Source of the DNA: Vulcanimicrobiota bacterium
GTDB lineage: Bacteria; Vulcanimicrobiota; Vulcanimicrobiia; Vulcanimicrobiales; Vulcanimicrobiaceae
Length of the DNA: 64,000 nucleotides
Direction of reading: 5' to 3'
Assembly: GCA_027452165.1 (NCBI GenBank)
Contig: DAIDGX010000022.1
Span: 1-64,000 of the forward strand
In this document: positions 1 to 64,000 of the stretch, in pieces
How the letters are laid out: every line of letters begins with the position of its first letter
Numbering within the stretch: position 1 is the first letter of the stretch
Notes under the pieces: model-generated
Seen by the model: the letters and a program-made list of their open reading frames with translations, nothing else
Databases searched by the model: none
What the model was told of the DNA's origin: nothing
Position numbers and translations under genes: made by a program

Positions 1-2
1 GG

Positions 3-371
3 GGAACACAGGCACGACCTGTGGTCGAAAGCATCAACGCGCGGGTGGCACAGGGAGTATCCGCAGACGCCGTGTACACGTGCTACCACGATAACGCCGA
101 TGGCTGCGATTGCCGCAAGCCCAAGCCCGGCCTGTTGCTGCAAGCTCGGGACGAGCTTGCGATCGATCTTGCCCGCAGCTACCTGATCGGCGACCGCATG
201 AAAGACGTGCAGGCAGGAAACGCGGCCGGCTGTAGCACCATATTCATCGACTACGGCTACGCCGAAAGCGCCACCGATAACAGGGCGGCTTTTACCGTAC
301 CCTCACTTGCTGCCGCGATTCGCTGCATAGTGGATCAGGAATCTCTGGAGACGATGCACGGTGAATCTTAG
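3..371 (+). CDS. HAD-IIIA phosphatase, GmhB-like, 5'-truncated by window edge
   Basis: This is the C-terminal part of a HAD-superfamily phosphatase. The reading frame is open to the left edge, so the catalytic aspartate motif lies outside the window. The frame shows the zinc-loop pattern CYH...CDC, the motif III lysine in DCRKPKPG and the motif IV acidic pair in IGDRMKDVQAG. These are typical of D-glycero-D-manno-heptose-1,7-bisphosphate phosphatase (GmhB) and its relatives. The GTG at 21 is probably not the true start, because the sequence before it (GTQARPV) still matches the family. It overlaps the next gene by 11 bases, so the two are probably co-translated. A role in making a heptose or other sugar for surface glycan is inferred from the glycosyltransferases downstream. 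Confidence 0.8.
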   Translation, partial: GTQARPVVESINARVAQGVSADAVYTCYHDNADGCDCRKPKPGLLLQARDELAIDLARSYLIGDRMKDVQAGNAAGCSTIFIDYGYAESATDNRAAFTVPSLAAAIRCIVDQESLETMHGES

Positions 372-1083
372 TGTGAAGATCTTCGCTGACGGTGCCGACA
401 AGCGTGGCATGCTAGAGATGTACGCGAATCCGGCCATCAGTGGGTTCACGACAAACCCCACGCTCATGCGGAAAGCCGGTATCGGCGATTATGAGAGCTT
501 TGCGCGCGACATCCTCGCGGCAATTCCAGACCGCCCGATCTCCTTCGAGGTGTTCGCTGACGAATTCGATGAGATGGAACGCCAAGCGCGTTGGATCGCC
601 ACGTGGGGACCAAACGTCTTCGTCAAGATTCCGGTCACGAACACACGAGCGGAGAGCGCTGCGGGGCTAATCCGCAAGCTCGCCGCCGACGGTATCAAGC
701 TCAACGTCACCGCGCTCATGACGAACGGCCAAGTGCGTGAGGTGGCCGAGGCTCTGGCGGGCGGCGCGCAAAGCTGCATCTCGGTATTCGCCGGGCGCAT
801 AGCGGACACGGGGCGTGATCCCCTGCCCTTGATGGAAGAAGCGCTCGAGATCATGCGGCCCCACCCGCATCTAAGCCTCATCTGGGCGAGCCCGCGCGAA
901 CTGCTCAATATTTTTCAGGCCGATGCGATCGGCTGCCATATCATCACCGTGACCAACGATATCCTCGCGAAGCTGAGTCTCGTCGGCAAGGATCTCGCGG
1001 AGTATTCGCTCGACACGGTCAAAATGTTCTACCGCGATGCGACGGCGGCCCAGTTCGATATCAAGCCAAGGGCGATGCGGTAA
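361..1083 (+). CDS. Transaldolase family protein
   Basis: A 240-residue class I aldolase of the transaldolase/fructose-6-phosphate aldolase family. The family signature GFTTNPTLM lies at residues 28-36. The Schiff-base lysine is K89 in VFVKIPVT, and the conserved serine/glycine phosphate-binding regions follow (SCISVFAGRIAD, SLIWASPRE). It starts with GTG inside the preceding phosphatase gene. Short TalC-like members of this family occur in sugar-nucleotide and LPS-heptose clusters as well as in the pentose phosphate pathway. The position here suggests the former, but the substrate cannot be read from sequence. Confidence 0.88.
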   Translation: MNLSVKIFADGADKRGMLEMYANPAISGFTTNPTLMRKAGIGDYESFARDILAAIPDRPISFEVFADEFDEMERQARWIATWGPNVFVKIPVTNTRAESAAGLIRKLAADGIKLNVTALMTNGQVREVAEALAGGAQSCISVFAGRIADTGRDPLPLMEEALEIMRPHPHLSLIWASPRELLNIFQADAIGCHIITVTNDILAKLSLVGKDLAEYSLDTVKMFYRDATAAQFDIKPRAMR

Positions 1084-1104
1084 GGGCCTTTTTTCTCAAG
1101 GGAT

Positions 1105-1914
1105 ATGGATACCACGCCGATGAAACCGGCGTCCATGACAGCTGCGGAACATGCTGCGCCCGTGCCGGAAATCGCCGCGCCGGATGCCGAGATTGCCTTT
1201 GGACGCGGATGGCACCAGGCCGAAAAATACGGCGGTGCCGTCTTTCGGTGGGCCGGCGACAACGCGGAACTGCTCGTCGCAACGGTTCAGCCGGTCGCGT
1301 ACAAGCTGCGCGTCATGCTCGAACCCGGTCCGGGCGTCGCGCTCAAGCCGTTCGATCTCGAGGTCGAAATCGACGGCGCGCCCAGCTCGACGGTGCGCGT
1401 CCGTGGCAAGGAGGCCGTCACGATTCCGCTGCCGCCACGCCGGCCGGCAATTCACCGCATCACGTTGCGCGCGCTCGGCGGCGGCGCCAAGGCTCCAAGC
1501 GACGAGCGCACGTTGAATTTCCGCGTCTTTTCCATTGCCGTTGAGCGCGCTGCTCCCGATGTGCTGCCACCGCACCAGACGCCGGGCAAGGGCTGGTATC
1601 CGCTCGAGACATTCGCGGGCAAACGCTTTCGCTGGGTCAACAATGATGCCGAGATCGTTCTCGCCGCGGGCGGCGAGAACGAGCGGCTGGCGATGGCCAT
1701 CGAGCCGGGCCCGGGCGTCGGCTCGAAGCCGTTCACGTTGCAGATTCAGCGTGCCGACGGTAGCACCGTCGCCGATATTGCGGTGAAAGGCTTCGAACAG
1801 GTCGATCTTCCGTGGCCGGCTGGCGAAACCATGATTCGTCTGCACGTCGATGCGCCGGGGCTCAAGAGCGGCGCCGATCCGCGCGTGCTCAACTTTCGCG
1901 TCTTCGCGCCGTAG
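1105..1914 (+). CDS. Two-copy beta-rich repeat protein, glycan island
   Basis: A 269-residue protein I do not recognise. It has no signal peptide, so it is probably cytoplasmic unless exported another way. After a short Ala/Pro-rich N-terminus it contains two copies (about 33-143 and 161-269) of one domain. Each copy opens with G-x-G-W-x3-E-x2-[GA]-x-x-FRW and an N-A-E or D-A-E triplet. Each carries EPGPGV in the middle and ends with [TV]LNFRVF. The same domain occurs twice more in the lipoprotein at 3141-4073. The predicted beta-strand pattern suggests a carbohydrate-binding-type beta-sandwich, but that is inference. It lies 21 bases after the transaldolase and 3 bases before a sulfotransferase. 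ATG at 1105 was chosen; ATG 1120 is an alternative. Confidence 0.75.
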   Translation: MDTTPMKPASMTAAEHAAPVPEIAAPDAEIAFGRGWHQAEKYGGAVFRWAGDNAELLVATVQPVAYKLRVMLEPGPGVALKPFDLEVEIDGAPSSTVRVRGKEAVTIPLPPRRPAIHRITLRALGGGAKAPSDERTLNFRVFSIAVERAAPDVLPPHQTPGKGWYPLETFAGKRFRWVNNDAEIVLAAGGENERLAMAIEPGPGVGSKPFTLQIQRADGSTVADIAVKGFEQVDLPWPAGETMIRLHVDAPGLKSGADPRVLNFRVFAP

Positions 1915-1917
1915 CCC

Positions 1918-2808
1918 GTGCGATTCGCGCATATTACGCTCGGCAAGGCCGGGAGTCAGTGGGTGAAGGACGTGCTGACCGATCCCGAGCTCTTTGCGTT
2001 GCAGAACCTGCGCTTTTCATATCCGAGCAAAGGCGGCACCTACGGGATGCCCGAGTTCGCCGCTGAAGCTGATGGCGTGTTCGCCGGGCCCATCTACGAG
2101 GTACGCTACGAGGACTGGCGCCGCTACCGCGCCGACACCGACCGCTGCATCGTGGTCCTGCGCGATCCCCGCGATTCGATCGTGTCGTGGGCCTTCTCGG
2201 TCGCCTACAGTCATGTGACCGAGGAGCACGTGCGCATCATACGACCCGCGCTGCTGCAACTCGATCTACGCGGAAAGCTCGAAGTGGCCATGTACACGTT
2301 TTGGGAGTCGTCGATCGCGCAGCGTTCGTGGGCCGGGCGCGCGCAAACGCGCGATGAGTTGGTCGTGCGCTACGAAGAGCTGATCGCCGGCGAGCTCGCC
2401 ACCTTTCGCTCGATCCTCGCGTTCTTCGGCTGGCAGGCCCCCGAGGCTACGCTCGCAACCGTGGTGCGGCGGCTCTCGTTCGCAACGCGCAGCGGACGCG
2501 AGCGCGGCGAGAAGCAAGAGTTCAGCCATTATCGCAACGGCATGGCTGGTGATTGGCGCAACTACTTCGACCGCGATCTGGGCGAACGTTTCGAAGGCGC
2601 GTGCCCCGGACTCGTGCGTGCCCTCGGCTACGAGCGCGCCGACGATTGGTGGATGGGCTTGCCGGTACGCGTTGATGCGCTCGATGCCGGCGCTCCGCAG
2701 GCGCAAGACGAGCGTGTCGCGCTCCTCGAGCGCCAGGTCGTGGTGCTCAAGGAGCTTGTGCGTATCGCTCCAGTTCCGCTTGCAGGGCCGCAACCGCCGC
2801 CGCGTTGA
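1918..2808 (+). CDS. Sulfotransferase domain protein
   Basis: A 296-residue PAPS-dependent sulfotransferase candidate. The N-terminal 5'-phosphosulfate loop is GKAGSQWV (residues 9-16). The 3'-phosphate motif RDPRDSIVSW lies at about 82-91. The third PAPS-contact motif, RNGMAGDWRNYF, starts at about 206. This is the R-x-G-x2-GDWR pattern of soluble sulfotransferases. The last 60 residues are less conserved and begin a short coiled coil. It starts with GTG three bases after the preceding stop. The position in a glycosyltransferase island suggests that it sulfates a surface sugar; the acceptor is unknown. Confidence 0.85.
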   Translation: MRFAHITLGKAGSQWVKDVLTDPELFALQNLRFSYPSKGGTYGMPEFAAEADGVFAGPIYEVRYEDWRRYRADTDRCIVVLRDPRDSIVSWAFSVAYSHVTEEHVRIIRPALLQLDLRGKLEVAMYTFWESSIAQRSWAGRAQTRDELVVRYEELIAGELATFRSILAFFGWQAPEATLATVVRRLSFATRSGRERGEKQEFSHYRNGMAGDWRNYFDRDLGERFEGACPGLVRALGYERADDWWMGLPVRVDALDAGAPQAQDERVALLERQVVVLKELVRIAPVPLAGPQPPPR

Positions 2809-3136
2809 TTTCGAGCGCCTCTAGACGCTCCGCAGCGGCCTCGGCAAGCACCGCATTTTCGGCTTCCAGCGCGGCTAGGCGCGCGTTCAGGCTCTCGATC
2901 TCGGCGCTCAACTGATCGATCAGCGCGAGGCGCTCCTGCGCGTCATGTACCACCGCCTCAATCGTTGCCAAGCGTTCGTCGGCGTCACGCTGCAAATCTG
3001 CGATGTGGCGGTCGCGCTCCTCGAGCGCGCCGGCTATCGCCGAGCTGCCGGCATTCGAGGGTAGCGCGTCGAGCTGCTCCTCGATGCCGGCGAGTTCTGC
3101 GAGCAACTCCTGCACGCGCGCCGCGCGGTCGTGCAT
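2747..3136 (-). CDS. Stand-alone coiled-coil protein with ERL repeats
   Basis: A 129-residue protein predicted to be almost entirely one coiled coil, rich in Ala, Glu, Leu and Arg. It repeats an [DQA]-E-R-L-x-x-[ILM] motif (DERLATIE, QERLALID, AERLEALE), two of them spaced 14 residues apart. The same motif recurs in the coiled-coil tail of the FkbM methyltransferase at 6199-7677. That supports this being a real gene rather than a shadow, even though its 3' end overlaps the sulfotransferase by 62 bases on the other strand. It is the last gene of the leftward run that starts at 6146. A scaffold or partner that binds the methyltransferase tail is a possible role. Confidence 0.6.
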   Translation of the reverse strand: MHDRAARVQELLAELAGIEEQLDALPSNAGSSAIAGALEERDRHIADLQRDADERLATIEAVVHDAQERLALIDQLSAEIESLNARLAALEAENAVLAEAAAERLEALEINAAAVAALQAELERYAQAP

Positions 3137-3140
3137 GATG

Positions 3141-4073
3141 TTACGGGCGCACCTCCGCGTTGAAGACGCGGAAGTTGAGAATCTTGCGTGGATCGCTGTG
3201 AACCACCAGATTCTTCGTCGGTGTCGAAAGGGTGATCGTCGTTCCGGCGGGTTCCGGCGGCAACGCGAACGTCAGGACCATCGGTACGCTTGGCGGTCCG
3301 AAGGGCACGGCCGCAGCGGTATGGCCGTGTCCATCACTCGCGATGAGCTTAAGCGGCTCGCCCAGGCTCGGCCCTGGTGCGACCGTCAACTCGAGAGACC
3401 ATGGCTTCGGCTGCGCCGCGGTAAGCTTCAACTGCGCGTCGTTTCCAACCCAACGGAACGACTGTCCGGCGTAGGTTTCGTACGTGTACCAGTTCGCTCC
3501 AAGCGCGAGCGGCGACCCGTCACGCACGATCGCACGTTTACAGTCCGCGATCGACGAACCAAGGGCCGCGCCCAAAATGCGGTAATTCAGAATGCGCTTG
3601 TCGCCGTTGGGCGAAGCGTGATTCATCGTTGTGGCGTGAATGGCAAACGTCTCTGCGGGGAAGGCCGAGCCGATGCGCACCTTGACGAACTGCGAGCCCT
3701 TGATGCGCGCGGTCGCGGCGTCACCGTGGTTGCCGGTAATCGTGATCTGCGCGGTTGGTCTCGGCGATCCGTTGATACCGGGGCCGGGTTCGAGTTGCAA
3801 CGCAAGTGTGCGGTCGTTGGCATCTGGACACGCCGTCACTTCAGCGTCGTTCGTGGCCCAGTGGAAGGTTTGTCCCTTGAAATGTTCCAGCGGGAACCAC
3901 CCTGCCCCGATGATGATGCCGTCACCCGCGTTCGTAAGCACGGGGTCGGTCGATGGCAGCGGCAGGGGCGACGCGCTTGGTGCGCCGGATCCGGTAGCTG
4001 CCGGCTGCGCGCAACCGGCGATGAGCGTGGCAAGCGTCGCTGCCGTTACAATCGAGAGATACCCTTTACGCAC
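3141..4073 (-). CDS. Lipoprotein with two copies of the island's beta-rich domain
   Basis: A 310-residue predicted lipoprotein. The start is GTG at 4073, preceded at good spacing by AAGGAAG and overlapping the upstream glycosyltransferase stop by 8 bases. The frame stays open further upstream, but that stretch lies inside the glycosyltransferase gene. The N-terminus has a basic start, a hydrophobic stretch and a lipobox ending LIAGC, then an Ala/Ser/Pro/Thr linker. Two copies of the W-x3-E-x2-[GA]-x2-F-x-W-x3-DA[EQ] domain follow, ending ILNYRI and ILNFRVF. The domain matches both copies in the protein at 1105-1914. The protein is likely anchored in the cell envelope; its function is unknown, and glycan binding is a guess from context. 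Confidence 0.8.
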   Translation of the reverse strand: MRKGYLSIVTAATLATLIAGCAQPAATGSGAPSASPLPLPSTDPVLTNAGDGIIIGAGWFPLEHFKGQTFHWATNDAEVTACPDANDRTLALQLEPGPGINGSPRPTAQITITGNHGDAATARIKGSQFVKVRIGSAFPAETFAIHATTMNHASPNGDKRILNYRILGAALGSSIADCKRAIVRDGSPLALGANWYTYETYAGQSFRWVGNDAQLKLTAAQPKPWSLELTVAPGPSLGEPLKLIASDGHGHTAAAVPFGPPSVPMVLTFALPPEPAGTTITLSTPTKNLVVHSDPRKILNFRVFNAEVRP

Positions 4074-5259
4074 GATCTTCCTTTCCGATCCATTGCACGT
4101 CGTTGATGAAAAGCCCCAGCTTGCGCTTATCCGATGAAATGCCTGCGTCGCGAAAAACGAACGCGTGCTCGGCATGCACGGTGAGGATGGGGCATTCCTC
4201 CGTTTCGGGCACGTCGAAGGTGAGTTCGAAGGGACCAGGGGTAACGGTCGCCGCGGCCAACTCTCGGCCGCGCATCGCGATGCGTACCCGCTGCTCGCTC
4301 AACCCGGGAATCCCTCCGGGAAGTTTTCCGCGCAGACGCGCGCGTCCAGCGCCATAGGGCAGCATGACGCGAATCGTCGGCGCGGCCCAGCCGTCGCCAT
4401 ACCAGGCCTGTCCGCGCAGGCTAGCACGTGCGATGCAGCGATCGGCGACGAAGAACGAGACCCGTCGCCAGGCGCGCCCAACCAAGCGAAGCGCGGGCGG
4501 AAGCGCTTGTACCTTCGCGTCGAGGTCGCGTTTGAACGACGCAAGACCGTACACGAGGAGTCCCGGGGGAAATCGATTGCCCGTGTGCTCGTAGAGCATG
4601 GCGCCGATCTCGCGAATACGCCGTCCGCCTCCGGCCGAGGTCTTGGCCGCATCGTACTCGCGCAGCGACCCCATGTACTCGGGCACATATACGAAATCGA
4701 AGCGCTTGCCCAAGCGAATCAGGATCTCCCAATCCATCACGTAATGCAGGTCTTCGCGAAGCGGCCCGACCGCATCCAAGGCCGATTTTTTAAAGAAGAC
4801 GGTTTGCTGCAGAATGTAATCGGAAACGTAGGCAAGCTTCCATAGATCGTGGTGTTGAGTGTACGGAAAGCGGGACTTTACACCGCCGAACTCATCGATC
4901 TGGTAACCTTCGCCATACACAACACCGGCCTGGGGATGGGCGTTGAAGGCGTTGACCGCGTGACGAACGGCGCCGGGAAGGAAGATGTCGTCGGAGTTCA
5001 ACCACGCGACGATCTCTCCGCGCGCCATGGCAAACCCCTTGTTGATCGCGTGCGACTGGCCGCGGTCCTTTTCGGAGATGAATCGCACGCGGTCGCCGAA
5101 CGTGGCTACCACCTCAGCGGTCTCGTCAGTCGAAGCGCCGTCCATGACGATATACTCGATATTCGGGTAGTCTTGCGTCAGCACGCTTTCGATCGTCGCG
5201 CGAATGAATCGCCCTTGATTGTACGATGGAGTGACGATCGTCACTAACGGATCGCTCAT
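4066..5259 (-). CDS. GT2 glycosyltransferase with C-terminal beta domain
   Basis: A 397-residue inverting glycosyltransferase of family GT2 (GT-A fold). Residues 6-15 give the VTIVTPSYNQ start. The nucleotide-binding acidic motif is DGASTD (about 40-45) and the metal-binding NSDD motif lies at about 88-91. A C-terminal segment from about 285 onward is beta-rich, ending near KLGLFINDVQW. It resembles extra binding domains found on glycosyltransferases of surface-polysaccharide clusters. The start overlaps the upstream glycosyltransferase stop by 4 bases (ATGA). Donor and acceptor sugars cannot be told. Confidence 0.9.
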   Translation of the reverse strand: MSDPLVTIVTPSYNQGRFIRATIESVLTQDYPNIEYIVMDGASTDETAEVVATFGDRVRFISEKDRGQSHAINKGFAMARGEIVAWLNSDDIFLPGAVRHAVNAFNAHPQAGVVYGEGYQIDEFGGVKSRFPYTQHHDLWKLAYVSDYILQQTVFFKKSALDAVGPLREDLHYVMDWEILIRLGKRFDFVYVPEYMGSLREYDAAKTSAGGGRRIREIGAMLYEHTGNRFPPGLLVYGLASFKRDLDAKVQALPPALRLVGRAWRRVSFFVADRCIARASLRGQAWYGDGWAAPTIRVMLPYGAGRARLRGKLPGGIPGLSEQRVRIAMRGRELAAATVTPGPFELTFDVPETEECPILTVHAEHAFVFRDAGISSDKRKLGLFINDVQWIGKEDRA

Positions 5260-6146
5260 GCGCCTACCCTGCTTTTTCGTAAGCGAAGGGTTTCCTTGGT
5301 GAACTCACCGGCGAAGCGCAAGAGATGACGCGGGTTATTGAGCAATCCAAGACCAAGCGTCAGCGCCGTGCGCTTGAGCGAACCGCTCGGCGGATCGAAA
5401 AACTGATCTGTGCGCCGTAATTTGTAATCGGCGTAGGCGTGAGCCCAACTAAACGGCACGTACCCGCGATGCCGCTGCAACAGGGCGATCACCTCGGTGT
5501 ACATGCGTTCCGCGTTGCGCGCAGTCTTGGTGTCGCCGTGCATGCGCGCGCGTGCCCAACGTGTGGCGCTGTGGAGCGGCCGGCTGCCATCGCGGAGCAA
5601 GCGGAACCAGAGATCGTAGTCGAAGGCCATGTCGAAGCCTTCGTCGATTCCGCCCACCCGCGCAAACGCCTCGGCGCGAATCAGCGTCGCCGGTTGGCAG
5701 ACGCAACACTCGCGTTCCAGCCGTTCGAGCGTCGGCTCGAAGACCGGATACGCGCGAATCTCGCGTCCCTCGTCGTCGATGAACGTCGCTTCACCATAGG
5801 CAAAGGGGGCCGTGCTCCGTTCGAGCAGGGCAACGCCCTGGGCGATCGCCTCCGGCTCGAGCAGATCATCCGCGTTCAAAAAGGCGAAGTAGGCGCCTGT
5901 GGCAAGCGCAAACCCGGCGTTGATCGCGTGAGCCTGACTCGCGCCGGGCATCATGACGACGCGCACGCGCGGATCGGACGAGGCGATCTCGGCCGACCCA
6001 TCGGTCGAGCCGCCGTCCACCACAATGTACTCGATATCGGTGTGGGATTGGTGCAGCACGCTGCGCATCGTTGAGGCAAGAAAGCGCGCGCCGTTGAGAC
6101 ACGGGGTGACGATGGAAACCCTGCCGGATTGGCGAACTGCCTTCAC
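5256..6146 (-). CDS. GT2 family glycosyltransferase
   Basis: A 296-residue GT2 glycosyltransferase. It has the GRVSIVTPCLNGARF start, DGGSTDGS at about 44-51 and the metal-binding NADD at 91-94. The C-terminal helices are basic, as in many membrane-associated GT2 enzymes. Translation probably starts at GTG 6146. The gene leads the leftward run 6146 to 2747, with 4-base or near-zero spacing to the next gene. Only 52 bases separate its start from the divergent methyltransferase gene, so the two promoters must be close together or overlapping. Confidence 0.9.
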   Translation of the reverse strand: MKAVRQSGRVSIVTPCLNGARFLASTMRSVLHQSHTDIEYIVVDGGSTDGSAEIASSDPRVRVVMMPGASQAHAINAGFALATGAYFAFLNADDLLEPEAIAQGVALLERSTAPFAYGEATFIDDEGREIRAYPVFEPTLERLERECCVCQPATLIRAEAFARVGGIDEGFDMAFDYDLWFRLLRDGSRPLHSATRWARARMHGDTKTARNAERMYTEVIALLQRHRGYVPFSWAHAYADYKLRRTDQFFDPPSGSLKRTALTLGLGLLNNPRHLLRFAGEFTKETLRLRKSRVGA

Positions 6147-6198
6147 CGGTCAGAGGGTTCGGCGCACCCGCCGAAGCGTCCCCGCCACATCAGGAATC

Positions 6199-7677
6199 GT
6201 GAACGACGACGAGATTTTTAGCCAGCGCTGGCTGAGCAACGAAGCGCATGGGGACCTACTCCTCGTTGACGAGGCCGAGCAGCAGCGCCTCGGCTTTTCG
6301 TGGACCGGCGATACGATCGTTGACCGGCTCACGGGACTTGAGTACTTCTATCCCTCGACGATCGGCACGGCGCTCTTCTTTCACGGCTCGTTCGAAGCGG
6401 GTGAGATCGCGGTTGTCTGTGCGGCGTTGCGCGATTGCGTCGCGCCGGTAATCCTCGACATCGGCGCCAATATCGGTGTTCACACCGTTGCGTGGGCAAA
6501 GGCGCTCCCGGAGGCTCGCATCTTCGCTCTGGAGCCGGTGGCGAGCAATCGCGCTGTGTTGGCGCGTAACGCAGAGCGCGCGGGCGTCGCGAATCGCATC
6601 GAGATCAGCACCCATGCCGCTGCCGCGCAGAGCGGTTTTGTCGAACTTGCGGAGTGCGAAGATGCAGCCTACAGCACGATCGGGCCTCGTCCGGCAATCT
6701 CCGTCCGCAACCGGTACGAGGTTCCGGCGATAACCCTCGACGACTACGTTGCACAACACGACATCGCCCGCGTGGACCTGATCAAGATCGATGTCGAGGG
6801 CGAAGATGCGGCGGTGCTGCAGGGTGCGCGCGCGCTCCTCGAACGCGATGCACCGCTGCTGTTGATCGAAGTAAGCGCCCCCGAGCTCGAGCGCGAGAGT
6901 ACCCTCGATCGCCTGAGGGCCCTTGGGTATACCGCCTACAGCGTGACCGATGGGCTGATTGCGCCCGCGATCTCCGCGACGCGCCGTGCGGCGAATTTCC
7001 TCTTCGTGCCCCCCTCGCGCGCATTCATTCCGACGATCGACCCGGCAATCGCCCGTGAGGAAGCCGCGTATCGGCAACGAATCATCGAACAGAACCGTCG
7101 GCAACTCGTGCAACTGCGCATTCAATTGCGCGAGAAGGATCGTGAGATTCACGATCTCAAAGCCGCTGCCGAAGAACGCCTTGCGTTGATCGACCGGCTT
7201 ACCGAATCGATCGCTGCGTTGCAGCGACGCCACGAGCTTCCTGGCCCGGCAAGCGACGGCGAGCTTGTCGCACGGCTTCGGGGATTTAACGCGGAACTAC
7301 ACGAGGAGGTCGAGCGCCAGCATCAGGCGGCAACGGAACGCCTAGCGCTTATCGAGGATATGGAGCGCCGCATGCGGGCTCTAGGCGATCAGGTGCGCGA
7401 TGCGCGCGACGCTGCTGAACGGTTTCGAGCGGTTGCCGATGAACGGCTGGGCGTCATTGAGCGCGTGCAAACGGAGCTGCACGCGCGTGAAGCGGAACTC
7501 GCGGCCAAAGGCGCGATTATCGAAAAGCTCGACGCCATGGTCGCCGCCCGTCATGATGACGCGGCCGAGGTTCGTGAAACGCTCGTCCAGACGCGGGCGC
7601 GGGTTGAAGAGCTGGAATTGCTCGCCGAAGAACGCTTGCAAGTCATCCGTGCAATGAAGAGCGGCAAGACCGCTTAA
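6199..7677 (+). CDS. FkbM-family methyltransferase with long coiled-coil tail
   Basis: A 492-residue protein with two parts. Residues about 75-275 are an FkbM-type SAM-dependent methyltransferase. They include the SAM-binding DIGANIGVHT (87-96), an acidic LEPV loop and the IKIDVEGED motif typical of the family. Residues about 285-492 are a long coiled coil with repeated E-R-L-x-[LV]-I motifs (EERLALID, TERLALIE, DERLGVIE, EERLQVIR). GTG 6199 was chosen because AGGA lies just upstream. The open frame reaches back to 5953, but that part overlaps the divergent glycosyltransferase. The product may methylate a sugar of the surface glycan. A methyltransferase joined to a coiled coil recalls WbdD, the O-antigen chain-length terminator, but WbdD has a different fold order and a kinase domain. 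Confidence 0.85.
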   Translation: MNDDEIFSQRWLSNEAHGDLLLVDEAEQQRLGFSWTGDTIVDRLTGLEYFYPSTIGTALFFHGSFEAGEIAVVCAALRDCVAPVILDIGANIGVHTVAWAKALPEARIFALEPVASNRAVLARNAERAGVANRIEISTHAAAAQSGFVELAECEDAAYSTIGPRPAISVRNRYEVPAITLDDYVAQHDIARVDLIKIDVEGEDAAVLQGARALLERDAPLLLIEVSAPELERESTLDRLRALGYTAYSVTDGLIAPAISATRRAANFLFVPPSRAFIPTIDPAIAREEAAYRQRIIEQNRRQLVQLRIQLREKDREIHDLKAAAEERLALIDRLTESIAALQRRHELPGPASDGELVARLRGFNAELHEEVERQHQAATERLALIEDMERRMRALGDQVRDARDAAERFRAVADERLGVIERVQTELHAREAELAAKGAIIEKLDAMVAARHDDAAEVRETLVQTRARVEELELLAEERLQVIRAMKSGKTA

Positions 7678-8843
7678 CAGCCAAGGCGTGCGAGCGCGCG
7701 CTCCACGACCGCAAGGGCGTTGCCGTTGCGGTAAGTCCGTTCAACATACGCTCGCCCTTGACGGCCGAGCCTCGCGCGCGTCGCGGGGGCGAGTTCGTCC
7801 AGGCAGGCTGCGAAAGTGCGCGCGTCGCGATACCACAGGCCCGCATTCGCACGCGTCGATTGTTGGACGAGCACGCTGTTCCAACCGTTGACGAGCGAGG
7901 CACGTCCAGCACCCCACGCCTCAAGCAGGGCGATGCACAGGCTCTCGTGATAGCTTGGCATGACAAAAAGCGAGCTTTGGCCGAGCAGTCGCCATTTTTC
8001 ATTCTCGGAGACTGGACCGGTGTAACGAATGCCGTCGGCAAACGCCGTAGCTTCGTGCCCAGGTCCAGCGAGGACCAAACGCCAGGATGACTGTGGTCGT
8101 GCGGCGCGATACGCACCGAACGTCTCGATGAGATTTGCCACGCCCTTCGATTCGTCGATGCGGCCGAGGTAGAGCATCGTTGGTTCGAGCGCCGTGTCCT
8201 CGGGTGTGGCTTCGGGGAAATCCCGGGCCACCGACGGCCGTATCACTTCGCCGTCGATCGTCTGGCGGCGAAACAATCCCTGGAGCATCGCCTTCGACTC
8301 ATCGGTCGCAAAGGCGAACGCGCGCACGGACTCAAACAGCTGGCGCCATGCCGGAAGATAGATTGGCCACTCGTCGTGGGCTAGCGGGATAAGCATCGCC
8401 CGATTGCGCACGAGCGGAAGCCCAAAATATGTGGTCGCGTAGAGATACGATACGAAGATGAATGCATCAAACGAATCATCCTCCACGAGAAAGCGAAGCA
8501 GCGGCGTCGAAAGGGGACCTTGCGCTCGTAGCCACGCCTCCTGTTCATCTTGTGTTGAGGAACCGATGCGATAGCGCAAGTGACGCGAAAGACGATTGAA
8601 CGCGACGACGTCACGTGGGGAATCGACCGCGAAGCGCCGTACGGCGACGTCGTCGATGCGTCCGGGTCCAGGTGGAAAATCGTTTGCCCAAGTCAGATAG
8701 CTTTGCGCGCACGTGGTTACGATCTCGACGTCATGGCGCTCTTGTAGATCGCGTGCGAGTCGCAGTGCAAATGCTTCGGAGCCACCAAGTGCTCGCTCTC
8801 CGCAGCGCGGGACCACGATGCCGATGCGCTTCGCCTTCATCAC
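7674..8843 (-). CDS. GT4-type glycosyltransferase
   Basis: A 389-residue GT-B fold glycosyltransferase of the GT4 type. The N-terminal domain opens with RIGIVVPRCG and GGSEAFALRLARDL. The C-terminal nucleotide-sugar domain has MLYLGRIDESKGV. It also has the retaining-GT pattern S-x-H-E-S-L-C-I-A-L-L-E-A-W-G (E-x6-E). Its stop overlaps the stop of the convergent methyltransferase gene by 4 bases. Its ATG overlaps the upstream double glycosyltransferase by 4 bases, so it is the last gene of the leftward operon starting at 11415. Confidence 0.9.
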   Translation of the reverse strand: MMKAKRIGIVVPRCGERALGGSEAFALRLARDLQERHDVEIVTTCAQSYLTWANDFPPGPGRIDDVAVRRFAVDSPRDVVAFNRLSRHLRYRIGSSTQDEQEAWLRAQGPLSTPLLRFLVEDDSFDAFIFVSYLYATTYFGLPLVRNRAMLIPLAHDEWPIYLPAWRQLFESVRAFAFATDESKAMLQGLFRRQTIDGEVIRPSVARDFPEATPEDTALEPTMLYLGRIDESKGVANLIETFGAYRAARPQSSWRLVLAGPGHEATAFADGIRYTGPVSENEKWRLLGQSSLFVMPSYHESLCIALLEAWGAGRASLVNGWNSVLVQQSTRANAGLWYRDARTFAACLDELAPATRARLGRQGRAYVERTYRNGNALAVVERALARLGC

Positions 8844-11032
8844 GCATCACCAAGGGCGGCTTCGAGTACGTCAAGCGATGCGCTCGCCGAGAGTTCGGCG
8901 ACGCGCCGACGTTGACCGGCGATCACGGTGGCGCGAACCTCAGGGTCCGATATGAGGACTTTCCAGAGGGCTGCAAGCTCAATGCGCGGCGCCGGATGGA
9001 CCAACACGCCGCAGCCACGCATGAGCGATTGCGTATATTCGTTTGACGTCGCGCAGACCGGAAGGTCAAACGCCAGCGCATCGACCAACGCCTCGCCCGT
9101 GTCCAGCCAGGATCGATTGCAAACGAAGATACGGGCGCTGCGATAGAATGCGGCTAACGCGGGCGTGGAAACGACGCCGGGAAGAAAGACTCGATGTTCG
9201 AGTTGCACGGACTCGATCGCGCGGTGTAATTTCTCCGCATAGTCGGGATCGACGATCGGGCCGACCATCGCCAGGCGCGCGTCGAAATCAAAAGTGAGAT
9301 AATTCTCGAACGTCTCAAATATCTCGAGCAATCCGCTTGATGAGTCCACGGTACCCGCGTATAAAACAAGATTTGCTCCTTGTAATGCGCGGAGCATTGC
9401 TTGATCCGGCGCGATATTCCAGGCGACGTCGTCGAATGCGGGTGGAAGCACCGTGGCGGGGATGCCGGCGGAGGCGAACGCGCGCTGTGTCGGTTCGTTG
9501 AGTGCAAGGACCGCCCGAGCGCGATGCGCGGCTTGCATGAGTTGCGCGAGCTGTGCCTCTGCCGTTACGAGGATGTCGGAGCCGGTCAGGTCCGGCGGCA
9601 GGCCGCCCGTGGCATAGGCGATGCGCACGGCGTCGGGTGCAACGTCGAGTGTATCGCGTACGAGGCCGCCCAAGCGTGGGTCTCGCTCGCGTGCGGTGAC
9701 GACCGATACGCGACCGCGTTCGCGCAGCGCCGCATCGAAACGTAGCGCCGCCTTAGTCAGCGCGTCACCGTATTGAGCGTGGCCGAGTGCGTGCACGACC
9801 GGTCGTTTGCCTGTGCTATCGGATGGCGACCGATCGATCAGTGCGCTTTCGAATCGATCGATGACGCGGGACCAACTGGCATGCTGCGCTATCCAGGCTG
9901 CGGCGCGCTCGCCGCGCGCGCTCAGCTCGGCGTCGTCGGCTCGCGCGATCTCGTGCAGCACGCGCTGCCACTCGGCAACACCCGTGGCAAGCCAACCCGC
10001 CCCCGTCTCACGCATCGGGAGTGCCGTCGCTAAGCAATCCCCATGAGCGACCGTTGGGCGCCCGTACGACCATGCCTCGACCAACACGCGGGAATAACTT
10101 TCGTTGGCACTTGGTTGGGCGAGCGCGCGCGCTGATGCGAGAAGGCGCGCCTTGTCGTCATCGCTCACCCTGCCCAAAGCGATCACGCTTGGGGACTGTT
10201 CGCGTTCGGTTCCCTCGCCCGCGATGACGAGTTGGAGCGTCGAGTCGGGATCGAGTGCGCGGAACCGCTGATAGGCATCAAGCAGAAGCGAAAGGCCCTT
10301 CTGGTCCCGATTTTTGCCAAGGAAAAGCACGTACGGCGTCGTCTCCGGAACGAAGCCGAGGATCGGTGAACGCGATGTAACCGTGCGTGGTGCATCGACC
10401 GCGGAACCGGTTACCACGGCGCGCCGGTCAATGCTTGGCCCGTAGAGGCGGCGCGCGAGCTCGTATTCGCCCACGCTATTGAAGAGGAGGAGTGGCGCGG
10501 CGCGCATCATCGCAGCGACCGGTTCGAGATAGGCGTACGGCTCGTCGTGCAAACAGGGAACGATGGCGCTGCGGGTGCGTGGAATATGCCAACCGCGTAA
10601 CGTAGTGCCATACAGATATGGCAGAAAGAGGATCCGATCGTAATCGGCTGCGTTGCGTGCGAGTTCGGCCAAGAGTGCCGTCGAATTGATATTATGCTGC
10701 ACGTATGCAGCTTCGGTGGCTTCGTCCGCTACGCGTAAGCCCGCAGTGCATGCGTCGTGCGGCGTGGCGAGGATCGCGCGGTTGATCTCGCGGAACGCTC
10801 CGGTGTTGGTGTGGTCAACGCGAAACCGGGCGACTCGAATGGCCCGATCGCGGCTGATGCCAGGCGCGAGTACGTTGCGATTCCACGGCGCGCTCCAGCT
10901 TGGCGCGCACGTCGTCAGCACCGTGACATCGTGACCGCGCTCGGCAAGCCGGTCGGCGAGATCCACAGCGAGGCGCTCGGCGCCGCCCAAAAGGTCGCGT
11001 CCGAACCATGGTGTGACAAGGCCGATCCTCAC
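8840..11032 (-). CDS. Double-domain GT4 glycosyltransferase
   Basis: A 730-residue fusion of two GT-B glycosyltransferase units. Unit 1 (about 1-395) has GLVTPWFGRDLLGGAERLA at the N-terminus, VLFLGKNRDQKGL and the donor-site pattern NESYSRVLVEAWSYGRP. Unit 2 (about 410-730) has VLYAGTVDSSSG, a VFLPGVV loop and TGEALVDALAFDLPV. It is more divergent at the N-terminal half. Such fusions can add two sugars in a row or pair an active with an acceptor-binding unit. The start and stop both overlap neighbours by 4 bases, which shows tight translational coupling. Confidence 0.88.
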   Translation of the reverse strand: MRIGLVTPWFGRDLLGGAERLAVDLADRLAERGHDVTVLTTCAPSWSAPWNRNVLAPGISRDRAIRVARFRVDHTNTGAFREINRAILATPHDACTAGLRVADEATEAAYVQHNINSTALLAELARNAADYDRILFLPYLYGTTLRGWHIPRTRSAIVPCLHDEPYAYLEPVAAMMRAAPLLLFNSVGEYELARRLYGPSIDRRAVVTGSAVDAPRTVTSRSPILGFVPETTPYVLFLGKNRDQKGLSLLLDAYQRFRALDPDSTLQLVIAGEGTEREQSPSVIALGRVSDDDKARLLASARALAQPSANESYSRVLVEAWSYGRPTVAHGDCLATALPMRETGAGWLATGVAEWQRVLHEIARADDAELSARGERAAAWIAQHASWSRVIDRFESALIDRSPSDSTGKRPVVHALGHAQYGDALTKAALRFDAALRERGRVSVVTARERDPRLGGLVRDTLDVAPDAVRIAYATGGLPPDLTGSDILVTAEAQLAQLMQAAHRARAVLALNEPTQRAFASAGIPATVLPPAFDDVAWNIAPDQAMLRALQGANLVLYAGTVDSSSGLLEIFETFENYLTFDFDARLAMVGPIVDPDYAEKLHRAIESVQLEHRVFLPGVVSTPALAAFYRSARIFVCNRSWLDTGEALVDALAFDLPVCATSNEYTQSLMRGCGVLVHPAPRIELAALWKVLISDPEVRATVIAGQRRRVAELSASASLDVLEAALGDA

Positions 11033-11415
11033 GACGTGCGCGATTGCCCGGTTTTGAGGCGGTCGAGTTCTTCGGCGAGCCGAACGTTGAGGCGCATGGA
11101 CTTGCGCAGGGCTTCGATCAAGGCGGCATTGACATTGCGCTGATCGCGAAGAATATACGCGAGTGCGCGTAGGATCAGACCTTGGAAAGGCTGCAAGCGG
11201 CGTACCATTGGGGATTTGCCGAGCGAGGTTCGCACCGCGGACGCGGACTCAGCCGCTTGTAGTGCCTCTTCCATGCCGGCGACGAGCGTCGTTATGTCAG
11301 CCTCAATCGACCCCGCCGACGATACAAGCGAAGCGGCGAAATTCCCGCCTATTTGCTCGTGGACTTTGGCCATGAGTGCGGTTACGTCGAGATCTCGATT
11401 GCCGTCGTCGATCAT
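11029..11415 (-). CDS. Small helical protein of the glycosyltransferase operon
   Basis: A 128-residue protein that I cannot assign to a family. It has no signal peptide or membrane segment. It opens with DLDVTALMAKVHEQIGG, a pattern I associate with small helical N-terminal modules near polysaccharide glycosyltransferases. It ends in amphipathic helices (NVRLAEELDRLKT). It is the first gene of the leftward operon, and its stop overlaps the double glycosyltransferase start by 4 bases (ATGA). A helper or oligomerisation role for the downstream enzymes is possible but unproven. Confidence 0.6.
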   Translation of the reverse strand: MIDDGNRDLDVTALMAKVHEQIGGNFAASLVSSAGSIEADITTLVAGMEEALQAAESASAVRTSLGKSPMVRRLQPFQGLILRALAYILRDQRNVNAALIEALRKSMRLNVRLAEELDRLKTGQSRTS

Positions 11416-11471
11416 CGGGCGTTAGTTGGTCGTGGGGACGAAAAGCCCCCGCCGGTGTCGAACGGGTTGTG

Positions 11472-12536
11472 ATGCCACCTCGTATCGCGCGCATTCTGGG
11501 CGCCATTACCTGCGCGCTCGCGCTCGCCGCGTGCGGCGGCGGCGGGAGCGGACCCGGCGTCGTGTTGCCGTCCGCGTCGGCCGCGCCCACGCCCACGCCG
11601 CAGACGCCGCCCACGCCGGGCAGCAGCGGGTCCGCGCAGTTCGTCGGCTACTATCTCGGGTGGGATAGCGGTGGGTCGAACGTCATCCCTAGCGGCATGA
11701 CGGCGGTCAACGTGATGCCGGGGTTCGTGAACGACGGCAGTACCGACGGAAGCCCGGGATGCACGAGCGCGGCGGCGGGACACGTCGTTTCGATGGGCGA
11801 CATTACACAAGGTTTCACCACCGCAGGCGATATCGCCGCGCTGCATGCCCGTGGTATCAAAGCGCTGCTAACGCTCGGCGGATCGAGTCCTTCCTGCGCG
11901 TTTCTCTTCGACGGCAACACGGCAGGTTTCGTGAGCAATCTACACTCGTTGTTTGCGACCATGGGCTTCGACGGGGTTGATTTCGACGATGAAACCGAAC
12001 TCAACACCGCGACGCGTACCGCGCATTTGGTTGCGATGATCGCAGCCGTCCACCAAGCTATGCCGAACGCGTTGATAACGCTTGCCGTCTTTGATACGAC
12101 GCAAGGCGTGGGCGACGGAACCGTTCTCAGCGCGACCGATCCCATCACGGGTGAGCCGCTTGCCGGCGATATCAGTTGGATCAACGTGATGACCTATCTC
12201 GGCAACGACGTTGCGACGACCGAATGTGACGTGGCCGATTACGTGCTCGGCGTGCCGGGGTATTCGAGCCCTTTCCCGGCGTCGAAGACGCTGGTGGGAA
12301 CCGACATTGCGGGGGACCCGGGCGTCGCCATTCCAACCGGCGCCACGCTGCAAACGCTCGGCGCGTTTGCGCACCACGGCTTCACCACGGGTGCATGCCC
12401 GAACAATAGCAACCCAAACGCTGTGGTTCCGCCGCTCGGCGGGGTGATGTTGTGGTACATCAATCCGCCGTCCGGAGGGGTCGCGGGCGCAACTCCCGCC
12501 CAGATTCAGGCGATCGAAACGGGTCTCTCCATGTGA
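11472..12536 (+). CDS. GH18-like lipoprotein (chitinase-type fold)
   Basis: A 354-residue predicted lipoprotein. The signal ends in the lipobox LALAAC (Cys21), followed by a Gly run and a Pro/Thr/Ala-rich linker to about residue 50. The rest fits a family GH18 TIM barrel. It has the strand-3 motif ALLTLGG (131-137) and the catalytic DGxDxDxE pattern as D167-G-V-D-F-D-D-E174. It also has a late WYINPP strand. All catalytic acids of GH18 are present, so it may hydrolyse chitin- or peptidoglycan-like beta-1,4-GlcNAc glycans; the substrate is not known. ATG 11472 is preceded by an in-frame GTG (11469) that could also serve. The gene runs divergently from the glycosyltransferase operon. Confidence 0.82.
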   Translation: MPPRIARILGAITCALALAACGGGGSGPGVVLPSASAAPTPTPQTPPTPGSSGSAQFVGYYLGWDSGGSNVIPSGMTAVNVMPGFVNDGSTDGSPGCTSAAAGHVVSMGDITQGFTTAGDIAALHARGIKALLTLGGSSPSCAFLFDGNTAGFVSNLHSLFATMGFDGVDFDDETELNTATRTAHLVAMIAAVHQAMPNALITLAVFDTTQGVGDGTVLSATDPITGEPLAGDISWINVMTYLGNDVATTECDVADYVLGVPGYSSPFPASKTLVGTDIAGDPGVAIPTGATLQTLGAFAHHGFTTGACPNNSNPNAVVPPLGGVMLWYINPPSGGVAGATPAQIQAIETGLSM

Positions 12537-12558
12537 GCGTGGCCCGCTCGATGGCTCC

Positions 12559-13677
12559 TTAGAAGCCGACTCGAGGGAAGGCGACGAGATGCGACACATT
12601 CCCGCGATCGCAATGAACGAATGCGGTTTTTCCGGTCGCGGAGAAGCCTTCATAGAACGAGCAGCCCGTTGCGACCGATTCGACAATGGCATCGCTACGA
12701 AGATCGACGGCAAAGAGTGTTCCGTCACGCAATCCGACGTAGGCAACGCTGCGATCGTCGCCGATGTAACGCACGTGGCTCGCGTACGATGCAATCTTCA
12801 CGGGTCGCGATGCCGGCGCGAGCGCCTGGACGTACAGACCGTCGCTGCGCTCGACGAAGATTTTTCCGTCTAAGGGGCCCCCGACCCAGCGGCCGTCGAT
12901 GGCGAGGTGCTTCGGCGCGCCCCCGTCGTTGAGATCGATCTCGTCAAGACGCCCGTTGATCACGGCGATGGCGATCGCGTGCTCGACGCTGACGGCGCCG
13001 GCGATAACCGCGCCATGTACCGCGACCGAACGCGCCGTTTGCAAATCGAGTCCTTTGATCCCGCCGGCGACGACCGTGAACCACAGGTAGCGTCCGTCAT
13101 CTCCGACGAGCTCGTTGACGTCGGTTGCGTAGCCGACGGCATGTCCGTTCGATGCGTCGAGCACGAGCGCGCCGGTATGCCTGCCGATGCCGAAGATCAA
13201 GACGCCATCCGCTCCGAGGCGCTCGGCATCTGACTCGTAGATTGGGCCGAGCGACCGGCGCCACCGCAGGCGCCCTTCGCCGGAGAAGCCTTCGACCGTG
13301 CCCGACCGGAAGACCGCGACGATGTCGGAGGCAGAACCCACGAGCAGCGGCGTTTCCAAGAAGCTCCGCCGGGCGATCGGCCTTCCGGTTCGCGCGTCAA
13401 TCCATACCGCGCCATGCGTCACGGGAACCGCAAGCGCACGCCCTGCAAGGGCGGGCGCACCCGCAGCCTGCAGGCTCGAGGTCCAGCGCGCGAGCCCCGT
13501 CGCCGCGTCGAGCGCCACCGGGCGACCGTCGCGCAAGGCGTAGATCGTTCCGGGGGCTTCGGCGATCCACTGATCCGCGGTCCGCGAGTCAACCGCGGCG
13601 CTCCAGAGCGGCGCTCTGGGCGCGGGCAGCATCGCGGTGAGAGCGACGAACGCGAGCACAGCTCCAAGCGTCTTCAT
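12559..13677 (-). CDS. Exported PQQ-like beta-propeller protein
   Basis: A 372-residue exported protein. The start at ATG 13677 is set by AGGA five bases upstream and gives a clean signal peptide (MKTLGAVLAFVALTAML). The mature part has repeated tryptophan-docking-like blade motifs, such as GTIYALRDGRPVALDAATG and DGTLFAVDL. These are typical of PQQ/quinoprotein-like WD propellers. There is no clear enzyme motif, so it may be a scaffold like BamB or a binding protein. A Cys pair near the C-terminus (GCSFYEG, HCDRG) could form a disulfide. It converges with the GH18 gene. Confidence 0.75.
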   Translation of the reverse strand: MKTLGAVLAFVALTAMLPAPRAPLWSAAVDSRTADQWIAEAPGTIYALRDGRPVALDAATGLARWTSSLQAAGAPALAGRALAVPVTHGAVWIDARTGRPIARRSFLETPLLVGSASDIVAVFRSGTVEGFSGEGRLRWRRSLGPIYESDAERLGADGVLIFGIGRHTGALVLDASNGHAVGYATDVNELVGDDGRYLWFTVVAGGIKGLDLQTARSVAVHGAVIAGAVSVEHAIAIAVINGRLDEIDLNDGGAPKHLAIDGRWVGGPLDGKIFVERSDGLYVQALAPASRPVKIASYASHVRYIGDDRSVAYVGLRDGTLFAVDLRSDAIVESVATGCSFYEGFSATGKTAFVHCDRGNVSHLVAFPRVGF

Positions 13678-13735
13678 GAGTCCTGTTCGTTCGAGGTTGC
13701 CAGGTACGACATCTGCCAAACGCCGGTGTCGCGCG

Positions 13736-14605
13736 TCAACTCGCTGCGCGCAGTAAGCTCATCAGACGTTGCAACGCGCGGCCAGGTGGTTGTTTCGCGC
13801 GCGAGACGAGCCATGGGGTGAAGCGGTAGCGCGAGCCACCGACGTAGTCGAGTTCGCAAAGACTTCCACGCACGAGCTCTTTGTCAACCAGGTAGCGAGG
13901 CATCCAGCCGAAGCCCAGCCCCATCTGCAGCGCGGCGTTTTTGGCGGCGAAGTCGGAGAGATTGTACACGCGCTCGCCGCCAAACTGCTGGTCTTTGCCC
14001 ATACCTGACGAGTCCTGAACCGTCAACTCCACGTGCCGCTGCAACTCGGCAAGTGCAACGCGCGGGCGTCGCGCGAGGGGATGGTCAGCCGCGACGCAGA
14101 GCACGCACTCGATCTCCGGCAACGCCTCCACGGCAAGGCCGGGACGCGGTTCGAAATCTTTGACGAGCATCAGGTCGGCCTCGTCCATTTCGAAACGCTG
14201 CTGCACGCCGCCTAAAAATTCGACCGCCAACTGCACGCGCGTCGGAATGCCTTCCCCGGCAAGCGTTTTGAGTGAGGCGAGCATGTGATGCAGCGGCAGA
14301 ATCCCGTCGAGCACCACCTCGAGCCGTGCCTCCCAGCCCTGCGCGAACTGCCGCGCCAACGCCTCAATGCGCTGCGCGTGGTCGAGCAAGGCGCGCCCCT
14401 CCGTCACGACCGCCTCGCCCGCGGGTGTCAGCCGGATGCGGTAGCCACCGCGATCGACGAGCGCAATACCCAAGCGCGCCTCAAGCGCCTTCACCTGATA
14501 GCTCACCGCGGATTGCGTCTTCCCGAGCGACTCCGCGGCGCGCCCAAGGCTTCCGAGGCGGATCACCGCGTCCAGCGCCTCCAGGGCATCGAGTTCGAGC
14601 TTCAC
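13736..14605 (-). CDS. LysR-family transcriptional regulator
   Basis: A 289-residue LysR-type regulator. The winged HTH is at about residues 2-62 (LDALEALDAVIRLGSLGRAA, then KTQSAVSYQVKALE). The effector-binding domain follows. The GTG start at 14605 follows AAGGAG at ideal spacing. An upstream ATG (14638) would add residues with no matching ribosome-binding site. It is divergent from the 4-hydroxyphenylpyruvate dioxygenase operon, the classic arrangement for a LysR protein controlling its neighbour. The inducer could be tyrosine, hydroxyphenylpyruvate or homogentisate, but this is inference. Confidence 0.92.
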   Translation of the reverse strand: MKLELDALEALDAVIRLGSLGRAAESLGKTQSAVSYQVKALEARLGIALVDRGGYRIRLTPAGEAVVTEGRALLDHAQRIEALARQFAQGWEARLEVVLDGILPLHHMLASLKTLAGEGIPTRVQLAVEFLGGVQQRFEMDEADLMLVKDFEPRPGLAVEALPEIECVLCVAADHPLARRPRVALAELQRHVELTVQDSSGMGKDQQFGGERVYNLSDFAAKNAALQMGLGFGWMPRYLVDKELVRGSLCELDYVGGSRYRFTPWLVSRAKQPPGRALQRLMSLLRAAS

Positions 14606-14679
14606 CGTAAACTCCTTGAAAAAAATCGATGATGACATGCGATTTTCTCCGCTTTTCTTGATTGTTCCGCTGGACTACA

Positions 14680-14696
14680 GTAGGCCTAGCACCTAC
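14680..14696. promoter_or_regulatory. Candidate LysR operator dyad
   Basis: A perfect 5-base dyad, GTAGG-N7-CCTAC, sits between the divergent LysR gene and the dioxygenase gene, about 17 bases upstream of the latter's start. LysR proteins usually bind imperfect dyads of about 15 bases. The position so close to the ribosome-binding site is more fitting for repression or autoregulation than for activation. Only the symmetry is seen; binding is inferred. Confidence 0.35.
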
Positions 14697-14712
14697 CCGA
14701 AGGAGCGGTCAC

Positions 14713-15747
14713 GTGAGCACTTCCAACCCGTTGAACCTGCGCGGCATCGAGTTCACCGAATTCTGCGGACCCACGACGGGCCGGATCGAGGAGCTTTTGT
14801 GCGCATTCGGGTTCTCGCGGACGCGCCGCCATCCGCATAAAGCGATCGACGTGCTGCAGCAAAACGACATCCACATGCTGCTGAACGCCGAGCGTGCAGG
14901 GCACGCCGCGAGCTTTGCGCAGGCGCACGGACCGTCGATGTCTTCGATGGGATGGCGTGTTGATGATGCGGCGTTCGCGCGCGACGAAGCGGTGCGGCGT
15001 GGAGCGCGTCCGGCAGATCCCAAGGCGTGCGATCTTCCCTATCCCGCCATCTACGGCATCGGTGAGAGCCTCATCTACTTCATCGAACGCTTCGGCGAAC
15101 GGGGGACGATCTGGGAGAACGACTTCGCGCTCGCCGAGACGCCGCGCATCGAAAACGAGAAGGGCTTTCTGCGCGTCGATCACCTTACCAACAACGTCCC
15201 GGCCGGGCACATGCAGCGGTGGGCCGACTTTTACAAGCACATTTTCGGCTTTACCGAGGTGCGTTATTTCGATATCAGCGGGGTAAAGACGGGCCTCACC
15301 TCGTACGCGCTGCGTTCGCCTGATGGGAGCTTCTGCATCCCGATCAACGAACCGAAATCCGATAAGGATCAAATCGCCGAATACCTGCGCGAATATAACG
15401 GCCCGGGCGTGCAGCACATCGCCTTCCTTACACGCGATATCCTCAACTCGCTCGATCGTCTGCAGGGCAGTGGCATCCAGACGCTCGCCATCGACGACGA
15501 GTACTATGCCGACGTTTTTGCGCGGGTTCCGGGCGTCAAGGAAGATCGCGGGCGCATCCGCGCGCACAACGTGCTGCTCGACGGCGACGAGAACGGGTAT
15601 CTTTTGCAGATATTTACGAAAAACCTGATCGGCCCGATTTTCATCGAGATCATCCAGCGCGAGAACAACCTCTCGTTCGGCGAGGGCAACTTCGGCGCGC
15701 TCTTCCGCAGCATCGAAAAAGACCAAGAACTGCGCGGGGTGCTCTAA
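14713..15747 (+). CDS. hpd: 4-hydroxyphenylpyruvate dioxygenase
   Basis: A 344-residue two-VOC-domain non-heme Fe(II) enzyme that turns 4-hydroxyphenylpyruvate into homogentisate in tyrosine breakdown. The three iron ligands are in place: H157 (RVDHLTNNV), H235 (VQHIAFLT) and E312 (FIEIIQR). The length matches bacterial members. The GTG start follows GAAGGAG. It is divergent from the LysR regulator and two bases before another VOC-fold gene. No homogentisate dioxygenase, maleylacetoacetate isomerase or fumarylacetoacetase lies in the window, so the rest of the pathway must be elsewhere, or homogentisate has another use (pigment, quinone). Confidence 0.95.
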   Translation: MSTSNPLNLRGIEFTEFCGPTTGRIEELLCAFGFSRTRRHPHKAIDVLQQNDIHMLLNAERAGHAASFAQAHGPSMSSMGWRVDDAAFARDEAVRRGARPADPKACDLPYPAIYGIGESLIYFIERFGERGTIWENDFALAETPRIENEKGFLRVDHLTNNVPAGHMQRWADFYKHIFGFTEVRYFDISGVKTGLTSYALRSPDGSFCIPINEPKSDKDQIAEYLREYNGPGVQHIAFLTRDILNSLDRLQGSGIQTLAIDDEYYADVFARVPGVKEDRGRIRAHNVLLDGDENGYLLQIFTKNLIGPIFIEIIQRENNLSFGEGNFGALFRSIEKDQELRGVL

Positions 15748-15749
15748 CA

Positions 15750-16304
15750 ATGCTGCAAGGTATCCATCACGTCGCCTATCGTTGCCGCGATGCGCGGGAG
15801 ACCGTCGAATTCTACAAAGAGACGCTTGGTATGGCGTTTTTGCTCGCCATCTCCGAAGATCGCGTGCCCTCAACCAAAGAGCCCGATCCCTACATGCACG
15901 TGTTTCTCGACGCCGGTAACGGCAATGTGCTCGCCTTCTTCGAAATTCCGAACTCGCCGCCCATGGGCCGGGATCCAAACACGCCCGCATGGGTGCAACA
16001 CATCGCCTTCAAGGTTGACGATGTCGCGACGCTCGAGCGCGTAAAGCAACGCCTCGAAGCGCGCGGCCTTGCGGTGCTCGGCCCCGTCAATCACGAGATA
16101 TTCCAATCGATCTACTTCCACGACCCAAACGGTCATCGCATCGAACTCGCGGCAAATACCGCGGTTCCCAGCGTGCTCGAACGTTTGCATGCGATCGCGC
16201 CCGAGATGCTCGCCGAGTGGACGCAGAAGAAGAGCACCGTTCGTCAGGCCGCCTGGCTGCACGAACACGAATTCGCAAACGAGCGCACCGCGGTAGCTCC
16301 CTAG
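15750..16304 (+). CDS. VOC-family dioxygenase/glyoxalase-like protein
   Basis: A 184-residue vicinal-oxygen-chelate protein. Two beta-alpha-beta-beta-beta halves are visible. Likely metal ligands are the His of GIHHVAYRC, the His of VQHIAFKV and the Glu of GHRIELAA. It starts two bases after the dioxygenase stop, so the two are clearly co-transcribed. It may be a ring-cleavage or isomerase-type enzyme acting on a product of hydroxyphenylpyruvate metabolism. The exact reaction cannot be read. The C-terminal 40 residues are a helical extension. Confidence 0.82.
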   Translation: MLQGIHHVAYRCRDARETVEFYKETLGMAFLLAISEDRVPSTKEPDPYMHVFLDAGNGNVLAFFEIPNSPPMGRDPNTPAWVQHIAFKVDDVATLERVKQRLEARGLAVLGPVNHEIFQSIYFHDPNGHRIELAANTAVPSVLERLHAIAPEMLAEWTQKKSTVRQAAWLHEHEFANERTAVAP

Positions 16305-16312
16305 TGCGCGAG

Positions 16313-16331
16313 GGCGGCCATGAATGCCGCC
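16313..16331 (+). terminator. Hairpin after the hpd operon
   Basis: GGCGGC and GCCGCC form a perfect 6-base stem around a 7-base loop, starting 8 bases after the stop of the VOC gene. There is no clear T-run after it (it is followed by TCGTCATATATA), so it may be a weak intrinsic terminator or just protect the 3' end. Confidence 0.4.
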
Positions 16332-16623
16332 TCGTCATATATATGCATTCTGTCACTCTGGTTGCCGAGACGCGGTTGCGATTTTACGCGCATTCGCGCA
16401 GGGGCTTCTTTGTGTTGTCAGAACTAGCAAAGAGCGGTATCGCTTAACGCATACAATCGTGGCGATGACGCGCAAAAACATCGCGGATCTCAGGTGTGGG
16501 CATTCGGAATAAGCTAGCAGTGCATATGCTCGGCTCGTCTCGTCTCTAATTCTCCATTGGGTTCGTAAGTGGACGCGCGTATTCGATACGTTTGTTTACT
16601 CGACTTTCAACAAGGAGTTCTTC
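16332..16623 (+). promoter_or_regulatory. Leader and promoter region of the peptide operon
   Basis: About 290 bases without a convincing gene, less GC-rich than the surroundings. It precedes the small peptide gene and must hold that operon's promoter. One weak candidate is TTGGGT (16557-16562) and TATTCG (16580-16585), spaced 17 bases. Another is TTGTCA (16415-16420) with a poor -10 at about 16438. The last bases carry AAGGAG seven bases before the peptide ATG. The extra length leaves room for regulation, but no repeat or clear operator is seen. Confidence 0.4.
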
Positions 16624-16758
16624 ATGTTTTCAAGCCTTCAAGCAAACGTTGTTGACCTTCCCGAGCAGACCGAAAATTTCTCGGCGGATGCCGTCCAGGA
16701 AGCCGACTGGGCCTGTCTCTTCGGCAGCGGCTGGGCCGTCTGCATGGCTAAGAGCTAG
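16624..16758 (+). CDS. Small peptide gene, candidate RiPP precursor
   Basis: A 44-residue open reading frame with ATG preceded by AAGGAG at seven bases, the best ribosome-binding site in the area. Residues 1-28 are polar and acidic (VVDLPEQTE, SADAVQEAD), like a RiPP leader. The C-terminus reads DWACLFGSGWAVCMAKS. It is hydrophobic and has two tryptophans and two cysteines in a near-repeat, W-A-C and W-A-V-C, around LFGSG. There is no GG cleavage site. It is followed by three unassigned proteins, two ABC transporters and a peptidase, which is what one expects around a modified exported peptide. It could also be a bacteriocin or signal peptide closed by one disulfide. Identification as a RiPP precursor is inference from size, composition and context. 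Confidence 0.7.
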   Translation: MFSSLQANVVDLPEQTENFSADAVQEADWACLFGSGWAVCMAKS

Positions 16759-16915
16759 CCTAACAGGGATCAACGCCAGGGGCGTCCGCGTTATCGGCAA
16801 GGAGCTCGTGCCGATCTACGATGGAGGCTATATGGGCGGCGGCCTTTCGCGCATCGCGCGCCAAGGTCGTCGCCTCTCTCTCCGTGTTTGCACATCAACT
16901 AGGTAACGTGGGACA
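16759..16915 (+). other. Spacer between peptide gene and operon, with hairpin and mini-ORF
   Basis: A 157-base spacer. A short stem ACGCC/GGCGT (16773-16777 and 16781-16785) lies just after the peptide stop. It could act as an attenuator or 3' stabiliser that lets the peptide be made in excess over the downstream proteins. A 24-codon frame, ATG 16832 to stop 16906, has GGAGG four bases before its ATG. It encodes a very basic peptide (MGGGLSRIARQ at the start, one Cys). Neither is proven to work. Confidence 0.3.
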
Positions 16916-17818
16916 GTGGATATTTGGGGTGGTATCTATGACGACGGTCTCTCGTGGCTCGTCGCGAATCTGGAGCGTTTCAATCCACAATCTGACGGGC
17001 AGAGCGACTGGAAGTTGTCAGGGAAAGCCTTTGGTGAATTGGTTTTTCTGCTCGGCAACCTCCGTAAGCGCCGTATGGTACTTGCGCCGGCACTGCAGCG
17101 TCTGAACGCCTTTGCCGAAAAATGCCTTCAGGCGTTCGACTGGCAAGCCGCGTTTAGCTACTATCATAACGTCCCGCTTCTGATCGGCTATGCAGCTGAC
17201 TTCGAGCGCAACGGGGGAGCCGGCGATTCACTTGCGGCCGTGCATGCGCGTTCGTGGTTCAAAACGTCACGGGTCGCATGTGTTGACTACACGCCGTTTC
17301 GGCGTGCCGACCTCGCATATAACGGGTATTTGGTCAATGCGAATATCGACGACAATGCTCTGAGCGATGCATTGCAGCGAACCGTGCTTTTTCGGGATGA
17401 CGCTGCGGTGTATTTTTCCTGGCGCGAGATGTATGCGTTCACGCACGCCGTCTTTTACCTTACCGATTTTGGCCTGCGTCCAGCGCTCGAATTGGCAAGT
17501 AACGACGCGGTGGCTGCAATGCAACGCACAACTAGGCTTTGCCTTGCGGTGGCTTGTCGCGAAGGCGATCTCGATCTTGTTGCCGAGCTCTTGCTCTGCA
17601 CCGCCTTCCTGAATTGCGGTCATTGTGCTATTACGGACGCCGCAGCGCGCCTGTTGCTCGAGAATCGTCTCGCATGCGGAGCGTTTACCGCGAGCATCAC
17701 GGAGCTTGCGCGTGTCAGCGACTGGACCGACGAGGAGCGCTGGAAGCGATGTTATCATACCACCCTCGTCGCAACGTTATTAGCTGCTGTTCAAACTGAA
17801 AGGCGACAGGTGGCATGA
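16916..17818 (+). CDS. Unassigned helical protein, peptide operon gene 1
   Basis: A 300-residue protein with no signal peptide or membrane helix, predicted all-alpha. I do not recognise it with confidence. Visible features are a possible conserved core THAVFYLTDFG (176-186) and a late YHTTLV (280-285). There is also a YYHNVP near residue 82 and a Cys-rich patch LLLCTAFLNCGHC (226-238). The TH-x-x-F-Y-L-[ST]-D-F-G and YHTTLV pair reminds me of a group of uncharacterised actinobacterial proteins (possibly DUF6895), but this is from memory. GTG 16916 is the first usable start after an in-frame stop at 16904. Its ATGA junction with the next gene ties it to the operon. It is a candidate peptide-modifying or leader-binding protein. 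Confidence 0.75.
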   Translation: MDIWGGIYDDGLSWLVANLERFNPQSDGQSDWKLSGKAFGELVFLLGNLRKRRMVLAPALQRLNAFAEKCLQAFDWQAAFSYYHNVPLLIGYAADFERNGGAGDSLAAVHARSWFKTSRVACVDYTPFRRADLAYNGYLVNANIDDNALSDALQRTVLFRDDAAVYFSWREMYAFTHAVFYLTDFGLRPALELASNDAVAAMQRTTRLCLAVACREGDLDLVAELLLCTAFLNCGHCAITDAAARLLLENRLACGAFTASITELARVSDWTDEERWKRCYHTTLVATLLAAVQTERRQVA

Positions 17819-18519
17819 GCTCTACGATCGCTCCGCTGCGCTCGTCGGACTGGGACGCGTTGACAACGGCGCTCAATCTCATGAACATTGGCACGCATCG
17901 ATACAACCCTCCCCGGGATCTCGTCATGCTGGTCACCGCGGTCGTCGAAGAGCATCTTGAGGCGTTCGTCGCGTGCTCACCGCTTGCGTACGCCGAGGCG
18001 CTCATCGTGCTGCGATTCCTCGAGCAGTCCGGAGCGCAGTTGTCCGCACCAAAGACCTGGTGGCGGAAGAAGATCTCGCTTGCTCGCCGGTTTTGCGGCG
18101 AGGTATCCGGGCCCGAGTTTCTTGCTGCCAATGCTTATGCCCATATTTTCGGAATCGAGATAGATGCCGATCGTTACGTGGCGGAACTCGAGAATCTTGC
18201 GATCGCTCATCCATTGTGGCTCTCGCGCCATACCGGTACAGAACGCCAAGTGCGCGATCTTATCGCTGTCGTTACCGCTCTCCGGTGCGGGCCGCACGTG
18301 CGGTGCGAGCCTGTGAGTGCGATCGTGCCGCTGGCTCGTAATGTGCTCTTCGCGGACGCCGTGGCAGCCGGTCGCCGGGAAGATATGCTGTTGCTAGCTG
18401 CGCTACCGGACGACATCGCCGGTAAGCTCATCGGTGCTATTCCATTAACGGTACGCGAGCCTGAAAATCAGTACGAACAGCTTTTGATGTCATGCGTGTC
18501 GCAGGAACTGGGAGTCTAG
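17815..18519 (+). CDS. Unassigned helical protein, peptide operon gene 2
   Basis: A 234-residue soluble protein, predicted alpha-helical, unlike anything I can name. There is no catalytic signature, no Cys pair and no transmembrane segment. Aromatic and basic residues cluster at KTWWRKK (about 80-86), a possible contact surface. The helix-rich, Ala/Leu/Glu-rich make-up is similar in style to the proteins on either side, so the three may be distant relatives or partners in one complex. Its ATG overlaps the stop of gene 1 by four bases, and the next gene starts two bases after its stop. Confidence 0.72.
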   Translation: MSSTIAPLRSSDWDALTTALNLMNIGTHRYNPPRDLVMLVTAVVEEHLEAFVACSPLAYAEALIVLRFLEQSGAQLSAPKTWWRKKISLARRFCGEVSGPEFLAANAYAHIFGIEIDADRYVAELENLAIAHPLWLSRHTGTERQVRDLIAVVTALRCGPHVRCEPVSAIVPLARNVLFADAVAAGRREDMLLLAALPDDIAGKLIGAIPLTVREPENQYEQLLMSCVSQELGV

Positions 18520-18520
18520 A

Positions 18521-19288
18521 GTGAATCACCTTGATCGAGAAAAGGACGCGGCGCGCGACCGAGCCTTCGAGTGGCTGATGCAACTGCCCGATATCTTTCC
18601 GGAGTGCGATCTACCCTCGAACGCGCTTTGGCTGCTCGGACTCCGACTCGCGTCGGGAGACTCCGGCCGACCGACATACCCTTACGCGGACCGCGTTCAA
18701 CCTGCGATGCGCGCAGCCCCGAATACGTTACTTGCAGCGGAACTCGCGGCAACATATGGGGATGCGATTAACAACGCCGTTGCATCGCCGTTGATCGAAA
18801 TTGCAGAGCGCTGCACCCCAGAGGACCTCCTCTACCCTACCGGGCTTGAGGTACGCGTGCAATTGGCGCGTGTGGCCGCGTGTCCGTTTCCTTCCCCGTC
18901 GGAGTGGGCGTCGTGGCATCCCCCCGCGATAGCTGAACTCTGGGAACGTGGGTCGGAGGCGCTTGTTGCAACAGCTCGTTGGTACGCAGCAAGTTTCATG
19001 TACGACGAGCGCGCGAGCGGGTACGGCGAAGTGCTTGCCGGGGCGATGCTGAGTGCATGCCGCCGTTATGACATTGGACTCGCCGCGGACATCCGAAAGG
19101 CTCTTTCTGGGGTCGCGGAGCTGAGGCCGGCATGTGGCTACGTCGATGAATTTTTTCTGATGCAGGGGTCGTTCACCGGCTATTTTGGACACGTGAACCC
19201 ATTCAAGCCGAATAATGAAGATCCTCAAAGCCGTGACATCGCACGACGTCTTCCTATGACCGTCGCCATTTTGAGGGCTTGGAAGTGA
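18521..19288 (+). CDS. Unassigned helical protein, peptide operon gene 3
   Basis: A 255-residue soluble protein that I cannot assign. It is helical in the middle and ends with an aromatic, glycine-containing segment (FFLMQGSFTGYFGHVNPF, about 214-231). The start is GTG 18521, one base after the preceding stop. Its TGA overlaps the GTG of the ABC exporter (GTGA). Three consecutive unknown genes between a peptide gene and its exporter are the obvious candidates for the modification machinery. However, no SAM, ATP, flavin or metal site is visible in this one. Confidence 0.72.
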   Translation: MNHLDREKDAARDRAFEWLMQLPDIFPECDLPSNALWLLGLRLASGDSGRPTYPYADRVQPAMRAAPNTLLAAELAATYGDAINNAVASPLIEIAERCTPEDLLYPTGLEVRVQLARVAACPFPSPSEWASWHPPAIAELWERGSEALVATARWYAASFMYDERASGYGEVLAGAMLSACRRYDIGLAADIRKALSGVAELRPACGYVDEFFLMQGSFTGYFGHVNPFKPNNEDPQSRDIARRLPMTVAILRAWK

Positions 19289-21030
19289 AACGTATCGCCA
19301 TAGCGATGGACGCGCTCGGAAACCAGAAAATATGGCTCGTGTGTTCGACCGTCATCGCGCTCATGATGGGCATCGGATTCGTCGCGATCCCGGCGCTCCT
19401 CGCTCCGCCCATGCAGATGTTTCTGACGGGATCGCGTTCAGATCAGCTTTTTGCCCTACGGGAAGCTGCGGAGATACTGGGCATCATTGTTGTGGTGCAG
19501 AGCATTTTGAGTGCGACACAACAGTATTTAATTTCGATTACCGGCGAAATGGTCACATTGCGCTTGCGCAGCCGTCTTTTGCGTACGCTATTGACGTTAC
19601 CAATGAGTCGCCTTGCTGCATTTCAGATCGGTGACGTTGCCTCGCGTTGGAGCGGCGACATCGGCTTGGTTCAAAGCTTCGCGACGACGAAAGTCATCGG
19701 CCTCATTCGCTACTCCGGGCAGTTCCTCGTCGCGCTCGCCTTCATGATGACGCTCGAATGGCGCGGAACCTTGATCGCGCTGTGTGCCTCGGCGTGCACG
19801 CTCGTTCTCGTCAATCTTGCGATGCGGTATCTTTCGAGCCAAACCGTGAGACTTCAAGAGCTTCGTGCGGGCGCGCTATCGCTCGTGGCAGAGGCGCTCC
19901 GAAACGCGCTCTTCATTAAGATTGCGGTAAAACAGGAAGCGGTTTCGGCGAAGGTCGATGTGGAACTCCGTAGCGCGTACCGAAAAGCACGAGAAATTGC
20001 GGTCGCTCAGGGGATCGTTGGACAGGCCATCAACGTCGTCGGCATGGCGGTCTTTGGCGCATTACTTTGGTATGAAGCGCAGCGCGTGATCAGCGGCGAG
20101 CTTGCGGTGACGGCCATTACGACGTACTGCTTCGCCATCATCCTGATGGGGACGGCGGCGACACAGATTGCGATGCTTCTTAGCTCGTTGAGACAAGGGC
20201 TCGCGGGTTTGACCCGGGTAGCAACGATTCTTGCCATCCCGCCTGAGGCGAGCGGGGGCGCTGCTGGCTTGGATCTTGGAGATGGTTCCATCGAAGTCGT
20301 CGAGGTTAGCGTTCGCTATCCGGGTGCGGCGCGCGATGCCCTGGACGAGATATCGCTCTCAATTCCCTGCGGAAGTTTCGTCGTGCTGCTTGGACCTAGT
20401 GGTGGTGGAAAGTCGAGTTTGTTGAATACGCTCTGCCGAGCCGTCTCCCCAACCTGCGGGCACATTGCCGTGGGTGGGCGGCCGATCGAGTCGTACGATC
20501 TCGATGCATATCGTCGAAACATCGGATACATGCCCGACGACCCCTACCTTTTTAACGGCACCTTGCGAGAAAATTTGCGTTTTTTCACGCCCGGCGCGAG
20601 CGACGAGTCGTTGATCGGCGTGCTCGAGCGTGCGAGCGCCGGCGATCTTTTGGATCGCCTTGCGGGAGGTCTCGACGGTGAAATCGGCCCAGGCGGAGCG
20701 CGTCTTTCGCGTGGAGAGCGACAGCGCGTTGCGATTGCGCGCCTGTTACTCGCCGATCCCGCCATTGCCATATTGGATGAACCAACGGCATCACTCGACG
20801 CGATGAACGAAAACGCGGTGCGTAACGCGTTGAGTACCCTGCGAAAGGGGCGTACGATGATTCTCGCTACCCACCAGACTCTCTTAGCGCGCGATGCGGA
20901 TGTGGTTGCCGTAATTGCTAATGGAAGAATCGTGGAATCAGGAACGTTCGACGCGCTACGGCAAAGCGGGGGCGTCCTTGCCGCAATGGAAACGTTACAA
21001 CGTGCGGGCGCGATGCCGGTGGGAGTGTGA
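19285..21030 (+). CDS. ABC exporter, fused membrane domain and ATPase
   Basis: A 581-residue half-transporter of the type IV exporter (ABCB/MsbA-like) class. It has six predicted membrane helices in about residues 10-310. The ATPase follows, with Walker A GPSGGGKS (370-377), signature LSRGE (474-478) and Walker B AIAILDEP (493-500). There is no N-terminal C39 peptidase domain, unlike classic bacteriocin exporters, so the leader must be removed by another enzyme. GTG 19285 is preferred over TTG 19279, because GAGGG is seven bases upstream and the GTG overlaps the previous stop. It is likely to form a homodimer and export the peptide. Confidence 0.92.
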   Translation: MKRIAIAMDALGNQKIWLVCSTVIALMMGIGFVAIPALLAPPMQMFLTGSRSDQLFALREAAEILGIIVVVQSILSATQQYLISITGEMVTLRLRSRLLRTLLTLPMSRLAAFQIGDVASRWSGDIGLVQSFATTKVIGLIRYSGQFLVALAFMMTLEWRGTLIALCASACTLVLVNLAMRYLSSQTVRLQELRAGALSLVAEALRNALFIKIAVKQEAVSAKVDVELRSAYRKAREIAVAQGIVGQAINVVGMAVFGALLWYEAQRVISGELAVTAITTYCFAIILMGTAATQIAMLLSSLRQGLAGLTRVATILAIPPEASGGAAGLDLGDGSIEVVEVSVRYPGAARDALDEISLSIPCGSFVVLLGPSGGGKSSLLNTLCRAVSPTCGHIAVGGRPIESYDLDAYRRNIGYMPDDPYLFNGTLRENLRFFTPGASDESLIGVLERASAGDLLDRLAGGLDGEIGPGGARLSRGERQRVAIARLLLADPAIAILDEPTASLDAMNENAVRNALSTLRKGRTMILATHQTLLARDADVVAVIANGRIVESGTFDALRQSGGVLAAMETLQRAGAMPVGV

Positions 21031-21033
21031 GTC

Positions 21034-21732
21034 ATGCTTGAATGTGCGGATTTGTCGATGACGTATGGCGGTAACGGTGGAGTCCGCCGTCTGTCATGGA
21101 GCTTTGCGCCGGGTGTAACCGGCCTTTTGGGTCATAACGGAAGCGGAAAAACCACGCTCTTGAAACTTCTCGCGACGGTATTCGATCGTTACGACGGCGC
21201 GATTCGCTGGCAAGGTGTGGACGTTCGAGGTGACCGAAACGCATATCGTGCGGTAATGTCGTACGTACCGCAGCAATTCGGGGTCTATCCGCATCTGAGC
21301 GCCATGGAATTTCTTCGCTATTTAGGTGGATTGCGCGGTATGAACGGGCGCGCGTGCGCCACTCGAGCCGCGGCACTTCTGGAACGCATGGCACTCGGCG
21401 CGCATGCGCATCGTCAATTGCGCACTTACAGCGGGGGTATGCTCAAGCGTTTGGGCCTTTGCGCCGCGCTCATAGGAGATCCACGCGTGCTCTTGCTCGA
21501 CGAGCCAACCGCGGGCGTTGACGAACGGGAACGCAAGAACATGATCGATGCCGCGCGCGAAAATTCTGAGCGCGTCGTCATTCTTGCAACGCATATCTAC
21601 TCCGACCTTGCAGTCCCGAACGCCAAGTTTCTCGTGCTCGACGCGGGAACGGTATCCCGCAGCGGCAACGCGACGGAGCTCTCGACCGCTATACGCGAGT
21701 CAACGTCAACGCCGGTCTTGTGGGAGCGATGA
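21034..21732 (+). CDS. ABC transporter ATP-binding protein
   Basis: A 232-residue ABC ATPase. It has Walker A GHNGSGKT (33-40), the Q-loop VPQQFGVYPHLS, signature YSGGM (132-136), Walker B LLLDEP (153-158) and the switch histidine in LATHI. The resemblance is to ATPases of ABC-2/bacitracin-type peptide export or immunity systems. It starts three bases after the fused exporter. Its stop overlaps the start of the permease gene, which is its natural partner. Confidence 0.92.
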   Translation: MLECADLSMTYGGNGGVRRLSWSFAPGVTGLLGHNGSGKTTLLKLLATVFDRYDGAIRWQGVDVRGDRNAYRAVMSYVPQQFGVYPHLSAMEFLRYLGGLRGMNGRACATRAAALLERMALGAHAHRQLRTYSGGMLKRLGLCAALIGDPRVLLLDEPTAGVDERERKNMIDAARENSERVVILATHIYSDLAVPNAKFLVLDAGTVSRSGNATELSTAIRESTSTPVLWER

Positions 21733-23222
21733 TGCAGCCGATCGTCGCAATGGTCGCTGCGGAGTTGCGCAACCGCTCCCGGGAAGCATCGACGTACGTG
21801 ATGCTCCTTTTTGTAGCGGTGGTTTCGGCACTCGTGCTTCCCACGCCAAACGCGCCGTATGCGACGTTGACGGCTGGTGGCCATCGCGTGTTGCTCGCTT
21901 CGCCGACGGCAGGTGCCCTCGCCGGTGTCTTGACGGTCGTTTTCCTGGCGCTGGTGACGCTCGTACTGCTGGCACAGAGCGTGTATCTCGATCGCTTACC
22001 TTTCGGCGTAGGGACGTGGTTGCGTACGTCGCCCGCATCGAACGTCCAACTCCTCGTGGCCCGTTGGATATCCGGGACGCTCTACGTGGAGTCGCTCGTG
22101 TTCGTGTGTGGTGTGGTGGCGCTCGTTACCTCCGCGTTTCACGGCATCGGTCAGAATCCGGCCGCCTTTCTCCGTTCGTATGCGGTCGTCTCGCTTGCTC
22201 TCGGCCCCATGGCTGCGGGCGTTGGTCTGCTGATCGATAACGTTGCGGGCCGTCATCAGTGGTTGCGCGGAACGCTCGTTGCGGTGTGCTGGCTTGGCGC
22301 GCTCGCGCTCGGTGCGATTCCCGGCGGTCATTTGCCGGATCCACTCTCGCTCAACGAATTGAGCGATGTGGCCGCCGTAAGCCTCGGTCACCATGGCCTC
22401 ACGTTCGGGATCACACCGAACCCCGGTGGCAAAGCGCTTCTCTGGAGCACTTTTCCGATCTCGTATCGTGCTGTCGCGAACCAAGTGCTCCTCGCCGCGT
22501 CTGGGATCGTCGCATTGCTGTCTTCGCTCGCCATTTTTTCGCGTTTTGCTCCCTTGGATGGTGAACCTCAGGATAGCCGGCGTCCCCGTAAGACGCTCTT
22601 CCCCACCCTCGAGCTTCCTGGCGCGATGCGGCCACTGTGGCTCTCACGGGTGGGCGCGGAACTTCGGCTGATGCTGGTGCTCGACCGCGGCCTGCTCGCG
22701 AGCGCCGCTCTTGCAGCACTTGGGACCGGGTTGGTCTTCTCCGGAATGATCCGGATTGGCGAAGCGCTCTTGCTGCTGCTTCCGCTTGTGTTCGCCGGTC
22801 GCATCACGCTATGCGAACGCGCGGAAGGCACAGGCGGCATCTTTGCGCAGTTCCCGGCGTACGTTGCACAATATACGTCGTGGAAATCTGCCGCGATCAT
22901 CAGCGCGACGCTGCTCTTTCAACTCCCTCTTATCGTGATGTGGCATGATCGGGCGCATCTGCTCGGTCTTGCCGTCGGTGATATCGTGCTCTCGGTTGCG
23001 CTCGTATCGGCAGCAAATTGGTTCTCGTCGAGTTTGATCGCAACAATCCTTGTCGGAATCTGGTGGTACCTCTTCGCGCTTAACCAGTCGCCCGACGTCA
23101 TGGACCCAGCAAATCTCAGCACGGCAATGCATCCTGTACTCTTGGCGGCATATCTCGCGGTGGCGGTGTCGCTTTCGTTCGTGCCGATTCGCGCCGAGCG
23201 GACGGGAGACGCACGCGCGTGA
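21729..23222 (+). CDS. ABC transporter permease, about 500 residues
   Basis: A roughly 498-residue membrane protein with some ten to twelve hydrophobic segments, in two halves separated by a polar loop near residues 265-300 (EPQDSRRPRK). The pattern fits an ABC-2-type permease of double length. ATG 21729 overlaps the ATPase stop (ATGA); ATG 21732 is equally possible. Together with the ATPase it forms a second transporter in the operon, perhaps for producer immunity or for a different step of export. Confidence 0.85.
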   Translation: MMQPIVAMVAAELRNRSREASTYVMLLFVAVVSALVLPTPNAPYATLTAGGHRVLLASPTAGALAGVLTVVFLALVTLVLLAQSVYLDRLPFGVGTWLRTSPASNVQLLVARWISGTLYVESLVFVCGVVALVTSAFHGIGQNPAAFLRSYAVVSLALGPMAAGVGLLIDNVAGRHQWLRGTLVAVCWLGALALGAIPGGHLPDPLSLNELSDVAAVSLGHHGLTFGITPNPGGKALLWSTFPISYRAVANQVLLAASGIVALLSSLAIFSRFAPLDGEPQDSRRPRKTLFPTLELPGAMRPLWLSRVGAELRLMLVLDRGLLASAALAALGTGLVFSGMIRIGEALLLLLPLVFAGRITLCERAEGTGGIFAQFPAYVAQYTSWKSAAIISATLLFQLPLIVMWHDRAHLLGLAVGDIVLSVALVSAANWFSSSLIATILVGIWWYLFALNQSPDVMDPANLSTAMHPVLLAAYLAVAVSLSFVPIRAERTGDARA

Positions 23223-25876
23223 GTCGCTCGGGTATTGTCGCGGCGCTCATCCTTCTTGCCGGTACGATTGGCCTGATCGCGCTCTTCTATCCGCATGCCG
23301 GACAATTGGGTGGCGCGGTACAGGTTGTCGTACGCCAGCGGCACCCGGTGACCGAGACGCTCTCGAACGGATTGCGAATCGCCGTCTTGCGCGAGAGCGG
23401 ACTCCCGCGCGTGCACGTGATGCTCTCATACGACGTGGGATCCGGCATCCTCGACCGCGCCCATGCGGGTACGGCGCATGCTCTCGAACACATGATGTTC
23501 GAGGGGACCACCGATGTGCCCGCAGCGACGCTGCGCCGGGCGATTGCGCGCGTCGGCGGCGCTATGAACGCCTATACCGACGAGGACGAGACGCGCTACA
23601 CGCTCGATGGGCCGAGCTCCGATCTGCAGATGCTCTTACACGTTGAAGCCGATCGCATGATGAACGCGACGTTTGCGCCCGATGCCTGGCGCATGGAGCG
23701 CCGCGCGATCGTCAGTGAGCTTGATCAACGTACGCCCGTCCAAGTGCTCCTCGCGCGCGCACGGCGCGCCGCCTTCGCCGGGCCTGCCGGAGCCTCGCCG
23801 CTCGGCACGTCGCAGGGCGTGGGTCGCCTTCATGTGAGCGGAATTCGCGCTGCGTACGAGCGGTGGTACACGCCGAGCAACGCGATCTTAACGGTCGTCG
23901 GTAATGTCCCGCCCCACGTCGTCTTCGCCGAAGCGCAATCGCTCTTCACCGGCGCGAAGCACGGCGCACGTGCCCCAGCTATTGCGAGGCCGGTCTTGAG
24001 TGCGTCGTGGGTGCCTCCAACAGTGCAGCAGATCATGGGCGAGCGGTCGCAAAAAGACACCCTCCTCGACGTCGCGTTTGCGGTTCCTGGCGCGTTCGAC
24101 CGGCGCTTCGTTGACAGTGAGCTGCTCGCGCGAGTCCTCGCGGCGACGCCTGGCCCGCTGACCTCACTCATGACCTTTGGGCACGTTCGTTCCCTGCGCG
24201 TGATTCCCGATCTCGACTCGGCAGGCGGACTCATCCACGTGGTGGTCACGGTCCGGCGCGGCGAAAGTGTTTCGACGGTTGAACGCATTATCGTGCATAA
24301 CGTGCGGCATGTGGGCTCGTTTGCGTTGCTCGACTCCACGGTTGCCTTTGCACGTGCTGCGCTCTATCACGACTTCATCGTCAGCGAAGACGACCCGGAC
24401 GCTTCGGCGCGTGAGATCGATCGCGAGCTACGCTCACGCTCGCACGGCTCGCCGAGCGAGCGCATTGCCGCCGCATCGAAGAGTGCGCTCGTGCACTTCA
24501 TCGCGAGTGACGCCGTGATCCCACGTGCCGCGGTTGTCATTATAGGAAACAAACATCCGCTTGCGCCGCAGGCCACCCTACCAGAACGTTCCGAGGCAGA
24601 TGCGACGCTCATTCATGGAACGTCGCCGGTACAGAGGCCTCCGGCCTGGATTTGGCCGCGCGCCGGCGCTGTCGCGTCGTCCGCGATCTTCGACCACGCA
24701 TCGTTCGTGCTCGCAAACGGTCTGCACGTCACGTATATCCGTGAACGCGGACTCCAGGGGTTCTATCTACGGGGGTTTATCCAAGGTTGGTCGTCGCTGC
24801 AGACCGGTGAGACAGCGATGCAACAAGAAGCGGCCGGGCTTGCGCTCGCGCACGGTGGCGTACCGGCAAACGATCGCGTCGTCCACGACGCGCTCACCCA
24901 CGACGCTGTCGATCTCGTTCTTGGACCATCATTTTCCGCAGACGGACCGCAGCAGTCGTTTCGCGCCGCATGTTTTACGCTCGCAAAGGCGTTGCGTCCG
25001 CGCGTACCACGTGGATTTGCTGCGATGGTCCGACTCGCCATGGCCGCTCATCGGAGCGAGCCATCGGCGGCGCAGGCGCGTGCGGCATTTCTTTCGGCGC
25101 TACTCTCCGATGAGGCACGGGTGCGCACGCCTCCCGCATCGCAGGCGCTCACGCAAGGAACGATCGCAGGCTACCTTGCCGAGCATCTGCGCCCCCACCT
25201 CACCGATGTCGTTATCGTTGCCGACCTCTCGAAGCGGCACGTTGCGGGCATCCTTGCCGGATCGTTCGGCCGTTGGCCGGTCTCGCATCGAGCGTTCATC
25301 GACGATGAACGTCCGATCGGATCCTGGAAACCGGTGCAGCGAAACCTTACGAGCACCTCACGTCTCGCAGAGGTGGTCATGGGGCAGCCACTTCCGAGCA
25401 TGCGCGATGCTCGATATCCCTCGCTCGTGATGCTCAACGAAGTACTTGGTGGAGATGTCGATTCCCGTTTAGTGCGTGAGATGCGATATCAGCGCGGAAT
25501 CTCCACGCGCATACAGAGCCGTTATGTGGCCGATCAGAAGCGCGGCTATCTCGTCGTCATCGCATTATGCAAGCCGAGTGAGACAGCGACCGTCGAGCGC
25601 GCTGTCATCGCGCAAATGCGCGGGTTGCAGCGTCGCGCAGTTGGGCAAGCCACGCTGCGCCTGGCACGCGCGGCGATCGAGGGGCGCGCCCTTCTCAGGG
25701 ACAGCGATCCAGCGCAGCTCGCGTACGCGACGCTACGCGCGGAGGTTGCCTCGGGCGGGGTGCTTTTGACCGCGGCGCCGTCTTTTCGTCATGTATCCGC
25801 CGCGAGCGTCCTGCGTGCCGCATCTCTATTGGACCCGAGCCGCCTGATCGAGATTCGAGCAGAACCCACAACGTAG
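23219..25876 (+). CDS. Membrane-anchored double M16 metallopeptidase
   Basis: An 885-residue protein. Residues 5-24 form a single membrane anchor or uncleaved signal, so the peptidase domains lie outside the cytoplasmic membrane. The first M16 unit has the inverted zinc motif HALEH (H87, E90, H91) and the distal ligand E167 in VSELDQR, the expected 76 residues on. It therefore looks active. The second unit (about 470-885) keeps the fold pattern (FVLANGLHVTYI, GGDVDSRLVREMR) but not the zinc motif. This is the usual active/inactive pair. GTG 23219 overlaps the permease stop. It is the best candidate for trimming the exported peptide. Confidence 0.9.
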   Translation: MSRSGIVAALILLAGTIGLIALFYPHAGQLGGAVQVVVRQRHPVTETLSNGLRIAVLRESGLPRVHVMLSYDVGSGILDRAHAGTAHALEHMMFEGTTDVPAATLRRAIARVGGAMNAYTDEDETRYTLDGPSSDLQMLLHVEADRMMNATFAPDAWRMERRAIVSELDQRTPVQVLLARARRAAFAGPAGASPLGTSQGVGRLHVSGIRAAYERWYTPSNAILTVVGNVPPHVVFAEAQSLFTGAKHGARAPAIARPVLSASWVPPTVQQIMGERSQKDTLLDVAFAVPGAFDRRFVDSELLARVLAATPGPLTSLMTFGHVRSLRVIPDLDSAGGLIHVVVTVRRGESVSTVERIIVHNVRHVGSFALLDSTVAFARAALYHDFIVSEDDPDASAREIDRELRSRSHGSPSERIAAASKSALVHFIASDAVIPRAAVVIIGNKHPLAPQATLPERSEADATLIHGTSPVQRPPAWIWPRAGAVASSAIFDHASFVLANGLHVTYIRERGLQGFYLRGFIQGWSSLQTGETAMQQEAAGLALAHGGVPANDRVVHDALTHDAVDLVLGPSFSADGPQQSFRAACFTLAKALRPRVPRGFAAMVRLAMAAHRSEPSAAQARAAFLSALLSDEARVRTPPASQALTQGTIAGYLAEHLRPHLTDVVIVADLSKRHVAGILAGSFGRWPVSHRAFIDDERPIGSWKPVQRNLTSTSRLAEVVMGQPLPSMRDARYPSLVMLNEVLGGDVDSRLVREMRYQRGISTRIQSRYVADQKRGYLVVIALCKPSETATVERAVIAQMRGLQRRAVGQATLRLARAAIEGRALLRDSDPAQLAYATLRAEVASGGVLLTAAPSFRHVSAASVLRAASLLDPSRLIEIRAEPTT

Positions 25877-25912
25877 AACCGGCACGCTGCTCATGCCATC
25901 GGCTGCGCGAAC

Positions 25913-26758
25913 ATGAATTTGCCGGCCGATAACCATGCTATGCGATGCAGCGCCGTAACGATGCTCATGGTTGTGTCCCTCGCGGCCTGCGGCGCCGGTG
26001 GGGCCCCCCTGGTCTCACCATCGCTTGCGCCAAGCATGCAGCCGATTGCCTCCGCGGGTCCTACGCCCAACGTTCTTTCGGTGCCGTCGAACCCCGGCGC
26101 ATCGAGCGTCCAGTTCGCGGGCTATTCCTGGAGCGTGCGATCCGACTACGGCGGCCCCGGCCCAAACCAGTTTAGTGCAAACAACGTCTGGGTCGATGCG
26201 AACGGCTTTCTTCACCTCACGATCGCCGACGTCAACGGTACCTGGACCACCGCGGAGGTGGTGATGAATCAAAGCCTGGGCTTCGGCGCGTACCAGTTTC
26301 AGGTGGTCGGTCATCCCGAAACCATGAATAACAACGTTGTGCTCGGCCTCTTCACCTATCCGCCCGCGAGTGTCGGCCCCGATGGAACGAACGAAATCGA
26401 TATCGAGTTTGCCACGTGGGGCGGCGCGCAGACGCAGCACGGCAATTGGACCGTCTGGCCCGCGATTGCCGGGCCGGGGCAGAATACGCTTGCCTTCGAC
26501 GCATCCGCAAATTCCGGGCTTAGCACCCACCGCTTTACCTGGACGAGCCGCTCGGTGACGTTTCAAGACATGAGCGGTTTGACCGACGGAACGAATGGCA
26601 TGTACGCCTCGTGGACCTTCGCGCCGCCCAACTATCTCCAACTCGTGCCGCAGACGCCGGTTCCCGTGCATATGAATCTTTGGCTCTTCGGAGGGCCGCC
26701 CACCGACGGCAAGCCGGTGGAGATCGTTATTTCGGGGTTTTCATTTACTCCCGGATAG
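25913..26758 (+). CDS. GH16-like lipoprotein glycosidase
   Basis: A 281-residue predicted lipoprotein with lipobox SLAAC (Cys26) and a Pro/Ser-rich linker. The rest is a beta-jelly-roll with the family GH16 catalytic motif E161-I-D-I-E165. Such enzymes cut beta-1,3/1,4-glucans, agar or similar polysaccharides. The substrate-deciding loops cannot be judged here. A short N-terminal stretch before the basic residues suggests that ATG 25940 may be the true start. It lies 36 bases after the peptidase gene but has no apparent link to it. Confidence 0.82.
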   Translation: MNLPADNHAMRCSAVTMLMVVSLAACGAGGAPLVSPSLAPSMQPIASAGPTPNVLSVPSNPGASSVQFAGYSWSVRSDYGGPGPNQFSANNVWVDANGFLHLTIADVNGTWTTAEVVMNQSLGFGAYQFQVVGHPETMNNNVVLGLFTYPPASVGPDGTNEIDIEFATWGGAQTQHGNWTVWPAIAGPGQNTLAFDASANSGLSTHRFTWTSRSVTFQDMSGLTDGTNGMYASWTFAPPNYLQLVPQTPVPVHMNLWLFGGPPTDGKPVEIVISGFSFTPG

Positions 26759-26760
26759 TG

Positions 26761-28182
26761 CTATCGGCGTGTCGGGCGGAGTACGACGACCGTGCCGAAG
26801 CGGCACGCAATGGCGTATCGTCCGGCGCGAACGGCGGCATCGAGCCGCGGGATGAGCACGGTATCGACGTAGCCGTTGCGCCAATCCGTCGCATAGACGA
26901 TATAGCCGGGGAAGCGCGCGACGCCGTTGTCGATGTTCGTCGAGTGCGGATAGGCGAGCGCGACGTGCGCGAACCATTGATCGTGTGTATCGAGCGGCGC
27001 GTCGTGCGGAACGCACGCGAGCGCACGTAGCGCGTTGGCCGTATGTTGATAGGGTTCGGCACGCAAATAGTGCAACGGATGCATCGGATTAAACGCCACG
27101 AGTACGATGCCGGTGATCGAGAGTGCGTTGGTCCACCACCGTCGCGCGACCTGCTCGCCGCGCGAGCGCGCCATATGCACGAGCGCCCACGCCGCGGCAA
27201 GCACCAGCCACGGTGCCCACAAGAGCGAGTAGTGAAAGCCCATGCGCCAGACGATTGAACTGCTCGCCAGCAGGACGCCGGCAAAGCCGGGAAGCGCGAG
27301 CCACGTCCAACGCGTCAAAAACGGCAAAAACGCAAGCGGTGCAAACGCTTCGAGCAGATAGGTGAACCGGCCGAAGGTGATCACCGCATGGGCGAGCTCG
27401 AGGGGATGCGTGAAGGCCGAAAGCGCCGTCTGCACCGGGCCGTGCGCGAACGGATAGTCGTAGAAGTGTGATGGCGCCCAGCCGCCCGCACGCGGAACCA
27501 CGATGAAAAAATAGACGAGTAGCGTTGTTAGCGAGAGTGCGGCGAGGCCAAAACCGGCAATTGTCAGTCGCTCGGGTTCGATCGGCTCGCCCGCAAGCAA
27601 CCCCGCGCCGTCAGTGCGCCGCCGCACGATTCCGAAGATACCGAGCACGATGCCGATCACCACGAGATCCACGCACACATCTTCGCGAATGAGTACAAGC
27701 GCAAGGGAGAAGAGCGCAAACCATCCCCATCGGGCGCGATCCGCCGCCCACACGAGCGCGAGCGCCAGCAGCGGGTAGAACGCCAGTTCGTGAAACTCCT
27801 CAAACGCAACCGAGAGCAGCGGCGGATAGATCAGCGCGAGAATCCCCACGCGTGTCGCCCACCTCTCGCCCGCATACGTGCGCACGATCGCGGCGAGCGG
27901 CACGGCGCAGAGCGCGATCAACACCACCTGCACGATCTGCAGTGCGAAAGGCGAACGGGTGATCGCCACCACGGGCCAGAGCACGGCAAGTATCGGCGAC
28001 CAGTGGAAGCGGAAATGCGTCCCCCCCTCGGGCCCGTCGGTGAAGCCGTGGAACGCATGGAGGACGATCTGCGCGAACGTGCCCGTGTCGGTACCGAAAC
28101 TCCACACGTTCCACCGGACGATCTCGAGCGCGCTCATCGCGGCGATCACGATCGCTACGGCGAAGGCAAGACGGGTACGCAT
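26761..28182 (-). CDS. DUF2079-type polytopic membrane protein
   Basis: A 473-residue integral membrane protein with about ten or more hydrophobic helices. The pattern fits the DUF2079 family, which is distantly like GT-C glycosyltransferases. An acidic residue pair in the first loop (FGTDTGTFAQ) and conserved His/Trp segments (HFRFHWSPI, EEFHELAFYP) match the family as I know it. The C-terminal 110 residues are soluble. ATG 28182 was chosen because it begins a clean first helix. The frame extends upstream but overlaps the divergent symporter. Its role is unknown, possibly lipid-linked sugar transfer. Confidence 0.78.
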   Translation of the reverse strand: MRTRLAFAVAIVIAAMSALEIVRWNVWSFGTDTGTFAQIVLHAFHGFTDGPEGGTHFRFHWSPILAVLWPVVAITRSPFALQIVQVVLIALCAVPLAAIVRTYAGERWATRVGILALIYPPLLSVAFEEFHELAFYPLLALALVWAADRARWGWFALFSLALVLIREDVCVDLVVIGIVLGIFGIVRRRTDGAGLLAGEPIEPERLTIAGFGLAALSLTTLLVYFFIVVPRAGGWAPSHFYDYPFAHGPVQTALSAFTHPLELAHAVITFGRFTYLLEAFAPLAFLPFLTRWTWLALPGFAGVLLASSSIVWRMGFHYSLLWAPWLVLAAAWALVHMARSRGEQVARRWWTNALSITGIVLVAFNPMHPLHYLRAEPYQHTANALRALACVPHDAPLDTHDQWFAHVALAYPHSTNIDNGVARFPGYIVYATDWRNGYVDTVLIPRLDAAVRAGRYAIACRFGTVVVLRPTRR

Positions 28183-28257
28183 GGGCGCCTCATTCGGCGC
28201 GGGCCGTTGTGCCCCCGCACGGGGCGACGCGCGACGTTTCGCGAAACGGCATGCCTC

Positions 28258-30051
28258 ATGCACCTGACGCGCCTCGACTGGATCATCATCGTCGTTTCGC
28301 TCGGTATCACGTTCCTGCCCGCGATCTTTCTCGCGCGGCGCGCCGGACGCAATACCGCGGAGTTCTTCGCGGCGGGGCGCCAAGCGCCGTGGTGGCTGAT
28401 CGGTATCTCGCTCGTCGCGACGACCTTCTCCACCGATACGCCGAACCTCGTGACCAACTTCGTTCGAACCGGAGGGGTGGCGGCGAACTGGCAGTGGTGG
28501 GCGTTCCTGCTCACCGGCATGGCGACGGTGTTTTTCTACGCACGGCTCTGGCGCCGCAGCGGCGTGCTCACCGACCTCGAGTTCTACGAATTGCGCTACG
28601 CGGGGAAAGCCGCCGCGTTCGTGCGCGGCTTTCGCTCGATCTACCTCGGCCTATTCTTCAACGTCATGATCATCGCAACGGTCAATCTTGCCGCCGCAAA
28701 GATCGCAAGCGTGCTCTTCGGGTTGCCCGAGGTCGTTACGCTCGGCGTTGCGGGCGGTGTGGTGATCGTCTTCGCCGCCACGGCCGGGCTCTGGGGCGTC
28801 ATGATGACCGACACGATCCAGTTCGTCATCACGATGTCGAGCGCGTTCGCTGCCGCATATTACGCTTTGCACGCACCGCAGGTCGCAAAGCTGGGCGGGC
28901 TCGCAGGACTCTTTGCCGCCGTGCGCGCCGCGCACCCGCACATCCTCGACATCTTGCCGAACTTCGCAAATTGGCCGGCGGCGCTAAGCCTGTTCATCAT
29001 CCCGCTCACGATCCAATGGTGGTCGGTGTGGTATCCCGGAGCCGAGCCCGGCGGCGGAAGCTACGTGGCGCAACGCATGCTTTCCGCGCGTCGTGAGAGC
29101 GATTCCGTGTGGGGAACGATGCTCTTCCAGATCACCTTTTTCGCGCTGCGTCCGTGGCCGTGGATCATCGTCGCCATCGCCTCGCTCGTCGTCTATCCCA
29201 CGCTCGGCGCCATTCATCAGGCGTTCCCTGCCGTGCAAACGAATCTGATTGGTGACGATATCGCGTATCCCGCGATGCTCGTCTTTCTTCCAACAGGCTG
29301 GGCTGGGTTCATGGTCGCAGGCCTCTTTGCCGCGTATCGCTCTACCGTCGAATCGCACTTGAACTGGGGTACGTCGTACCTCGTGCACGATTTTTACCGC
29401 AGGTTTTTCAAACCGGAAGCGAGCGAGAAACACTACGTGCTGATCGGACGCATCGTGACGGCGCTCTTGATGATCGTCGCGATTTGCTTCACCTTCGTGC
29501 TCGATACCGCGAAAGACGCGTTCAACCTGATGCTCGATGTCGGCGCGGGCACGGGGCTCATCTATTTGTTGCGGTGGTACTGGTGGCGTATCAACGCGTG
29601 GACTGAAGTGAGCGCGATGGTCGCGTCGTTTGCCGTCTCGCTTGGGATATTCATGATTGGAAGGGCCGGCCATCCGCTCGATCCGTCGCTCGCGTTGATC
29701 GCGACGGTTGCGATCACGACGGTCGTATGGGTGACCGTCACGCTCGTCACCCCGCCAGTCGATGAGACCACGCTCGTGCGTTTTTACGAGGCCGTGCGCC
29801 CAGCCGGAGCCGGTTGGGCGCGAGTGCGCGCGCGCAGCGGGTGCGCACCGTCGCCCGATAGCTTGCCGAATGCGCTGCTTGGATGGGCGCTCGGCGTCAC
29901 CACCGTGTACGCGGCGCTCTTTGGAACGGGCGCGTACTTGTACGGCAATCGAGTGCAGGGCGCGATCGCCACGTGCATTTTTGTTGCGGCTGCGCTTGGC
30001 TTGGTGCGCATCGTGCGTCTCATGAAGCCGGGACCCGAAGAGGTTGCCTAG
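28258..30051 (+). CDS. Sodium/solute symporter (SSS family)
   Basis: A 597-residue transporter of the SSS family (LeuT fold) with about 13-14 membrane helices. Typical features are LDWIIIVVSL at the start and EFFAAGRQAPWWLIG, the family's helix 1-2 region. Others are STDTPNLVTNFVRTGG and QWWSVWYPGAEPGGGSYVAQRML. The substrate is unknown; sugars, amino acids or organic acids are all possible. ATG 28258 starts the first helix. The divergent membrane protein begins 75 bases away. Its stop directly abuts the start of the next gene. Confidence 0.88.
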   Translation: MHLTRLDWIIIVVSLGITFLPAIFLARRAGRNTAEFFAAGRQAPWWLIGISLVATTFSTDTPNLVTNFVRTGGVAANWQWWAFLLTGMATVFFYARLWRRSGVLTDLEFYELRYAGKAAAFVRGFRSIYLGLFFNVMIIATVNLAAAKIASVLFGLPEVVTLGVAGGVVIVFAATAGLWGVMMTDTIQFVITMSSAFAAAYYALHAPQVAKLGGLAGLFAAVRAAHPHILDILPNFANWPAALSLFIIPLTIQWWSVWYPGAEPGGGSYVAQRMLSARRESDSVWGTMLFQITFFALRPWPWIIVAIASLVVYPTLGAIHQAFPAVQTNLIGDDIAYPAMLVFLPTGWAGFMVAGLFAAYRSTVESHLNWGTSYLVHDFYRRFFKPEASEKHYVLIGRIVTALLMIVAICFTFVLDTAKDAFNLMLDVGAGTGLIYLLRWYWWRINAWTEVSAMVASFAVSLGIFMIGRAGHPLDPSLALIATVAITTVVWVTVTLVTPPVDETTLVRFYEAVRPAGAGWARVRARSGCAPSPDSLPNALLGWALGVTTVYAALFGTGAYLYGNRVQGAIATCIFVAAALGLVRIVRLMKPGPEEVA

Positions 30052-31302
30052 ATGATGATCTTTCGACGCCAATGGATTCCGCCGTGGGCGCTGCTCTTCG
30101 CGCAATTGGCGCACGGCGCGTCGTGGATACTGCTCGTAACGACGGCGCTCACGTTTGGCGTACGCGGAATCTCGCCCGGTGCGATTGCATGGATTCACGT
30201 GGTTGCGCTTGGATGGGTCACGATGGCCGCACTTGCAATCTTGCTGCACGTGATCCCTGGCTTCACCGATCGGCCGTGGCGCGGGGAGTCGGCGGCGCGC
30301 GCCTCGCTCGGGCTCTTTGCCCTTGGCGTCGCATCGTTCGTCGCCGGATGGCTCACGCAGAACGTGTTGCTGGTTGCCGGTGCAATCGCCATCGCGCTTG
30401 CACTTGCCGTCTATCTGTCCGCGGCATTCGTCACGCTTGCGCAGGGACGGCGTGCCGAGCCAACCGAACGCGCGATTGCTCGCGCGCTCACGATGACGCT
30501 CGCGATCTTCGGCGTCGTCGTCGCGCTCGGGCTCAGTGCGCTCGCTTCGCTCGAGGGTATCGCGCCCGCAACGTGGAGCGTGCGCCTGCCGCCCGCGCAC
30601 GCCATGCTCGGCATCTTTGGGTGGTTTACGATCCTCATCGTCGGCGTTGCGGCGCGCACCATGTTCCCCATTTGCGGCGTGCGCTCGCGCTTTGCGCGCC
30701 TGCACGCAATCGTCGGCAGCGTGCTCGTGGTAGGCGCACCGCTCTTGGCCGGCGGTCTCGCCGGCGACCTTGCGATCGCGCGCACGATCGGGGCCGCGCT
30801 CGTTGCATGCGGCTGTCTGCTCTACATCGTTGATGCAGTCGACATCCTGCGCCGTGCGACTCGGCCGCATCGCCCGCCGCAAGCCCTCGTAGCGGCTTCG
30901 CTCGTGTGGCTCGCATGCGCTCTCGTGCTTGGCGCGGGCGTGCTCGCGGGAGCGCCCTGGCAAAATGCGTTCGGCTACGCGCTCTTGATCGGCTGGGTGG
31001 GGCAGATGGTGAACGGTCACATCATGCATTTAGGCGTGCGTGCGATCTCGACGATGGTGCGCGGTCAGGACGATGTCACGCGCCCGGGCCTCCTACTCGA
31101 CCTGCGTCGCTCGTGGATCACCTTTGGGGGCATGCAGTGCGCGGTGCTTCTTGGCATAGCCGGGCTCGTGAGTGCTCGCCCGCCGCTCGTCGAAGCGGCA
31201 GGCGTCGTCGGCGGCGTAACATGGCTTGTCATGATGACGAACCTCGCCCACGCGTATCGTGCCGCCTTCGAAGGCACGAGCGCGAGCCCATCGATGCAGT
31301 AA
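30052..31302 (+). CDS. Polytopic membrane protein with helix histidines
   Basis: A 416-residue protein with about 11-12 hydrophobic helices. Histidines sit at regular places in or near helices: FAQLAHGASW, IHVVALGW, LLHVIPGF, AHAMLGIFGWF and NGHIMHLGVRA. This resembles heme-copper-oxidase subunit I-like or NnrS-like membrane proteins, where such histidines bind heme or copper. I cannot tell which. It starts immediately after the symporter stop, so it is co-transcribed with it. A hairpin follows its stop. Confidence 0.65.
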   Translation: MMIFRRQWIPPWALLFAQLAHGASWILLVTTALTFGVRGISPGAIAWIHVVALGWVTMAALAILLHVIPGFTDRPWRGESAARASLGLFALGVASFVAGWLTQNVLLVAGAIAIALALAVYLSAAFVTLAQGRRAEPTERAIARALTMTLAIFGVVVALGLSALASLEGIAPATWSVRLPPAHAMLGIFGWFTILIVGVAARTMFPICGVRSRFARLHAIVGSVLVVGAPLLAGGLAGDLAIARTIGAALVACGCLLYIVDAVDILRRATRPHRPPQALVAASLVWLACALVLGAGVLAGAPWQNAFGYALLIGWVGQMVNGHIMHLGVRAISTMVRGQDDVTRPGLLLDLRRSWITFGGMQCAVLLGIAGLVSARPPLVEAAGVVGGVTWLVMMTNLAHAYRAAFEGTSASPSMQ

Positions 31303-31322
31303 GGCAGGTCGCGCGGGCAAAT

Positions 31323-31342
31323 GGCAGCGGCATGACGCTGCC
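31323..31342 (+). terminator. Hairpin after the symporter pair
   Basis: GGCAGCG and CGCTGCC form a perfect 7-base stem with a 6-base loop, 20 bases after the membrane protein stop. No T-run follows, so this is a possible factor-assisted or weak terminator. It lies just before the next small gene. Confidence 0.4.
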
Positions 31343-31350
31343 GAAAGACC

Positions 31351-31779
31351 GTGCCGATGCATCAACGAACGCCGCAAAGCCTCACGTGGTCCGCGCTGCT
31401 CGCGGCGTTGCGAAGCAGCGCCGGTGAATCGGTGCGCATCCGCGATGGCAAGCTCACGGAGCCTGCCGGTGAGGTCCGCAACCGCCCGTCGGCAAAAGGC
31501 ACGGAACTGTGTCTATTTCCGGCGCAACTCCCCTCGACGCGCATCGACCTCGTCGAGCACCTCGAGACACTTGCGAAACGTGCTGGACGGCGTTTTGCGA
31601 CATCGGCGCGCGTGCGCGTCGGGGATGCGTATCTCCTGGTTGAGAGTGCGGGCGATGAAGAGCTGGACGGCGTTGCGGTCACGGTGATCCGAACGCGCCG
31701 GCCGAAGCTCGGTTATAACCAGAGCCTGCAAGCGGGCGACTCGACCACCCTGCGCTCGAAGCGCATCAAGAACGGCTGA
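31351..31779 (+). CDS. Hypothetical protein, 142 residues
   Basis: A soluble protein I do not recognise. It has an N-terminal helix (LTWSALLAALRSS), a central mixed region (ELCLFPAQLP, IDLVEHLETLAKRAGRRF) and a basic C-terminus. There is no motif or membrane segment. It is supported mainly by a protein-like composition and by the lack of a better frame on either strand. It converges with the YdeI-like gene, overlapping it by 14 bases. Confidence 0.5.
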   Translation: MPMHQRTPQSLTWSALLAALRSSAGESVRIRDGKLTEPAGEVRNRPSAKGTELCLFPAQLPSTRIDLVEHLETLAKRAGRRFATSARVRVGDAYLLVESAGDEELDGVAVTVIRTRRPKLGYNQSLQAGDSTTLRSKRIKNG

Positions 31780-32044
31780 CGACGCTGGAGCGATGAGGGC
31801 ATCCCGGCCAGCAGCACGGGCGGCGCATGCCCTTGCGCATCTTATCGAGACCGACCACAATGCGCTTGGCGCGCGTCTCGTCTTTTTTTGCTGAGGTAAC
31901 CCAGCAGATCCACTCGTTGCGGGCTAGCGGCGTGAGCGTCGGCCAGATCTCGGAGACGGCTTCATCCGCCGCGATTGCTTTCTTGAAGTCCGCGGGCAGT
32001 GCATGCACCGGCCCGACCCGTTGTTTTTCCGCCATCACATCCAC
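31766..32044 (-). CDS. YdeI/OmpD-associated-like small protein
   Basis: A 92-residue protein matching the C-terminal helical domain of YdeI-like proteins. It has LTPLARNEWICWVTSAKKDETRAKRI, a core pattern given here in part, and an RRPCCWPGCPHR ending. GTG 32044 follows AGGA closely; ATG 32035 is an alternative. Members of this group are linked to stress or antimicrobial-peptide tolerance, but the molecular role is unclear. It is the last gene of the long leftward run. Confidence 0.75.
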   Translation of the reverse strand: MDVMAEKQRVGPVHALPADFKKAIAADEAVSEIWPTLTPLARNEWICWVTSAKKDETRAKRIVVGLDKMRKGMRRPCCWPGCPHRSSVVSRS

Positions 32045-32110
32045 GTGTTCCTATCACGATGTAGGATCGGCATTTGAGTCCCGGTGCTTCGTGCCGAAGG
32101 TCGCCTTCGC

Positions 32111-32584
32111 CTAGCGTCTGACCTTCGCAGGAACGAACACGAGCGCGAGTCCATCGATGCAGTAGCGCAGGTGTAGCGGTGGCGGCCCGTCGTTGAAAAT
32201 GTGGCCAAGGTGCCCGCCGCAGGTTGCGCAATGGACTTCGGTGCGCGGCTCGCCGGGAATCTCGTAATCCATACGCGTGAGCGTCGTGTGCGGTAGCACC
32301 GTGGTGAACGACGGCCACCCGTCACCGCTATCGTATTTCATGCGCGAGGTGAAGAGCGTCGTCGCGCATCCGGCGCAACGGTAGATGCCGGGCCGGGTCT
32401 CGGCGATCAACGGGCTTGAGAAGGCGGGTTCGGTGCCATTCTCGCGTAGGATGTAGTAACGATTGCCGAGGATACGGCGCCACTGCGCTTCGGTATGACG
32501 CACGGCATACGCGCGGGCCCGCGCTCCGGTCGCTGCAATCGCAACGCCCGCTGCAAGCGTGCCGATAAAATGCGTGCGCCTCAT
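32111..32584 (-). CDS. msrB: Peptide-methionine (R)-S-oxide reductase
   Basis: A 157-residue methionine sulfoxide reductase B. Zinc ligands are visible as CAGC and CATC. The family core [12 protein letters not shown] and the catalytic cysteine in RYCIDGLAL follow. The N-terminus [18 protein letters not shown] looks like an export signal of Tat type, so it probably repairs oxidised proteins in the periplasm. ATG 32584 overlaps the msrA stop by four bases (ATGA). Confidence 0.93.
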
Positions 32585-33060
32585 TTCGGCACCGCGATGT
32601 GACATGCAACGCCGTGGCGTTCGAAGTAGCGCTGATGATAGGCTTCGGCCGGATAGAAGACGGCCGCCGGCTCGATCGCGGTCGCAATCGGCTTCGTCAA
32701 TGACGCCTGCGCGCGCTCGCGCGAGGCAACGGCTGCGGCCTGCTGCGCAGCGGCATGCGTGAAGATCGCCGAGCGGTACTGCGAGCCGACGTCGGGCCCT
32801 TGCCGATTTACCTGCGTCGGGTCATGGATCTGCCAAAAGACGTCGAGCAATTGCTCGTAGCGCACGCGGGTGGGATCGAACGTGACCTCGACCGCCTCCG
32901 CATGACCGGTGCGACCCGAGCAGACCTCGCGGTATGTCGAGTTAACGCTCGTCCCGCCCGTGTAGCCGGACACGGCATCTACGACGCCTGGAACCTGCAA
33001 GAAGGCGGCTTCAACACCCCAGAAACATCCGGCGGCAAAGGTGGCTTTTTCGGTGCTCAT
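32581..33060 (-). CDS. msrA: Peptide-methionine (S)-S-oxide reductase
   Basis: A 159-residue methionine sulfoxide reductase A. It has the catalytic GCFWG motif (Cys12), SGYTGG, the EAVEVTFDP core and a HQRYFERHG ending. ATG 33060 with GAGGTG upstream is favoured; ATG 33069 is possible. The upstream open frame has no family similarity. Unlike msrB, it shows no signal peptide, so the pair may serve the cytoplasm and the periplasm. Confidence 0.93.
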
Positions 33061-33110
33061 ACACCTCATGAACGCCACCCGGAGCCTGCCGGATGCATCG
33101 GGGCTACGCG

Positions 33111-34037
33111 TTAGGGCGAGGGCCTCGTATAGGACATGGCGGTATCCACGATGCTTTGCGCATAGGGCGTTCCGGCGAACCCGTAGGCCTTTGCGAACTT
33201 CGAGGAATCGAACAGATATGGCGCGTCGTTCTGGTAGAGCATTTCGTAGAGCTCGCTCGTGGTCCGGTCGAAGAGGCCAAATACTCGAACCATCCACGGA
33301 CGCAGAACGCGATAGCGAGCCTTGACGCCAAATGCTTGTGCCGCTTGCTCGATGAACGCACGCGCGGTTAAAGGATCGGGTGCCGTCGGCAGGTGCCAGG
33401 TTTGATTCCACGCGTTCTCGTCAGCGAGGAGCATCGCAATGCCCTTCGCCGCGTCTAGCGTGTACGTATAGGAGTGCGGGGCCGCATCGTTTGCAAGGAC
33501 GGAAGCGCTCTGGCCTTTGCTCAGCGGAGCGAAGACTAGGAGGTTCGGGATGCCAGTCGCGGCACTTGGGCCATAGAAGTCGGCAGCGCGCACGATCATG
33601 CCCGTGAGCGAACCCTGCTCCCATGCTTGCGTGAGTTGCGTAGCGATCGCCGCGCGAATCTCACCTTTCGTGCTGCACGGATTGTATGGCGTGCTCTCGG
33701 TCATGATGCCGGTGCGGCCGTAGGCGTACACGTTATCGAAGAAGAGCAGTTTGGCGTTGGAACGCTTGCATGCTTCGATGGCGTTGCTCATGATGAGTGG
33801 CCAGCTCTGCGCCCATACGCGGCGATCGTACGCGAGGCCGGCGGTCACGCACACGATCGAACTCCCATCCACAGCGCGGATCGTTTGATCCCGGTCGGTA
33901 AGATCGGCAGTGACAACCTCACCACCAGAGAGCGAAGTGCCGCGCCGGCTAACTAAGCGAAACGCCTCGCGTTGCGTCGAAAGAATCTTTGCGAGTTCGG
34001 CGCTGATAACGCCGCCCGCTCCAAGGATCGTGATCAC
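33111..34037 (-). CDS. NAD-dependent epimerase/dehydratase-like protein
   Basis: A 308-residue extended/atypical short-chain dehydrogenase. The Rossmann start is [18 protein letters not shown]. It has an active-site-like region [11 protein letters not shown], where the usual YxxxK pattern is not clear. A substrate part with [10 protein letters not shown] follows. Proteins of this type act on nucleotide sugars or quinone-like substrates. It lies 54 bases downstream of lysA in the same direction. The substrate is unknown. Confidence 0.8.
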
Positions 34038-34091
34038 GTACGCCTATACGCGGCGGATGCTGGAAAGTTTCGATCAAGGTCCGGCGAGCGA

Positions 34092-35366
34092 TCAAACGTC
34101 AAGACCTAGCACGTCGTCGAGTGTTTCGCGCCGTGTCCACGGATGGACACCGTCGGTGCCGAGCGCGATGACGGGCGGGCGTTCGAAGCGGTTGTAGTTG
34201 CTCGCCATACTGTAGGTGTAGGCGCCGGTCGTGCACAGCGCAAGCATATCGCCCGCGCGCAGATCTTCGGGAAGCATCGCGTCTGCCAGCCGGTCGTTTT
34301 CGCACGAACGTCCGCTCACCGTGGTCGGCATGTCCGCTGCATCTGAGGTACGCACCGCCGTCACGTGATGGTACGCGTCGTAGAGCGCGGGGCGCGGATT
34401 GTCGGCCATGCTCCCATCGACGATCGCGTAGCGCCGCCGATCGAACCGCTTGATCGCGAGCACGCGATAGAGCGAGGTTCCTGCGGCCGCGACGAGTGCG
34501 CGGCCCGGCTCGATCTCGACATGCATTCCTGGGTCACGTTCCGCTGCGACGGCGTTGAGCACGGCGGCGCTATCCAGCAGCGCTCCGGCTTCGCCAGGGC
34601 GCATCGCAACGCCGAAGCCGCCCCCGATCACCATCGTGTCGGCCTGTGCGAAGCCGCTCTCATGCACCTGGGAAAGCGCCTCTTGCAGCGCGCGCGCGTT
34701 CGCAACGAAGGGCGCCGCATCGTAAATCTGCGAGCCGATGTGCGCGTGAACGCCGCGCACGCGCAGGACGGGCGTTTTGCGCAGCAGCGCGAGCGCGGCG
34801 TCCAGCTCATGCGGCGCGAGGCCGAATTTGCTCTCGTCACCCGCCGTTCGAACGAATGCGTGCGTGTGCGCTTCGATGCCCGTGTTCAGGCGCAGCAGGA
34901 TGTCGAGGGCGCCCGTATGTGCTCGCGCGCACAGCGCGCGCAATTCGTCGATACCGTCGATCACCAGGCGTCCCACCCGCCCCGCGAGTGCAGCGTCGAG
35001 TTCCGTTAGGGTCTTTCCGGCGCCGTGGAGCGTCAGGCGCTTTGCCGCAAACCCCGCGCGTTCGGCGGTAGCGAGTTCGCCGAGAGAGCTAACGTCGATC
35101 CCGATCGGGTACGCGTCGAGAAACCGCACGAGCCCCGCGAGCAGCAGCGCCTTGCCGGCATACGAGATGCCGATCGCGTGCGGGCGCGCGGCGTCGATCA
35201 GCCCGCTAAGTGCCGTGTCGAGTACGCGCAGGTCGATGAAAAGCGCGGGCGTCCCGAAGCGCTCGGCCAAGGTATCGGCGGCGATGCCGCCGATCGTCAA
35301 GATGCCGCGTGCGTCGCGCCCGTGGCCGGGCGCAAGGCCGTCACTCCAGCGTGCGAAGTTCGGCAA
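34092..35366 (-). CDS. lysA: Diaminopimelate decarboxylase
   Basis: A 424-residue PLP enzyme of fold type III that makes lysine from meso-diaminopimelate. The PLP lysine is K72 in SYAGKALL. Further family motifs are GVHAHIGSQI, VIGGGFGV, the EPGRALVA PLP-phosphate region, SGRSCENDRL with the active-site cysteine of the other subunit, and TTGAYTYSMASNYNRF. It starts 26 bases inside the upstream AhpD-like gene. Ornithine/arginine decarboxylases share the fold, but these motifs fit LysA. Confidence 0.93.
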   Translation of the reverse strand: MPNFARWSDGLAPGHGRDARGILTIGGIAADTLAERFGTPALFIDLRVLDTALSGLIDAARPHAIGISYAGKALLLAGLVRFLDAYPIGIDVSSLGELATAERAGFAAKRLTLHGAGKTLTELDAALAGRVGRLVIDGIDELRALCARAHTGALDILLRLNTGIEAHTHAFVRTAGDESKFGLAPHELDAALALLRKTPVLRVRGVHAHIGSQIYDAAPFVANARALQEALSQVHESGFAQADTMVIGGGFGVAMRPGEAGALLDSAAVLNAVAAERDPGMHVEIEPGRALVAAAGTSLYRVLAIKRFDRRRYAIVDGSMADNPRPALYDAYHHVTAVRTSDAADMPTTVSGRSCENDRLADAMLPEDLRAGDMLALCTTGAYTYSMASNYNRFERPPVIALGTDGVHPWTRRETLDDVLGLDV

Positions 35367-35682
35367 GACGTTCGAAGGCGCGGCGCAGGTGTGGAATCAC
35401 GATCGATCCGCCCACGATGAGCCCCACGTTCATCGCGTCGTGCAACTCCGCGTCGGAGAAGCCGGCTTTCACGCACTGCGCGACGTGGTACGTAATGCAG
35501 TCGTCGCAGCGCAGCACGAGCGACGCGACCAAGCCGCACAGTTCTTTCACGCGACCGGGCAACGCGCCGTCCTCGTACGCGCGCGTGTCGAGGTTGAAGA
35601 AGCGCTGGATGCCCAGATGTCCCGAGTCGAGCACGAGTTCGTTCTGTGACTCGCGCAGTTTGGTCCACTCGTCGATCGTCAT
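35341..35682 (-). CDS. AhpD/carboxymuconolactone decarboxylase-like protein
   Basis: A 113-residue small helical protein of the CMD/AhpD family. The redox-active CxxC is in RCDDCITYHVAQCVKAG, with the family's downstream His. Such proteins act as peroxidase partners or thiol redox proteins. It overlaps manA by four bases (ATGA) and lysA by 26 bases, so it is in the same operon. The methionine sulfoxide reductases further along give the run an oxidative-stress flavour. Confidence 0.88.
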   Translation of the reverse strand: MTIDEWTKLRESQNELVLDSGHLGIQRFFNLDTRAYEDGALPGRVKELCGLVASLVLRCDDCITYHVAQCVKAGFSDAELHDAMNVGLIVGGSIVIPHLRRAFERLAELRTLE

Positions 35683-36686
35683 GCGAACTGTGCCATAAAG
35701 CTATCGACGCGATGCGGATCGATGCCGGCGCCCAAGATCTGCGCGGCGTAGGCGGCGCGCGATGCGGGCGGCGTGACGAACATCACGTGCGTCTCGCTGC
35801 GGGCCTCGGTCGAAAGCGTGCACCATGCCGCGGCCGCCGGGACGATCGCGCATTGCTCCGGCTCGAGCGTCACGGTTACGCCTCCGGCTTCGATTGCTAG
35901 CGTATGATCGACCGGCATGAAGATGAGCGGACGGTCGTGGGTGGCAAGCGAGGCCGGCTCGCTCGTCGCCACGATGCGCTCGACGATGAAGCGCGAGTCC
36001 GCGATCACCGCCGTGCGTTGCATGCCTTCGAAGCGATACGCGAGTTGCTGCGTAGCACCGGCCGTGCTGCGATGAAAGTCAAGCACGTCGCCCGCCTTCT
36101 GAACGTGCAGTTGGCGCGGCTTCCCATCGGCGCCCACGCGATTCCAGTCGAAAATACGGTAGGTTAGATCGCTTGCCTGTTGTGTCTCGAAGAGGACGAT
36201 GCCCGCACCGATCGCGTGCAGCGTGCCGGCCGGAAGATAGAAGGCGTCGCCTCGACGCACGGGAACGCGGCGCAGAATCTCACCGAGCGTGCCATCGGCA
36301 ACACGGCGTTCGTATTCGGCGCGGGTGGTGTCGCGCGTCCATCCCAGCACCAACTCCGCTCCGGGCTTCGCATCGAAGATATACCAGCATTCCGTCTTCC
36401 CGTTCTGCTGATGCTCGACGCGCTGGGCATAGGCGTCGGTGGGATGCACCTGCACCGAGAGCGCGTCGTGCGCGTCGATGATCTTGGTCAGTACGGGAAA
36501 GATGCGCTCGGGGGGAATCGTGCCGAGGAAATCCGCCCCGAGTTTCGTGCGCAGATCGGCGATCGTAGCACCGGCAAGTGGGCCGTTCGTGACCGGATTG
36601 GTGTCCCAGCACTTCCACGACTCGCCACCCCAGATCGCAGGCGCCGCCTTCGGCTCGAGCACGTACGGATAAAGGGCGCTGTTCAT
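35679..36686 (-). CDS. manA: Mannose-6-phosphate isomerase, class I type
   Basis: A 335-residue cupin-fold zinc isomerase that interconverts mannose 6-phosphate and fructose 6-phosphate. Zinc-ligand motifs are SVQVHPTDAYA, KTECWYI and GTLHAIGAG. It supplies mannose for GDP-sugars and so could feed the surface-glycan island, though the two are 25 kb apart. It lies 12 bases after the pabB-pabC gene. Confidence 0.92.
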   Translation of the reverse strand: MNSALYPYVLEPKAAPAIWGGESWKCWDTNPVTNGPLAGATIADLRTKLGADFLGTIPPERIFPVLTKIIDAHDALSVQVHPTDAYAQRVEHQQNGKTECWYIFDAKPGAELVLGWTRDTTRAEYERRVADGTLGEILRRVPVRRGDAFYLPAGTLHAIGAGIVLFETQQASDLTYRIFDWNRVGADGKPRQLHVQKAGDVLDFHRSTAGATQQLAYRFEGMQRTAVIADSRFIVERIVATSEPASLATHDRPLIFMPVDHTLAIEAGGVTVTLEPEQCAIVPAAAAWCTLSTEARSETHVMFVTPPASRAAYAAQILGAGIDPHRVDSFMAQFA

Positions 36687-36698
36687 CGTTCCACTCTC

Positions 36699-38369
36699 TT
36701 ACCCAATCAGATGCGCGCGCATCAGTCCACGCGCAGAATTTCCGACGTAGATCGCACGCGCTCGTTCCAGGTCGGCGCGGGTGAGGACGCGTTCGATCGC
36801 CGTTGCGTCGGTTACGATGCGCGCCCGCAAAATCCCCGGCAACAGCCCACATCGTAGCGGCGGCGTCACGAGCGTCCCGTCGAGATCGGCGACGAGCGTG
36901 GTGCGGGTCCCCTCGGTCAGCTCGCCGCGCTCGTTTTCGAGCAGCGCGTCAAAGCAGCCACGTGCTTGCGCGTGGGCGGCGGCACGGTCGTGGGCGGGGC
37001 GCCACGCGCTCTTGATCGCAAGCCACGGATCGTCGCTCGTGACGCGCCCGGGAGCGATGCAGATGCGTACGGGTTCTCTGCTGCGTTCGAGCGGCGCGCG
37101 GCGCACCTGAAACGAGCCGTCGCCGTACAGGCGGAGGCGCAGCAACTGCAACTCGTCCCCATCGGTAGGCGCGCATGCCGTGCGCACGGCCGCTACGTCG
37201 TAGTCGATCTCGAATGCGCGTGCGCTCGCGTGGAGACGCGCAAAGTGCGCGTCGCGCACGGCTTCAGCGGCATCGCTTGCAAAGGTCTCCCATAACTCGA
37301 GCGGCGCGGTCGCATCGCGAAGGAAGCGCGTCTTCAGTCGCACCTCGCGCGCTTCGTCCGCCGTGTCCGAGTCGCAGACGATGCCGCCGCCTGCGTCGAA
37401 CCGGCCGCGGCCGCGCGCGTCCACGACGGCGGTGCGAATCGCCACGTTCCACCAGCCCCGCCGCCGTGGCGAGAGGTAACCGATGCTCCCGCAGTACACG
37501 TCGCGCGGCTGCGGTTCGAGCGCGGAGATCGCGGCAACGGCCGCGCGTTTGGGGGCTCCGGTGATGCTGCCGCACGGAAACGTTGCCGCGAAAATTGCAT
37601 CTAATGACGTGTCGTCGCGCAGCGTTCCCGCAATCGTCGAGGTCATCGTATAGAGCGTCGGGTAGCGCTCGTGGTGGCCCAGGCGTTCCACCCGCACGTC
37701 GTCGCAGATGCGGCGCAGATCGTTGCGTAGCAGATCGACGATCATCACATGCTCCGCACGGTTTTTTGCGTTGTCCAGGCGCGTCGGATCGTCGGGTGGC
37801 GCCGTGCCCTTCATCGGCCGCGTCTCGACGCGCCGGCCGTCGAAGGCAAGGAAGAGCTCGGGAGACCACGAGAGCAGGTGCCGTTCGCCGTCGTGAACGT
37901 AGGCTTGGTAGGGAGCGCCGGTGCGGCGGGCGAGCGCGCACCACAGCGCGTACGGATCGCCGTCGATCGCAAAGTGAAAGGGAACGGTGTAGTTCACTTG
38001 ATAGACGTCGCCGTTTGCGATTGCCGTGCGAATCGCTGCGAGTGCCTGTCCGTAGGTCGCGGCTTCGAGGGAGGGACGAAGCGGCGAGCATGGCGGCGCC
38101 GCGAGGTCTGGTAGTCGATCTTCGAACGGCTCGTCGAAGGCGCCGAGTACGAGCAGCGGCGTGTGCGTGGTTCGCACCGGCTCGTGCACGAACGCCGCAC
38201 CCAGATCGTAGGCAAGATAGCCCGCAATCCAAGCACCCTGGCGGCGCGCCTCGTCTGCGCTTGCGAGCGCGGTACGCGCGCCCGCGGCGTCGGATGCGCT
38301 AAAAGTCGCGCGCGCATCGGTGAACGAGAGCAATCCGCCCTCGCGAGCAACGTGTACGGTAAGCATCAT
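36699..38369 (-). CDS. pabBC: PabB-PabC fusion: aminodeoxychorismate synthase I and lyase
   Basis: A 556-residue fusion of two steps of 4-aminobenzoate synthesis. Residues about 1-350 are the chorismate-binding component I. They show NGDVYQVNYT, METRPMKGTAPP-like ETRPMKGT, DLLRNDL and CGSITGAPK. The C-terminal 200 residues are a class IV aminotransferase-fold lyase with the PLP lysine in AIKSAWRP and the CFDALLENERGELTEGTRT pattern. ATG 38369 was chosen because frames further upstream overlap the divergent folK. It heads the leftward run and faces folK-folE2, so para-aminobenzoate and pterin supply are placed together. Confidence 0.9.
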   Translation of the reverse strand: MMLTVHVAREGGLLSFTDARATFSASDAAGARTALASADEARRQGAWIAGYLAYDLGAAFVHEPVRTTHTPLLVLGAFDEPFEDRLPDLAAPPCSPLRPSLEAATYGQALAAIRTAIANGDVYQVNYTVPFHFAIDGDPYALWCALARRTGAPYQAYVHDGERHLLSWSPELFLAFDGRRVETRPMKGTAPPDDPTRLDNAKNRAEHVMIVDLLRNDLRRICDDVRVERLGHHERYPTLYTMTSTIAGTLRDDTSLDAIFAATFPCGSITGAPKRAAVAAISALEPQPRDVYCGSIGYLSPRRRGWWNVAIRTAVVDARGRGRFDAGGGIVCDSDTADEAREVRLKTRFLRDATAPLELWETFASDAAEAVRDAHFARLHASARAFEIDYDVAAVRTACAPTDGDELQLLRLRLYGDGSFQVRRAPLERSREPVRICIAPGRVTSDDPWLAIKSAWRPAHDRAAAHAQARGCFDALLENERGELTEGTRTTLVADLDGTLVTPPLRCGLLPGILRARIVTDATAIERVLTRADLERARAIYVGNSARGLMRAHLIG

Positions 38370-38429
38370 GAGCCCGCCCCACCCATTCGCGGTTCGTCGG
38401 GAATCTGCTAGCAGCAACGGCCCGCCGTT

Positions 38430-39875
38430 ATGGCGAAAACCGAGGAAATGCACGACGTCCACATCGGAATCGGTTCGAACCTCGGCGACCGCCAAGCCAA
38501 CATCCTTGCGGCCCTACAGCGTTTGCGGGCACGAGCGACCATCCGTGCCGTCTCCGCGTTTTACGAAAGCGCAGCTGCCGACGGTGCGCAGGGGCCGGCG
38601 TTCTTAAACGTAGCCGCCGCGCTCGATACCGGCCTCGAGGGCGAGTCGCTCGAGCGCTTACTGCGCGAGGTGGAGGTGGCGGTTGGGCGCACCTCCACGA
38701 CGCGGCTCGAGGCACGCGTCATCGATATCGACCTCTTGGCCGTCGATGGCGTCGCGCAGCTTCCGCTCGCACAACGCCCGTATAACGCGATACCGCTTGC
38801 CGAGATCGCTCCTGCCTTCGTGCAGCCGGGCGCGCAGGAAGACGCAAACGGCATACGGCGACTCGCGCGCAGCCTGCACTTTCAGGCAAATCGCCAAGAG
38901 GAACAGCCTGAGGTGCGGCTCTCGCTTAACCGCGTCGGCGTATCGAGCGTGCGGCGCATCGTGCAGTTAGAGATCGACGGGCGCCCGCGCGTCTTCAACG
39001 GCGAGTTCACGATGGTGGCGGATCTAGCTCCGGACAAGGCCGGCGTGCACATGTCGCGTTTCTCGGAGATCCTCGAAGAGACCACGCTCGACGTGCTGGC
39101 GGCGACGCGCGAGCCCGCGCGGATCGAGCGATTGGTCGAATCGATTGCACGCGAGATCGTGCGCAGTCAGCGCGCCGTGCGCGCCGACGTTCGCTTGCGC
39201 GCCGATTTCGGTCTCGAGCGCTGGACGCCGGTGAGCGGAAAGCGTGGCGAAGAGACCTACACGCTCGTCGGGATCGCGCATGCAGACGAGCGCGGCACGC
39301 GCCGCGTGGTCGGCGTGGAGGCCGAAGGAATGACCGCGTGTCCGTGCGCGCAGCAGATGGTGCGCGAGCACTCGATGCACGAACTGATGGATGCGGGGTT
39401 TTCGCATGAGGATGCGGCACGCGCGCTCGACGCGTTGCCGGGAGCGACGCACAATCAGCGTGGCCGGGGCTCGGTCTTGCTCGGCGTCGATGAGGCGCAT
39501 GCGGGCGCGCTGCGCGCCGAAGATTTGGTGGAGATCGTCGAGAGCTCGATGTCGAGTGAGACGTACGATCTGCTCAAACGCCCCGACGAGTTCTTCGTCG
39601 TGAACAAAGCGCATCATAACCCGAAGTTCGTCGAGGACGTGGTGCGCGGCATCCTCGCGCGTTCGCTCGATATGTACGCCGATCTGCCCGACGCCACGTT
39701 CCTCTTCGCAAGCCAAGTGAACTACGAGTCGATCCACAAGCATGACGCCTTTGCCGAAGCCTTCGGCACCTTCGGCGAGTTTCGCGACGAACTGCGCACG
39801 GGACGTTACCTCACGGCGAAGACGGATCTTGCGTCGTGGCTCGGTACCCGCCCGTCGTCCGTGCTCGTGCCATAA
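38430..39875 (+). CDS. FolK-FolE2 fusion: pterin pyrophosphokinase and GTP cyclohydrolase IB
   Basis: A 481-residue fusion. Residues about 8-155 are 6-hydroxymethyl-7,8-dihydropterin pyrophosphokinase (FolK), with HIGIGSNLGDRQANI and RVIDIDLL. Residues about 160-481 are type IB GTP cyclohydrolase (FolE2, COG1469), with AGVHMSRFSE and the catalytic cysteine region GMTACPCAQQM (C304/C306). The first and a late step of folate synthesis are thus joined, while FolB and FolP are not seen here. FolE2 can use metals other than zinc and is often kept for zinc-poor conditions. ATG 38430 lacks a clear ribosome-binding site; ATG 38448 is an alternative. Confidence 0.9.
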   Translation: MAKTEEMHDVHIGIGSNLGDRQANILAALQRLRARATIRAVSAFYESAAADGAQGPAFLNVAAALDTGLEGESLERLLREVEVAVGRTSTTRLEARVIDIDLLAVDGVAQLPLAQRPYNAIPLAEIAPAFVQPGAQEDANGIRRLARSLHFQANRQEEQPEVRLSLNRVGVSSVRRIVQLEIDGRPRVFNGEFTMVADLAPDKAGVHMSRFSEILEETTLDVLAATREPARIERLVESIAREIVRSQRAVRADVRLRADFGLERWTPVSGKRGEETYTLVGIAHADERGTRRVVGVEAEGMTACPCAQQMVREHSMHELMDAGFSHEDAARALDALPGATHNQRGRGSVLLGVDEAHAGALRAEDLVEIVESSMSSETYDLLKRPDEFFVVNKAHHNPKFVEDVVRGILARSLDMYADLPDATFLFASQVNYESIHKHDAFAEAFGTFGEFRDELRTGRYLTAKTDLASWLGTRPSSVLVP

Positions 39876-41206
39876 GTACCACGCTGATTCGCGGCGTTGG
39901 AACGCGCGCCGCGGTTGCGATCAACGTGATCTCGATGATCGGCATCGGGCCGCTCATCACGATCCCGCTCGTGCTCGGTGCGCTGCACGGACCGCTCTCG
40001 CTTGTGGGGTGGCTGCTCGGCGCGGTGCTCGCGCTCTGCGACGGCCTCGTGTGGGCGGAACTTGGCTCGCGCTATCCCGGCTCCGGCGGTACCTACGGCT
40101 ATCTTCTGCGCGCATTCGGCAATCGTCGCATCGGCCGCTTTCTCGCCTTTCTCTTCGTGTGGCAAGCGATCTTCGTCGTGCCGCTCAATCAGGCGACCGG
40201 TTACATCGGCTTTGCGAATTACGCGGGCTACTTGGTGCCGTGGATCGGCGCGCATGCATGGAGCATTCAGGCGCTCGCGATCGCGGTTGGCATCGTCACG
40301 CTCGTTGCGCTCTACCGTCGCATTACCTCCATTTCGAGGGTGAGCGTGGTGCTTTTCGGCGTGGCGGTCGTTACGTTACTTTGCGTGAGTGTCGCAGCCT
40401 ACATGCATTTTTCGCCGGTGCGTGCGTTTACGCTCGATCCGCACGACTCGCTTTGGGGCGGGTTGCGTGCCGGGCTCGGGCAAGCCTTGATCATCGCCAT
40501 GTACGATTATCTCGGCTACGGCCAGGCAAGCAGCGTGGGCGATGAGGTGATCGAACCGGCGCGCACGCTGCCGCGGGCGATCGTTCTTTCGATCCTGCTC
40601 GTTGCCGCGCTCTACGTCACGATGCAACTCGGCATCCTCGGGGCGCTCGATTGGCATAGCTACATTCCCTTGGCCAACGGCACCCTGCCCCCGCTCGGAC
40701 AGCATCTTGCAGCGGCGGTGGTGGAGCGTGCGTTCGGTCCCGGCGCGGCGATTGCGGTCACCGTGCTGATCCTCGTCACCGCCTTCGCATCCACGTACGG
40801 CGGGCTGCTCGGCGGATCGCGTATTCCCTACGCGGCAGCTGCCGACGGAAATTTCTTGAAGCCGTTTGCGCACCTGCATCCACGCGAGCGCTTTCCCGAC
40901 GTTGCCCTCGTCATCATGGGCGTCATCGCGCTTGTCGCCTGTCTCTTTCGGCTCGACCAAGTGATCAACGCGCTTACCGCCGCAGGCGTGCTCATCCAGT
41001 CGATCGCACAGATCGCCGCGCTCTTCGCGCTTCGCTTACAACGCGAACGCGCGCCGTATCGCATGTGGCTCTTCCCCCTGCCGGCGTTCGTTGCGCTCGG
41101 AGGCTGGATATTCGTCTTTGCAAGCTCGGGAACGCCAGCGATTGCTTTTGGACTCGGGACGCTCGCCGTCGGAGCCCTGGTGTACGCTCGTAGCTACTCC
41201 CTGTAA
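39836..41206 (+). CDS. APC-family amino-acid permease
   Basis: A roughly 456-residue amino-acid/polyamine transporter with about 12 membrane helices. It has the helix-1 region VISMIGIGPLITIPLVLG, ELGSRYPGSGGTYGYLLRAFG and YDYLGYGQASSVGDEVIEPART. These match the APC superfamily. The substrate is unknown. Its likely GTG start lies 40 bases inside the folE2 part of the previous gene, so expression is probably coupled. Confidence 0.88.
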   Translation: MARYPPVVRARAISTTLIRGVGTRAAVAINVISMIGIGPLITIPLVLGALHGPLSLVGWLLGAVLALCDGLVWAELGSRYPGSGGTYGYLLRAFGNRRIGRFLAFLFVWQAIFVVPLNQATGYIGFANYAGYLVPWIGAHAWSIQALAIAVGIVTLVALYRRITSISRVSVVLFGVAVVTLLCVSVAAYMHFSPVRAFTLDPHDSLWGGLRAGLGQALIIAMYDYLGYGQASSVGDEVIEPARTLPRAIVLSILLVAALYVTMQLGILGALDWHSYIPLANGTLPPLGQHLAAAVVERAFGPGAAIAVTVLILVTAFASTYGGLLGGSRIPYAAAADGNFLKPFAHLHPRERFPDVALVIMGVIALVACLFRLDQVINALTAAGVLIQSIAQIAALFALRLQRERAPYRMWLFPLPAFVALGGWIFVFASSGTPAIAFGLGTLAVGALVYARSYSL

Positions 41207-41252
41207 GCCATGATGCAATCAAGGCTGAGCGATCCGGCACATTCCGCCCGCC

Positions 41253-43385
41253 TCACGTTCCCTTGGGGGCGCCTGCGTACAGGATCCATTTGAAGAAGAT
41301 CGCGTGCGCGGTCGCAAACGCGTTGGGATCGCCGTACACCAGATAGAACTCGTTACGCCCGTTCAGATAGTGAAACGCCGCGCTTAGGTTGTCGGCAAAG
41401 ACCGGTGTAAAATCCGGCGGCTGGAACGAGTTGGGAAAATTGATCCCATTGATGCGCCGGACGCCGAGCGAGAACGATGCGGCGCGAGAGAATTGCCAGT
41501 TCAACGCCGCCGAGTTTTGCCAATCGCGAAACGACGGTTCCGACGCAACGTGCGATCCGTAGATGTTTTCGTTGGCGTTGAACGAGATGCTCAGTTCCTT
41601 ACGCAGCGGTTCGGTCGCGAAAGCGCTCCAACTGATGGCTTCGCCGTGGTAGTATGCGCCCGATGAGAACACGACGCCGGCCGGAAAGTTCGACGACAGG
41701 TTGTACCCAACAAAGGCGCCGTTGCCGATCGCAAAGGGCAAAAACTCGCCATCGTACGTGCGCACGAAGTCCGACTGCTGGTATACGTGGAGCGTCAGCA
41801 GGTCTTTAAAATCAACATTGATTTGATAATTTGCGTTGAAATTCGCAGGCTGACCTACGTGATTCCAAAATCGCGATACCGAACCCGAGAGCGAGATATC
41901 GTTGAGCTTCGAGGTGGTGGGAAAAATGTATTTTTGATTGCCCATAGCCTCGTATCCGCCGGTGTCGCTCTGCGCCGTGTACCCGTCGAGCGGCGCGAAT
42001 TGCGCGCCGATGAACTGGCGCGCGACGACGAGCGAAGCGGTGGGGCCCGCGTACCCGCCGCCAATCTCGCTGTACGTGCTCTGGTTCGGATCGCTCACGA
42101 ACGTTCCCGATTCGCGGGCGAAGTTACCGTACCCGATGAGATGGCTATGCTGGTTCTGATATCCGCCGTTCACTTCGGTTGTCGTGTCACTCGCTGCGGG
42201 CGTCAGCGCCTGCACGCGTTCCACGGTCGCAGCATAGGTTGCACCGGGCGTCTCGAGGTAGTAATTCGCTGCCTGCGCTGCGTCGGTGCGTTGCGCACCG
42301 ACGGCGTCGAATGCGCCGAAACCGACCGGTCCCTGCGTGCCCTCCAACCCATAGGCTTGGCGAAATGTTGGAATCGCCGGCGTGTAGAGCAGTGTCGGAC
42401 AGTCGAGGCAGCCGAAATGATGTTCGAACGAATTTCCGAGTTGCGTAAAGAAGGGGCGCACCTCTTGATACTGTCGTGCGAACGCTGTCGGCGAGATCGT
42501 TTGCTGATCCACCTCGACGTTTGAGTAATCGGGATGAAAGGATCCTACGAAGGACGCCGTCGAGGTAATGGGTAGCGCTACGTCGAGTCCGGCTTGCGAG
42601 GTCGAGCCGCCATTGATGCCCGAACGAGCCACGCCAAGAAGATATGGTTGAATGCGTGGGGCCGGCCGTGCGGCATGCTTTGCGGCGGCTGATTGGCCGA
42701 TTCCGGAGATCACGCCCATGTAGGCCGGATCGGTAGCTGAGCTCGCCGCAGGACTATAGGCCCATACGATGAGGTTATTGCGTGCGACGGAGTACCGTGC
42801 GAACTGCGCGCGCCACGCGTGCGAGCGCCCCGAGCGAATCGCGCCGAACGGAATGTGCATCGTCACGGTGTAGCCCGTGCTCGACGTCGTCGCGGCCGAG
42901 GTCCAGATCGGCGCATAGGCGGTGTTCTCGCTCGACGACTGACTTTGCACGCCACGAGCATTCGCGGCGAACGAGTAGCCGAAACCGCTGCTGCCTTGCG
43001 GATTGAGCTGGACGGCAACGTTATCGTCGCTATAGACCCCCGATCCGTTGCTTCGCGTGGCGTCCACGATCGGCGCGCGTTGATGGATTACGAACGCAAC
43101 GTCGAGTCCGGTGGCGTCCTGTGCCAGGTACACGGCGCTCGCGCGTTGCGTGCGCCGGCGATTGGTAAAGTCGAAGGCAAGGGGCAACCGTACGGCGTCC
43201 TTCCACGACGCATCGACGACGCCGTGCATCGCCGGTTCGGAAGGCAGCAGCGGAACGCGCACGTGTGGAACCGTTGCGGCGCGAGCGGTGTACGGAAAGA
43301 GCGTCGCGACGACAAGGAAGATCTGCGCGAGAAACGTCGTGATGCGAGGGAAGGGCATGCGCGCTGACATGCGCGCAACGGCCAT
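41253..43385 (-). CDS. Exported CBM9-like plus outer-membrane barrel protein (DUF5916-like)
   Basis: A 710-residue exported protein. The start ATG 43385 follows AAGGA. A signal peptide is followed by a carbohydrate-binding-module-9-like domain (about 45-210: LPSEPAMHGVVDASWKDAV, SDDNVAVQLNP, GYTVTMHIPFGAI). A large beta-rich part follows, with FHPDYSNVEVDQQTISPT and EVRPFFTQ. That pattern is typical of DUF5916-like outer-membrane proteins. It ends YAGAPKGT in a likely terminal beta-strand. A paralogue at 47181-49265 runs the other way. The function is unknown; polysaccharide uptake or binding is the usual guess. Confidence 0.8.
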   Translation of the reverse strand: MAVARMSARMPFPRITTFLAQIFLVVATLFPYTARAATVPHVRVPLLPSEPAMHGVVDASWKDAVRLPLAFDFTNRRRTQRASAVYLAQDATGLDVAFVIHQRAPIVDATRSNGSGVYSDDNVAVQLNPQGSSGFGYSFAANARGVQSQSSSENTAYAPIWTSAATTSSTGYTVTMHIPFGAIRSGRSHAWRAQFARYSVARNNLIVWAYSPAASSATDPAYMGVISGIGQSAAAKHAARPAPRIQPYLLGVARSGINGGSTSQAGLDVALPITSTASFVGSFHPDYSNVEVDQQTISPTAFARQYQEVRPFFTQLGNSFEHHFGCLDCPTLLYTPAIPTFRQAYGLEGTQGPVGFGAFDAVGAQRTDAAQAANYYLETPGATYAATVERVQALTPAASDTTTEVNGGYQNQHSHLIGYGNFARESGTFVSDPNQSTYSEIGGGYAGPTASLVVARQFIGAQFAPLDGYTAQSDTGGYEAMGNQKYIFPTTSKLNDISLSGSVSRFWNHVGQPANFNANYQINVDFKDLLTLHVYQQSDFVRTYDGEFLPFAIGNGAFVGYNLSSNFPAGVVFSSGAYYHGEAISWSAFATEPLRKELSISFNANENIYGSHVASEPSFRDWQNSAALNWQFSRAASFSLGVRRINGINFPNSFQPPDFTPVFADNLSAAFHYLNGRNEFYLVYGDPNAFATAHAIFFKWILYAGAPKGT

Positions 43386-43446
43386 GACGTTCCTTTTCCC
43401 CAGGACTGCTGCAAGATTCCTCATCGGTGCATCGGAACTAGGTCGT

Positions 43447-44952
43447 GTGATCCTCTTTGAGAACGCGCGCGCCTACGCGTACCGGCACGACGAGCGCCGC
43501 TTCGTTCGGTACGGCTCCGTGCTCGTCGATGATGGCGCGATCGTGGCACTCGACGCCCGTATACAAGGGGTTTCCGTCGAACGCATCGATGCGCAGGGCG
43601 CCACGCTTTTGCCGGCGTTCACCGACTGCCACGTGCATCTGGCCGAGGCCGGCTCCTACGCCGATACGCGCTCACTTGCAGCGGTGCGATCGTACGCGCA
43701 GTTCGACGTAGCGGTCGCGCATGCGCCGCGCGACGGCGAGATGCTCTATGCGGGGCAGTTCGACGACGCGCTCTGGAGCGACGGCGCTCGCGCCGACGCG
43801 CGCCCGCTCGAACGCCACCATGCGGAAACAATCGCGATGCTCGTGCGCGTCGATAGCCATTCGTGCATCGTCAATCGCCGAACGCTCGCATGGCTTGCGC
43901 TCGACCCGCAGACCGAGGGCATCGAACGCGATGACGCGGGGGAACCCACGGGGCGGCTCTTTCTCGATGCGAATTGGCAAGCGCAGGCGCGCTTTATCGC
44001 TCGCATACCGGCGCACGCGCGGCGTGCGAGCGAACGGCGCGCTGCGGAGCTTGCCGTGGCTCGCGGCATCGCGCACGTACACGCACAATTGCTCGGCCGC
44101 GATCGCGCCGGATATGCCGAGGATATCGACGCGCTGCGGACGTTGCCGCTCGTCGTGCATCCGAAAATCTGCGAAGCCGACGCCGCGATCGCCCACGACC
44201 TCGGCTTACCCTACGTGGGCGGCGATGTTTTTCTCGACGGCTCCATCGGCAGTTGCACTGCGGCACTCTCACAACCCTACGAGGGTGGCCGCGGCGCGGG
44301 CCACCTGCGTATGAGCGATGACGACGTGCTCGCGTACTTCGCCGGAGCCGAGGCGCGCGGCATCGCTGCGGGCGTACACGCGATCGGCGACGCAGCGATC
44401 GAGCAGTGCGTGCGCACGTGGGAACGCGTCCTTGCCGGCAAACCCTCGCCGCGTGGAGCGCGTCACTTTATCGAACATTTCGAGATGCCCGACCCGACCC
44501 ACATCGAGGCGTGCGCGGCGATGGGCATCACGCTCTCGATGCAGCCGCAATTTCACGCGACCTGGGGTGGCGAACGCGGCATGTACGAGGAACGTTTGGG
44601 AGCGCAGCGCCGTGAACGCATGAATCCGCTGCGCGCGCTCGTCGATCGAGGTGCCTACGTATGCGGCGGCTCCGACGCCCCCGTGTGCCCCTTCGATGCA
44701 CTCGCCGGCATGCACGCCGCGTGCGCGCAGCAAGAGCCGAACGCGTGCCTCGATCCGCACGAAGCGCTCGCACTCTACACGGTTAACGCCGCGCGATTTG
44801 GCTACGCCGAAGCACAGACCGGCAATCTTGCGCCGGGATTACGCGCCGACCTCGTCATGCTCGATCGCGATCCGCTCGAAGATGGGCGCTTCGCCGATGC
44901 GCGGGTCCTGGCCACGTGGGTCGGCGGCCACCTCGCCTACGATGCGAGATGA
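43447..44952 (+). CDS. Amidohydrolase family 3 (YtcJ-like)
   Basis: A 501-residue metal-dependent amidohydrolase. The metal motif DCHVHLAEAG comes after the N-terminal beta segment. GVHAIGDAAIEQ, HFIEHFEMPDP and GGSDAPVCPFDAL follow. The C-terminal segment GYAEAQTGNLAPGLRADLVMLDRDPL is typical of the family. GTG 43447 begins the family-like VILFENARAYAYR; the longer open frame overlaps the divergent barrel protein. The substrate (amide, formamide or similar) is unknown. Its stop directly abuts the convergent sulfotransferase stop. Confidence 0.88.
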   Translation: MILFENARAYAYRHDERRFVRYGSVLVDDGAIVALDARIQGVSVERIDAQGATLLPAFTDCHVHLAEAGSYADTRSLAAVRSYAQFDVAVAHAPRDGEMLYAGQFDDALWSDGARADARPLERHHAETIAMLVRVDSHSCIVNRRTLAWLALDPQTEGIERDDAGEPTGRLFLDANWQAQARFIARIPAHARRASERRAAELAVARGIAHVHAQLLGRDRAGYAEDIDALRTLPLVVHPKICEADAAIAHDLGLPYVGGDVFLDGSIGSCTAALSQPYEGGRGAGHLRMSDDDVLAYFAGAEARGIAAGVHAIGDAAIEQCVRTWERVLAGKPSPRGARHFIEHFEMPDPTHIEACAAMGITLSMQPQFHATWGGERGMYEERLGAQRRERMNPLRALVDRGAYVCGGSDAPVCPFDALAGMHAACAQQEPNACLDPHEALALYTVNAARFGYAEAQTGNLAPGLRADLVMLDRDPLEDGRFADARVLATWVGGHLAYDAR

Positions 44953-45924
44953 TTAGCGCAAGAGGCGGTTGAGCGTGTCGTGTTGCGCACGCGCGATGCG
45001 CCAACGTGGATCGTCGGGCGGCGCAAGGTCTTCGCGATGCGCTCCCGCGATGCGAATGCGTGCCATACTTTCGACCTGGGCATTGTCGTTAGCGAAGGCA
45101 TCGATCACCGCGCGCGTCTCGTCGTAGGTGAGCGGCGCGAACGGGGCGAGGCGTACCTCGTCGTCCAGATTGCTCGCGCGTGCATCGGGCCGATGTTCAT
45201 ATATGCGCTCAAGCACCGCTCCGAATGTGCCGCGGCGATTGGCCTGGGTCAACGTCCAGTGCAGATCGTACATCTCCAATCCTCCATGCAAACGCGCGAT
45301 GCTCTGGAGAAAGTCGTCGATGAGCGCGCGCGGGGCGGCCTGCTCAGCGTATGGCCGCACCACGATGTTTTGCGGTCCGAACGCCGCGGCAAAGCCCATG
45401 ATGAGTTGCGAATAGACGAGTGGAACGGTCGGCAGTCCTTCGGTGACGACCGTACCGCGCAGGCACGCGTCCCGGATGAACGTATGAAACGGTTGCGGAA
45501 CGAGCGCCTTGGTCAACTCGGCGTAGAGCGATTCGAGATACGACGACTGCGCGCGCAGGTACAGGACGATCGCCGTTACGTACCCATGCGCCGCAAACGC
45601 GTCCCGCACATAGGAGGCGTGCTGCGGGAGCGCGGCGAGGTACTGTAGGTCCTCGGCGCTGAGGATGACGGTCGGCGCGTTTGCGCGATCGATGTCCTCG
45701 AGAACCTCGTCCATCACCGCGCGCCGGCCGGCAAGCAGGTCCCAAGCGAGCGCATGATGGCCGGGCGAGAGGTGCGTCTCGCTCAAGGCGTGCCGGCCCG
45801 CGGCCGGCACGTAGATTCCAGCGCGGGCGAACGGCAGGCGATTCTCCATTAAAAACGCCTGGAACGTTTTTGTGCCGGTTTTGTGCGTACCGACGTGGAG
45901 GATGACCCGCCGCAATGCCGTCAT
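44953..45924 (-). CDS. Sulfotransferase-like protein
   Basis: A 323-residue P-loop protein with the sulfotransferase PAPS loop HVGTHKTGTKTF (10-21) at the N-terminus and an LRAQSSYLESLYAEL segment at about the 3'-phosphate site. This is the bacterial polysaccharide/GT-cluster type rather than the type at 1918-2808. Its ATG overlaps the mrp stop by one base (TGATG), so translation is coupled to an unrelated-looking gene. The substrate is unknown. Confidence 0.8.
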   Translation of the reverse strand: MTALRRVILHVGTHKTGTKTFQAFLMENRLPFARAGIYVPAAGRHALSETHLSPGHHALAWDLLAGRRAVMDEVLEDIDRANAPTVILSAEDLQYLAALPQHASYVRDAFAAHGYVTAIVLYLRAQSSYLESLYAELTKALVPQPFHTFIRDACLRGTVVTEGLPTVPLVYSQLIMGFAAAFGPQNIVVRPYAEQAAPRALIDDFLQSIARLHGGLEMYDLHWTLTQANRRGTFGAVLERIYEHRPDARASNLDDEVRLAPFAPLTYDETRAVIDAFANDNAQVESMARIRIAGAHREDLAPPDDPRWRIARAQHDTLNRLLR

Positions 45925-47027
45925 CAGATCAGAGAAATCGTCTCTTTGGGCTTGGGATGCGCGGCGAGCGACGCGAGCAGCGCGTCGGCGAGTTGATCGC
46001 ATACGGGGTCGTCGATCTCTTCCACGCGTCCTTCGTCGGCGAGCGCGGCTTTGCGCGGATCGATCGGCAGACGCGCGAAGACCGGGGCCTGCGCGAGCTC
46101 GGCCACGCGATCGGCATACGATGGCCCGAAGATCTCGTAGGTTGCACCGGTGTCGGGCGCCACGAAGTACGACATGTTTTCGACCACCCCCAGGATCGGT
46201 TTTTTCAACTGATGTACGAGGTTCGCCGCTTTACGCACGATCATCGTTGCAAGCGCCTGCGGCATCGTCACGAGCACCACGCCATCGACCGCAAGTGATT
46301 GCAGCACGGTTAACGGAGCATCCGAGGTTCCGGGGGGAAGGTCGATCAGCAGCACGTCGAGATCGCTCCAGAGCACCTGTTCGTAAAATTGCCGGATCAC
46401 GCCCGAGAGAATCGGGCCGCGCCAAATCATCGCCGTATCTTCTTTGTCGGTCAGCAAGTTGGAACTGACGATCTCGATCGCGCTGCGCGATACGGCGGGC
46501 ACCATCAGCGGTTGTGGATTTCCTTGCGCCGTTTTCGGGGCGTTGGGATCGGCCTCGATCGCAAGCGGCGTGCGCAGTCCGAAGAGCTTGGGAATCGAGG
46601 GGCCCGTGATATCGCCGTCGAGGATGCCAACAGAAAGGCCGCGACGGCGTAAGCCGATCGCGGTCAGCGCGGTAACGAGCGATTTGCCCACGCCGCCCTT
46701 GCCCGACATGATCGGTACCACATGCGCGATGCGCGCGTGCCCGCTAAACTGCCCGGGCGCGCGGCGCATTGCGGTGCGATCCTCGTTTGCGATCAGGGGC
46801 ACGAAGCCGGAGAGGCGCGCCTGAGCGAGGGCCGCGACGATTGGCTCGACCCGCAGCCCGTGCGCCTTTGCGCCCTGCTCGATCGTCTCGTACTTGCTGA
46901 CGCTGCAGCCGGAACAGCCCAGGCCGAATTGGGTCAGGACGTTCGCCGCAATCGGCAACGCGGCGACGAGCTCCCGAATGTTGCTCGTGGGGGAAATCTC
47001 GATCTCGATGTGCGCCATATCGCTCAC
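45924..47027 (-). CDS. Mrp/NBP35-type Fe-S carrier ATPase with DUF1858 domain
   Basis: A 367-residue P-loop ATPase for Fe-S cluster transfer. Residues 1-75 form a DUF1858-like domain with the pair CSGC (C38, C41). The ATPase has the deviant Walker A SGKGGVGKS (108-116) and the Walker B-type VLLIDLPPGTSDAPLT. The usual C-terminal CxxC of Mrp proteins (in ENMSYF-x-CPxCG) is replaced by VAPDTG. The cluster-binding cysteines are therefore missing from the ATPase and may be supplied by the N-terminal pair. The start is probably GTG 47027; ATG 47018 is possible. Confidence 0.9.
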   Translation of the reverse strand: MSDMAHIEIEISPTSNIRELVAALPIAANVLTQFGLGCSGCSVSKYETIEQGAKAHGLRVEPIVAALAQARLSGFVPLIANEDRTAMRRAPGQFSGHARIAHVVPIMSGKGGVGKSLVTALTAIGLRRRGLSVGILDGDITGPSIPKLFGLRTPLAIEADPNAPKTAQGNPQPLMVPAVSRSAIEIVSSNLLTDKEDTAMIWRGPILSGVIRQFYEQVLWSDLDVLLIDLPPGTSDAPLTVLQSLAVDGVVLVTMPQALATMIVRKAANLVHQLKKPILGVVENMSYFVAPDTGATYEIFGPSYADRVAELAQAPVFARLPIDPRKAALADEGRVEEIDDPVCDQLADALLASLAAHPKPKETISLI

Positions 47028-47180
47028 TGTACCCCTAGTCGAGCGCTCCCGTCATGCACCTGTGTCGAAAGAGGGGCGACCTCGCGCCAGCTAGCGCCGC
47101 GTCGGGGCTCGTACGGCGTGAACGCTCGAAACACCGACCTCGCCCGCACGTACATAAGTCGATTCGAAGGAGTGTTTCCA

Positions 47181-49265
47181 GTGATTGCTCTTCTTGCGCT
47201 CGTCGGTACGCTCGGCGTACCCGCCATCGCCTCGCCTCCCCCGCTTGCTCCGAACGCACCGGTTTCAGCGTGGTCGGCGGCCTCCCCGATCAAACTCACG
47301 TGGGACGTTGCTCACGGGCGCAAGGCAGAGCAAGCGACGACCGCTTACGTCTCTAGCGACGGCAGGTATCTCTACGTCCGCTTTGATGCATCGCAGCGCG
47401 ATGTGCCGATCGTCGCGACGCAGCGTGCGAATAATACCGTGGTTGGAGGTAGCAACATCAACGGGGGGATCGCCTGGACCGACGACGTCGTCTGGGTCGA
47501 TCTGTGGCCGACGGGACCGGGCGGATTTCAGTATCAGTTCGAGTCGAATCCGCTCGGTGCCCACAACGAGGCCTCGAGCGAAAACGTCGATTTTGCGCCG
47601 CACTGGCGCTCGTATGGCGCGGTGACGGCCCACGGCTACGTCGTCACGATGGCGATTCCGCTCGCCGTGATTCACGGCGCCCACGCCGGCGTGTGGCGCT
47701 TGCAGTTCGTGCGCTACGTGCGCGCGACCGGTGCACTCGACGTGTGGTCGGCGGGCGACGCCCAAACGAACCCCGACGATCCCGCGTATGCGGGGAGCGG
47801 CACGTTCAGTCTCGTCGCACGCGCTCCTTTGCCGAAACCTCGAATCGCGACCTATGCCCTTGGCGAAGCGGCAAGCCGTGCGATCGGCGGATCGACCTCG
47901 CGCGTTGGACTGGATTTTTCGGTTCCGGTCGCGCAAACGGCATCGTTTTTTGGGACGTTTCATCCCGACTACTCGGACGTCGAACTCGATCAGCAGTCGA
48001 TCTCGCCGACCGTGTATCAACGTACCTACAGTGAGGTTCGGCCCTTCTTTACGCAAGCAGCGAGCTATTACGGCGATTTTAACTGCGCGATCTGCGGTTT
48101 TCGCACCACGCTCTATACGCCCGCTATTCCGACGCCGCGCGAGGGATTTGCGTTCGAAGGGCGTCAGGGACTCTTCGGCCTTGCAGGGTTCGACGCGATC
48201 GGTGTCAACCGCACGGATGCCGCGAGCGCGCTCAACTATACCTCGCCCGACTCGCATTGGAACGGCGCGCTCCAACACGTCATCACGGCGTTGCCCGGCT
48301 TCTTCGACACGACGACGCAGGGCGGGATGTCCTGGTCGAACGGCAAGTACCTGAGCGCATATCTCAACGACGCGCAGGAGAGCGGAACGCCCGTCAGCAC
48401 GCCGTCGCAGGGCAATTGGATTGACGGCGGTGCTGGATTCATCAACCAACACTATGCGCTCTTCGGGGCGATGCGTCGCGTTGGGAGCCAGTTCAACCCC
48501 GCCGACGGATTCGATTCGCATCCCGGGGTCGCAGGGTATGGATTGTACACCGCCCGCGTCTGGACGTTCGATAGCAAGGACGTATTGTCGTCCGCCGGCG
48601 TCGATCTCTTCATGGACCGTTACCAGGGTGCGCACTATGGCGCGGCACAGAGCGATACGCAGATGCTGCTCGATCTCCTTACCAAGAGCACGATCGACGT
48701 GCAGCTCTACACCGGCTCCGACTATTGGCGGTTCGGCCCGGTGATGACGCCGATCTCCCAGAACGGCGGGTTCAGCCTCACCTATCACAGCGGGATGCAG
48801 AACAATCTCAATAATTTCCCGACGCATGGATCGTCCACGACGCCCACGCAACTTCAGTACTACACCGGGCGCTATGGCCTCGGGCGGCTCGATACGTGGT
48901 ATCGCTCGACGACGTTGCGCGCAGGGCCACGCGGCTTACTGACGTTTGCGCTCGATAACACGGCGCAATGGATGCACGGGAATGGGCCCGACAGGGTGCA
49001 ATGGTTCGACAACGCGAGTTACGCATATCAGATTACGCCGGATTCTTCGGTGGCGATCGGGTTGCGGCGGATCGTTGGCATGCCGCCGCAGCCCAACGGC
49101 GGAGGAAACTGCGAGGGGGTCTGCACGAACGTCTCGGTCGCGTATCACCTGCGGATGCAGAATTATGAACTCTACGCAGCCTACGGCGATCCGAACACCC
49201 TCATCACGGCGCCGCAAGCGGTCGTCAAGCTGATCTTCTATGCCGGAGCTCAGAAGGGATCGTAA
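47181..49265 (+). CDS. Exported CBM9-like plus outer-membrane barrel protein, paralogue
   Basis: A 694-residue paralogue of the protein at 41253-43385. GTG 47181 follows AAGGAG at eight bases and starts a signal peptide (VIALLALVGTLGVPAIAS). The CBM9-like domain spans about 25-190 (TDDVVWVDLWPTG, GYVVTMAIPLAVI). The beta-rich part again shows FHPDYSDVELDQQSISPT and EVRPFFTQ, plus a conserved Cys pair (NCAICGF). It ends YAGAQKGS. The longer open frame upstream overlaps the divergent mrp gene and is a shadow. Confidence 0.82.
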   Translation: MIALLALVGTLGVPAIASPPPLAPNAPVSAWSAASPIKLTWDVAHGRKAEQATTAYVSSDGRYLYVRFDASQRDVPIVATQRANNTVVGGSNINGGIAWTDDVVWVDLWPTGPGGFQYQFESNPLGAHNEASSENVDFAPHWRSYGAVTAHGYVVTMAIPLAVIHGAHAGVWRLQFVRYVRATGALDVWSAGDAQTNPDDPAYAGSGTFSLVARAPLPKPRIATYALGEAASRAIGGSTSRVGLDFSVPVAQTASFFGTFHPDYSDVELDQQSISPTVYQRTYSEVRPFFTQAASYYGDFNCAICGFRTTLYTPAIPTPREGFAFEGRQGLFGLAGFDAIGVNRTDAASALNYTSPDSHWNGALQHVITALPGFFDTTTQGGMSWSNGKYLSAYLNDAQESGTPVSTPSQGNWIDGGAGFINQHYALFGAMRRVGSQFNPADGFDSHPGVAGYGLYTARVWTFDSKDVLSSAGVDLFMDRYQGAHYGAAQSDTQMLLDLLTKSTIDVQLYTGSDYWRFGPVMTPISQNGGFSLTYHSGMQNNLNNFPTHGSSTTPTQLQYYTGRYGLGRLDTWYRSTTLRAGPRGLLTFALDNTAQWMHGNGPDRVQWFDNASYAYQITPDSSVAIGLRRIVGMPPQPNGGGNCEGVCTNVSVAYHLRMQNYELYAAYGDPNTLITAPQAVVKLIFYAGAQKGS

Positions 49266-49292
49266 CCGTTGTGGGGCTGCTGGACCCGTAGG

Positions 49293-50150
49293 TTAGTGCA
49301 TGAACGTCAAGCCGGCGCCGACGTAGTGCTGGCGTTGGCCGGCAAGCAGCGTCGGCGACTCGCCGACCTCGATGTCCACGGCAAGATTCGAGCCGACTCC
49401 ATGCACGTATCCGGCATCGACGATGCTCTTGCCGCCAAGCCCGATGCCCGCTTGCGAATAGTACGCGTACTCGGCAAAAAGCATCGACGGGCCGGGGAGA
49501 TTGGCTGTCGCTTCAAGCGACGGCGCGAATGCGAAGTACGGCTGTGCACCCCCGCTGCTGTTGTATCCACGGAACTGATTGAATCCGAACGTCCCGCTGA
49601 CCCCGATCGTGGCGTTCACCGTGTATGCCCAGTTGAAATTACCGGTGTACTGCATGCCACCAGCTGTACATGCCCTGCATCCGGTCGGCACGGTTACGAC
49701 GCCGTTCACGCCCCATAGCCACTTCGATGAATATCCCAGCACGTCACGGAGACCGAATCCGGAGTCGCTCCATCCGCTCGTGCCGGAACTTGAGTTGGAT
49801 CTGATGGGCGGTGCAAGGAGCAGGTCAAGGTGCGGCGCGGTGCCGATGCGGATGCCGGTGATGCCGCCTCCGCTCACGATGCCACCGGCCGCCCCTGTGG
49901 TAACCATTGTGCTCCACCCGCTCTCCACCTCGACGTGACCGGGCTGGACGTTGCAGGTCGTGGTGGTTATCGCCGGACGATTGACGATCGAGAGAATCGA
50001 TCCGCACGGATTGGCGATCGCGCTCGCTGTCGCTGTGGGCATTGGCTGTTCGGTGCCGCGTGCATGCGTAGCCGTGCTGCCGAAAAGCAGCACGGCTACA
50101 CACGCAGTTTTGGAGACGAGACTAGACGCCAAGGGGATAGGCTTCCTCAC
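49293..50150 (-). CDS. Predicted outer-membrane barrel protein
   Basis: A roughly 285-residue exported protein with a signal peptide (SKTACVAVLLFGSTATHA). The rest is Gly-rich with alternating hydrophobic residues, ending GQRQHYVGAGLTFMH, a typical last beta-strand of an outer-membrane barrel. It resembles uncharacterised transporter-like barrel proteins. The start is unsure. GTG 50150 gives a better signal N-terminus. TTG 50132 has AGGAAG at nine bases and overlaps the ammonium transporter stop by 11 bases. Two Cys pairs may form disulfides. Confidence 0.7.
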   Translation of the reverse strand: MRKPIPLASSLVSKTACVAVLLFGSTATHARGTEQPMPTATASAIANPCGSILSIVNRPAITTTTCNVQPGHVEVESGWSTMVTTGAAGGIVSGGGITGIRIGTAPHLDLLLAPPIRSNSSSGTSGWSDSGFGLRDVLGYSSKWLWGVNGVVTVPTGCRACTAGGMQYTGNFNWAYTVNATIGVSGTFGFNQFRGYNSSGGAQPYFAFAPSLEATANLPGPSMLFAEYAYYSQAGIGLGGKSIVDAGYVHGVGSNLAVDIEVGESPTLLAGQRQHYVGAGLTFMH

Positions 50151-51366
50151 CGTGCAGTGCGATATCGAGCCCCTGCTCCTCACCTTCGCGTTCGACCTTA
50201 ACCGGGGTGATGAGGTTGATGAGCCACAGCATCACATAGGTGAACCCAAATGCATACGCACTGCAAACGACTGCGGCAGTCACTTGCTTGACGAAGAACG
50301 ACGGGTTTCCCGCGAGTAAACCGTTAGCGCCGTTGGGGTTCCACGCTGCCGCCCCGAAAACGCCGAGCAGAATGATGCCGAGGAATCCGCCGACGCCGTG
50401 CACGCCCCACACATCGAGTGCGTCATCCCAGCCGAGGCGATTCTTCAGCGCGACTGCATAGTAGCAAACCAAGCCCGCGGCAATGCCGATGATGATCGCG
50501 GTAACGGGCGATACGTATCCTGCTGCCGGGGTAATGGTCGCAAGACCAGCGACCGCGCCGGTGAGAAGACCGACGAACTTCGGTTGACGACCGTAGCCCC
50601 ATTCGATCAGGAGCCAGGCCACCGCGGCGAACGACGCGGCTATGTCGGTGTTGAGAAATGCCGATGCCGTCACCGCGTCAACGCGCAGTTCCGAGCCGGC
50701 ATTGAAGCCATACCATCCGAACCACAAGAGCCCCGTTCCAAGCGCAATCAGCGGCACGTTGTGAGGCTTGTTCTCAATCACGGCACGGCGTCCGACGTAC
50801 AACACGGAAGCAAGCGCGGCGAAACCGGCTGAAGCGTGTACCACGATTCCGCCGGCGAAATCCTCGACGCCCCACTTCGCAAGGATACCATCCGGGCTCC
50901 ACACCATGTGCACGAACGGGAAGTACACGAAGATCAACCATGCGGTCAAAAACCAGAAATATGCCTTGAACGTCACACGATTGGCGAATGCACCGGTGAT
51001 GAGTGCGGGGGTGATGATCGCGAACATCATCTGGTACGCGATGTGCACGACGAGCGGAATGCCTGCCGTATTTCCGGTGAACATCGTGCTCAACGTGACG
51101 CCGTTGAGAAATGCATAGGTGATCGGATTGCCGATGAAGCCGTGAATGTCGGGGCCGAAACACATCGAGTAGCCGAACGCGATCCATAACACTGTGGTCC
51201 AGCCAAGCGACATGAAGCTCTGCATCATGATGCTCAGGACGTTCTTGCGCGCAACAAGACCGCCGTAGAAAAATGCGAGTCCGGGCGTCATAAGCATGAC
51301 GAGGCTCGCGCATAACAACATGAATCCGGTGTTTCCGATGTTCAGGGAGACGGGCGAACTCGCCAT
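50122..51366 (-). CDS. amt: Ammonium transporter
   Basis: A 414-residue Amt/Rh-family channel with 11 membrane helices and no signal peptide. Family features are TPGLAFFYGGLVARKN, FVHMVWSPDG, DFAGGIVVHASAGFAAL with the first pore histidine and DVWGVHGVGGFLG with the second. The start ATG 51366 is preceded by GGAGGA. The longer open frame runs into non-coding DNA. No glnK regulator gene follows; instead an outer-membrane protein gene overlaps its end. The 213 bases up to the divergent hemL hold both promoters, and I see no clear sigma-54 site there. Confidence 0.95.
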   Translation of the reverse strand: MASSPVSLNIGNTGFMLLCASLVMLMTPGLAFFYGGLVARKNVLSIMMQSFMSLGWTTVLWIAFGYSMCFGPDIHGFIGNPITYAFLNGVTLSTMFTGNTAGIPLVVHIAYQMMFAIITPALITGAFANRVTFKAYFWFLTAWLIFVYFPFVHMVWSPDGILAKWGVEDFAGGIVVHASAGFAALASVLYVGRRAVIENKPHNVPLIALGTGLLWFGWYGFNAGSELRVDAVTASAFLNTDIAASFAAVAWLLIEWGYGRQPKFVGLLTGAVAGLATITPAAGYVSPVTAIIIGIAAGLVCYYAVALKNRLGWDDALDVWGVHGVGGFLGIILLGVFGAAAWNPNGANGLLAGNPSFFVKQVTAAVVCSAYAFGFTYVMLWLINLITPVKVEREGEEQGLDIALHGEEAYPLGV

Positions 51367-51579
51367 AGATTCCAGTCCTCCATGTTCGTGCGTGCACGGG
51401 GGCAACCCGCAGCAGCCGACTCCTTGGGTCTGTAAGCTGGCAAGTTCCTGTGTTCGATGATGTTTGGCGTGCGAATCGCATGTATGGTCGAACAAGCGAA
51501 AACGATCTTGCCTTCCGGTTACCGTTGCGTACCACGGGCGCCGAGGGGCGCATCGTCCTCGCGCCGTACCCCGGCACGC

Positions 51580-52842
51580 GTGAACACCATCGAACGAGCC
51601 CGAGCCGTCCTTGCAGGCGGTTGCGATTCCCCCGTGCGCTCCGGGTGGAGCATCGGCGTGCCGATGTTCGTCCAGGCAAGCGCCGCCGGCGCCTACGCCT
51701 ACGACGAGCAGGGGCATCGCTACATCGACTACATCATGGCCTATGGTCCGCTGCTCTTTGGACACACCCATCGCGCGCTCGTCACCGGGCTCGACGAGCT
51801 CGCCGGGCATGGTTTCGTCTGGGGGACCACCCATCCCGAGGAGGTACGGCTTGCCGAGCGCATTCGCGCGCATCTTCCGGTGATGGAGCGCATGCGTTTT
51901 GTAACCACGGGAACCGAGGCGGTGATGAGCGCGATTCGCGTCGCGCGGGCGTTCACGAAGCGTGCGCTGATATTGAAATTTGCCGGAAACTACCACGGGC
52001 ATTCCGATTTTGCGCTGTTGAACGCCGGCGCATCAGCGCACACCTCCGACGCGAGCGCAAGCGGCATCCCCGCCGGCGTCATGCACGACGTTATCGTCGC
52101 GCGCTACAACGATCTGGCAAGCGTCGATACGCTGTTGCGCGGCCGCGAGTCGGACCTGGCGGCGATCATCGTCGAACCCGTCGTCGGCAACATGGGCTAT
52201 GTTACGCCGGTCACGGGCTTTTTGGAGGGCTTGCGCGAGCGTACCACGCGCTATGGTGCGCTCCTGATCTTCGATGAGGTGATCACGTGGCTGCGCCTGG
52301 GCTTGGGCGGCGCGCAGGCGGCGACCGGCGTTACGCCCGACATGACGACGATCGGCAAGATCATGGGCGGCGGTGTGCCGATCGCCGCATTTGGCGGGCG
52401 CGCCGATGTCATGGGCGTGCTTGCGCCTGGTGGTCAAACCTTCACCGGCGGAACGCACGGCGGCAATCCGTTCTGCGTCGGGATGGCGCATCGCGTGCTC
52501 GATGTGCTCGAAGCACATCCGGAGTACTACGAGCACATGCGCGCCATCGGCGAGCGCTTGGCCGACGGCATCCGCGCGATCTTCCGCGAGACGGGTCTGC
52601 CGTACGCGGTGGTGCAGCACGAGTCGATCGTCGATTTTAAGTTCCGCGCTGGCCCGCCCACGCGAAATTACGATGATGCGCTCGCGGCCGACAAGAGATT
52701 GTACGCGGCGTACTACACCGCGATGCTCGAGCGTGGCATCTTGCTGCCGCCCTCGCAGAACGAGGTGATGTTCGTCTCCACCGCGCACACCGCCGCCGAC
52801 ATCGACGAGACGCTCGTTGCGATGAGGGCGTCGCTGCCTTAG
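51580..52842 (+). CDS. hemL: Glutamate-1-semialdehyde 2,1-aminomutase
   Basis: A 420-residue PLP enzyme that makes 5-aminolevulinate for heme from glutamate semialdehyde. The PLP lysine is K260 in TTIGKIMGGG. Other motifs are NYHGHSDFAL, the IVEPVVGNMG cofactor region and LIFDEVITWLRLGLGGAQ. The start GTG 51580 begins the family-like NTIERARAVLAGG, though no ribosome-binding site is evident. A related omega-aminotransferase role is possible but less likely. It converges with the amidase gene, overlapping it by four bases. Confidence 0.88.
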   Translation: MNTIERARAVLAGGCDSPVRSGWSIGVPMFVQASAAGAYAYDEQGHRYIDYIMAYGPLLFGHTHRALVTGLDELAGHGFVWGTTHPEEVRLAERIRAHLPVMERMRFVTTGTEAVMSAIRVARAFTKRALILKFAGNYHGHSDFALLNAGASAHTSDASASGIPAGVMHDVIVARYNDLASVDTLLRGRESDLAAIIVEPVVGNMGYVTPVTGFLEGLRERTTRYGALLIFDEVITWLRLGLGGAQAATGVTPDMTTIGKIMGGGVPIAAFGGRADVMGVLAPGGQTFTGGTHGGNPFCVGMAHRVLDVLEAHPEYYEHMRAIGERLADGIRAIFRETGLPYAVVQHESIVDFKFRAGPPTRNYDDALAADKRLYAAYYTAMLERGILLPPSQNEVMFVSTAHTAADIDETLVAMRASLP

Positions 52843-53435
52843 CGCAGGTACGTGCGCATCCGCTCGCGCAGCGCATCGCCCGTGGCCAAGGCGTCGTGCG
52901 GCACGAGCGGATGCGCGTTTGCTTGCGTCCGCGCGATATCCCAGCGTTCGTCGTCACCATCGCCGAAGTAGCCGTCACGAATTGCCGCTTCGGCATGTGA
53001 CATCACGTGCTCGGCCTCGATTGGAATACGGTAGTGGGCGGCAACCGTGGCCGCGACCAGGCAGAGGGCGTCGATCAGTTCCGGCGTGAGGGGGAAAGCG
53101 CCGAAATTCGAGGGTGTGGCATCGCGCATCGCCATGATTGCGATCCCCAGGGCAAACGAGTTGCGCCGGTAGGTATGCGGAGCGTATGGTACCTCAGGAT
53201 CGGCGTAAACATCGCGCATATTTGCGCGCGGGTCATGGGTCTGCACGACGAGGATGCGTCCGTCCGCGGCGCGCGCGATGCAGAAGTGGTATGCGGGGTA
53301 CACGGTTGCGTAATCGCCGCCCGACCAATGCGTATAGATGCGCTCGATGCGCCCCGGGGGCAGATGCGGTTTCCACGCGTGCGGTTCGGCGTGTGGGTAC
53401 GTCTCGATGCGATGCTCTGGCGAACCTGCGTCCAT
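52839..53435 (-). CDS. Peptidoglycan amidase-like (PGRP/amidase_2 fold)
   Basis: A 198-residue zinc amidase of the N-acetylmuramoyl-L-alanine amidase/PGRP type. Visible motifs are THWSGGDYATVYPAYHFCI with the first zinc His, HTYRRNSFALGIAIM, and EHVMSHAEA with late histidines. It shows no signal peptide, so it may be cytoplasmic or released otherwise. ATG 53435 has AAAGG five bases upstream. It is divergent by 23 bases from the carboxypeptidase gene; both act on peptidoglycan, which supports shared control. Confidence 0.8.
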   Translation of the reverse strand: MDAGSPEHRIETYPHAEPHAWKPHLPPGRIERIYTHWSGGDYATVYPAYHFCIARAADGRILVVQTHDPRANMRDVYADPEVPYAPHTYRRNSFALGIAIMAMRDATPSNFGAFPLTPELIDALCLVAATVAAHYRIPIEAEHVMSHAEAAIRDGYFGDGDDERWDIARTQANAHPLVPHDALATGDALRERMRTYLR

Positions 53436-53458
53436 GGGAACCTTTCGCTCCAACTCGA

Positions 53459-56401
53459 ATGGCGGTGTCGATGAAGCTCGCGTCGTATGGCGCGCTTTGC
53501 GCGTTCTTCTTGCTTGCCCTCGCGTCACCCGCGCCGCTCGTACCGCCGCATGCGGCAGGCGTGCCGTGGACGGCCCCCGAGATCGCGGCCCTGGATCGTG
53601 CGATCGATGCGGCGCTGCGGGATCCAGCGCTGCGCGGTGCGCACGTCGGGCTCGTTGCGCTCGATACCGAGCGAGGCACCCGCCTGATCGCACGCGACGC
53701 CGACGACGAGTTCGTGCCCGCGTCGAACTTCAAGCTGCTCGTCGGATCGGCGGCGCTCGCACGCTTAGGCACCTCGTTCGCCTTTATCACCACCGTTGCG
53801 GCCGATGCGAGGCCGGTCAACGGTACGATTAGCGGCAACGTCTATCTGCGCGGCGGCGGTGATGCGCTTTTGACCGGAGCCGATCTTCGCGCCGCCGCCG
53901 CGGCGCTGGCCGCAGCGGGCGTGCGACGCATCACGGGCTCCGTCGTCACCGACGCGACCTATTTCGATGGAGAGCGCTATGGGTCGGGATGGCAAGTGGA
54001 CGATCTGCCGTACGGATATGCTCCCGTCGTCTCGGCGCTCGAACTCGACGATGGTACCGCGCACATGACCTTCGCTCCGGGCCCGCAGGTGGGTGCTCCG
54101 GCGATCGTGCGCGTGCGGCCCCAGACGAGCGCCTTCGAGGTGCGCAACGACCTGCGTACCGGCGCCGCAGATTCCGACGATACGTCGCGCCTGGTGCGTC
54201 CCTGGAACGCGCCCGATACGATCGAGGTGGCGGGAAGCTATCCGCTCGATGCGCCGCTTTCGGGCGACGTGGGGCCGAGCGTTCCGGATCCCGCGCGTTT
54301 TGCAGGCGACGTCTTCGCGCGCGCGCTCGCGGCGGCGGGGATACGCGTTGACGGCGCGCTGCAGAACGGGCGCACGCCGCCGCAGGCGATCGTCCTGTGG
54401 GCGCATCGCTCCGACGCTATGCCGCAACTGCTCGCTGATTTTTGGTATCCGAGCGACAACCTGATCGGCGAGTTGCTGCTCAAGCAACTCGGTGTCGTGC
54501 AAGGGGGCGTTCCAGGAACCGCCGCCAACGGCCGCGCGCTCGAAGAGGCATTCCTGCGGCGTATCGGCATCGATCCCGCCACGCTCGACATCGCTGACGG
54601 CTCCGGTCTCTCGCCGTACGATCGCATCACCCCGGACGATCTCGTCGCGATCTTGCAGTACGACTGGGCGAGCGCCGATCGCGCGATCGTGCTCCAAGAT
54701 CTTCCCGTTGCGGGCGTGCGCGGCACGTTGCAGGAGAGCTTCGCGAACACGCCGCTCGCCGGAATCGTCTTTGCTAAGACGGGCAGCTTGCGTCACGTAC
54801 GCACGCTCTCGGGTTATGTGCAGAACGCAATACACGGCCCGGTGACGTTTTCGCTGCTCGTCAACGATTGGATGGGCGATCAACAGCCGGGCGGATCGCA
54901 GGCGCTCGCGCGCGTGCGCGCCGCGATCCTCGGGGCGCTCGCGTCCGTGAACCTCGGACCGGTATCGCCGTCGCCGTCACCGTCGCCGAGCGGGCCAATC
55001 TATGCGGGCAACCCGGCGGTGCGCTTTACGCTCGTCACACACCCGCTCGGCGTCGATCCCGACGGGAACGCGCGCTGGCTGGTCGAGACCCGCTTCTTCG
55101 ATGCGCGAGGGATGCCCACGCGCATCCTCGAGAACAGCGACTTTCATTGGGCGTCACCCGGCAACTACGTGCAATGGCAGACGCGCATGCGCTACGGTAT
55201 GCCCGCGGCGATCGTGAGCACCACTCGTGACGGCCCGCTCGCCATCACCGTGCGTGCAAAGGAGCCCGCCATCGGTACCGTGGTCGCGCGCACCGACACG
55301 CGCGTATGGAAGGGTCCGCGGGTCGTCGCGCGCGCGCTCGGCCCGCGTCTCGTGCAGATCGGCTGGTTTCCACGTGCGCAACGCACGGTGCGCATCGTGC
55401 GCATCGATGCGCGCGGGACGCATGTCGTCGTCGCGACGTTGCATGGGGTGAGCAGTACGTATCGCGATACGACCGTGCATCCGGATGCACGGTATCGCTA
55501 CGTTGTCGCTCGCCGTGGATACGGCACGGTGCGCCTTGCGGCGGTGACCACGCCGCCCGCGGCGCCGCGCACGCCGCTCGCCGGTGCCAGCGGCATCGGC
55601 ATGTGGCTGTTCTTTACGAACGATCCGCGCGACGACATCTACGTGGGTAGACTCGATCCGCAGGCGATCGTCGCTCAAGCGGTGCGCGCGCACCTGCACT
55701 ACGTCGAATTGCGCACGGCGTACGGAGCCTACTGGGAGATCACCCCACGCGCGAAGCCGATCGTCGATGCGATCATCGACGGGCTGGCCGCGCATGGCAT
55801 CGGCACGATCGGGTGGACCGTTCCGCGCGACCGCTCGTTTGAGGACGTACGGCAAAGCGTGCGCACGGCGCTCTACCACACGGCGGCGGGAACGCCGCTT
55901 GCGGGCGTTGCGATCGATCTTGAGCGTGGTGATGCATTCATGGGCGAAGCGCCCGAAGGGACGATCGCGCTCGCGCGATATCTGCGCGAGGTGCGCGAGG
56001 CGCTCGGGCCGGCGTATCTCCTGGTCGCGACGGTCGAGGATCCGTATCTCGAACACCTGCGACCAAGCGACTATCCCTACGCGGCCATCGCGCGCCAAGC
56101 AAGCGTGTTGCAGCCGATGAGCTACTGGCGGATGATGCGACGCAACCCGACGACGCCCGCCGTCGTACGCACGCTCTTACGCGCCTCGTACGCAAAGCTG
56201 CGGGCCTATGCACGGCGTACCGTGCCGATCAGCCTCGGCGGGCAGACCGTCGCCGCTGGGCCGAACGGCGCCCCGCCGGCCGGTGAGATCGCCGCCTCCC
56301 TCGACGAGGCACGTGCGCTTCACGCGCTCGGCGTCTGCTATTTCGACTGGGATGGCACCGATACGGCGCAGTGGGAGGCCCTTGCCACGCACCGCTGGTG
56401 A
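53459..56401 (+). CDS. S13 D-Ala-D-Ala carboxypeptidase fused to glycosidase-like domain
   Basis: A 980-residue exported protein. After a signal peptide, residues about 35-490 are a PBP4/DacB-type S13 peptidase. All three motifs are present: S89-N-F-K92, S332-D-N and K440-T-G. It could trim or cleave peptidoglycan peptides. A linker PSPSPSPSG (about 500) leads to a beta-rich part and then, from about 700, a TIM-barrel-like domain. That domain has GMWLFFTNDPRDD, LAGVAIDLERGDAF and VLQPMSYWRMM, resembling GH18-like or similar hydrolase-like barrels. Its catalytic residues are uncertain. Such a fusion is unusual. ATG 53471 is an alternative start. Confidence 0.85.
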   Translation: MAVSMKLASYGALCAFFLLALASPAPLVPPHAAGVPWTAPEIAALDRAIDAALRDPALRGAHVGLVALDTERGTRLIARDADDEFVPASNFKLLVGSAALARLGTSFAFITTVAADARPVNGTISGNVYLRGGGDALLTGADLRAAAAALAAAGVRRITGSVVTDATYFDGERYGSGWQVDDLPYGYAPVVSALELDDGTAHMTFAPGPQVGAPAIVRVRPQTSAFEVRNDLRTGAADSDDTSRLVRPWNAPDTIEVAGSYPLDAPLSGDVGPSVPDPARFAGDVFARALAAAGIRVDGALQNGRTPPQAIVLWAHRSDAMPQLLADFWYPSDNLIGELLLKQLGVVQGGVPGTAANGRALEEAFLRRIGIDPATLDIADGSGLSPYDRITPDDLVAILQYDWASADRAIVLQDLPVAGVRGTLQESFANTPLAGIVFAKTGSLRHVRTLSGYVQNAIHGPVTFSLLVNDWMGDQQPGGSQALARVRAAILGALASVNLGPVSPSPSPSPSGPIYAGNPAVRFTLVTHPLGVDPDGNARWLVETRFFDARGMPTRILENSDFHWASPGNYVQWQTRMRYGMPAAIVSTTRDGPLAITVRAKEPAIGTVVARTDTRVWKGPRVVARALGPRLVQIGWFPRAQRTVRIVRIDARGTHVVVATLHGVSSTYRDTTVHPDARYRYVVARRGYGTVRLAAVTTPPAAPRTPLAGASGIGMWLFFTNDPRDDIYVGRLDPQAIVAQAVRAHLHYVELRTAYGAYWEITPRAKPIVDAIIDGLAAHGIGTIGWTVPRDRSFEDVRQSVRTALYHTAAGTPLAGVAIDLERGDAFMGEAPEGTIALARYLREVREALGPAYLLVATVEDPYLEHLRPSDYPYAAIARQASVLQPMSYWRMMRRNPTTPAVVRTLLRASYAKLRAYARRTVPISLGGQTVAAGPNGAPPAGEIAASLDEARALHALGVCYFDWDGTDTAQWEALATHRW

Positions 56402-56465
56402 CTTTGGTCGCATGCCCGCAGCGGGACTGCTTCGTACCGACCGCCAAACCGTACCTATCCCCACC

Positions 56466-57440
56466 ATGAAACGAATCTTGTTGGCCCAGCCGCGCGGCTT
56501 TTGCGCAGGCGTCGATCGTGCCGTCGATATCATCGACGAGTTGCTGCGTACCGCCGGTGAAACGGTGTACGTGCGCAAAGAGGTCGTACACAATCGCGTC
56601 GTCGTCGAAGGCTTTCGTGCGCGTGGTGCGATCTTCGTCGATGAGCTCGATGAAGTACCGGCAGGCTCGCTCGTCGTCTACAGTGCCCACGGCGTCTCGC
56701 CCGCGGTGCGCGAACGCGCGACCGAACTGCGGTTGCATTCGATCGATGCCACCTGCCCGCTGGTAACGAAGGTGCACCGCGAGGTGCGCCGCTTTACCGA
56801 GGCTGGCTGTCGCGTCGTGTTGATCGGCCATGCCGGCCACGAAGAGGTGGAGGGCACGATGGGGCAAGCGCCCGGTGCGATCGCCTTGATCCAAAACGAA
56901 GAAGAGGCGCGTGTCTTCGTGCACGACGGACCGCAGCCGCTCGCTGTCGTCTCGCAAACGACGCTCGCCGTGAGCGACGTGCAGCGTATCATCGCCATCC
57001 TCCAAGAGCGTTTCGGCCGCGTCGAACTACCCTCGGTCAGCGATATCTGCTACGCGACCGAGAATCGCCAGAACGCGGTGCGCGCGCTCGCTCCACATTG
57101 CGAGGCCGTCATCGTGGTCGGCTCATCGAACTCATCGAACTCGCGCAGCCTGCGCGATGTCGCCGCGCAACTCGGCGCGCGCGGGTATCTTACCGACGAC
57201 CCCGCCGAGATCGCTGCGGAGTGGCTCGAGGGTGTGACGACGCTCGGCGTCACCGCCGGCGCATCGTCACCCGAAGGCTTGGTCGGTGCCGTTATCGCCC
57301 GCGTGCAGGAGCTCGATCCGGGCTTTGCAAGCGTTGAACCATTCGGCGAGAGCGAGCCACCGATGATCTTCCGCGCCCCCAAAGAGTTCACGGCGCTGAT
57401 GGCCTCCGTTAATGCCGGAGAGTCCCGCCTCCGTACCTAA
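56466..57440 (+). CDS. ispH: 4-hydroxy-3-methylbut-2-enyl diphosphate reductase
   Basis: A 324-residue 4Fe-4S enzyme, the last step of the MEP isoprenoid pathway. The three cluster cysteines are C13 (PRGFCAGVDRAV), C97 (DATCPLVTKVHREV) and C195 (SDICYATENRQ). The substrate histidines H42 (VVHNRVVV) and H75 (SAHGVSP), and the acid in GHAGHEEVEGTMGQ, are present. The TNxxxRQ variant is seen as TENRQ. ATG 56466 matches the family N-terminus. A strong hairpin follows the stop. Confidence 0.95.
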   Translation: MKRILLAQPRGFCAGVDRAVDIIDELLRTAGETVYVRKEVVHNRVVVEGFRARGAIFVDELDEVPAGSLVVYSAHGVSPAVRERATELRLHSIDATCPLVTKVHREVRRFTEAGCRVVLIGHAGHEEVEGTMGQAPGAIALIQNEEEARVFVHDGPQPLAVVSQTTLAVSDVQRIIAILQERFGRVELPSVSDICYATENRQNAVRALAPHCEAVIVVGSSNSSNSRSLRDVAAQLGARGYLTDDPAEIAAEWLEGVTTLGVTAGASSPEGLVGAVIARVQELDPGFASVEPFGESEPPMIFRAPKEFTALMASVNAGESRLRT

Positions 57441-57459
57441 CGCACGCGGAACGCGTGCG
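57441..57459 (+). terminator. Hairpin directly after ispH
   Basis: CGCACGCG-GAA-CGCGTGCG forms a perfect 8-base stem with a 3-base loop, starting at the first base after the ispH stop. No T-run follows. It is the strongest hairpin seen in the window and may end transcripts from either side, because the gene beyond it converges. Confidence 0.5.
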
Positions 57460-57476
57460 CTAATGCATGTTGCGTC

Positions 57477-57782
57477 TCACGCGTCTTCACCGGCCTCCAC
57501 GTCGTGCATCTCGCTATGAGCTTTAGCGATCAGCTGATTCGGAGGCGGCTCGACGTACCAACTAACAGACTTGCCGGAGCCTAATTCGAAATCCGCGTCA
57601 CGAAGCGCGCGCGCTTCTTTGAACCCGTAGAACCAGCGCGGGAAGAAGAAGATCCCTCCAATGGCGGTCGCCGCCATCAGGAGAAGAGACCAATGAGTTA
57701 CCGCGCCGGCGACAATCGCGCACATCAGCGCAGTTGCTAAACCGAAAAGCGTCGAGTGCTCGCGTAGCATCGTAGGGCTCAT
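57477..57782 (-). CDS. Small two-helix membrane protein
   Basis: A 101-residue hypothetical protein. Two hydrophobic segments (LFGLATALMCAIVAGAV and LLLMAATAIGGIFFF) suggest a membrane hairpin. They are followed by an acidic, soluble C-terminus (YVEPPPNQLIAKAHSEMHD). It follows the M28 peptidase gene by 22 bases in the same direction. ATG 57782 is a choice; ATG 57767 is possible. No function can be given. Confidence 0.55.
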   Translation of the reverse strand: MSPTMLREHSTLFGLATALMCAIVAGAVTHWSLLLMAATAIGGIFFFPRWFYGFKEARALRDADFELGSGKSVSWYVEPPPNQLIAKAHSEMHDVEAGEDA

Positions 57783-57804
57783 TCTTGGGCTGCCAAACAA
57801 GACG

Positions 57805-59127
57805 TTAGCGCACGCGGACCGGCGTCGGGTAGCTCGCGTAGCTGCAGTGCCCACGTTCATCGCACGCACGCACCGCGAGGATGAAATCGTCCTTGCTCAC
57901 CGGCACCGTGGCTTGCGTTACGTTGCCGACGTTCTTTTCGTGCTGCCACATGGCGGCGTCGGTCGCACGCCAGAGGATGTCGTACGACGTTGCCCCCGGG
58001 GATGCGTGCCAGCGTAGCGTCGAGTCGTACCCGAGATGCTTCATCACCATCTGCGCGTCGCTCGGCGGGACCGGTGCGCGCGCAAGCGACGCGAGCGCGG
58101 CGACGTTGGCGCGTGTCGCGTTCGCGAGATAGTCGTAGTCGAGGAACTGCAGCAGGTCGCCGTACTGTACGCCGTTTTGTACGCGCACGTTTTGGTGTTG
58201 ATGCGTGAAATTCTCGTGTGGCTCCACGAAGCGGATCGCCGGAAAGCCGTCGCCCTGGAACGACTCCTGATCGCCACCGCGTAGGAAACGATCGGCACGG
58301 TAGATTTGGCGTACCCGGAAGCCCGGCACGTAGAGCGACACGAGCGGACCCACCGCACGCGCTAGCTCGCGTGACGGCGAGTCGTTTTCCGAGCCGACCA
58401 GGTTGACGCGCGAGGGCACCGCCCCGAGCGGCAACGCTTGCGAAAAGACGCGAATCACGCCCGGCTCGTGCATGCCGTCCCCGCCGTGCGTGTTGCCGAT
58501 GATGTCGTTGTTGAGGTCGGCGATCACGTCCGCGTGCGCGCTGCGCAGCTCGCCGGCGTAATGCTGCGATCCCCACAATCCAAGTTCTTCGCCGTCGAAG
58601 GTGGCAAAGACGATCGTGCCACGGAAGTGGTGCGGCGCCATCACGCGAGCCGCTTCCAGCACCGCCGCCGTCCCCGAGGCGTTGTCGTCGGCGCCCGGCG
58701 CAACGCGGGTGCCGTTCGTGCAATCACCGTTGCAGTCGTCGTAATGGCTCGACATCACGTAGATCGGCCCGGGTTCGTCGCCGCGTAGCGTGGCGATCAC
58801 GCTGGACTCGGTGACCGCACGCGGCGTGAACGGCATCTTCGGTTGAATGTAGGTGTCGAGCGCGACGGTCATGCGGCCGCCGCTCGTCGCCGCGATGCGT
58901 GTGAATTGCGCGCGAATCCAATTGCGCGCCGCAAAGACGCCGTGTGTAGCCGTTGACGACGTCTCGGAAAAATCGTTGCGGGTGCCGAAACCGACGAGCT
59001 TTGTCTCGTCCGCACGCAGGCGCGCGACGCTCACCGCAGCCACCATGGCGGCGATGCCGGGATCCTTGGCGGGCGCGGGGACCGCACCGAGCAACACGCA
59101 GAGTGAGAGGGCGGCATATCGCTTCAT
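57805..59127 (-). CDS. Exported M28-family zinc peptidase
   Basis: A 440-residue exported peptidase. ATG 59127 gives a clear signal peptide (MKRYAALSLCVLLGAVPAPA). The dinuclear-zinc ligands of family M28 are visible: SSHYDD (His), GADDNASG (bridging Asp), DGEELGLWG (catalytic Glu and zinc Glu), ADLNNDIIGN and FTHQHQN. The last 90 residues look like a fibronectin-III-type domain (ATSYDILWRATD, FILAVRACDERGH). It is likely an aminopeptidase or peptidase for external peptides. Confidence 0.88.
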   Translation of the reverse strand: MKRYAALSLCVLLGAVPAPAKDPGIAAMVAAVSVARLRADETKLVGFGTRNDFSETSSTATHGVFAARNWIRAQFTRIAATSGGRMTVALDTYIQPKMPFTPRAVTESSVIATLRGDEPGPIYVMSSHYDDCNGDCTNGTRVAPGADDNASGTAAVLEAARVMAPHHFRGTIVFATFDGEELGLWGSQHYAGELRSAHADVIADLNNDIIGNTHGGDGMHEPGVIRVFSQALPLGAVPSRVNLVGSENDSPSRELARAVGPLVSLYVPGFRVRQIYRADRFLRGGDQESFQGDGFPAIRFVEPHENFTHQHQNVRVQNGVQYGDLLQFLDYDYLANATRANVAALASLARAPVPPSDAQMVMKHLGYDSTLRWHASPGATSYDILWRATDAAMWQHEKNVGNVTQATVPVSKDDFILAVRACDERGHCSYASYPTPVRVR

Positions 59128-59141
59128 ACCGTCCAGACGTT

Positions 59142-59582
59142 TCACGAGGCGACGGTCGTTTCCTGAGTAGGGCTTCCCGTAGCAGCGTCGCGGCGCAGGC
59201 GTTCGAGCGTCACCGTGGTGCCTTCGCCGGGCACGCTTTCGACCGCGAAGAGGTCGGTGCATCGTTGCATGATCGGGATGCCGCGCCCGCGCTCGGCCAG
59301 GCCGCCCGGCAGCGCAACGCGCTCGGCGGGTGTCGCTGGAAGGCCCCGCCCGAAATCGACCACGCGCGCCACGATGCGCTCGTCGTCTGCGCTTGCCGAC
59401 ACCTCCAGATCGCGTCTGCTCTGCGCATGTTCGATCGCGTTGGCAAGCGCCTCGCCCACCGCAAAGAGGAGCGCCTCGCGGTCTTCCTCGGTGAGCCCTT
59501 GGAGTGCGGCAAAGCCCGTAAGGGCATCGCGAACCGTGCGGGCGTGGCGGGGGTCAGGAGGGATGCGCAGGTGGAGGTGCAT
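59142..59582 (-). CDS. RsbW-like ATP-binding (anti-sigma kinase) protein
   Basis: A 146-residue GHKL-fold protein of the serine-kinase/anti-sigma type (HATPase_c_2). The N-box is EALANAIEHAQSRRD, G1 is VDFGRGLP and G2 is ERGRGIPIM. It has no extra sensor domain. Such proteins bind sigma factors or phosphorylate an anti-anti-sigma partner, but no partner gene is nearby. It precedes the M28 peptidase gene by 14 bases. The ATG has no clear ribosome-binding site; frames further upstream overlap the divergent cyclophilin gene. Confidence 0.82.
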   Translation of the reverse strand: MHLHLRIPPDPRHARTVRDALTGFAALQGLTEEDREALLFAVGEALANAIEHAQSRRDLEVSASADDERIVARVVDFGRGLPATPAERVALPGGLAERGRGIPIMQRCTDLFAVESVPGEGTTVTLERLRRDAATGSPTQETTVAS

Positions 59583-59664
59583 GGGAGGACGATCTGTACG
59601 TACCGCAGGCGCGCCGGCTTCAAACGTGAGAGGCGACCGGGCACCGCCGTACAATTGTGGCACG

Positions 59665-60147
59665 ATGTCGTACTCACCCCCGCAAGCCGACGAGCTTGCC
59701 GAATACACCGAGCGTGCCCGCACCGCGCGCGCCCGCATCAGCACGAACAAAGGCGAGATCGTCTTTACGTTCTTTCCCGGCGAGGCGCCCATGCATGCGG
59801 CCGCGTTCATGAAGCTGGCCGAGGCCGGCTTCTACAATGGCCTCACGTTCCATCGCGTTGAACCGGGCTTCGTCGTTCAAGGCGGCGATCCCGACGGCAA
59901 CGGGACCGGCGGCCCAGGCTATCGCTTGAAAGCCGAGTTCAATGCGCATCCGCACCTGCGCGGCACCGTCGCGATGGCGCGTTCGTCGCAGCCCGACTCC
60001 GCCGGATCGCAATTTTACATCTGTCTCGACGACGCACGCTTTCTCGACAATAACTACACGGTCTTCGGTCAGATGACCGAGGGCTTCGAGACGCTCGATG
60101 CGCTGCGCGTCGGTGACGTCATGAACGCGGTGACGATCGAGAGCTAG
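59665..60147 (+). CDS. Peptidyl-prolyl cis-trans isomerase (cyclophilin)
   Basis: A 160-residue single-domain cyclophilin. It has FYNGLTFHRVEPGFVVQGG (the catalytic Arg and Gln region), DPDGNGTGGPGY, AMARSSQPDSAGSQFYIC and NYTVFGQMTEG. There is no signal peptide, so it is cytoplasmic and helps protein folding. It is divergent from the RsbW-like gene and converges with the multicopper oxidase. Confidence 0.93.
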   Translation: MSYSPPQADELAEYTERARTARARISTNKGEIVFTFFPGEAPMHAAAFMKLAEAGFYNGLTFHRVEPGFVVQGGDPDGNGTGGPGYRLKAEFNAHPHLRGTVAMARSSQPDSAGSQFYICLDDARFLDNNYTVFGQMTEGFETLDALRVGDVMNAVTIES

Positions 60148-60156
60148 GCATCGCGC

Positions 60157-61581
60157 TTAGACGTAATCTACCTCGGTCATCATGCCGTCCATCATGTGAA
60201 TCTCGTTGTGACAATGCAGCAGCCAGCGCCCCGCGGGCGAGGTTGCGTCGAAGATCCACGTGAGTGTGCCGCCGTTTGCGGGGACGAGTGAGACGTCTTT
60301 CGCGAGCGGCCGCGCGAGCGGCTTGCCGTTGATCTCCACCACGCGAAACGTGTGGCCGTGCAGATGCATCGGATGATCCATGTCGGTCTTGTTGGTGAAG
60401 TGCACGAGCACGCGATCGCCGCGATGCACGAGAATCTTCGCCGTGTGCGGCCACGCCGCGCCGTTGATCGTCCACCGGCTCGAACCGTACGCGCCGCCAC
60501 CCAAGTGCAGTTCTTTGCGAAGGTTCACGCCGCTGGTATCGACCGCCGTGCCGATGCCGCCAGCCTTCTCGTAGGTGAAGTAGTCCACGCCTTCAAGCGA
60601 CTGCGCCGAACCGAGCGGCGGCGCGTTCTCCATACCGGGCGTGTGCACCACCACAGCTTGCTCGAAGACGAGCGGATCGGACGAAAGCCCTTGTAAGAGC
60701 CACGCGCCGGGCTTCGTGACCTCGAACCACGCGTCGTACCGTTCGGCCACGCCGATGCGCAGCGCATCGATCTCGAGTGGTTGCGCGAGCGGATTGCCGT
60801 CGCTATGCGTCACGCGCAGCCGGTGCCCGGCTAGCCGGATATAGCGCGTTTGGCTCGGGTTCGCGTTCAAGATACGTAACCGAACGCGGTCACCGACCTT
60901 CACCGCGAGCTTCTTCGTGGATGGATAGCTCGCGCCGTTGACGCAATGCGCGATATAGGCTGCTTCGTCGCCCATCTTGTCGCCCATGCGCATCCCCATC
61001 ATCTCGGGCGAGCCCATCGGATCGACCATCGGTGCATCGCTCGTGCCATGCAACGCGGCCATCACGCTACGCATATCCGGTACGTCGTGGAAGACGAGTG
61101 CAAATTCAGCGTCGGCCGGCTCGTCGTGCGGATCCTCCACGATGAACATGCCGAACATGCCGAGCACCGATCCCATTTGACCCGCGTGATCGTGATACCA
61201 GCGCGTCCCCGGTGGATTTGGCGCGAACTCGTATAAAAAGTCCCCGCCCGGCGGCACCGCGGGCTGCGTGATGCCGGCGACGCCGTCCATGTCGTTCGGG
61301 ATGATCATGCCGTGCCAGTGCACCGTGGTCGCGATTTTGGAGCGGTTGTGAAACGCCACGCGCACGCGTTGACCGAAGCGAGCTCGCAGCACGGGGCCCG
61401 GGATCGCGCCGTTGAACCCGACCCCGGCAAAATCGATCCCGCTCACCGGCGAAAAGGCTACCGGACCGGCCGTGAGCGTGTAGTCGATCGTGTCGCTTGC
61501 GAGCGCACGCGTGCCGAGTTGCGGCAACGCCGCTACGGCCATCGCGCCCGCGCTTGCTTGGAGAAAATGTGCGCGGCGCAT
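60157..61581 (-). CDS. Multicopper oxidase with methionine-rich segment
   Basis: A 474-residue exported multicopper oxidase. The N-terminus MRRAHFLQASAGAM is a Tat-type signal. Copper ligands are HWHG (88-91), WYHDH (128-132), HPMHLHGH and the C-terminal HCHNEIHMMDGM, with Cys, His and Met for type 1 copper. A methionine-rich stretch, PMGSPEMMGMRMGDKMGDE, sits in the middle domain, as in CueO- or CopA-type enzymes that oxidise Cu(I). Its ATG overlaps the cytochrome gene stop by one base (TAATG), so the two proteins are made together. Confidence 0.92.
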   Translation of the reverse strand: MRRAHFLQASAGAMAVAALPQLGTRALASDTIDYTLTAGPVAFSPVSGIDFAGVGFNGAIPGPVLRARFGQRVRVAFHNRSKIATTVHWHGMIIPNDMDGVAGITQPAVPPGGDFLYEFAPNPPGTRWYHDHAGQMGSVLGMFGMFIVEDPHDEPADAEFALVFHDVPDMRSVMAALHGTSDAPMVDPMGSPEMMGMRMGDKMGDEAAYIAHCVNGASYPSTKKLAVKVGDRVRLRILNANPSQTRYIRLAGHRLRVTHSDGNPLAQPLEIDALRIGVAERYDAWFEVTKPGAWLLQGLSSDPLVFEQAVVVHTPGMENAPPLGSAQSLEGVDYFTYEKAGGIGTAVDTSGVNLRKELHLGGGAYGSSRWTINGAAWPHTAKILVHRGDRVLVHFTNKTDMDHPMHLHGHTFRVVEINGKPLARPLAKDVSLVPANGGTLTWIFDATSPAGRWLLHCHNEIHMMDGMMTEVDYV

Positions 61582-63329
61582 TAGTCGCCGACCGCCACCG
61601 GAACGTCGATCGTCGTTCCGTCGTACTCCAGATGAATCGTCCATGGTCCCCCCATCGAGAAACGAACCGGCGCGCTCAAAACGTGCGGATCGCTCGTCGG
61701 CGCTAGAGGAATCGTGACCGGTTGCATCTCCATCGCCCCCATCTCCATCGTCGCCGTTGCGTGAACGTCATGCGGTACCGTCCCCGGGAAGCGTACCGTC
61801 ATGATCGACTTCGTCGTCGGCGGCGATGGATCGAACGAAACGACCGGGCGCGTGTTCGCTGCACCACCGTCGAGGTTGGAGAGATACGCGACGATGTCGG
61901 ATATTTGCTCTTTCGTGAAACCGAAGTTCGGCATCGGCGCCCGCGGCTGTTCGATGGCAAGCGCGATGCGGTCCGGTGCAAGACGATGCTCGATGCCGAA
62001 GAGCTTCGGTCCGATGTTGCCTTGAAACGCGGCGCCGTGACACCCTTGGCAGCCATTCTTGGCAACGAGCGCGGCACCGATGTTGGCGTCGCCGCCCGGC
62101 ATTGCCGGCGCCGGCGCGGGTGCCGCTCCGGCGGTCGCAGCCGACGCGTCGACCGGAACGACGTATGCACCGACCGTTGGTTGGCGTTTGAGCAGGTAGC
62201 GTTTCCCGGATTGGAACGGTCCCGCAAAGGCGAGTTGGAGGCTGAACTGTGGACGCTGCTGCGGTCCGGCGAGCGCTTCGCCGATGATCGCAAGATTCGG
62301 CAGCAGATTGTGCGCGTAGTCGAAGATGTATTGCCGCTGGAGCGTGTCGGACGTGGCCACGTCGTAGCGAACGAGGAGGTGATTCTTCCAGCCGATGTCG
62401 CGTCCGATTTCGAGCATCGCGCCGTTTAGCGGCACGTTGTATTCGGCGAGATCGGGGTGCGCGTCGTAACCGTGGTAGTACATCGTCTGCAGATGCCAGC
62501 GACTCGTCTGGTAGCCAAAATAGATACCTTCGCGCGTGAATGCATCGCTACCGGCGTAGCGGTTTGCCGCATCGTGAAGCGGTGCGAAACCGCGCATGCC
62601 GACCAGTCCGACGCTCCACGGCTCGCTCATGCCGCCGTACGAGATGTTCGCATCGAGCGTTCGCGGATGATCCGACGTGTTGTAGTCGAGCGCGTCGCCG
62701 AGCGGTCCGCTGCCGGTCAGGTACGAGAAGTTGTACATGAACTCGTTCGACATGCCGTTGAACGCATAGCCCCAACGTGCGTCGTTGGGGTTGAAGTCGT
62801 TTTGGCCGGTCGTCTGCGTCGCGAGCAGGTAGCTGCCGATCGTCCACGCATGCGCGGGCATGAACGGAAACGGCGTATGGAATTTCCCGACCTGAATCGA
62901 GTTTGTTCCGTGGAGCAAGCCGTTCCACGAGAGCCACATCTGCTCGGTTTCGCCGATGGTGCTGCTGTCGATGACGTGTTGCTCCGCATACCACGTGAAG
63001 TTCTTTCCGGCAAATCCACCGCCGAGGAACGAAAGGTCGCTCACCGTGGTCTGGCCGTGGTTTTGCGCATTCGCGAGCTGTGAGGTGATGTAGAGCCGCA
63101 ACGCGATCGGGAGCGCCTTGTTCTGCAAGTGCTCGTTCAAAATCTGAAAGTTGCTCATCATCACCATCATTCCGTAGCGGGTCATGCCCGGAAAGGTGGT
63201 GTGACAGGTTTCGCACGTAACGCCTTGCCCGTTTGCGAAGACGGGAACCGCGCGCGCGATCGCGGGGCTAACAACGAGCAGGGTAACGAGCGCGACGAAC
63301 GCGCGGGCAAGACCGACCAACGATCGCAC
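61581..63329 (-). CDS. Cytochrome-porin-cytochrome fusion (Cyc2-like architecture)
   Basis: A 582-residue exported protein. GTG 63329 follows TGGAGG. A signal peptide is followed at once by heme site 1, CETCH (39-43), in the context GVTCETCHTTFPGMTRYG. Residues about 70-390 are beta-rich and end-patterned like an outer-membrane barrel (aromatic, alternating). A Pro/Ala linker leads to a mono-heme cytochrome c domain with CQGCH (427-431) and likely axial Met466. Residues about 500-582 form a YtkA-like beta domain with a Met-rich stretch (TMEMGAMEMQP). An N-terminal heme next to a barrel is the layout of Cyc2 outer-membrane iron oxidases. The extra C-terminal heme and YtkA-like part are unusual. 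Confidence 0.85.
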   Translation of the reverse strand: MRSLVGLARAFVALVTLLVVSPAIARAVPVFANGQGVTCETCHTTFPGMTRYGMMVMMSNFQILNEHLQNKALPIALRLYITSQLANAQNHGQTTVSDLSFLGGGFAGKNFTWYAEQHVIDSSTIGETEQMWLSWNGLLHGTNSIQVGKFHTPFPFMPAHAWTIGSYLLATQTTGQNDFNPNDARWGYAFNGMSNEFMYNFSYLTGSGPLGDALDYNTSDHPRTLDANISYGGMSEPWSVGLVGMRGFAPLHDAANRYAGSDAFTREGIYFGYQTSRWHLQTMYYHGYDAHPDLAEYNVPLNGAMLEIGRDIGWKNHLLVRYDVATSDTLQRQYIFDYAHNLLPNLAIIGEALAGPQQRPQFSLQLAFAGPFQSGKRYLLKRQPTVGAYVVPVDASAATAGAAPAPAPAMPGGDANIGAALVAKNGCQGCHGAAFQGNIGPKLFGIEHRLAPDRIALAIEQPRAPMPNFGFTKEQISDIVAYLSNLDGGAANTRPVVSFDPSPPTTKSIMTVRFPGTVPHDVHATATMEMGAMEMQPVTIPLAPTSDPHVLSAPVRFSMGGPWTIHLEYDGTTIDVPVAVGD

Positions 63330-63384
63330 GAGGACCTCCAGGACGTGATGAGATGAGCGAAGACGTGAATGTAGGGGAGGACGT

Positions 63385-63936
63385 CTATCGCAGGGGCGGC
63401 GGCCGCTGGAGGCGCGAGGATCCGGCTCGCACGGCAAGCGCGAAGGCCGGGGTCGTTGAGGAACGGGTGACAAAGCACGACGCGCGCGCCGTGCGATCTC
63501 TTGTAATAAACGTCGCCGCCTCGTCGGCGGCACGTTCGCAACGCGCGAGCAAGCGCACGACGGCGATCAAGACCGCGGCGGCGAGGCAGGCCGCGAAAAG
63601 TTGTGCCAGCAGACCGATGAGCGTGGGGAGATTGCCCTCGGCGCGTTCGAGCGCAACATAGAGCAACGACTGTAGCGGAAGGAGCCGCGCTACCAGATGG
63701 CCGGTCGTTCCGGTCGTCGTAAGCGTCAATCCGCGCGTTCGCATAAGGGCCGACGCAAGCGAGGCTCCCACGACGGCGGTGAGGACGACGAGCGAGATCT
63801 CGAGGAGTGGCGCCAAGTACGCGTGCTGCGCATCGATCACCGGCCGGCCGCCGAGGGCATAGGCGAGCACATGCCCGAACAGAGTAGCCGGGACCACAGC
63901 AAACCACCAGAGCGCGACACGCGATCTCACGATCAT
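63385..63936 (-). CDS. Membrane protein next to the cytochrome/oxidase pair
   Basis: A 183-residue protein with four likely membrane helices in the first 130 residues (LWWFAVVPATLFGHVLAYAL, then others) and a basic, polar tail. It has His residues near helix ends (FGHVLAY, DAQHAYLAP, TGHLVAR), but no known family is recognised. It lies 55 bases upstream of the cytochrome fusion in the same direction, so it may anchor or serve the same electron-transfer module. Confidence 0.65.
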   Translation of the reverse strand: MIVRSRVALWWFAVVPATLFGHVLAYALGGRPVIDAQHAYLAPLLEISLVVLTAVVGASLASALMRTRGLTLTTTGTTGHLVARLLPLQSLLYVALERAEGNLPTLIGLLAQLFAACLAAAVLIAVVRLLARCERAADEAATFITRDRTARASCFVTRSSTTPAFALAVRAGSSRLQRPPPLR

Positions 63937-64000
63937 TGGAAGTTAGTTTCGTCCGTGCGGGAGCCCTTCGCGCCTACGATCCCGTGCCTTGATAGTGGCG

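Follow-up and report, generated by a model that had tools for sequence, protein, structure and literature searches.

We analyzed a 64,000-nucleotide stretch of DNA (the window) from a member of Eremiobacterota, an uncultured phylum, and the eight-gene cassette that it carries is very probably a RiPP biosynthesis and export cassette. A DUF6895 protein, together with two partner proteins, appears to be the defining maturase and is most likely a radical-SAM-free peptide epimerase. All ORFs were present as the initial annotation had described them, as were the AAGGAG ribosome-binding site before the 44-codon ORF and the tight gene coupling from position 16916 on. The features are as follows.

16612..16617, plus strand: AAGGAG, ribosome-binding site for the peptide gene, six bases upstream of the ATG
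16624..16758, plus strand: precursor peptide gene, 44 aa (ORF; homologous frame in a second genome, G124)
16916..17818, plus strand: DUF6895 protein (PF21836), alpha/alpha toroid, putative peptide epimerase/maturase (Pfam, predicted structure, 26-member alignment)
17815..18519, plus strand: partner protein 1, 234 aa, without a Pfam family (weak profile similarity to DUF6895)
18521..19288, plus strand: partner protein 2, 255 aa (homologous to the DUF6895 partner domain of Kitasatospora, Streptomyces and Pseudalkalibacillus)
19279..21030, plus strand: ABC exporter, a single chain with membrane and ATPase domains, without a C39 peptidase (Pfam/NCBIfam)
21034..21732, plus strand: ABC ATPase, DrrA-like (Pfam/NCBIfam)
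21720..23222, plus strand: membrane protein that pairs with the ATPase, ABC-2-like permease as judged by its position, without a Pfam family
23219..25876, plus strand: M16 peptidase with an N-terminal hydrophobic anchor and the HxxEH motif (HALEH) (Pfam, motif)

The gene at 17815 overlaps its predecessor by 4 bases, the gene at 18521 starts 1 base past the preceding gene, the ABC ATPase gene (21034) starts 3 bases past the exporter gene and the M16 gene (23219) again overlaps by 4 bases. The exporter could start at GTG 19285 with a 4-base overlap (GTGA) or alternatively at TTG 19279 with a 10-base overlap; the membrane protein could start at ATG 21729 with a 4-base overlap (ATGA) or at the upstream GTG 21720 with a 13-base overlap. 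An Rfam scan of 15500-27000 gave no match, and promoter and terminator scans gave counts that were not above those of shuffles.

Pfam and NCBIfam scans detected none of the class-defining enzymes of lanthipeptides, YcaO products, graspetides or sactipeptides/ranthipeptides in the operon, and the lasso leader peptidase B and asparagine-synthetase-like cyclase C were absent from all eight proteins. Likewise, no radical SAM domain was found in the operon by the Pfam scan. Weak NCBIfam matches to lanti_SCO0268 (E 0.12) and daptide_123 (E 0.021) were below the cut-off and were taken as chance. In agreement with the initial annotation, these results leave the three non-transport proteins as the likely machinery for modification. 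It had also regarded all three as unknown, which did not hold; the first of them belongs to the Pfam family DUF6895 (PF21836), which it matched over its full length (E 2.8e-44; 152.1 bits compared with a curated cut-off of 23.8).

The predicted structure of the DUF6895 protein was an alpha/alpha toroid (pLDDT 75, pTM 0.80). The nearest solved folds, with Z of 14 to 16, were those of GH105 hydrolases, cellobiose and N-acylglucosamine 2-epimerases and squalene-hopene-type cyclases; the toroid fold matched at Z of ~16, with sugar 2-epimerases among many toroids. A Foldseek search with the model gave no significant E-value (best, 0.048), and a search of the PDB gave no sequence relatives of DUF6895. 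The toroid fold serves many chemistries, including those of glycosidases, terpene cyclases and LanC-like cyclases; therefore, function cannot be read from the fold alone. Across 26 aligned members, W14, E41, H177, G186, D220, E224, G255 and H281 were invariant, and Y173, T176, R129, Y280 and D184 were nearly invariant. The two invariant histidines would suit a two-base proton transfer. A DUF6895 protein, distant from that of the window, is called a lasso-peptide epimerase in the title of a paper (Shi et al., ACS Catal 2026; title cited in PMC13352647), and on the basis of this title we lean slightly toward epimerization as the reaction in this operon.

Partner 2 was similar over its length to the Kitasatospora, Streptomyces and Pseudalkalibacillus partner domains, with an HHalign score of 43.9 compared with 12.7 when reversed and 22.3 for the best of 40 shuffles. 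In this set, the domain is either fused to DUF6895, as in Kitasatospora, or encoded after it. Partner 1 matched no Pfam family and its predicted structure was unusable (pLDDT 42); it showed a weak match to the DUF6895 profile (30.3 compared with a maximum of 19.1 in 40 shuffles) and is perhaps a distant DUF6895 paralogue. These profile matches suggest that at least one, and perhaps both, of the partners are companions of the toroid enzyme.

The precursor, MFSSLQANVVDLPEQTENFSADAVQEADWACLFGSGWAVCMAKS (44 aa), can be divided into a leader, MFSSLQANVVDLPEQTENFSADAVQEADW, and a variable core, ACLFGSGWAVCMAKS, with a putative border between them. Because 241 ORFs of at least 30 aa overlap 12000-31000, the length of 44 codons alone is no evidence, and it is conservation that counts. 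A DUF6895 search of 149 genomes in the phylum gave six over the cut-off, the window's own genome included. Genome G124 (contig JAQBPK010000190.1, Candidatus Eremiobacterota RYN_345) contains all eight genes in identical order, and its operon proteins are 33 to 45% identical to those of the window over the aligned parts; the whole operon was found in these two genomes only. A contig search for relatives of A1 returned G124 itself as the sole match. The G124 contig begins within the peptide gene (..APGASENFSLDALQDPDWYVIGGSSVILIVREA), and at its end (L014:1-60) some 15 residues of the M16 protein occur a second time, which is probably an assembly artefact. ENFSxDAxQxxDW is common to the two peptides, and the tails after this motif differ. 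Their Smith-Waterman score was 65, compared with a maximum of 37 in 500 shuffles, and five codons of the conserved leader differ synonymously only (window/G124: GAA/GAG, AAT/AAC, GAT/GAC, GCC/GCG and GAC/GAT). The homologous frame at the same place and the synonymous-only differences in leader codons indicate that the 44-codon ORF is above chance. In both copies, a short precursor with a conserved leader and a variable core lies beside the maturases, which is consistent with the pattern of RiPP precursors as judged from two sequences and a short leader alignment. The initial annotation had named a related operon lacking the peptide gene as a refuting case; the G124 operon retains the gene, which supports the reading of the locus as a peptide operon that brings along genes for maturation and export.

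DUF6895 was associated with short peptide genes across phyla. In Kitasatospora cathayae, a 65-aa peptide is followed by a single protein in which DUF6895 is fused to a second domain, and in Pseudalkalibacillus, an 86-aa peptide is followed by DUF6895 and then by a 215-aa partner. Similar loci were found in Streptomyces NBC_01243, NBC_00857, S. fungicidicus and Kitasatospora fiedleri, with Streptomyces plasmids among the loci. The leader L..SG[IL]....TT..QL was common to the peptides of K. cathayae, NBC_01243 and Pseudalkalibacillus, and none of 500 shuffles scored as high. Minimal two-gene systems, consisting of a peptide gene and a fused DUF6895-partner gene (L022:13720-15749 and L038:8569-10695; Kitasatospora and Streptomyces plasmids), were located near polyketide synthase genes. 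DUF6895 was present in 170 of 393 sampled Streptomyces genomes, mostly as two adjacent copies, and a short peptide ending in LLLSPPTPRPKKG or a near variant was found at 29 of the 30 best-scoring Streptomyces loci, which, as top scorers, are not an unbiased sample. At L051-L055 and L073-L101, we observed a peptide DGVFRDSRECAALAL....LLLSPPTPRPKKG, a helical protein of ~235 aa and two DUF6895 genes, with a serine hydrolase in several. The Streptomyces protein X showed no profile similarity to partner 1 or partner 2, and we found no description of this widespread tandem locus in the literature. On a Cupriavidus oxalaticus plasmid (L035:8069-9867), an unannotated DUF6895 is preceded by a 164-aa protein and a 125-aa ORF, a possible betaproteobacterial case.

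Within Eremiobacterota, G121 and G125 form the sister clade to the window and G124 with moderate support (83/88). Both encode DUF6895 beside a squalene-cyclase-like protein and a radical SAM/SPASM protein that is most similar to peptide maturases, and the G125 locus additionally contains JmjC proteins and an ABC exporter. JmjC, glycosyltransferase and ABC exporter genes vary between the two clusters (L016:7335-18169 in G125 and L015:6727-13479 in G121), and no precursor gene was found directly before DUF6895 in either. At the loci of distant DUF6895 members in other phyla (G246, G275 and G371), no peptide gene or RiPP enzyme was seen; therefore, the family as a whole is not solely RiPP and appears to have non-RiPP branches. 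Among distant DUF6895-like proteins (L028, L029 and L030), one had a signal-peptide-like N terminus, and no RiPP enzyme was seen nearby.

The Pfam scan detected no C39 peptidase domain in the ABC exporter. Relatives of the ABC ATPase and membrane-protein pair occur elsewhere in the phylum without DUF6895 nearby, indicating that this ABC-2 pair is a common pair recruited here; as its relatives stand in unrelated places, it was rejected as a marker of the system. In G097, a genome of the same genus, flanks ~80% identical to window positions 13760-16281 and 28259-29973 enclose an unrelated 7.4 kb. The operon is accessory and occupies a variable site (16281-28259). The G+C content was 0.56 to 0.60 over 16000-21000, whereas most of the flanking DNA had values of 0.62 to 0.67.

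Because Ser, Thr and Cys are mostly unconserved between the window and G124 cores, a type of crosslink is hard to name. This weighs against a RiPP operon with another core chemistry performed by DUF6895 and its partners, such as cyclization or crosslinking in the manner of LanC-like or terpene cyclases. We consider such chemistry unlikely, although the toroid matches terpene cyclases as well as epimerases, the two additional partners suggest more than one reaction and precursor types differ widely between phyla; epimerization is the only activity reported for the family, as far as the title cited in PMC13352647 indicates. Export of an unmodified core is improbable. In that case, DUF6895 and its partners would be leader-binding chaperones or immunity proteins, and the M16 peptidase and ABC exporter alone would mature the peptide, with an optional disulfide between the two cysteines of the window's core. 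These export and peptidase parts could indeed suffice for maturation; however, no cysteine occurs in the G124 peptide, as far as the partial gene on the contig covers it, or in some Streptomyces precursors (L095 and L096), and the invariant charged and His residues of DUF6895 across phyla resemble an active site. Disulfide-only maturation, an alternative raised in the initial annotation, was rejected as unlikely because the G124 tail differs and does not keep the cysteines. Finally, chance short ORFs are common and relatives of the ABC-2 pair occur in genomes with no DUF6895 close by, but a spurious ORF or regulatory leader in an operon for another export task is highly improbable, given the conserved G124 peptide frame with its synonymous changes and the ties of DUF6895 to peptide genes elsewhere.

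Epimerization by the DUF6895 protein is the reading that we prefer. We infer its site and the residues that catalyze it, as well as the immunity function and whether export or cleavage comes first, and we place both the reaction on the core and the full mechanism at slightly better than an even chance. The conserved leader, ENFSADAVQEADW, would be the recognition element of the 44-aa precursor, and the DUF6895 protein, aided by both partners, would invert at least one alpha-carbon in the core after Trp29, probably by a two-base proton transfer via His177 and His281, both of which are invariant. Export of the modified peptide would fall to the one-chain ABC exporter and removal of the leader to the membrane-anchored M16 peptidase, and the ABC-2 pair would give self-protection or further export.

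RiPP clusters and DUF6895 epimerases are already known; what is new is a cassette in which DUF6895 and its companions are the only candidate maturase. We tentatively propose, at a little less than an even chance, a RiPP class over Eremiobacterota, Actinomycetota and Bacillota in which a DUF6895 toroid with a companion makes D-residue peptides without radical SAM, or performs chemistry new for the fold. D-residues are rare in ribosomal peptides, and the best-studied bacterial cases, YydG and PoyD, are radical SAM enzymes (PMC5808125). If our proposal is true, a DUF6895 cassette that needs no radical SAM enzyme would offer a simple way to install D-residues. DUF6895 may also serve as a genome-mining handle, as it usually lies beside a conserved short peptide gene in the examined loci, and the operon would point to a peptide product predicted for an uncultured phylum, together with an enzyme that can be tested.

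Several known systems resemble the operon in part. The lasso-peptide epimerase of Shi et al. (PMC13352647), judged by its title, shares its Pfam family with the first maturase, whereas this operon has no lasso leader peptidase or cyclase and has two partners and an M16 peptidase. The epipeptide YydF/EpeX operon yydFGHIJ of Bacillus subtilis, like this one, combines a short precursor, a single epimerase, a membrane peptidase and an ABC ATPase with a permease (PMC7026026, PMC5808125). Its epimerase is a radical SAM enzyme, whereas this operon encodes no radical SAM protein. The precursor showed no significant similarity to YydF: 420 of 1000 shuffles scored equally high, although such short peptides can diverge past detection, and there was no NCBIfam match to a YydF-like precursor. 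In the YydF sequence used for this comparison, the positions of V36 and I44 agree with PMC5808125. MslH, the epimerase of the lasso peptide MS-271 (PMC10406935), resembles the DUF6895 candidate in being a RiPP peptide epimerase without radical SAM; however, it is metal-dependent and belongs to another family, and the first maturase matches DUF6895 only. The class V lanthipeptide cluster of cacaoidin (PMC8068269) also contains an M16 peptidase and an ABC transporter, whereas no protein of this operon matched lanthipeptide enzymes. Finally, the Streptomyces tandem loci resemble the operon in that a helical protein and DUF6895 are encoded after a short precursor, whereas they have an unrelated core, two DUF6895 copies and, in several, a serine hydrolase; if they prove to be of the same kind, these systems would form a class of their own.
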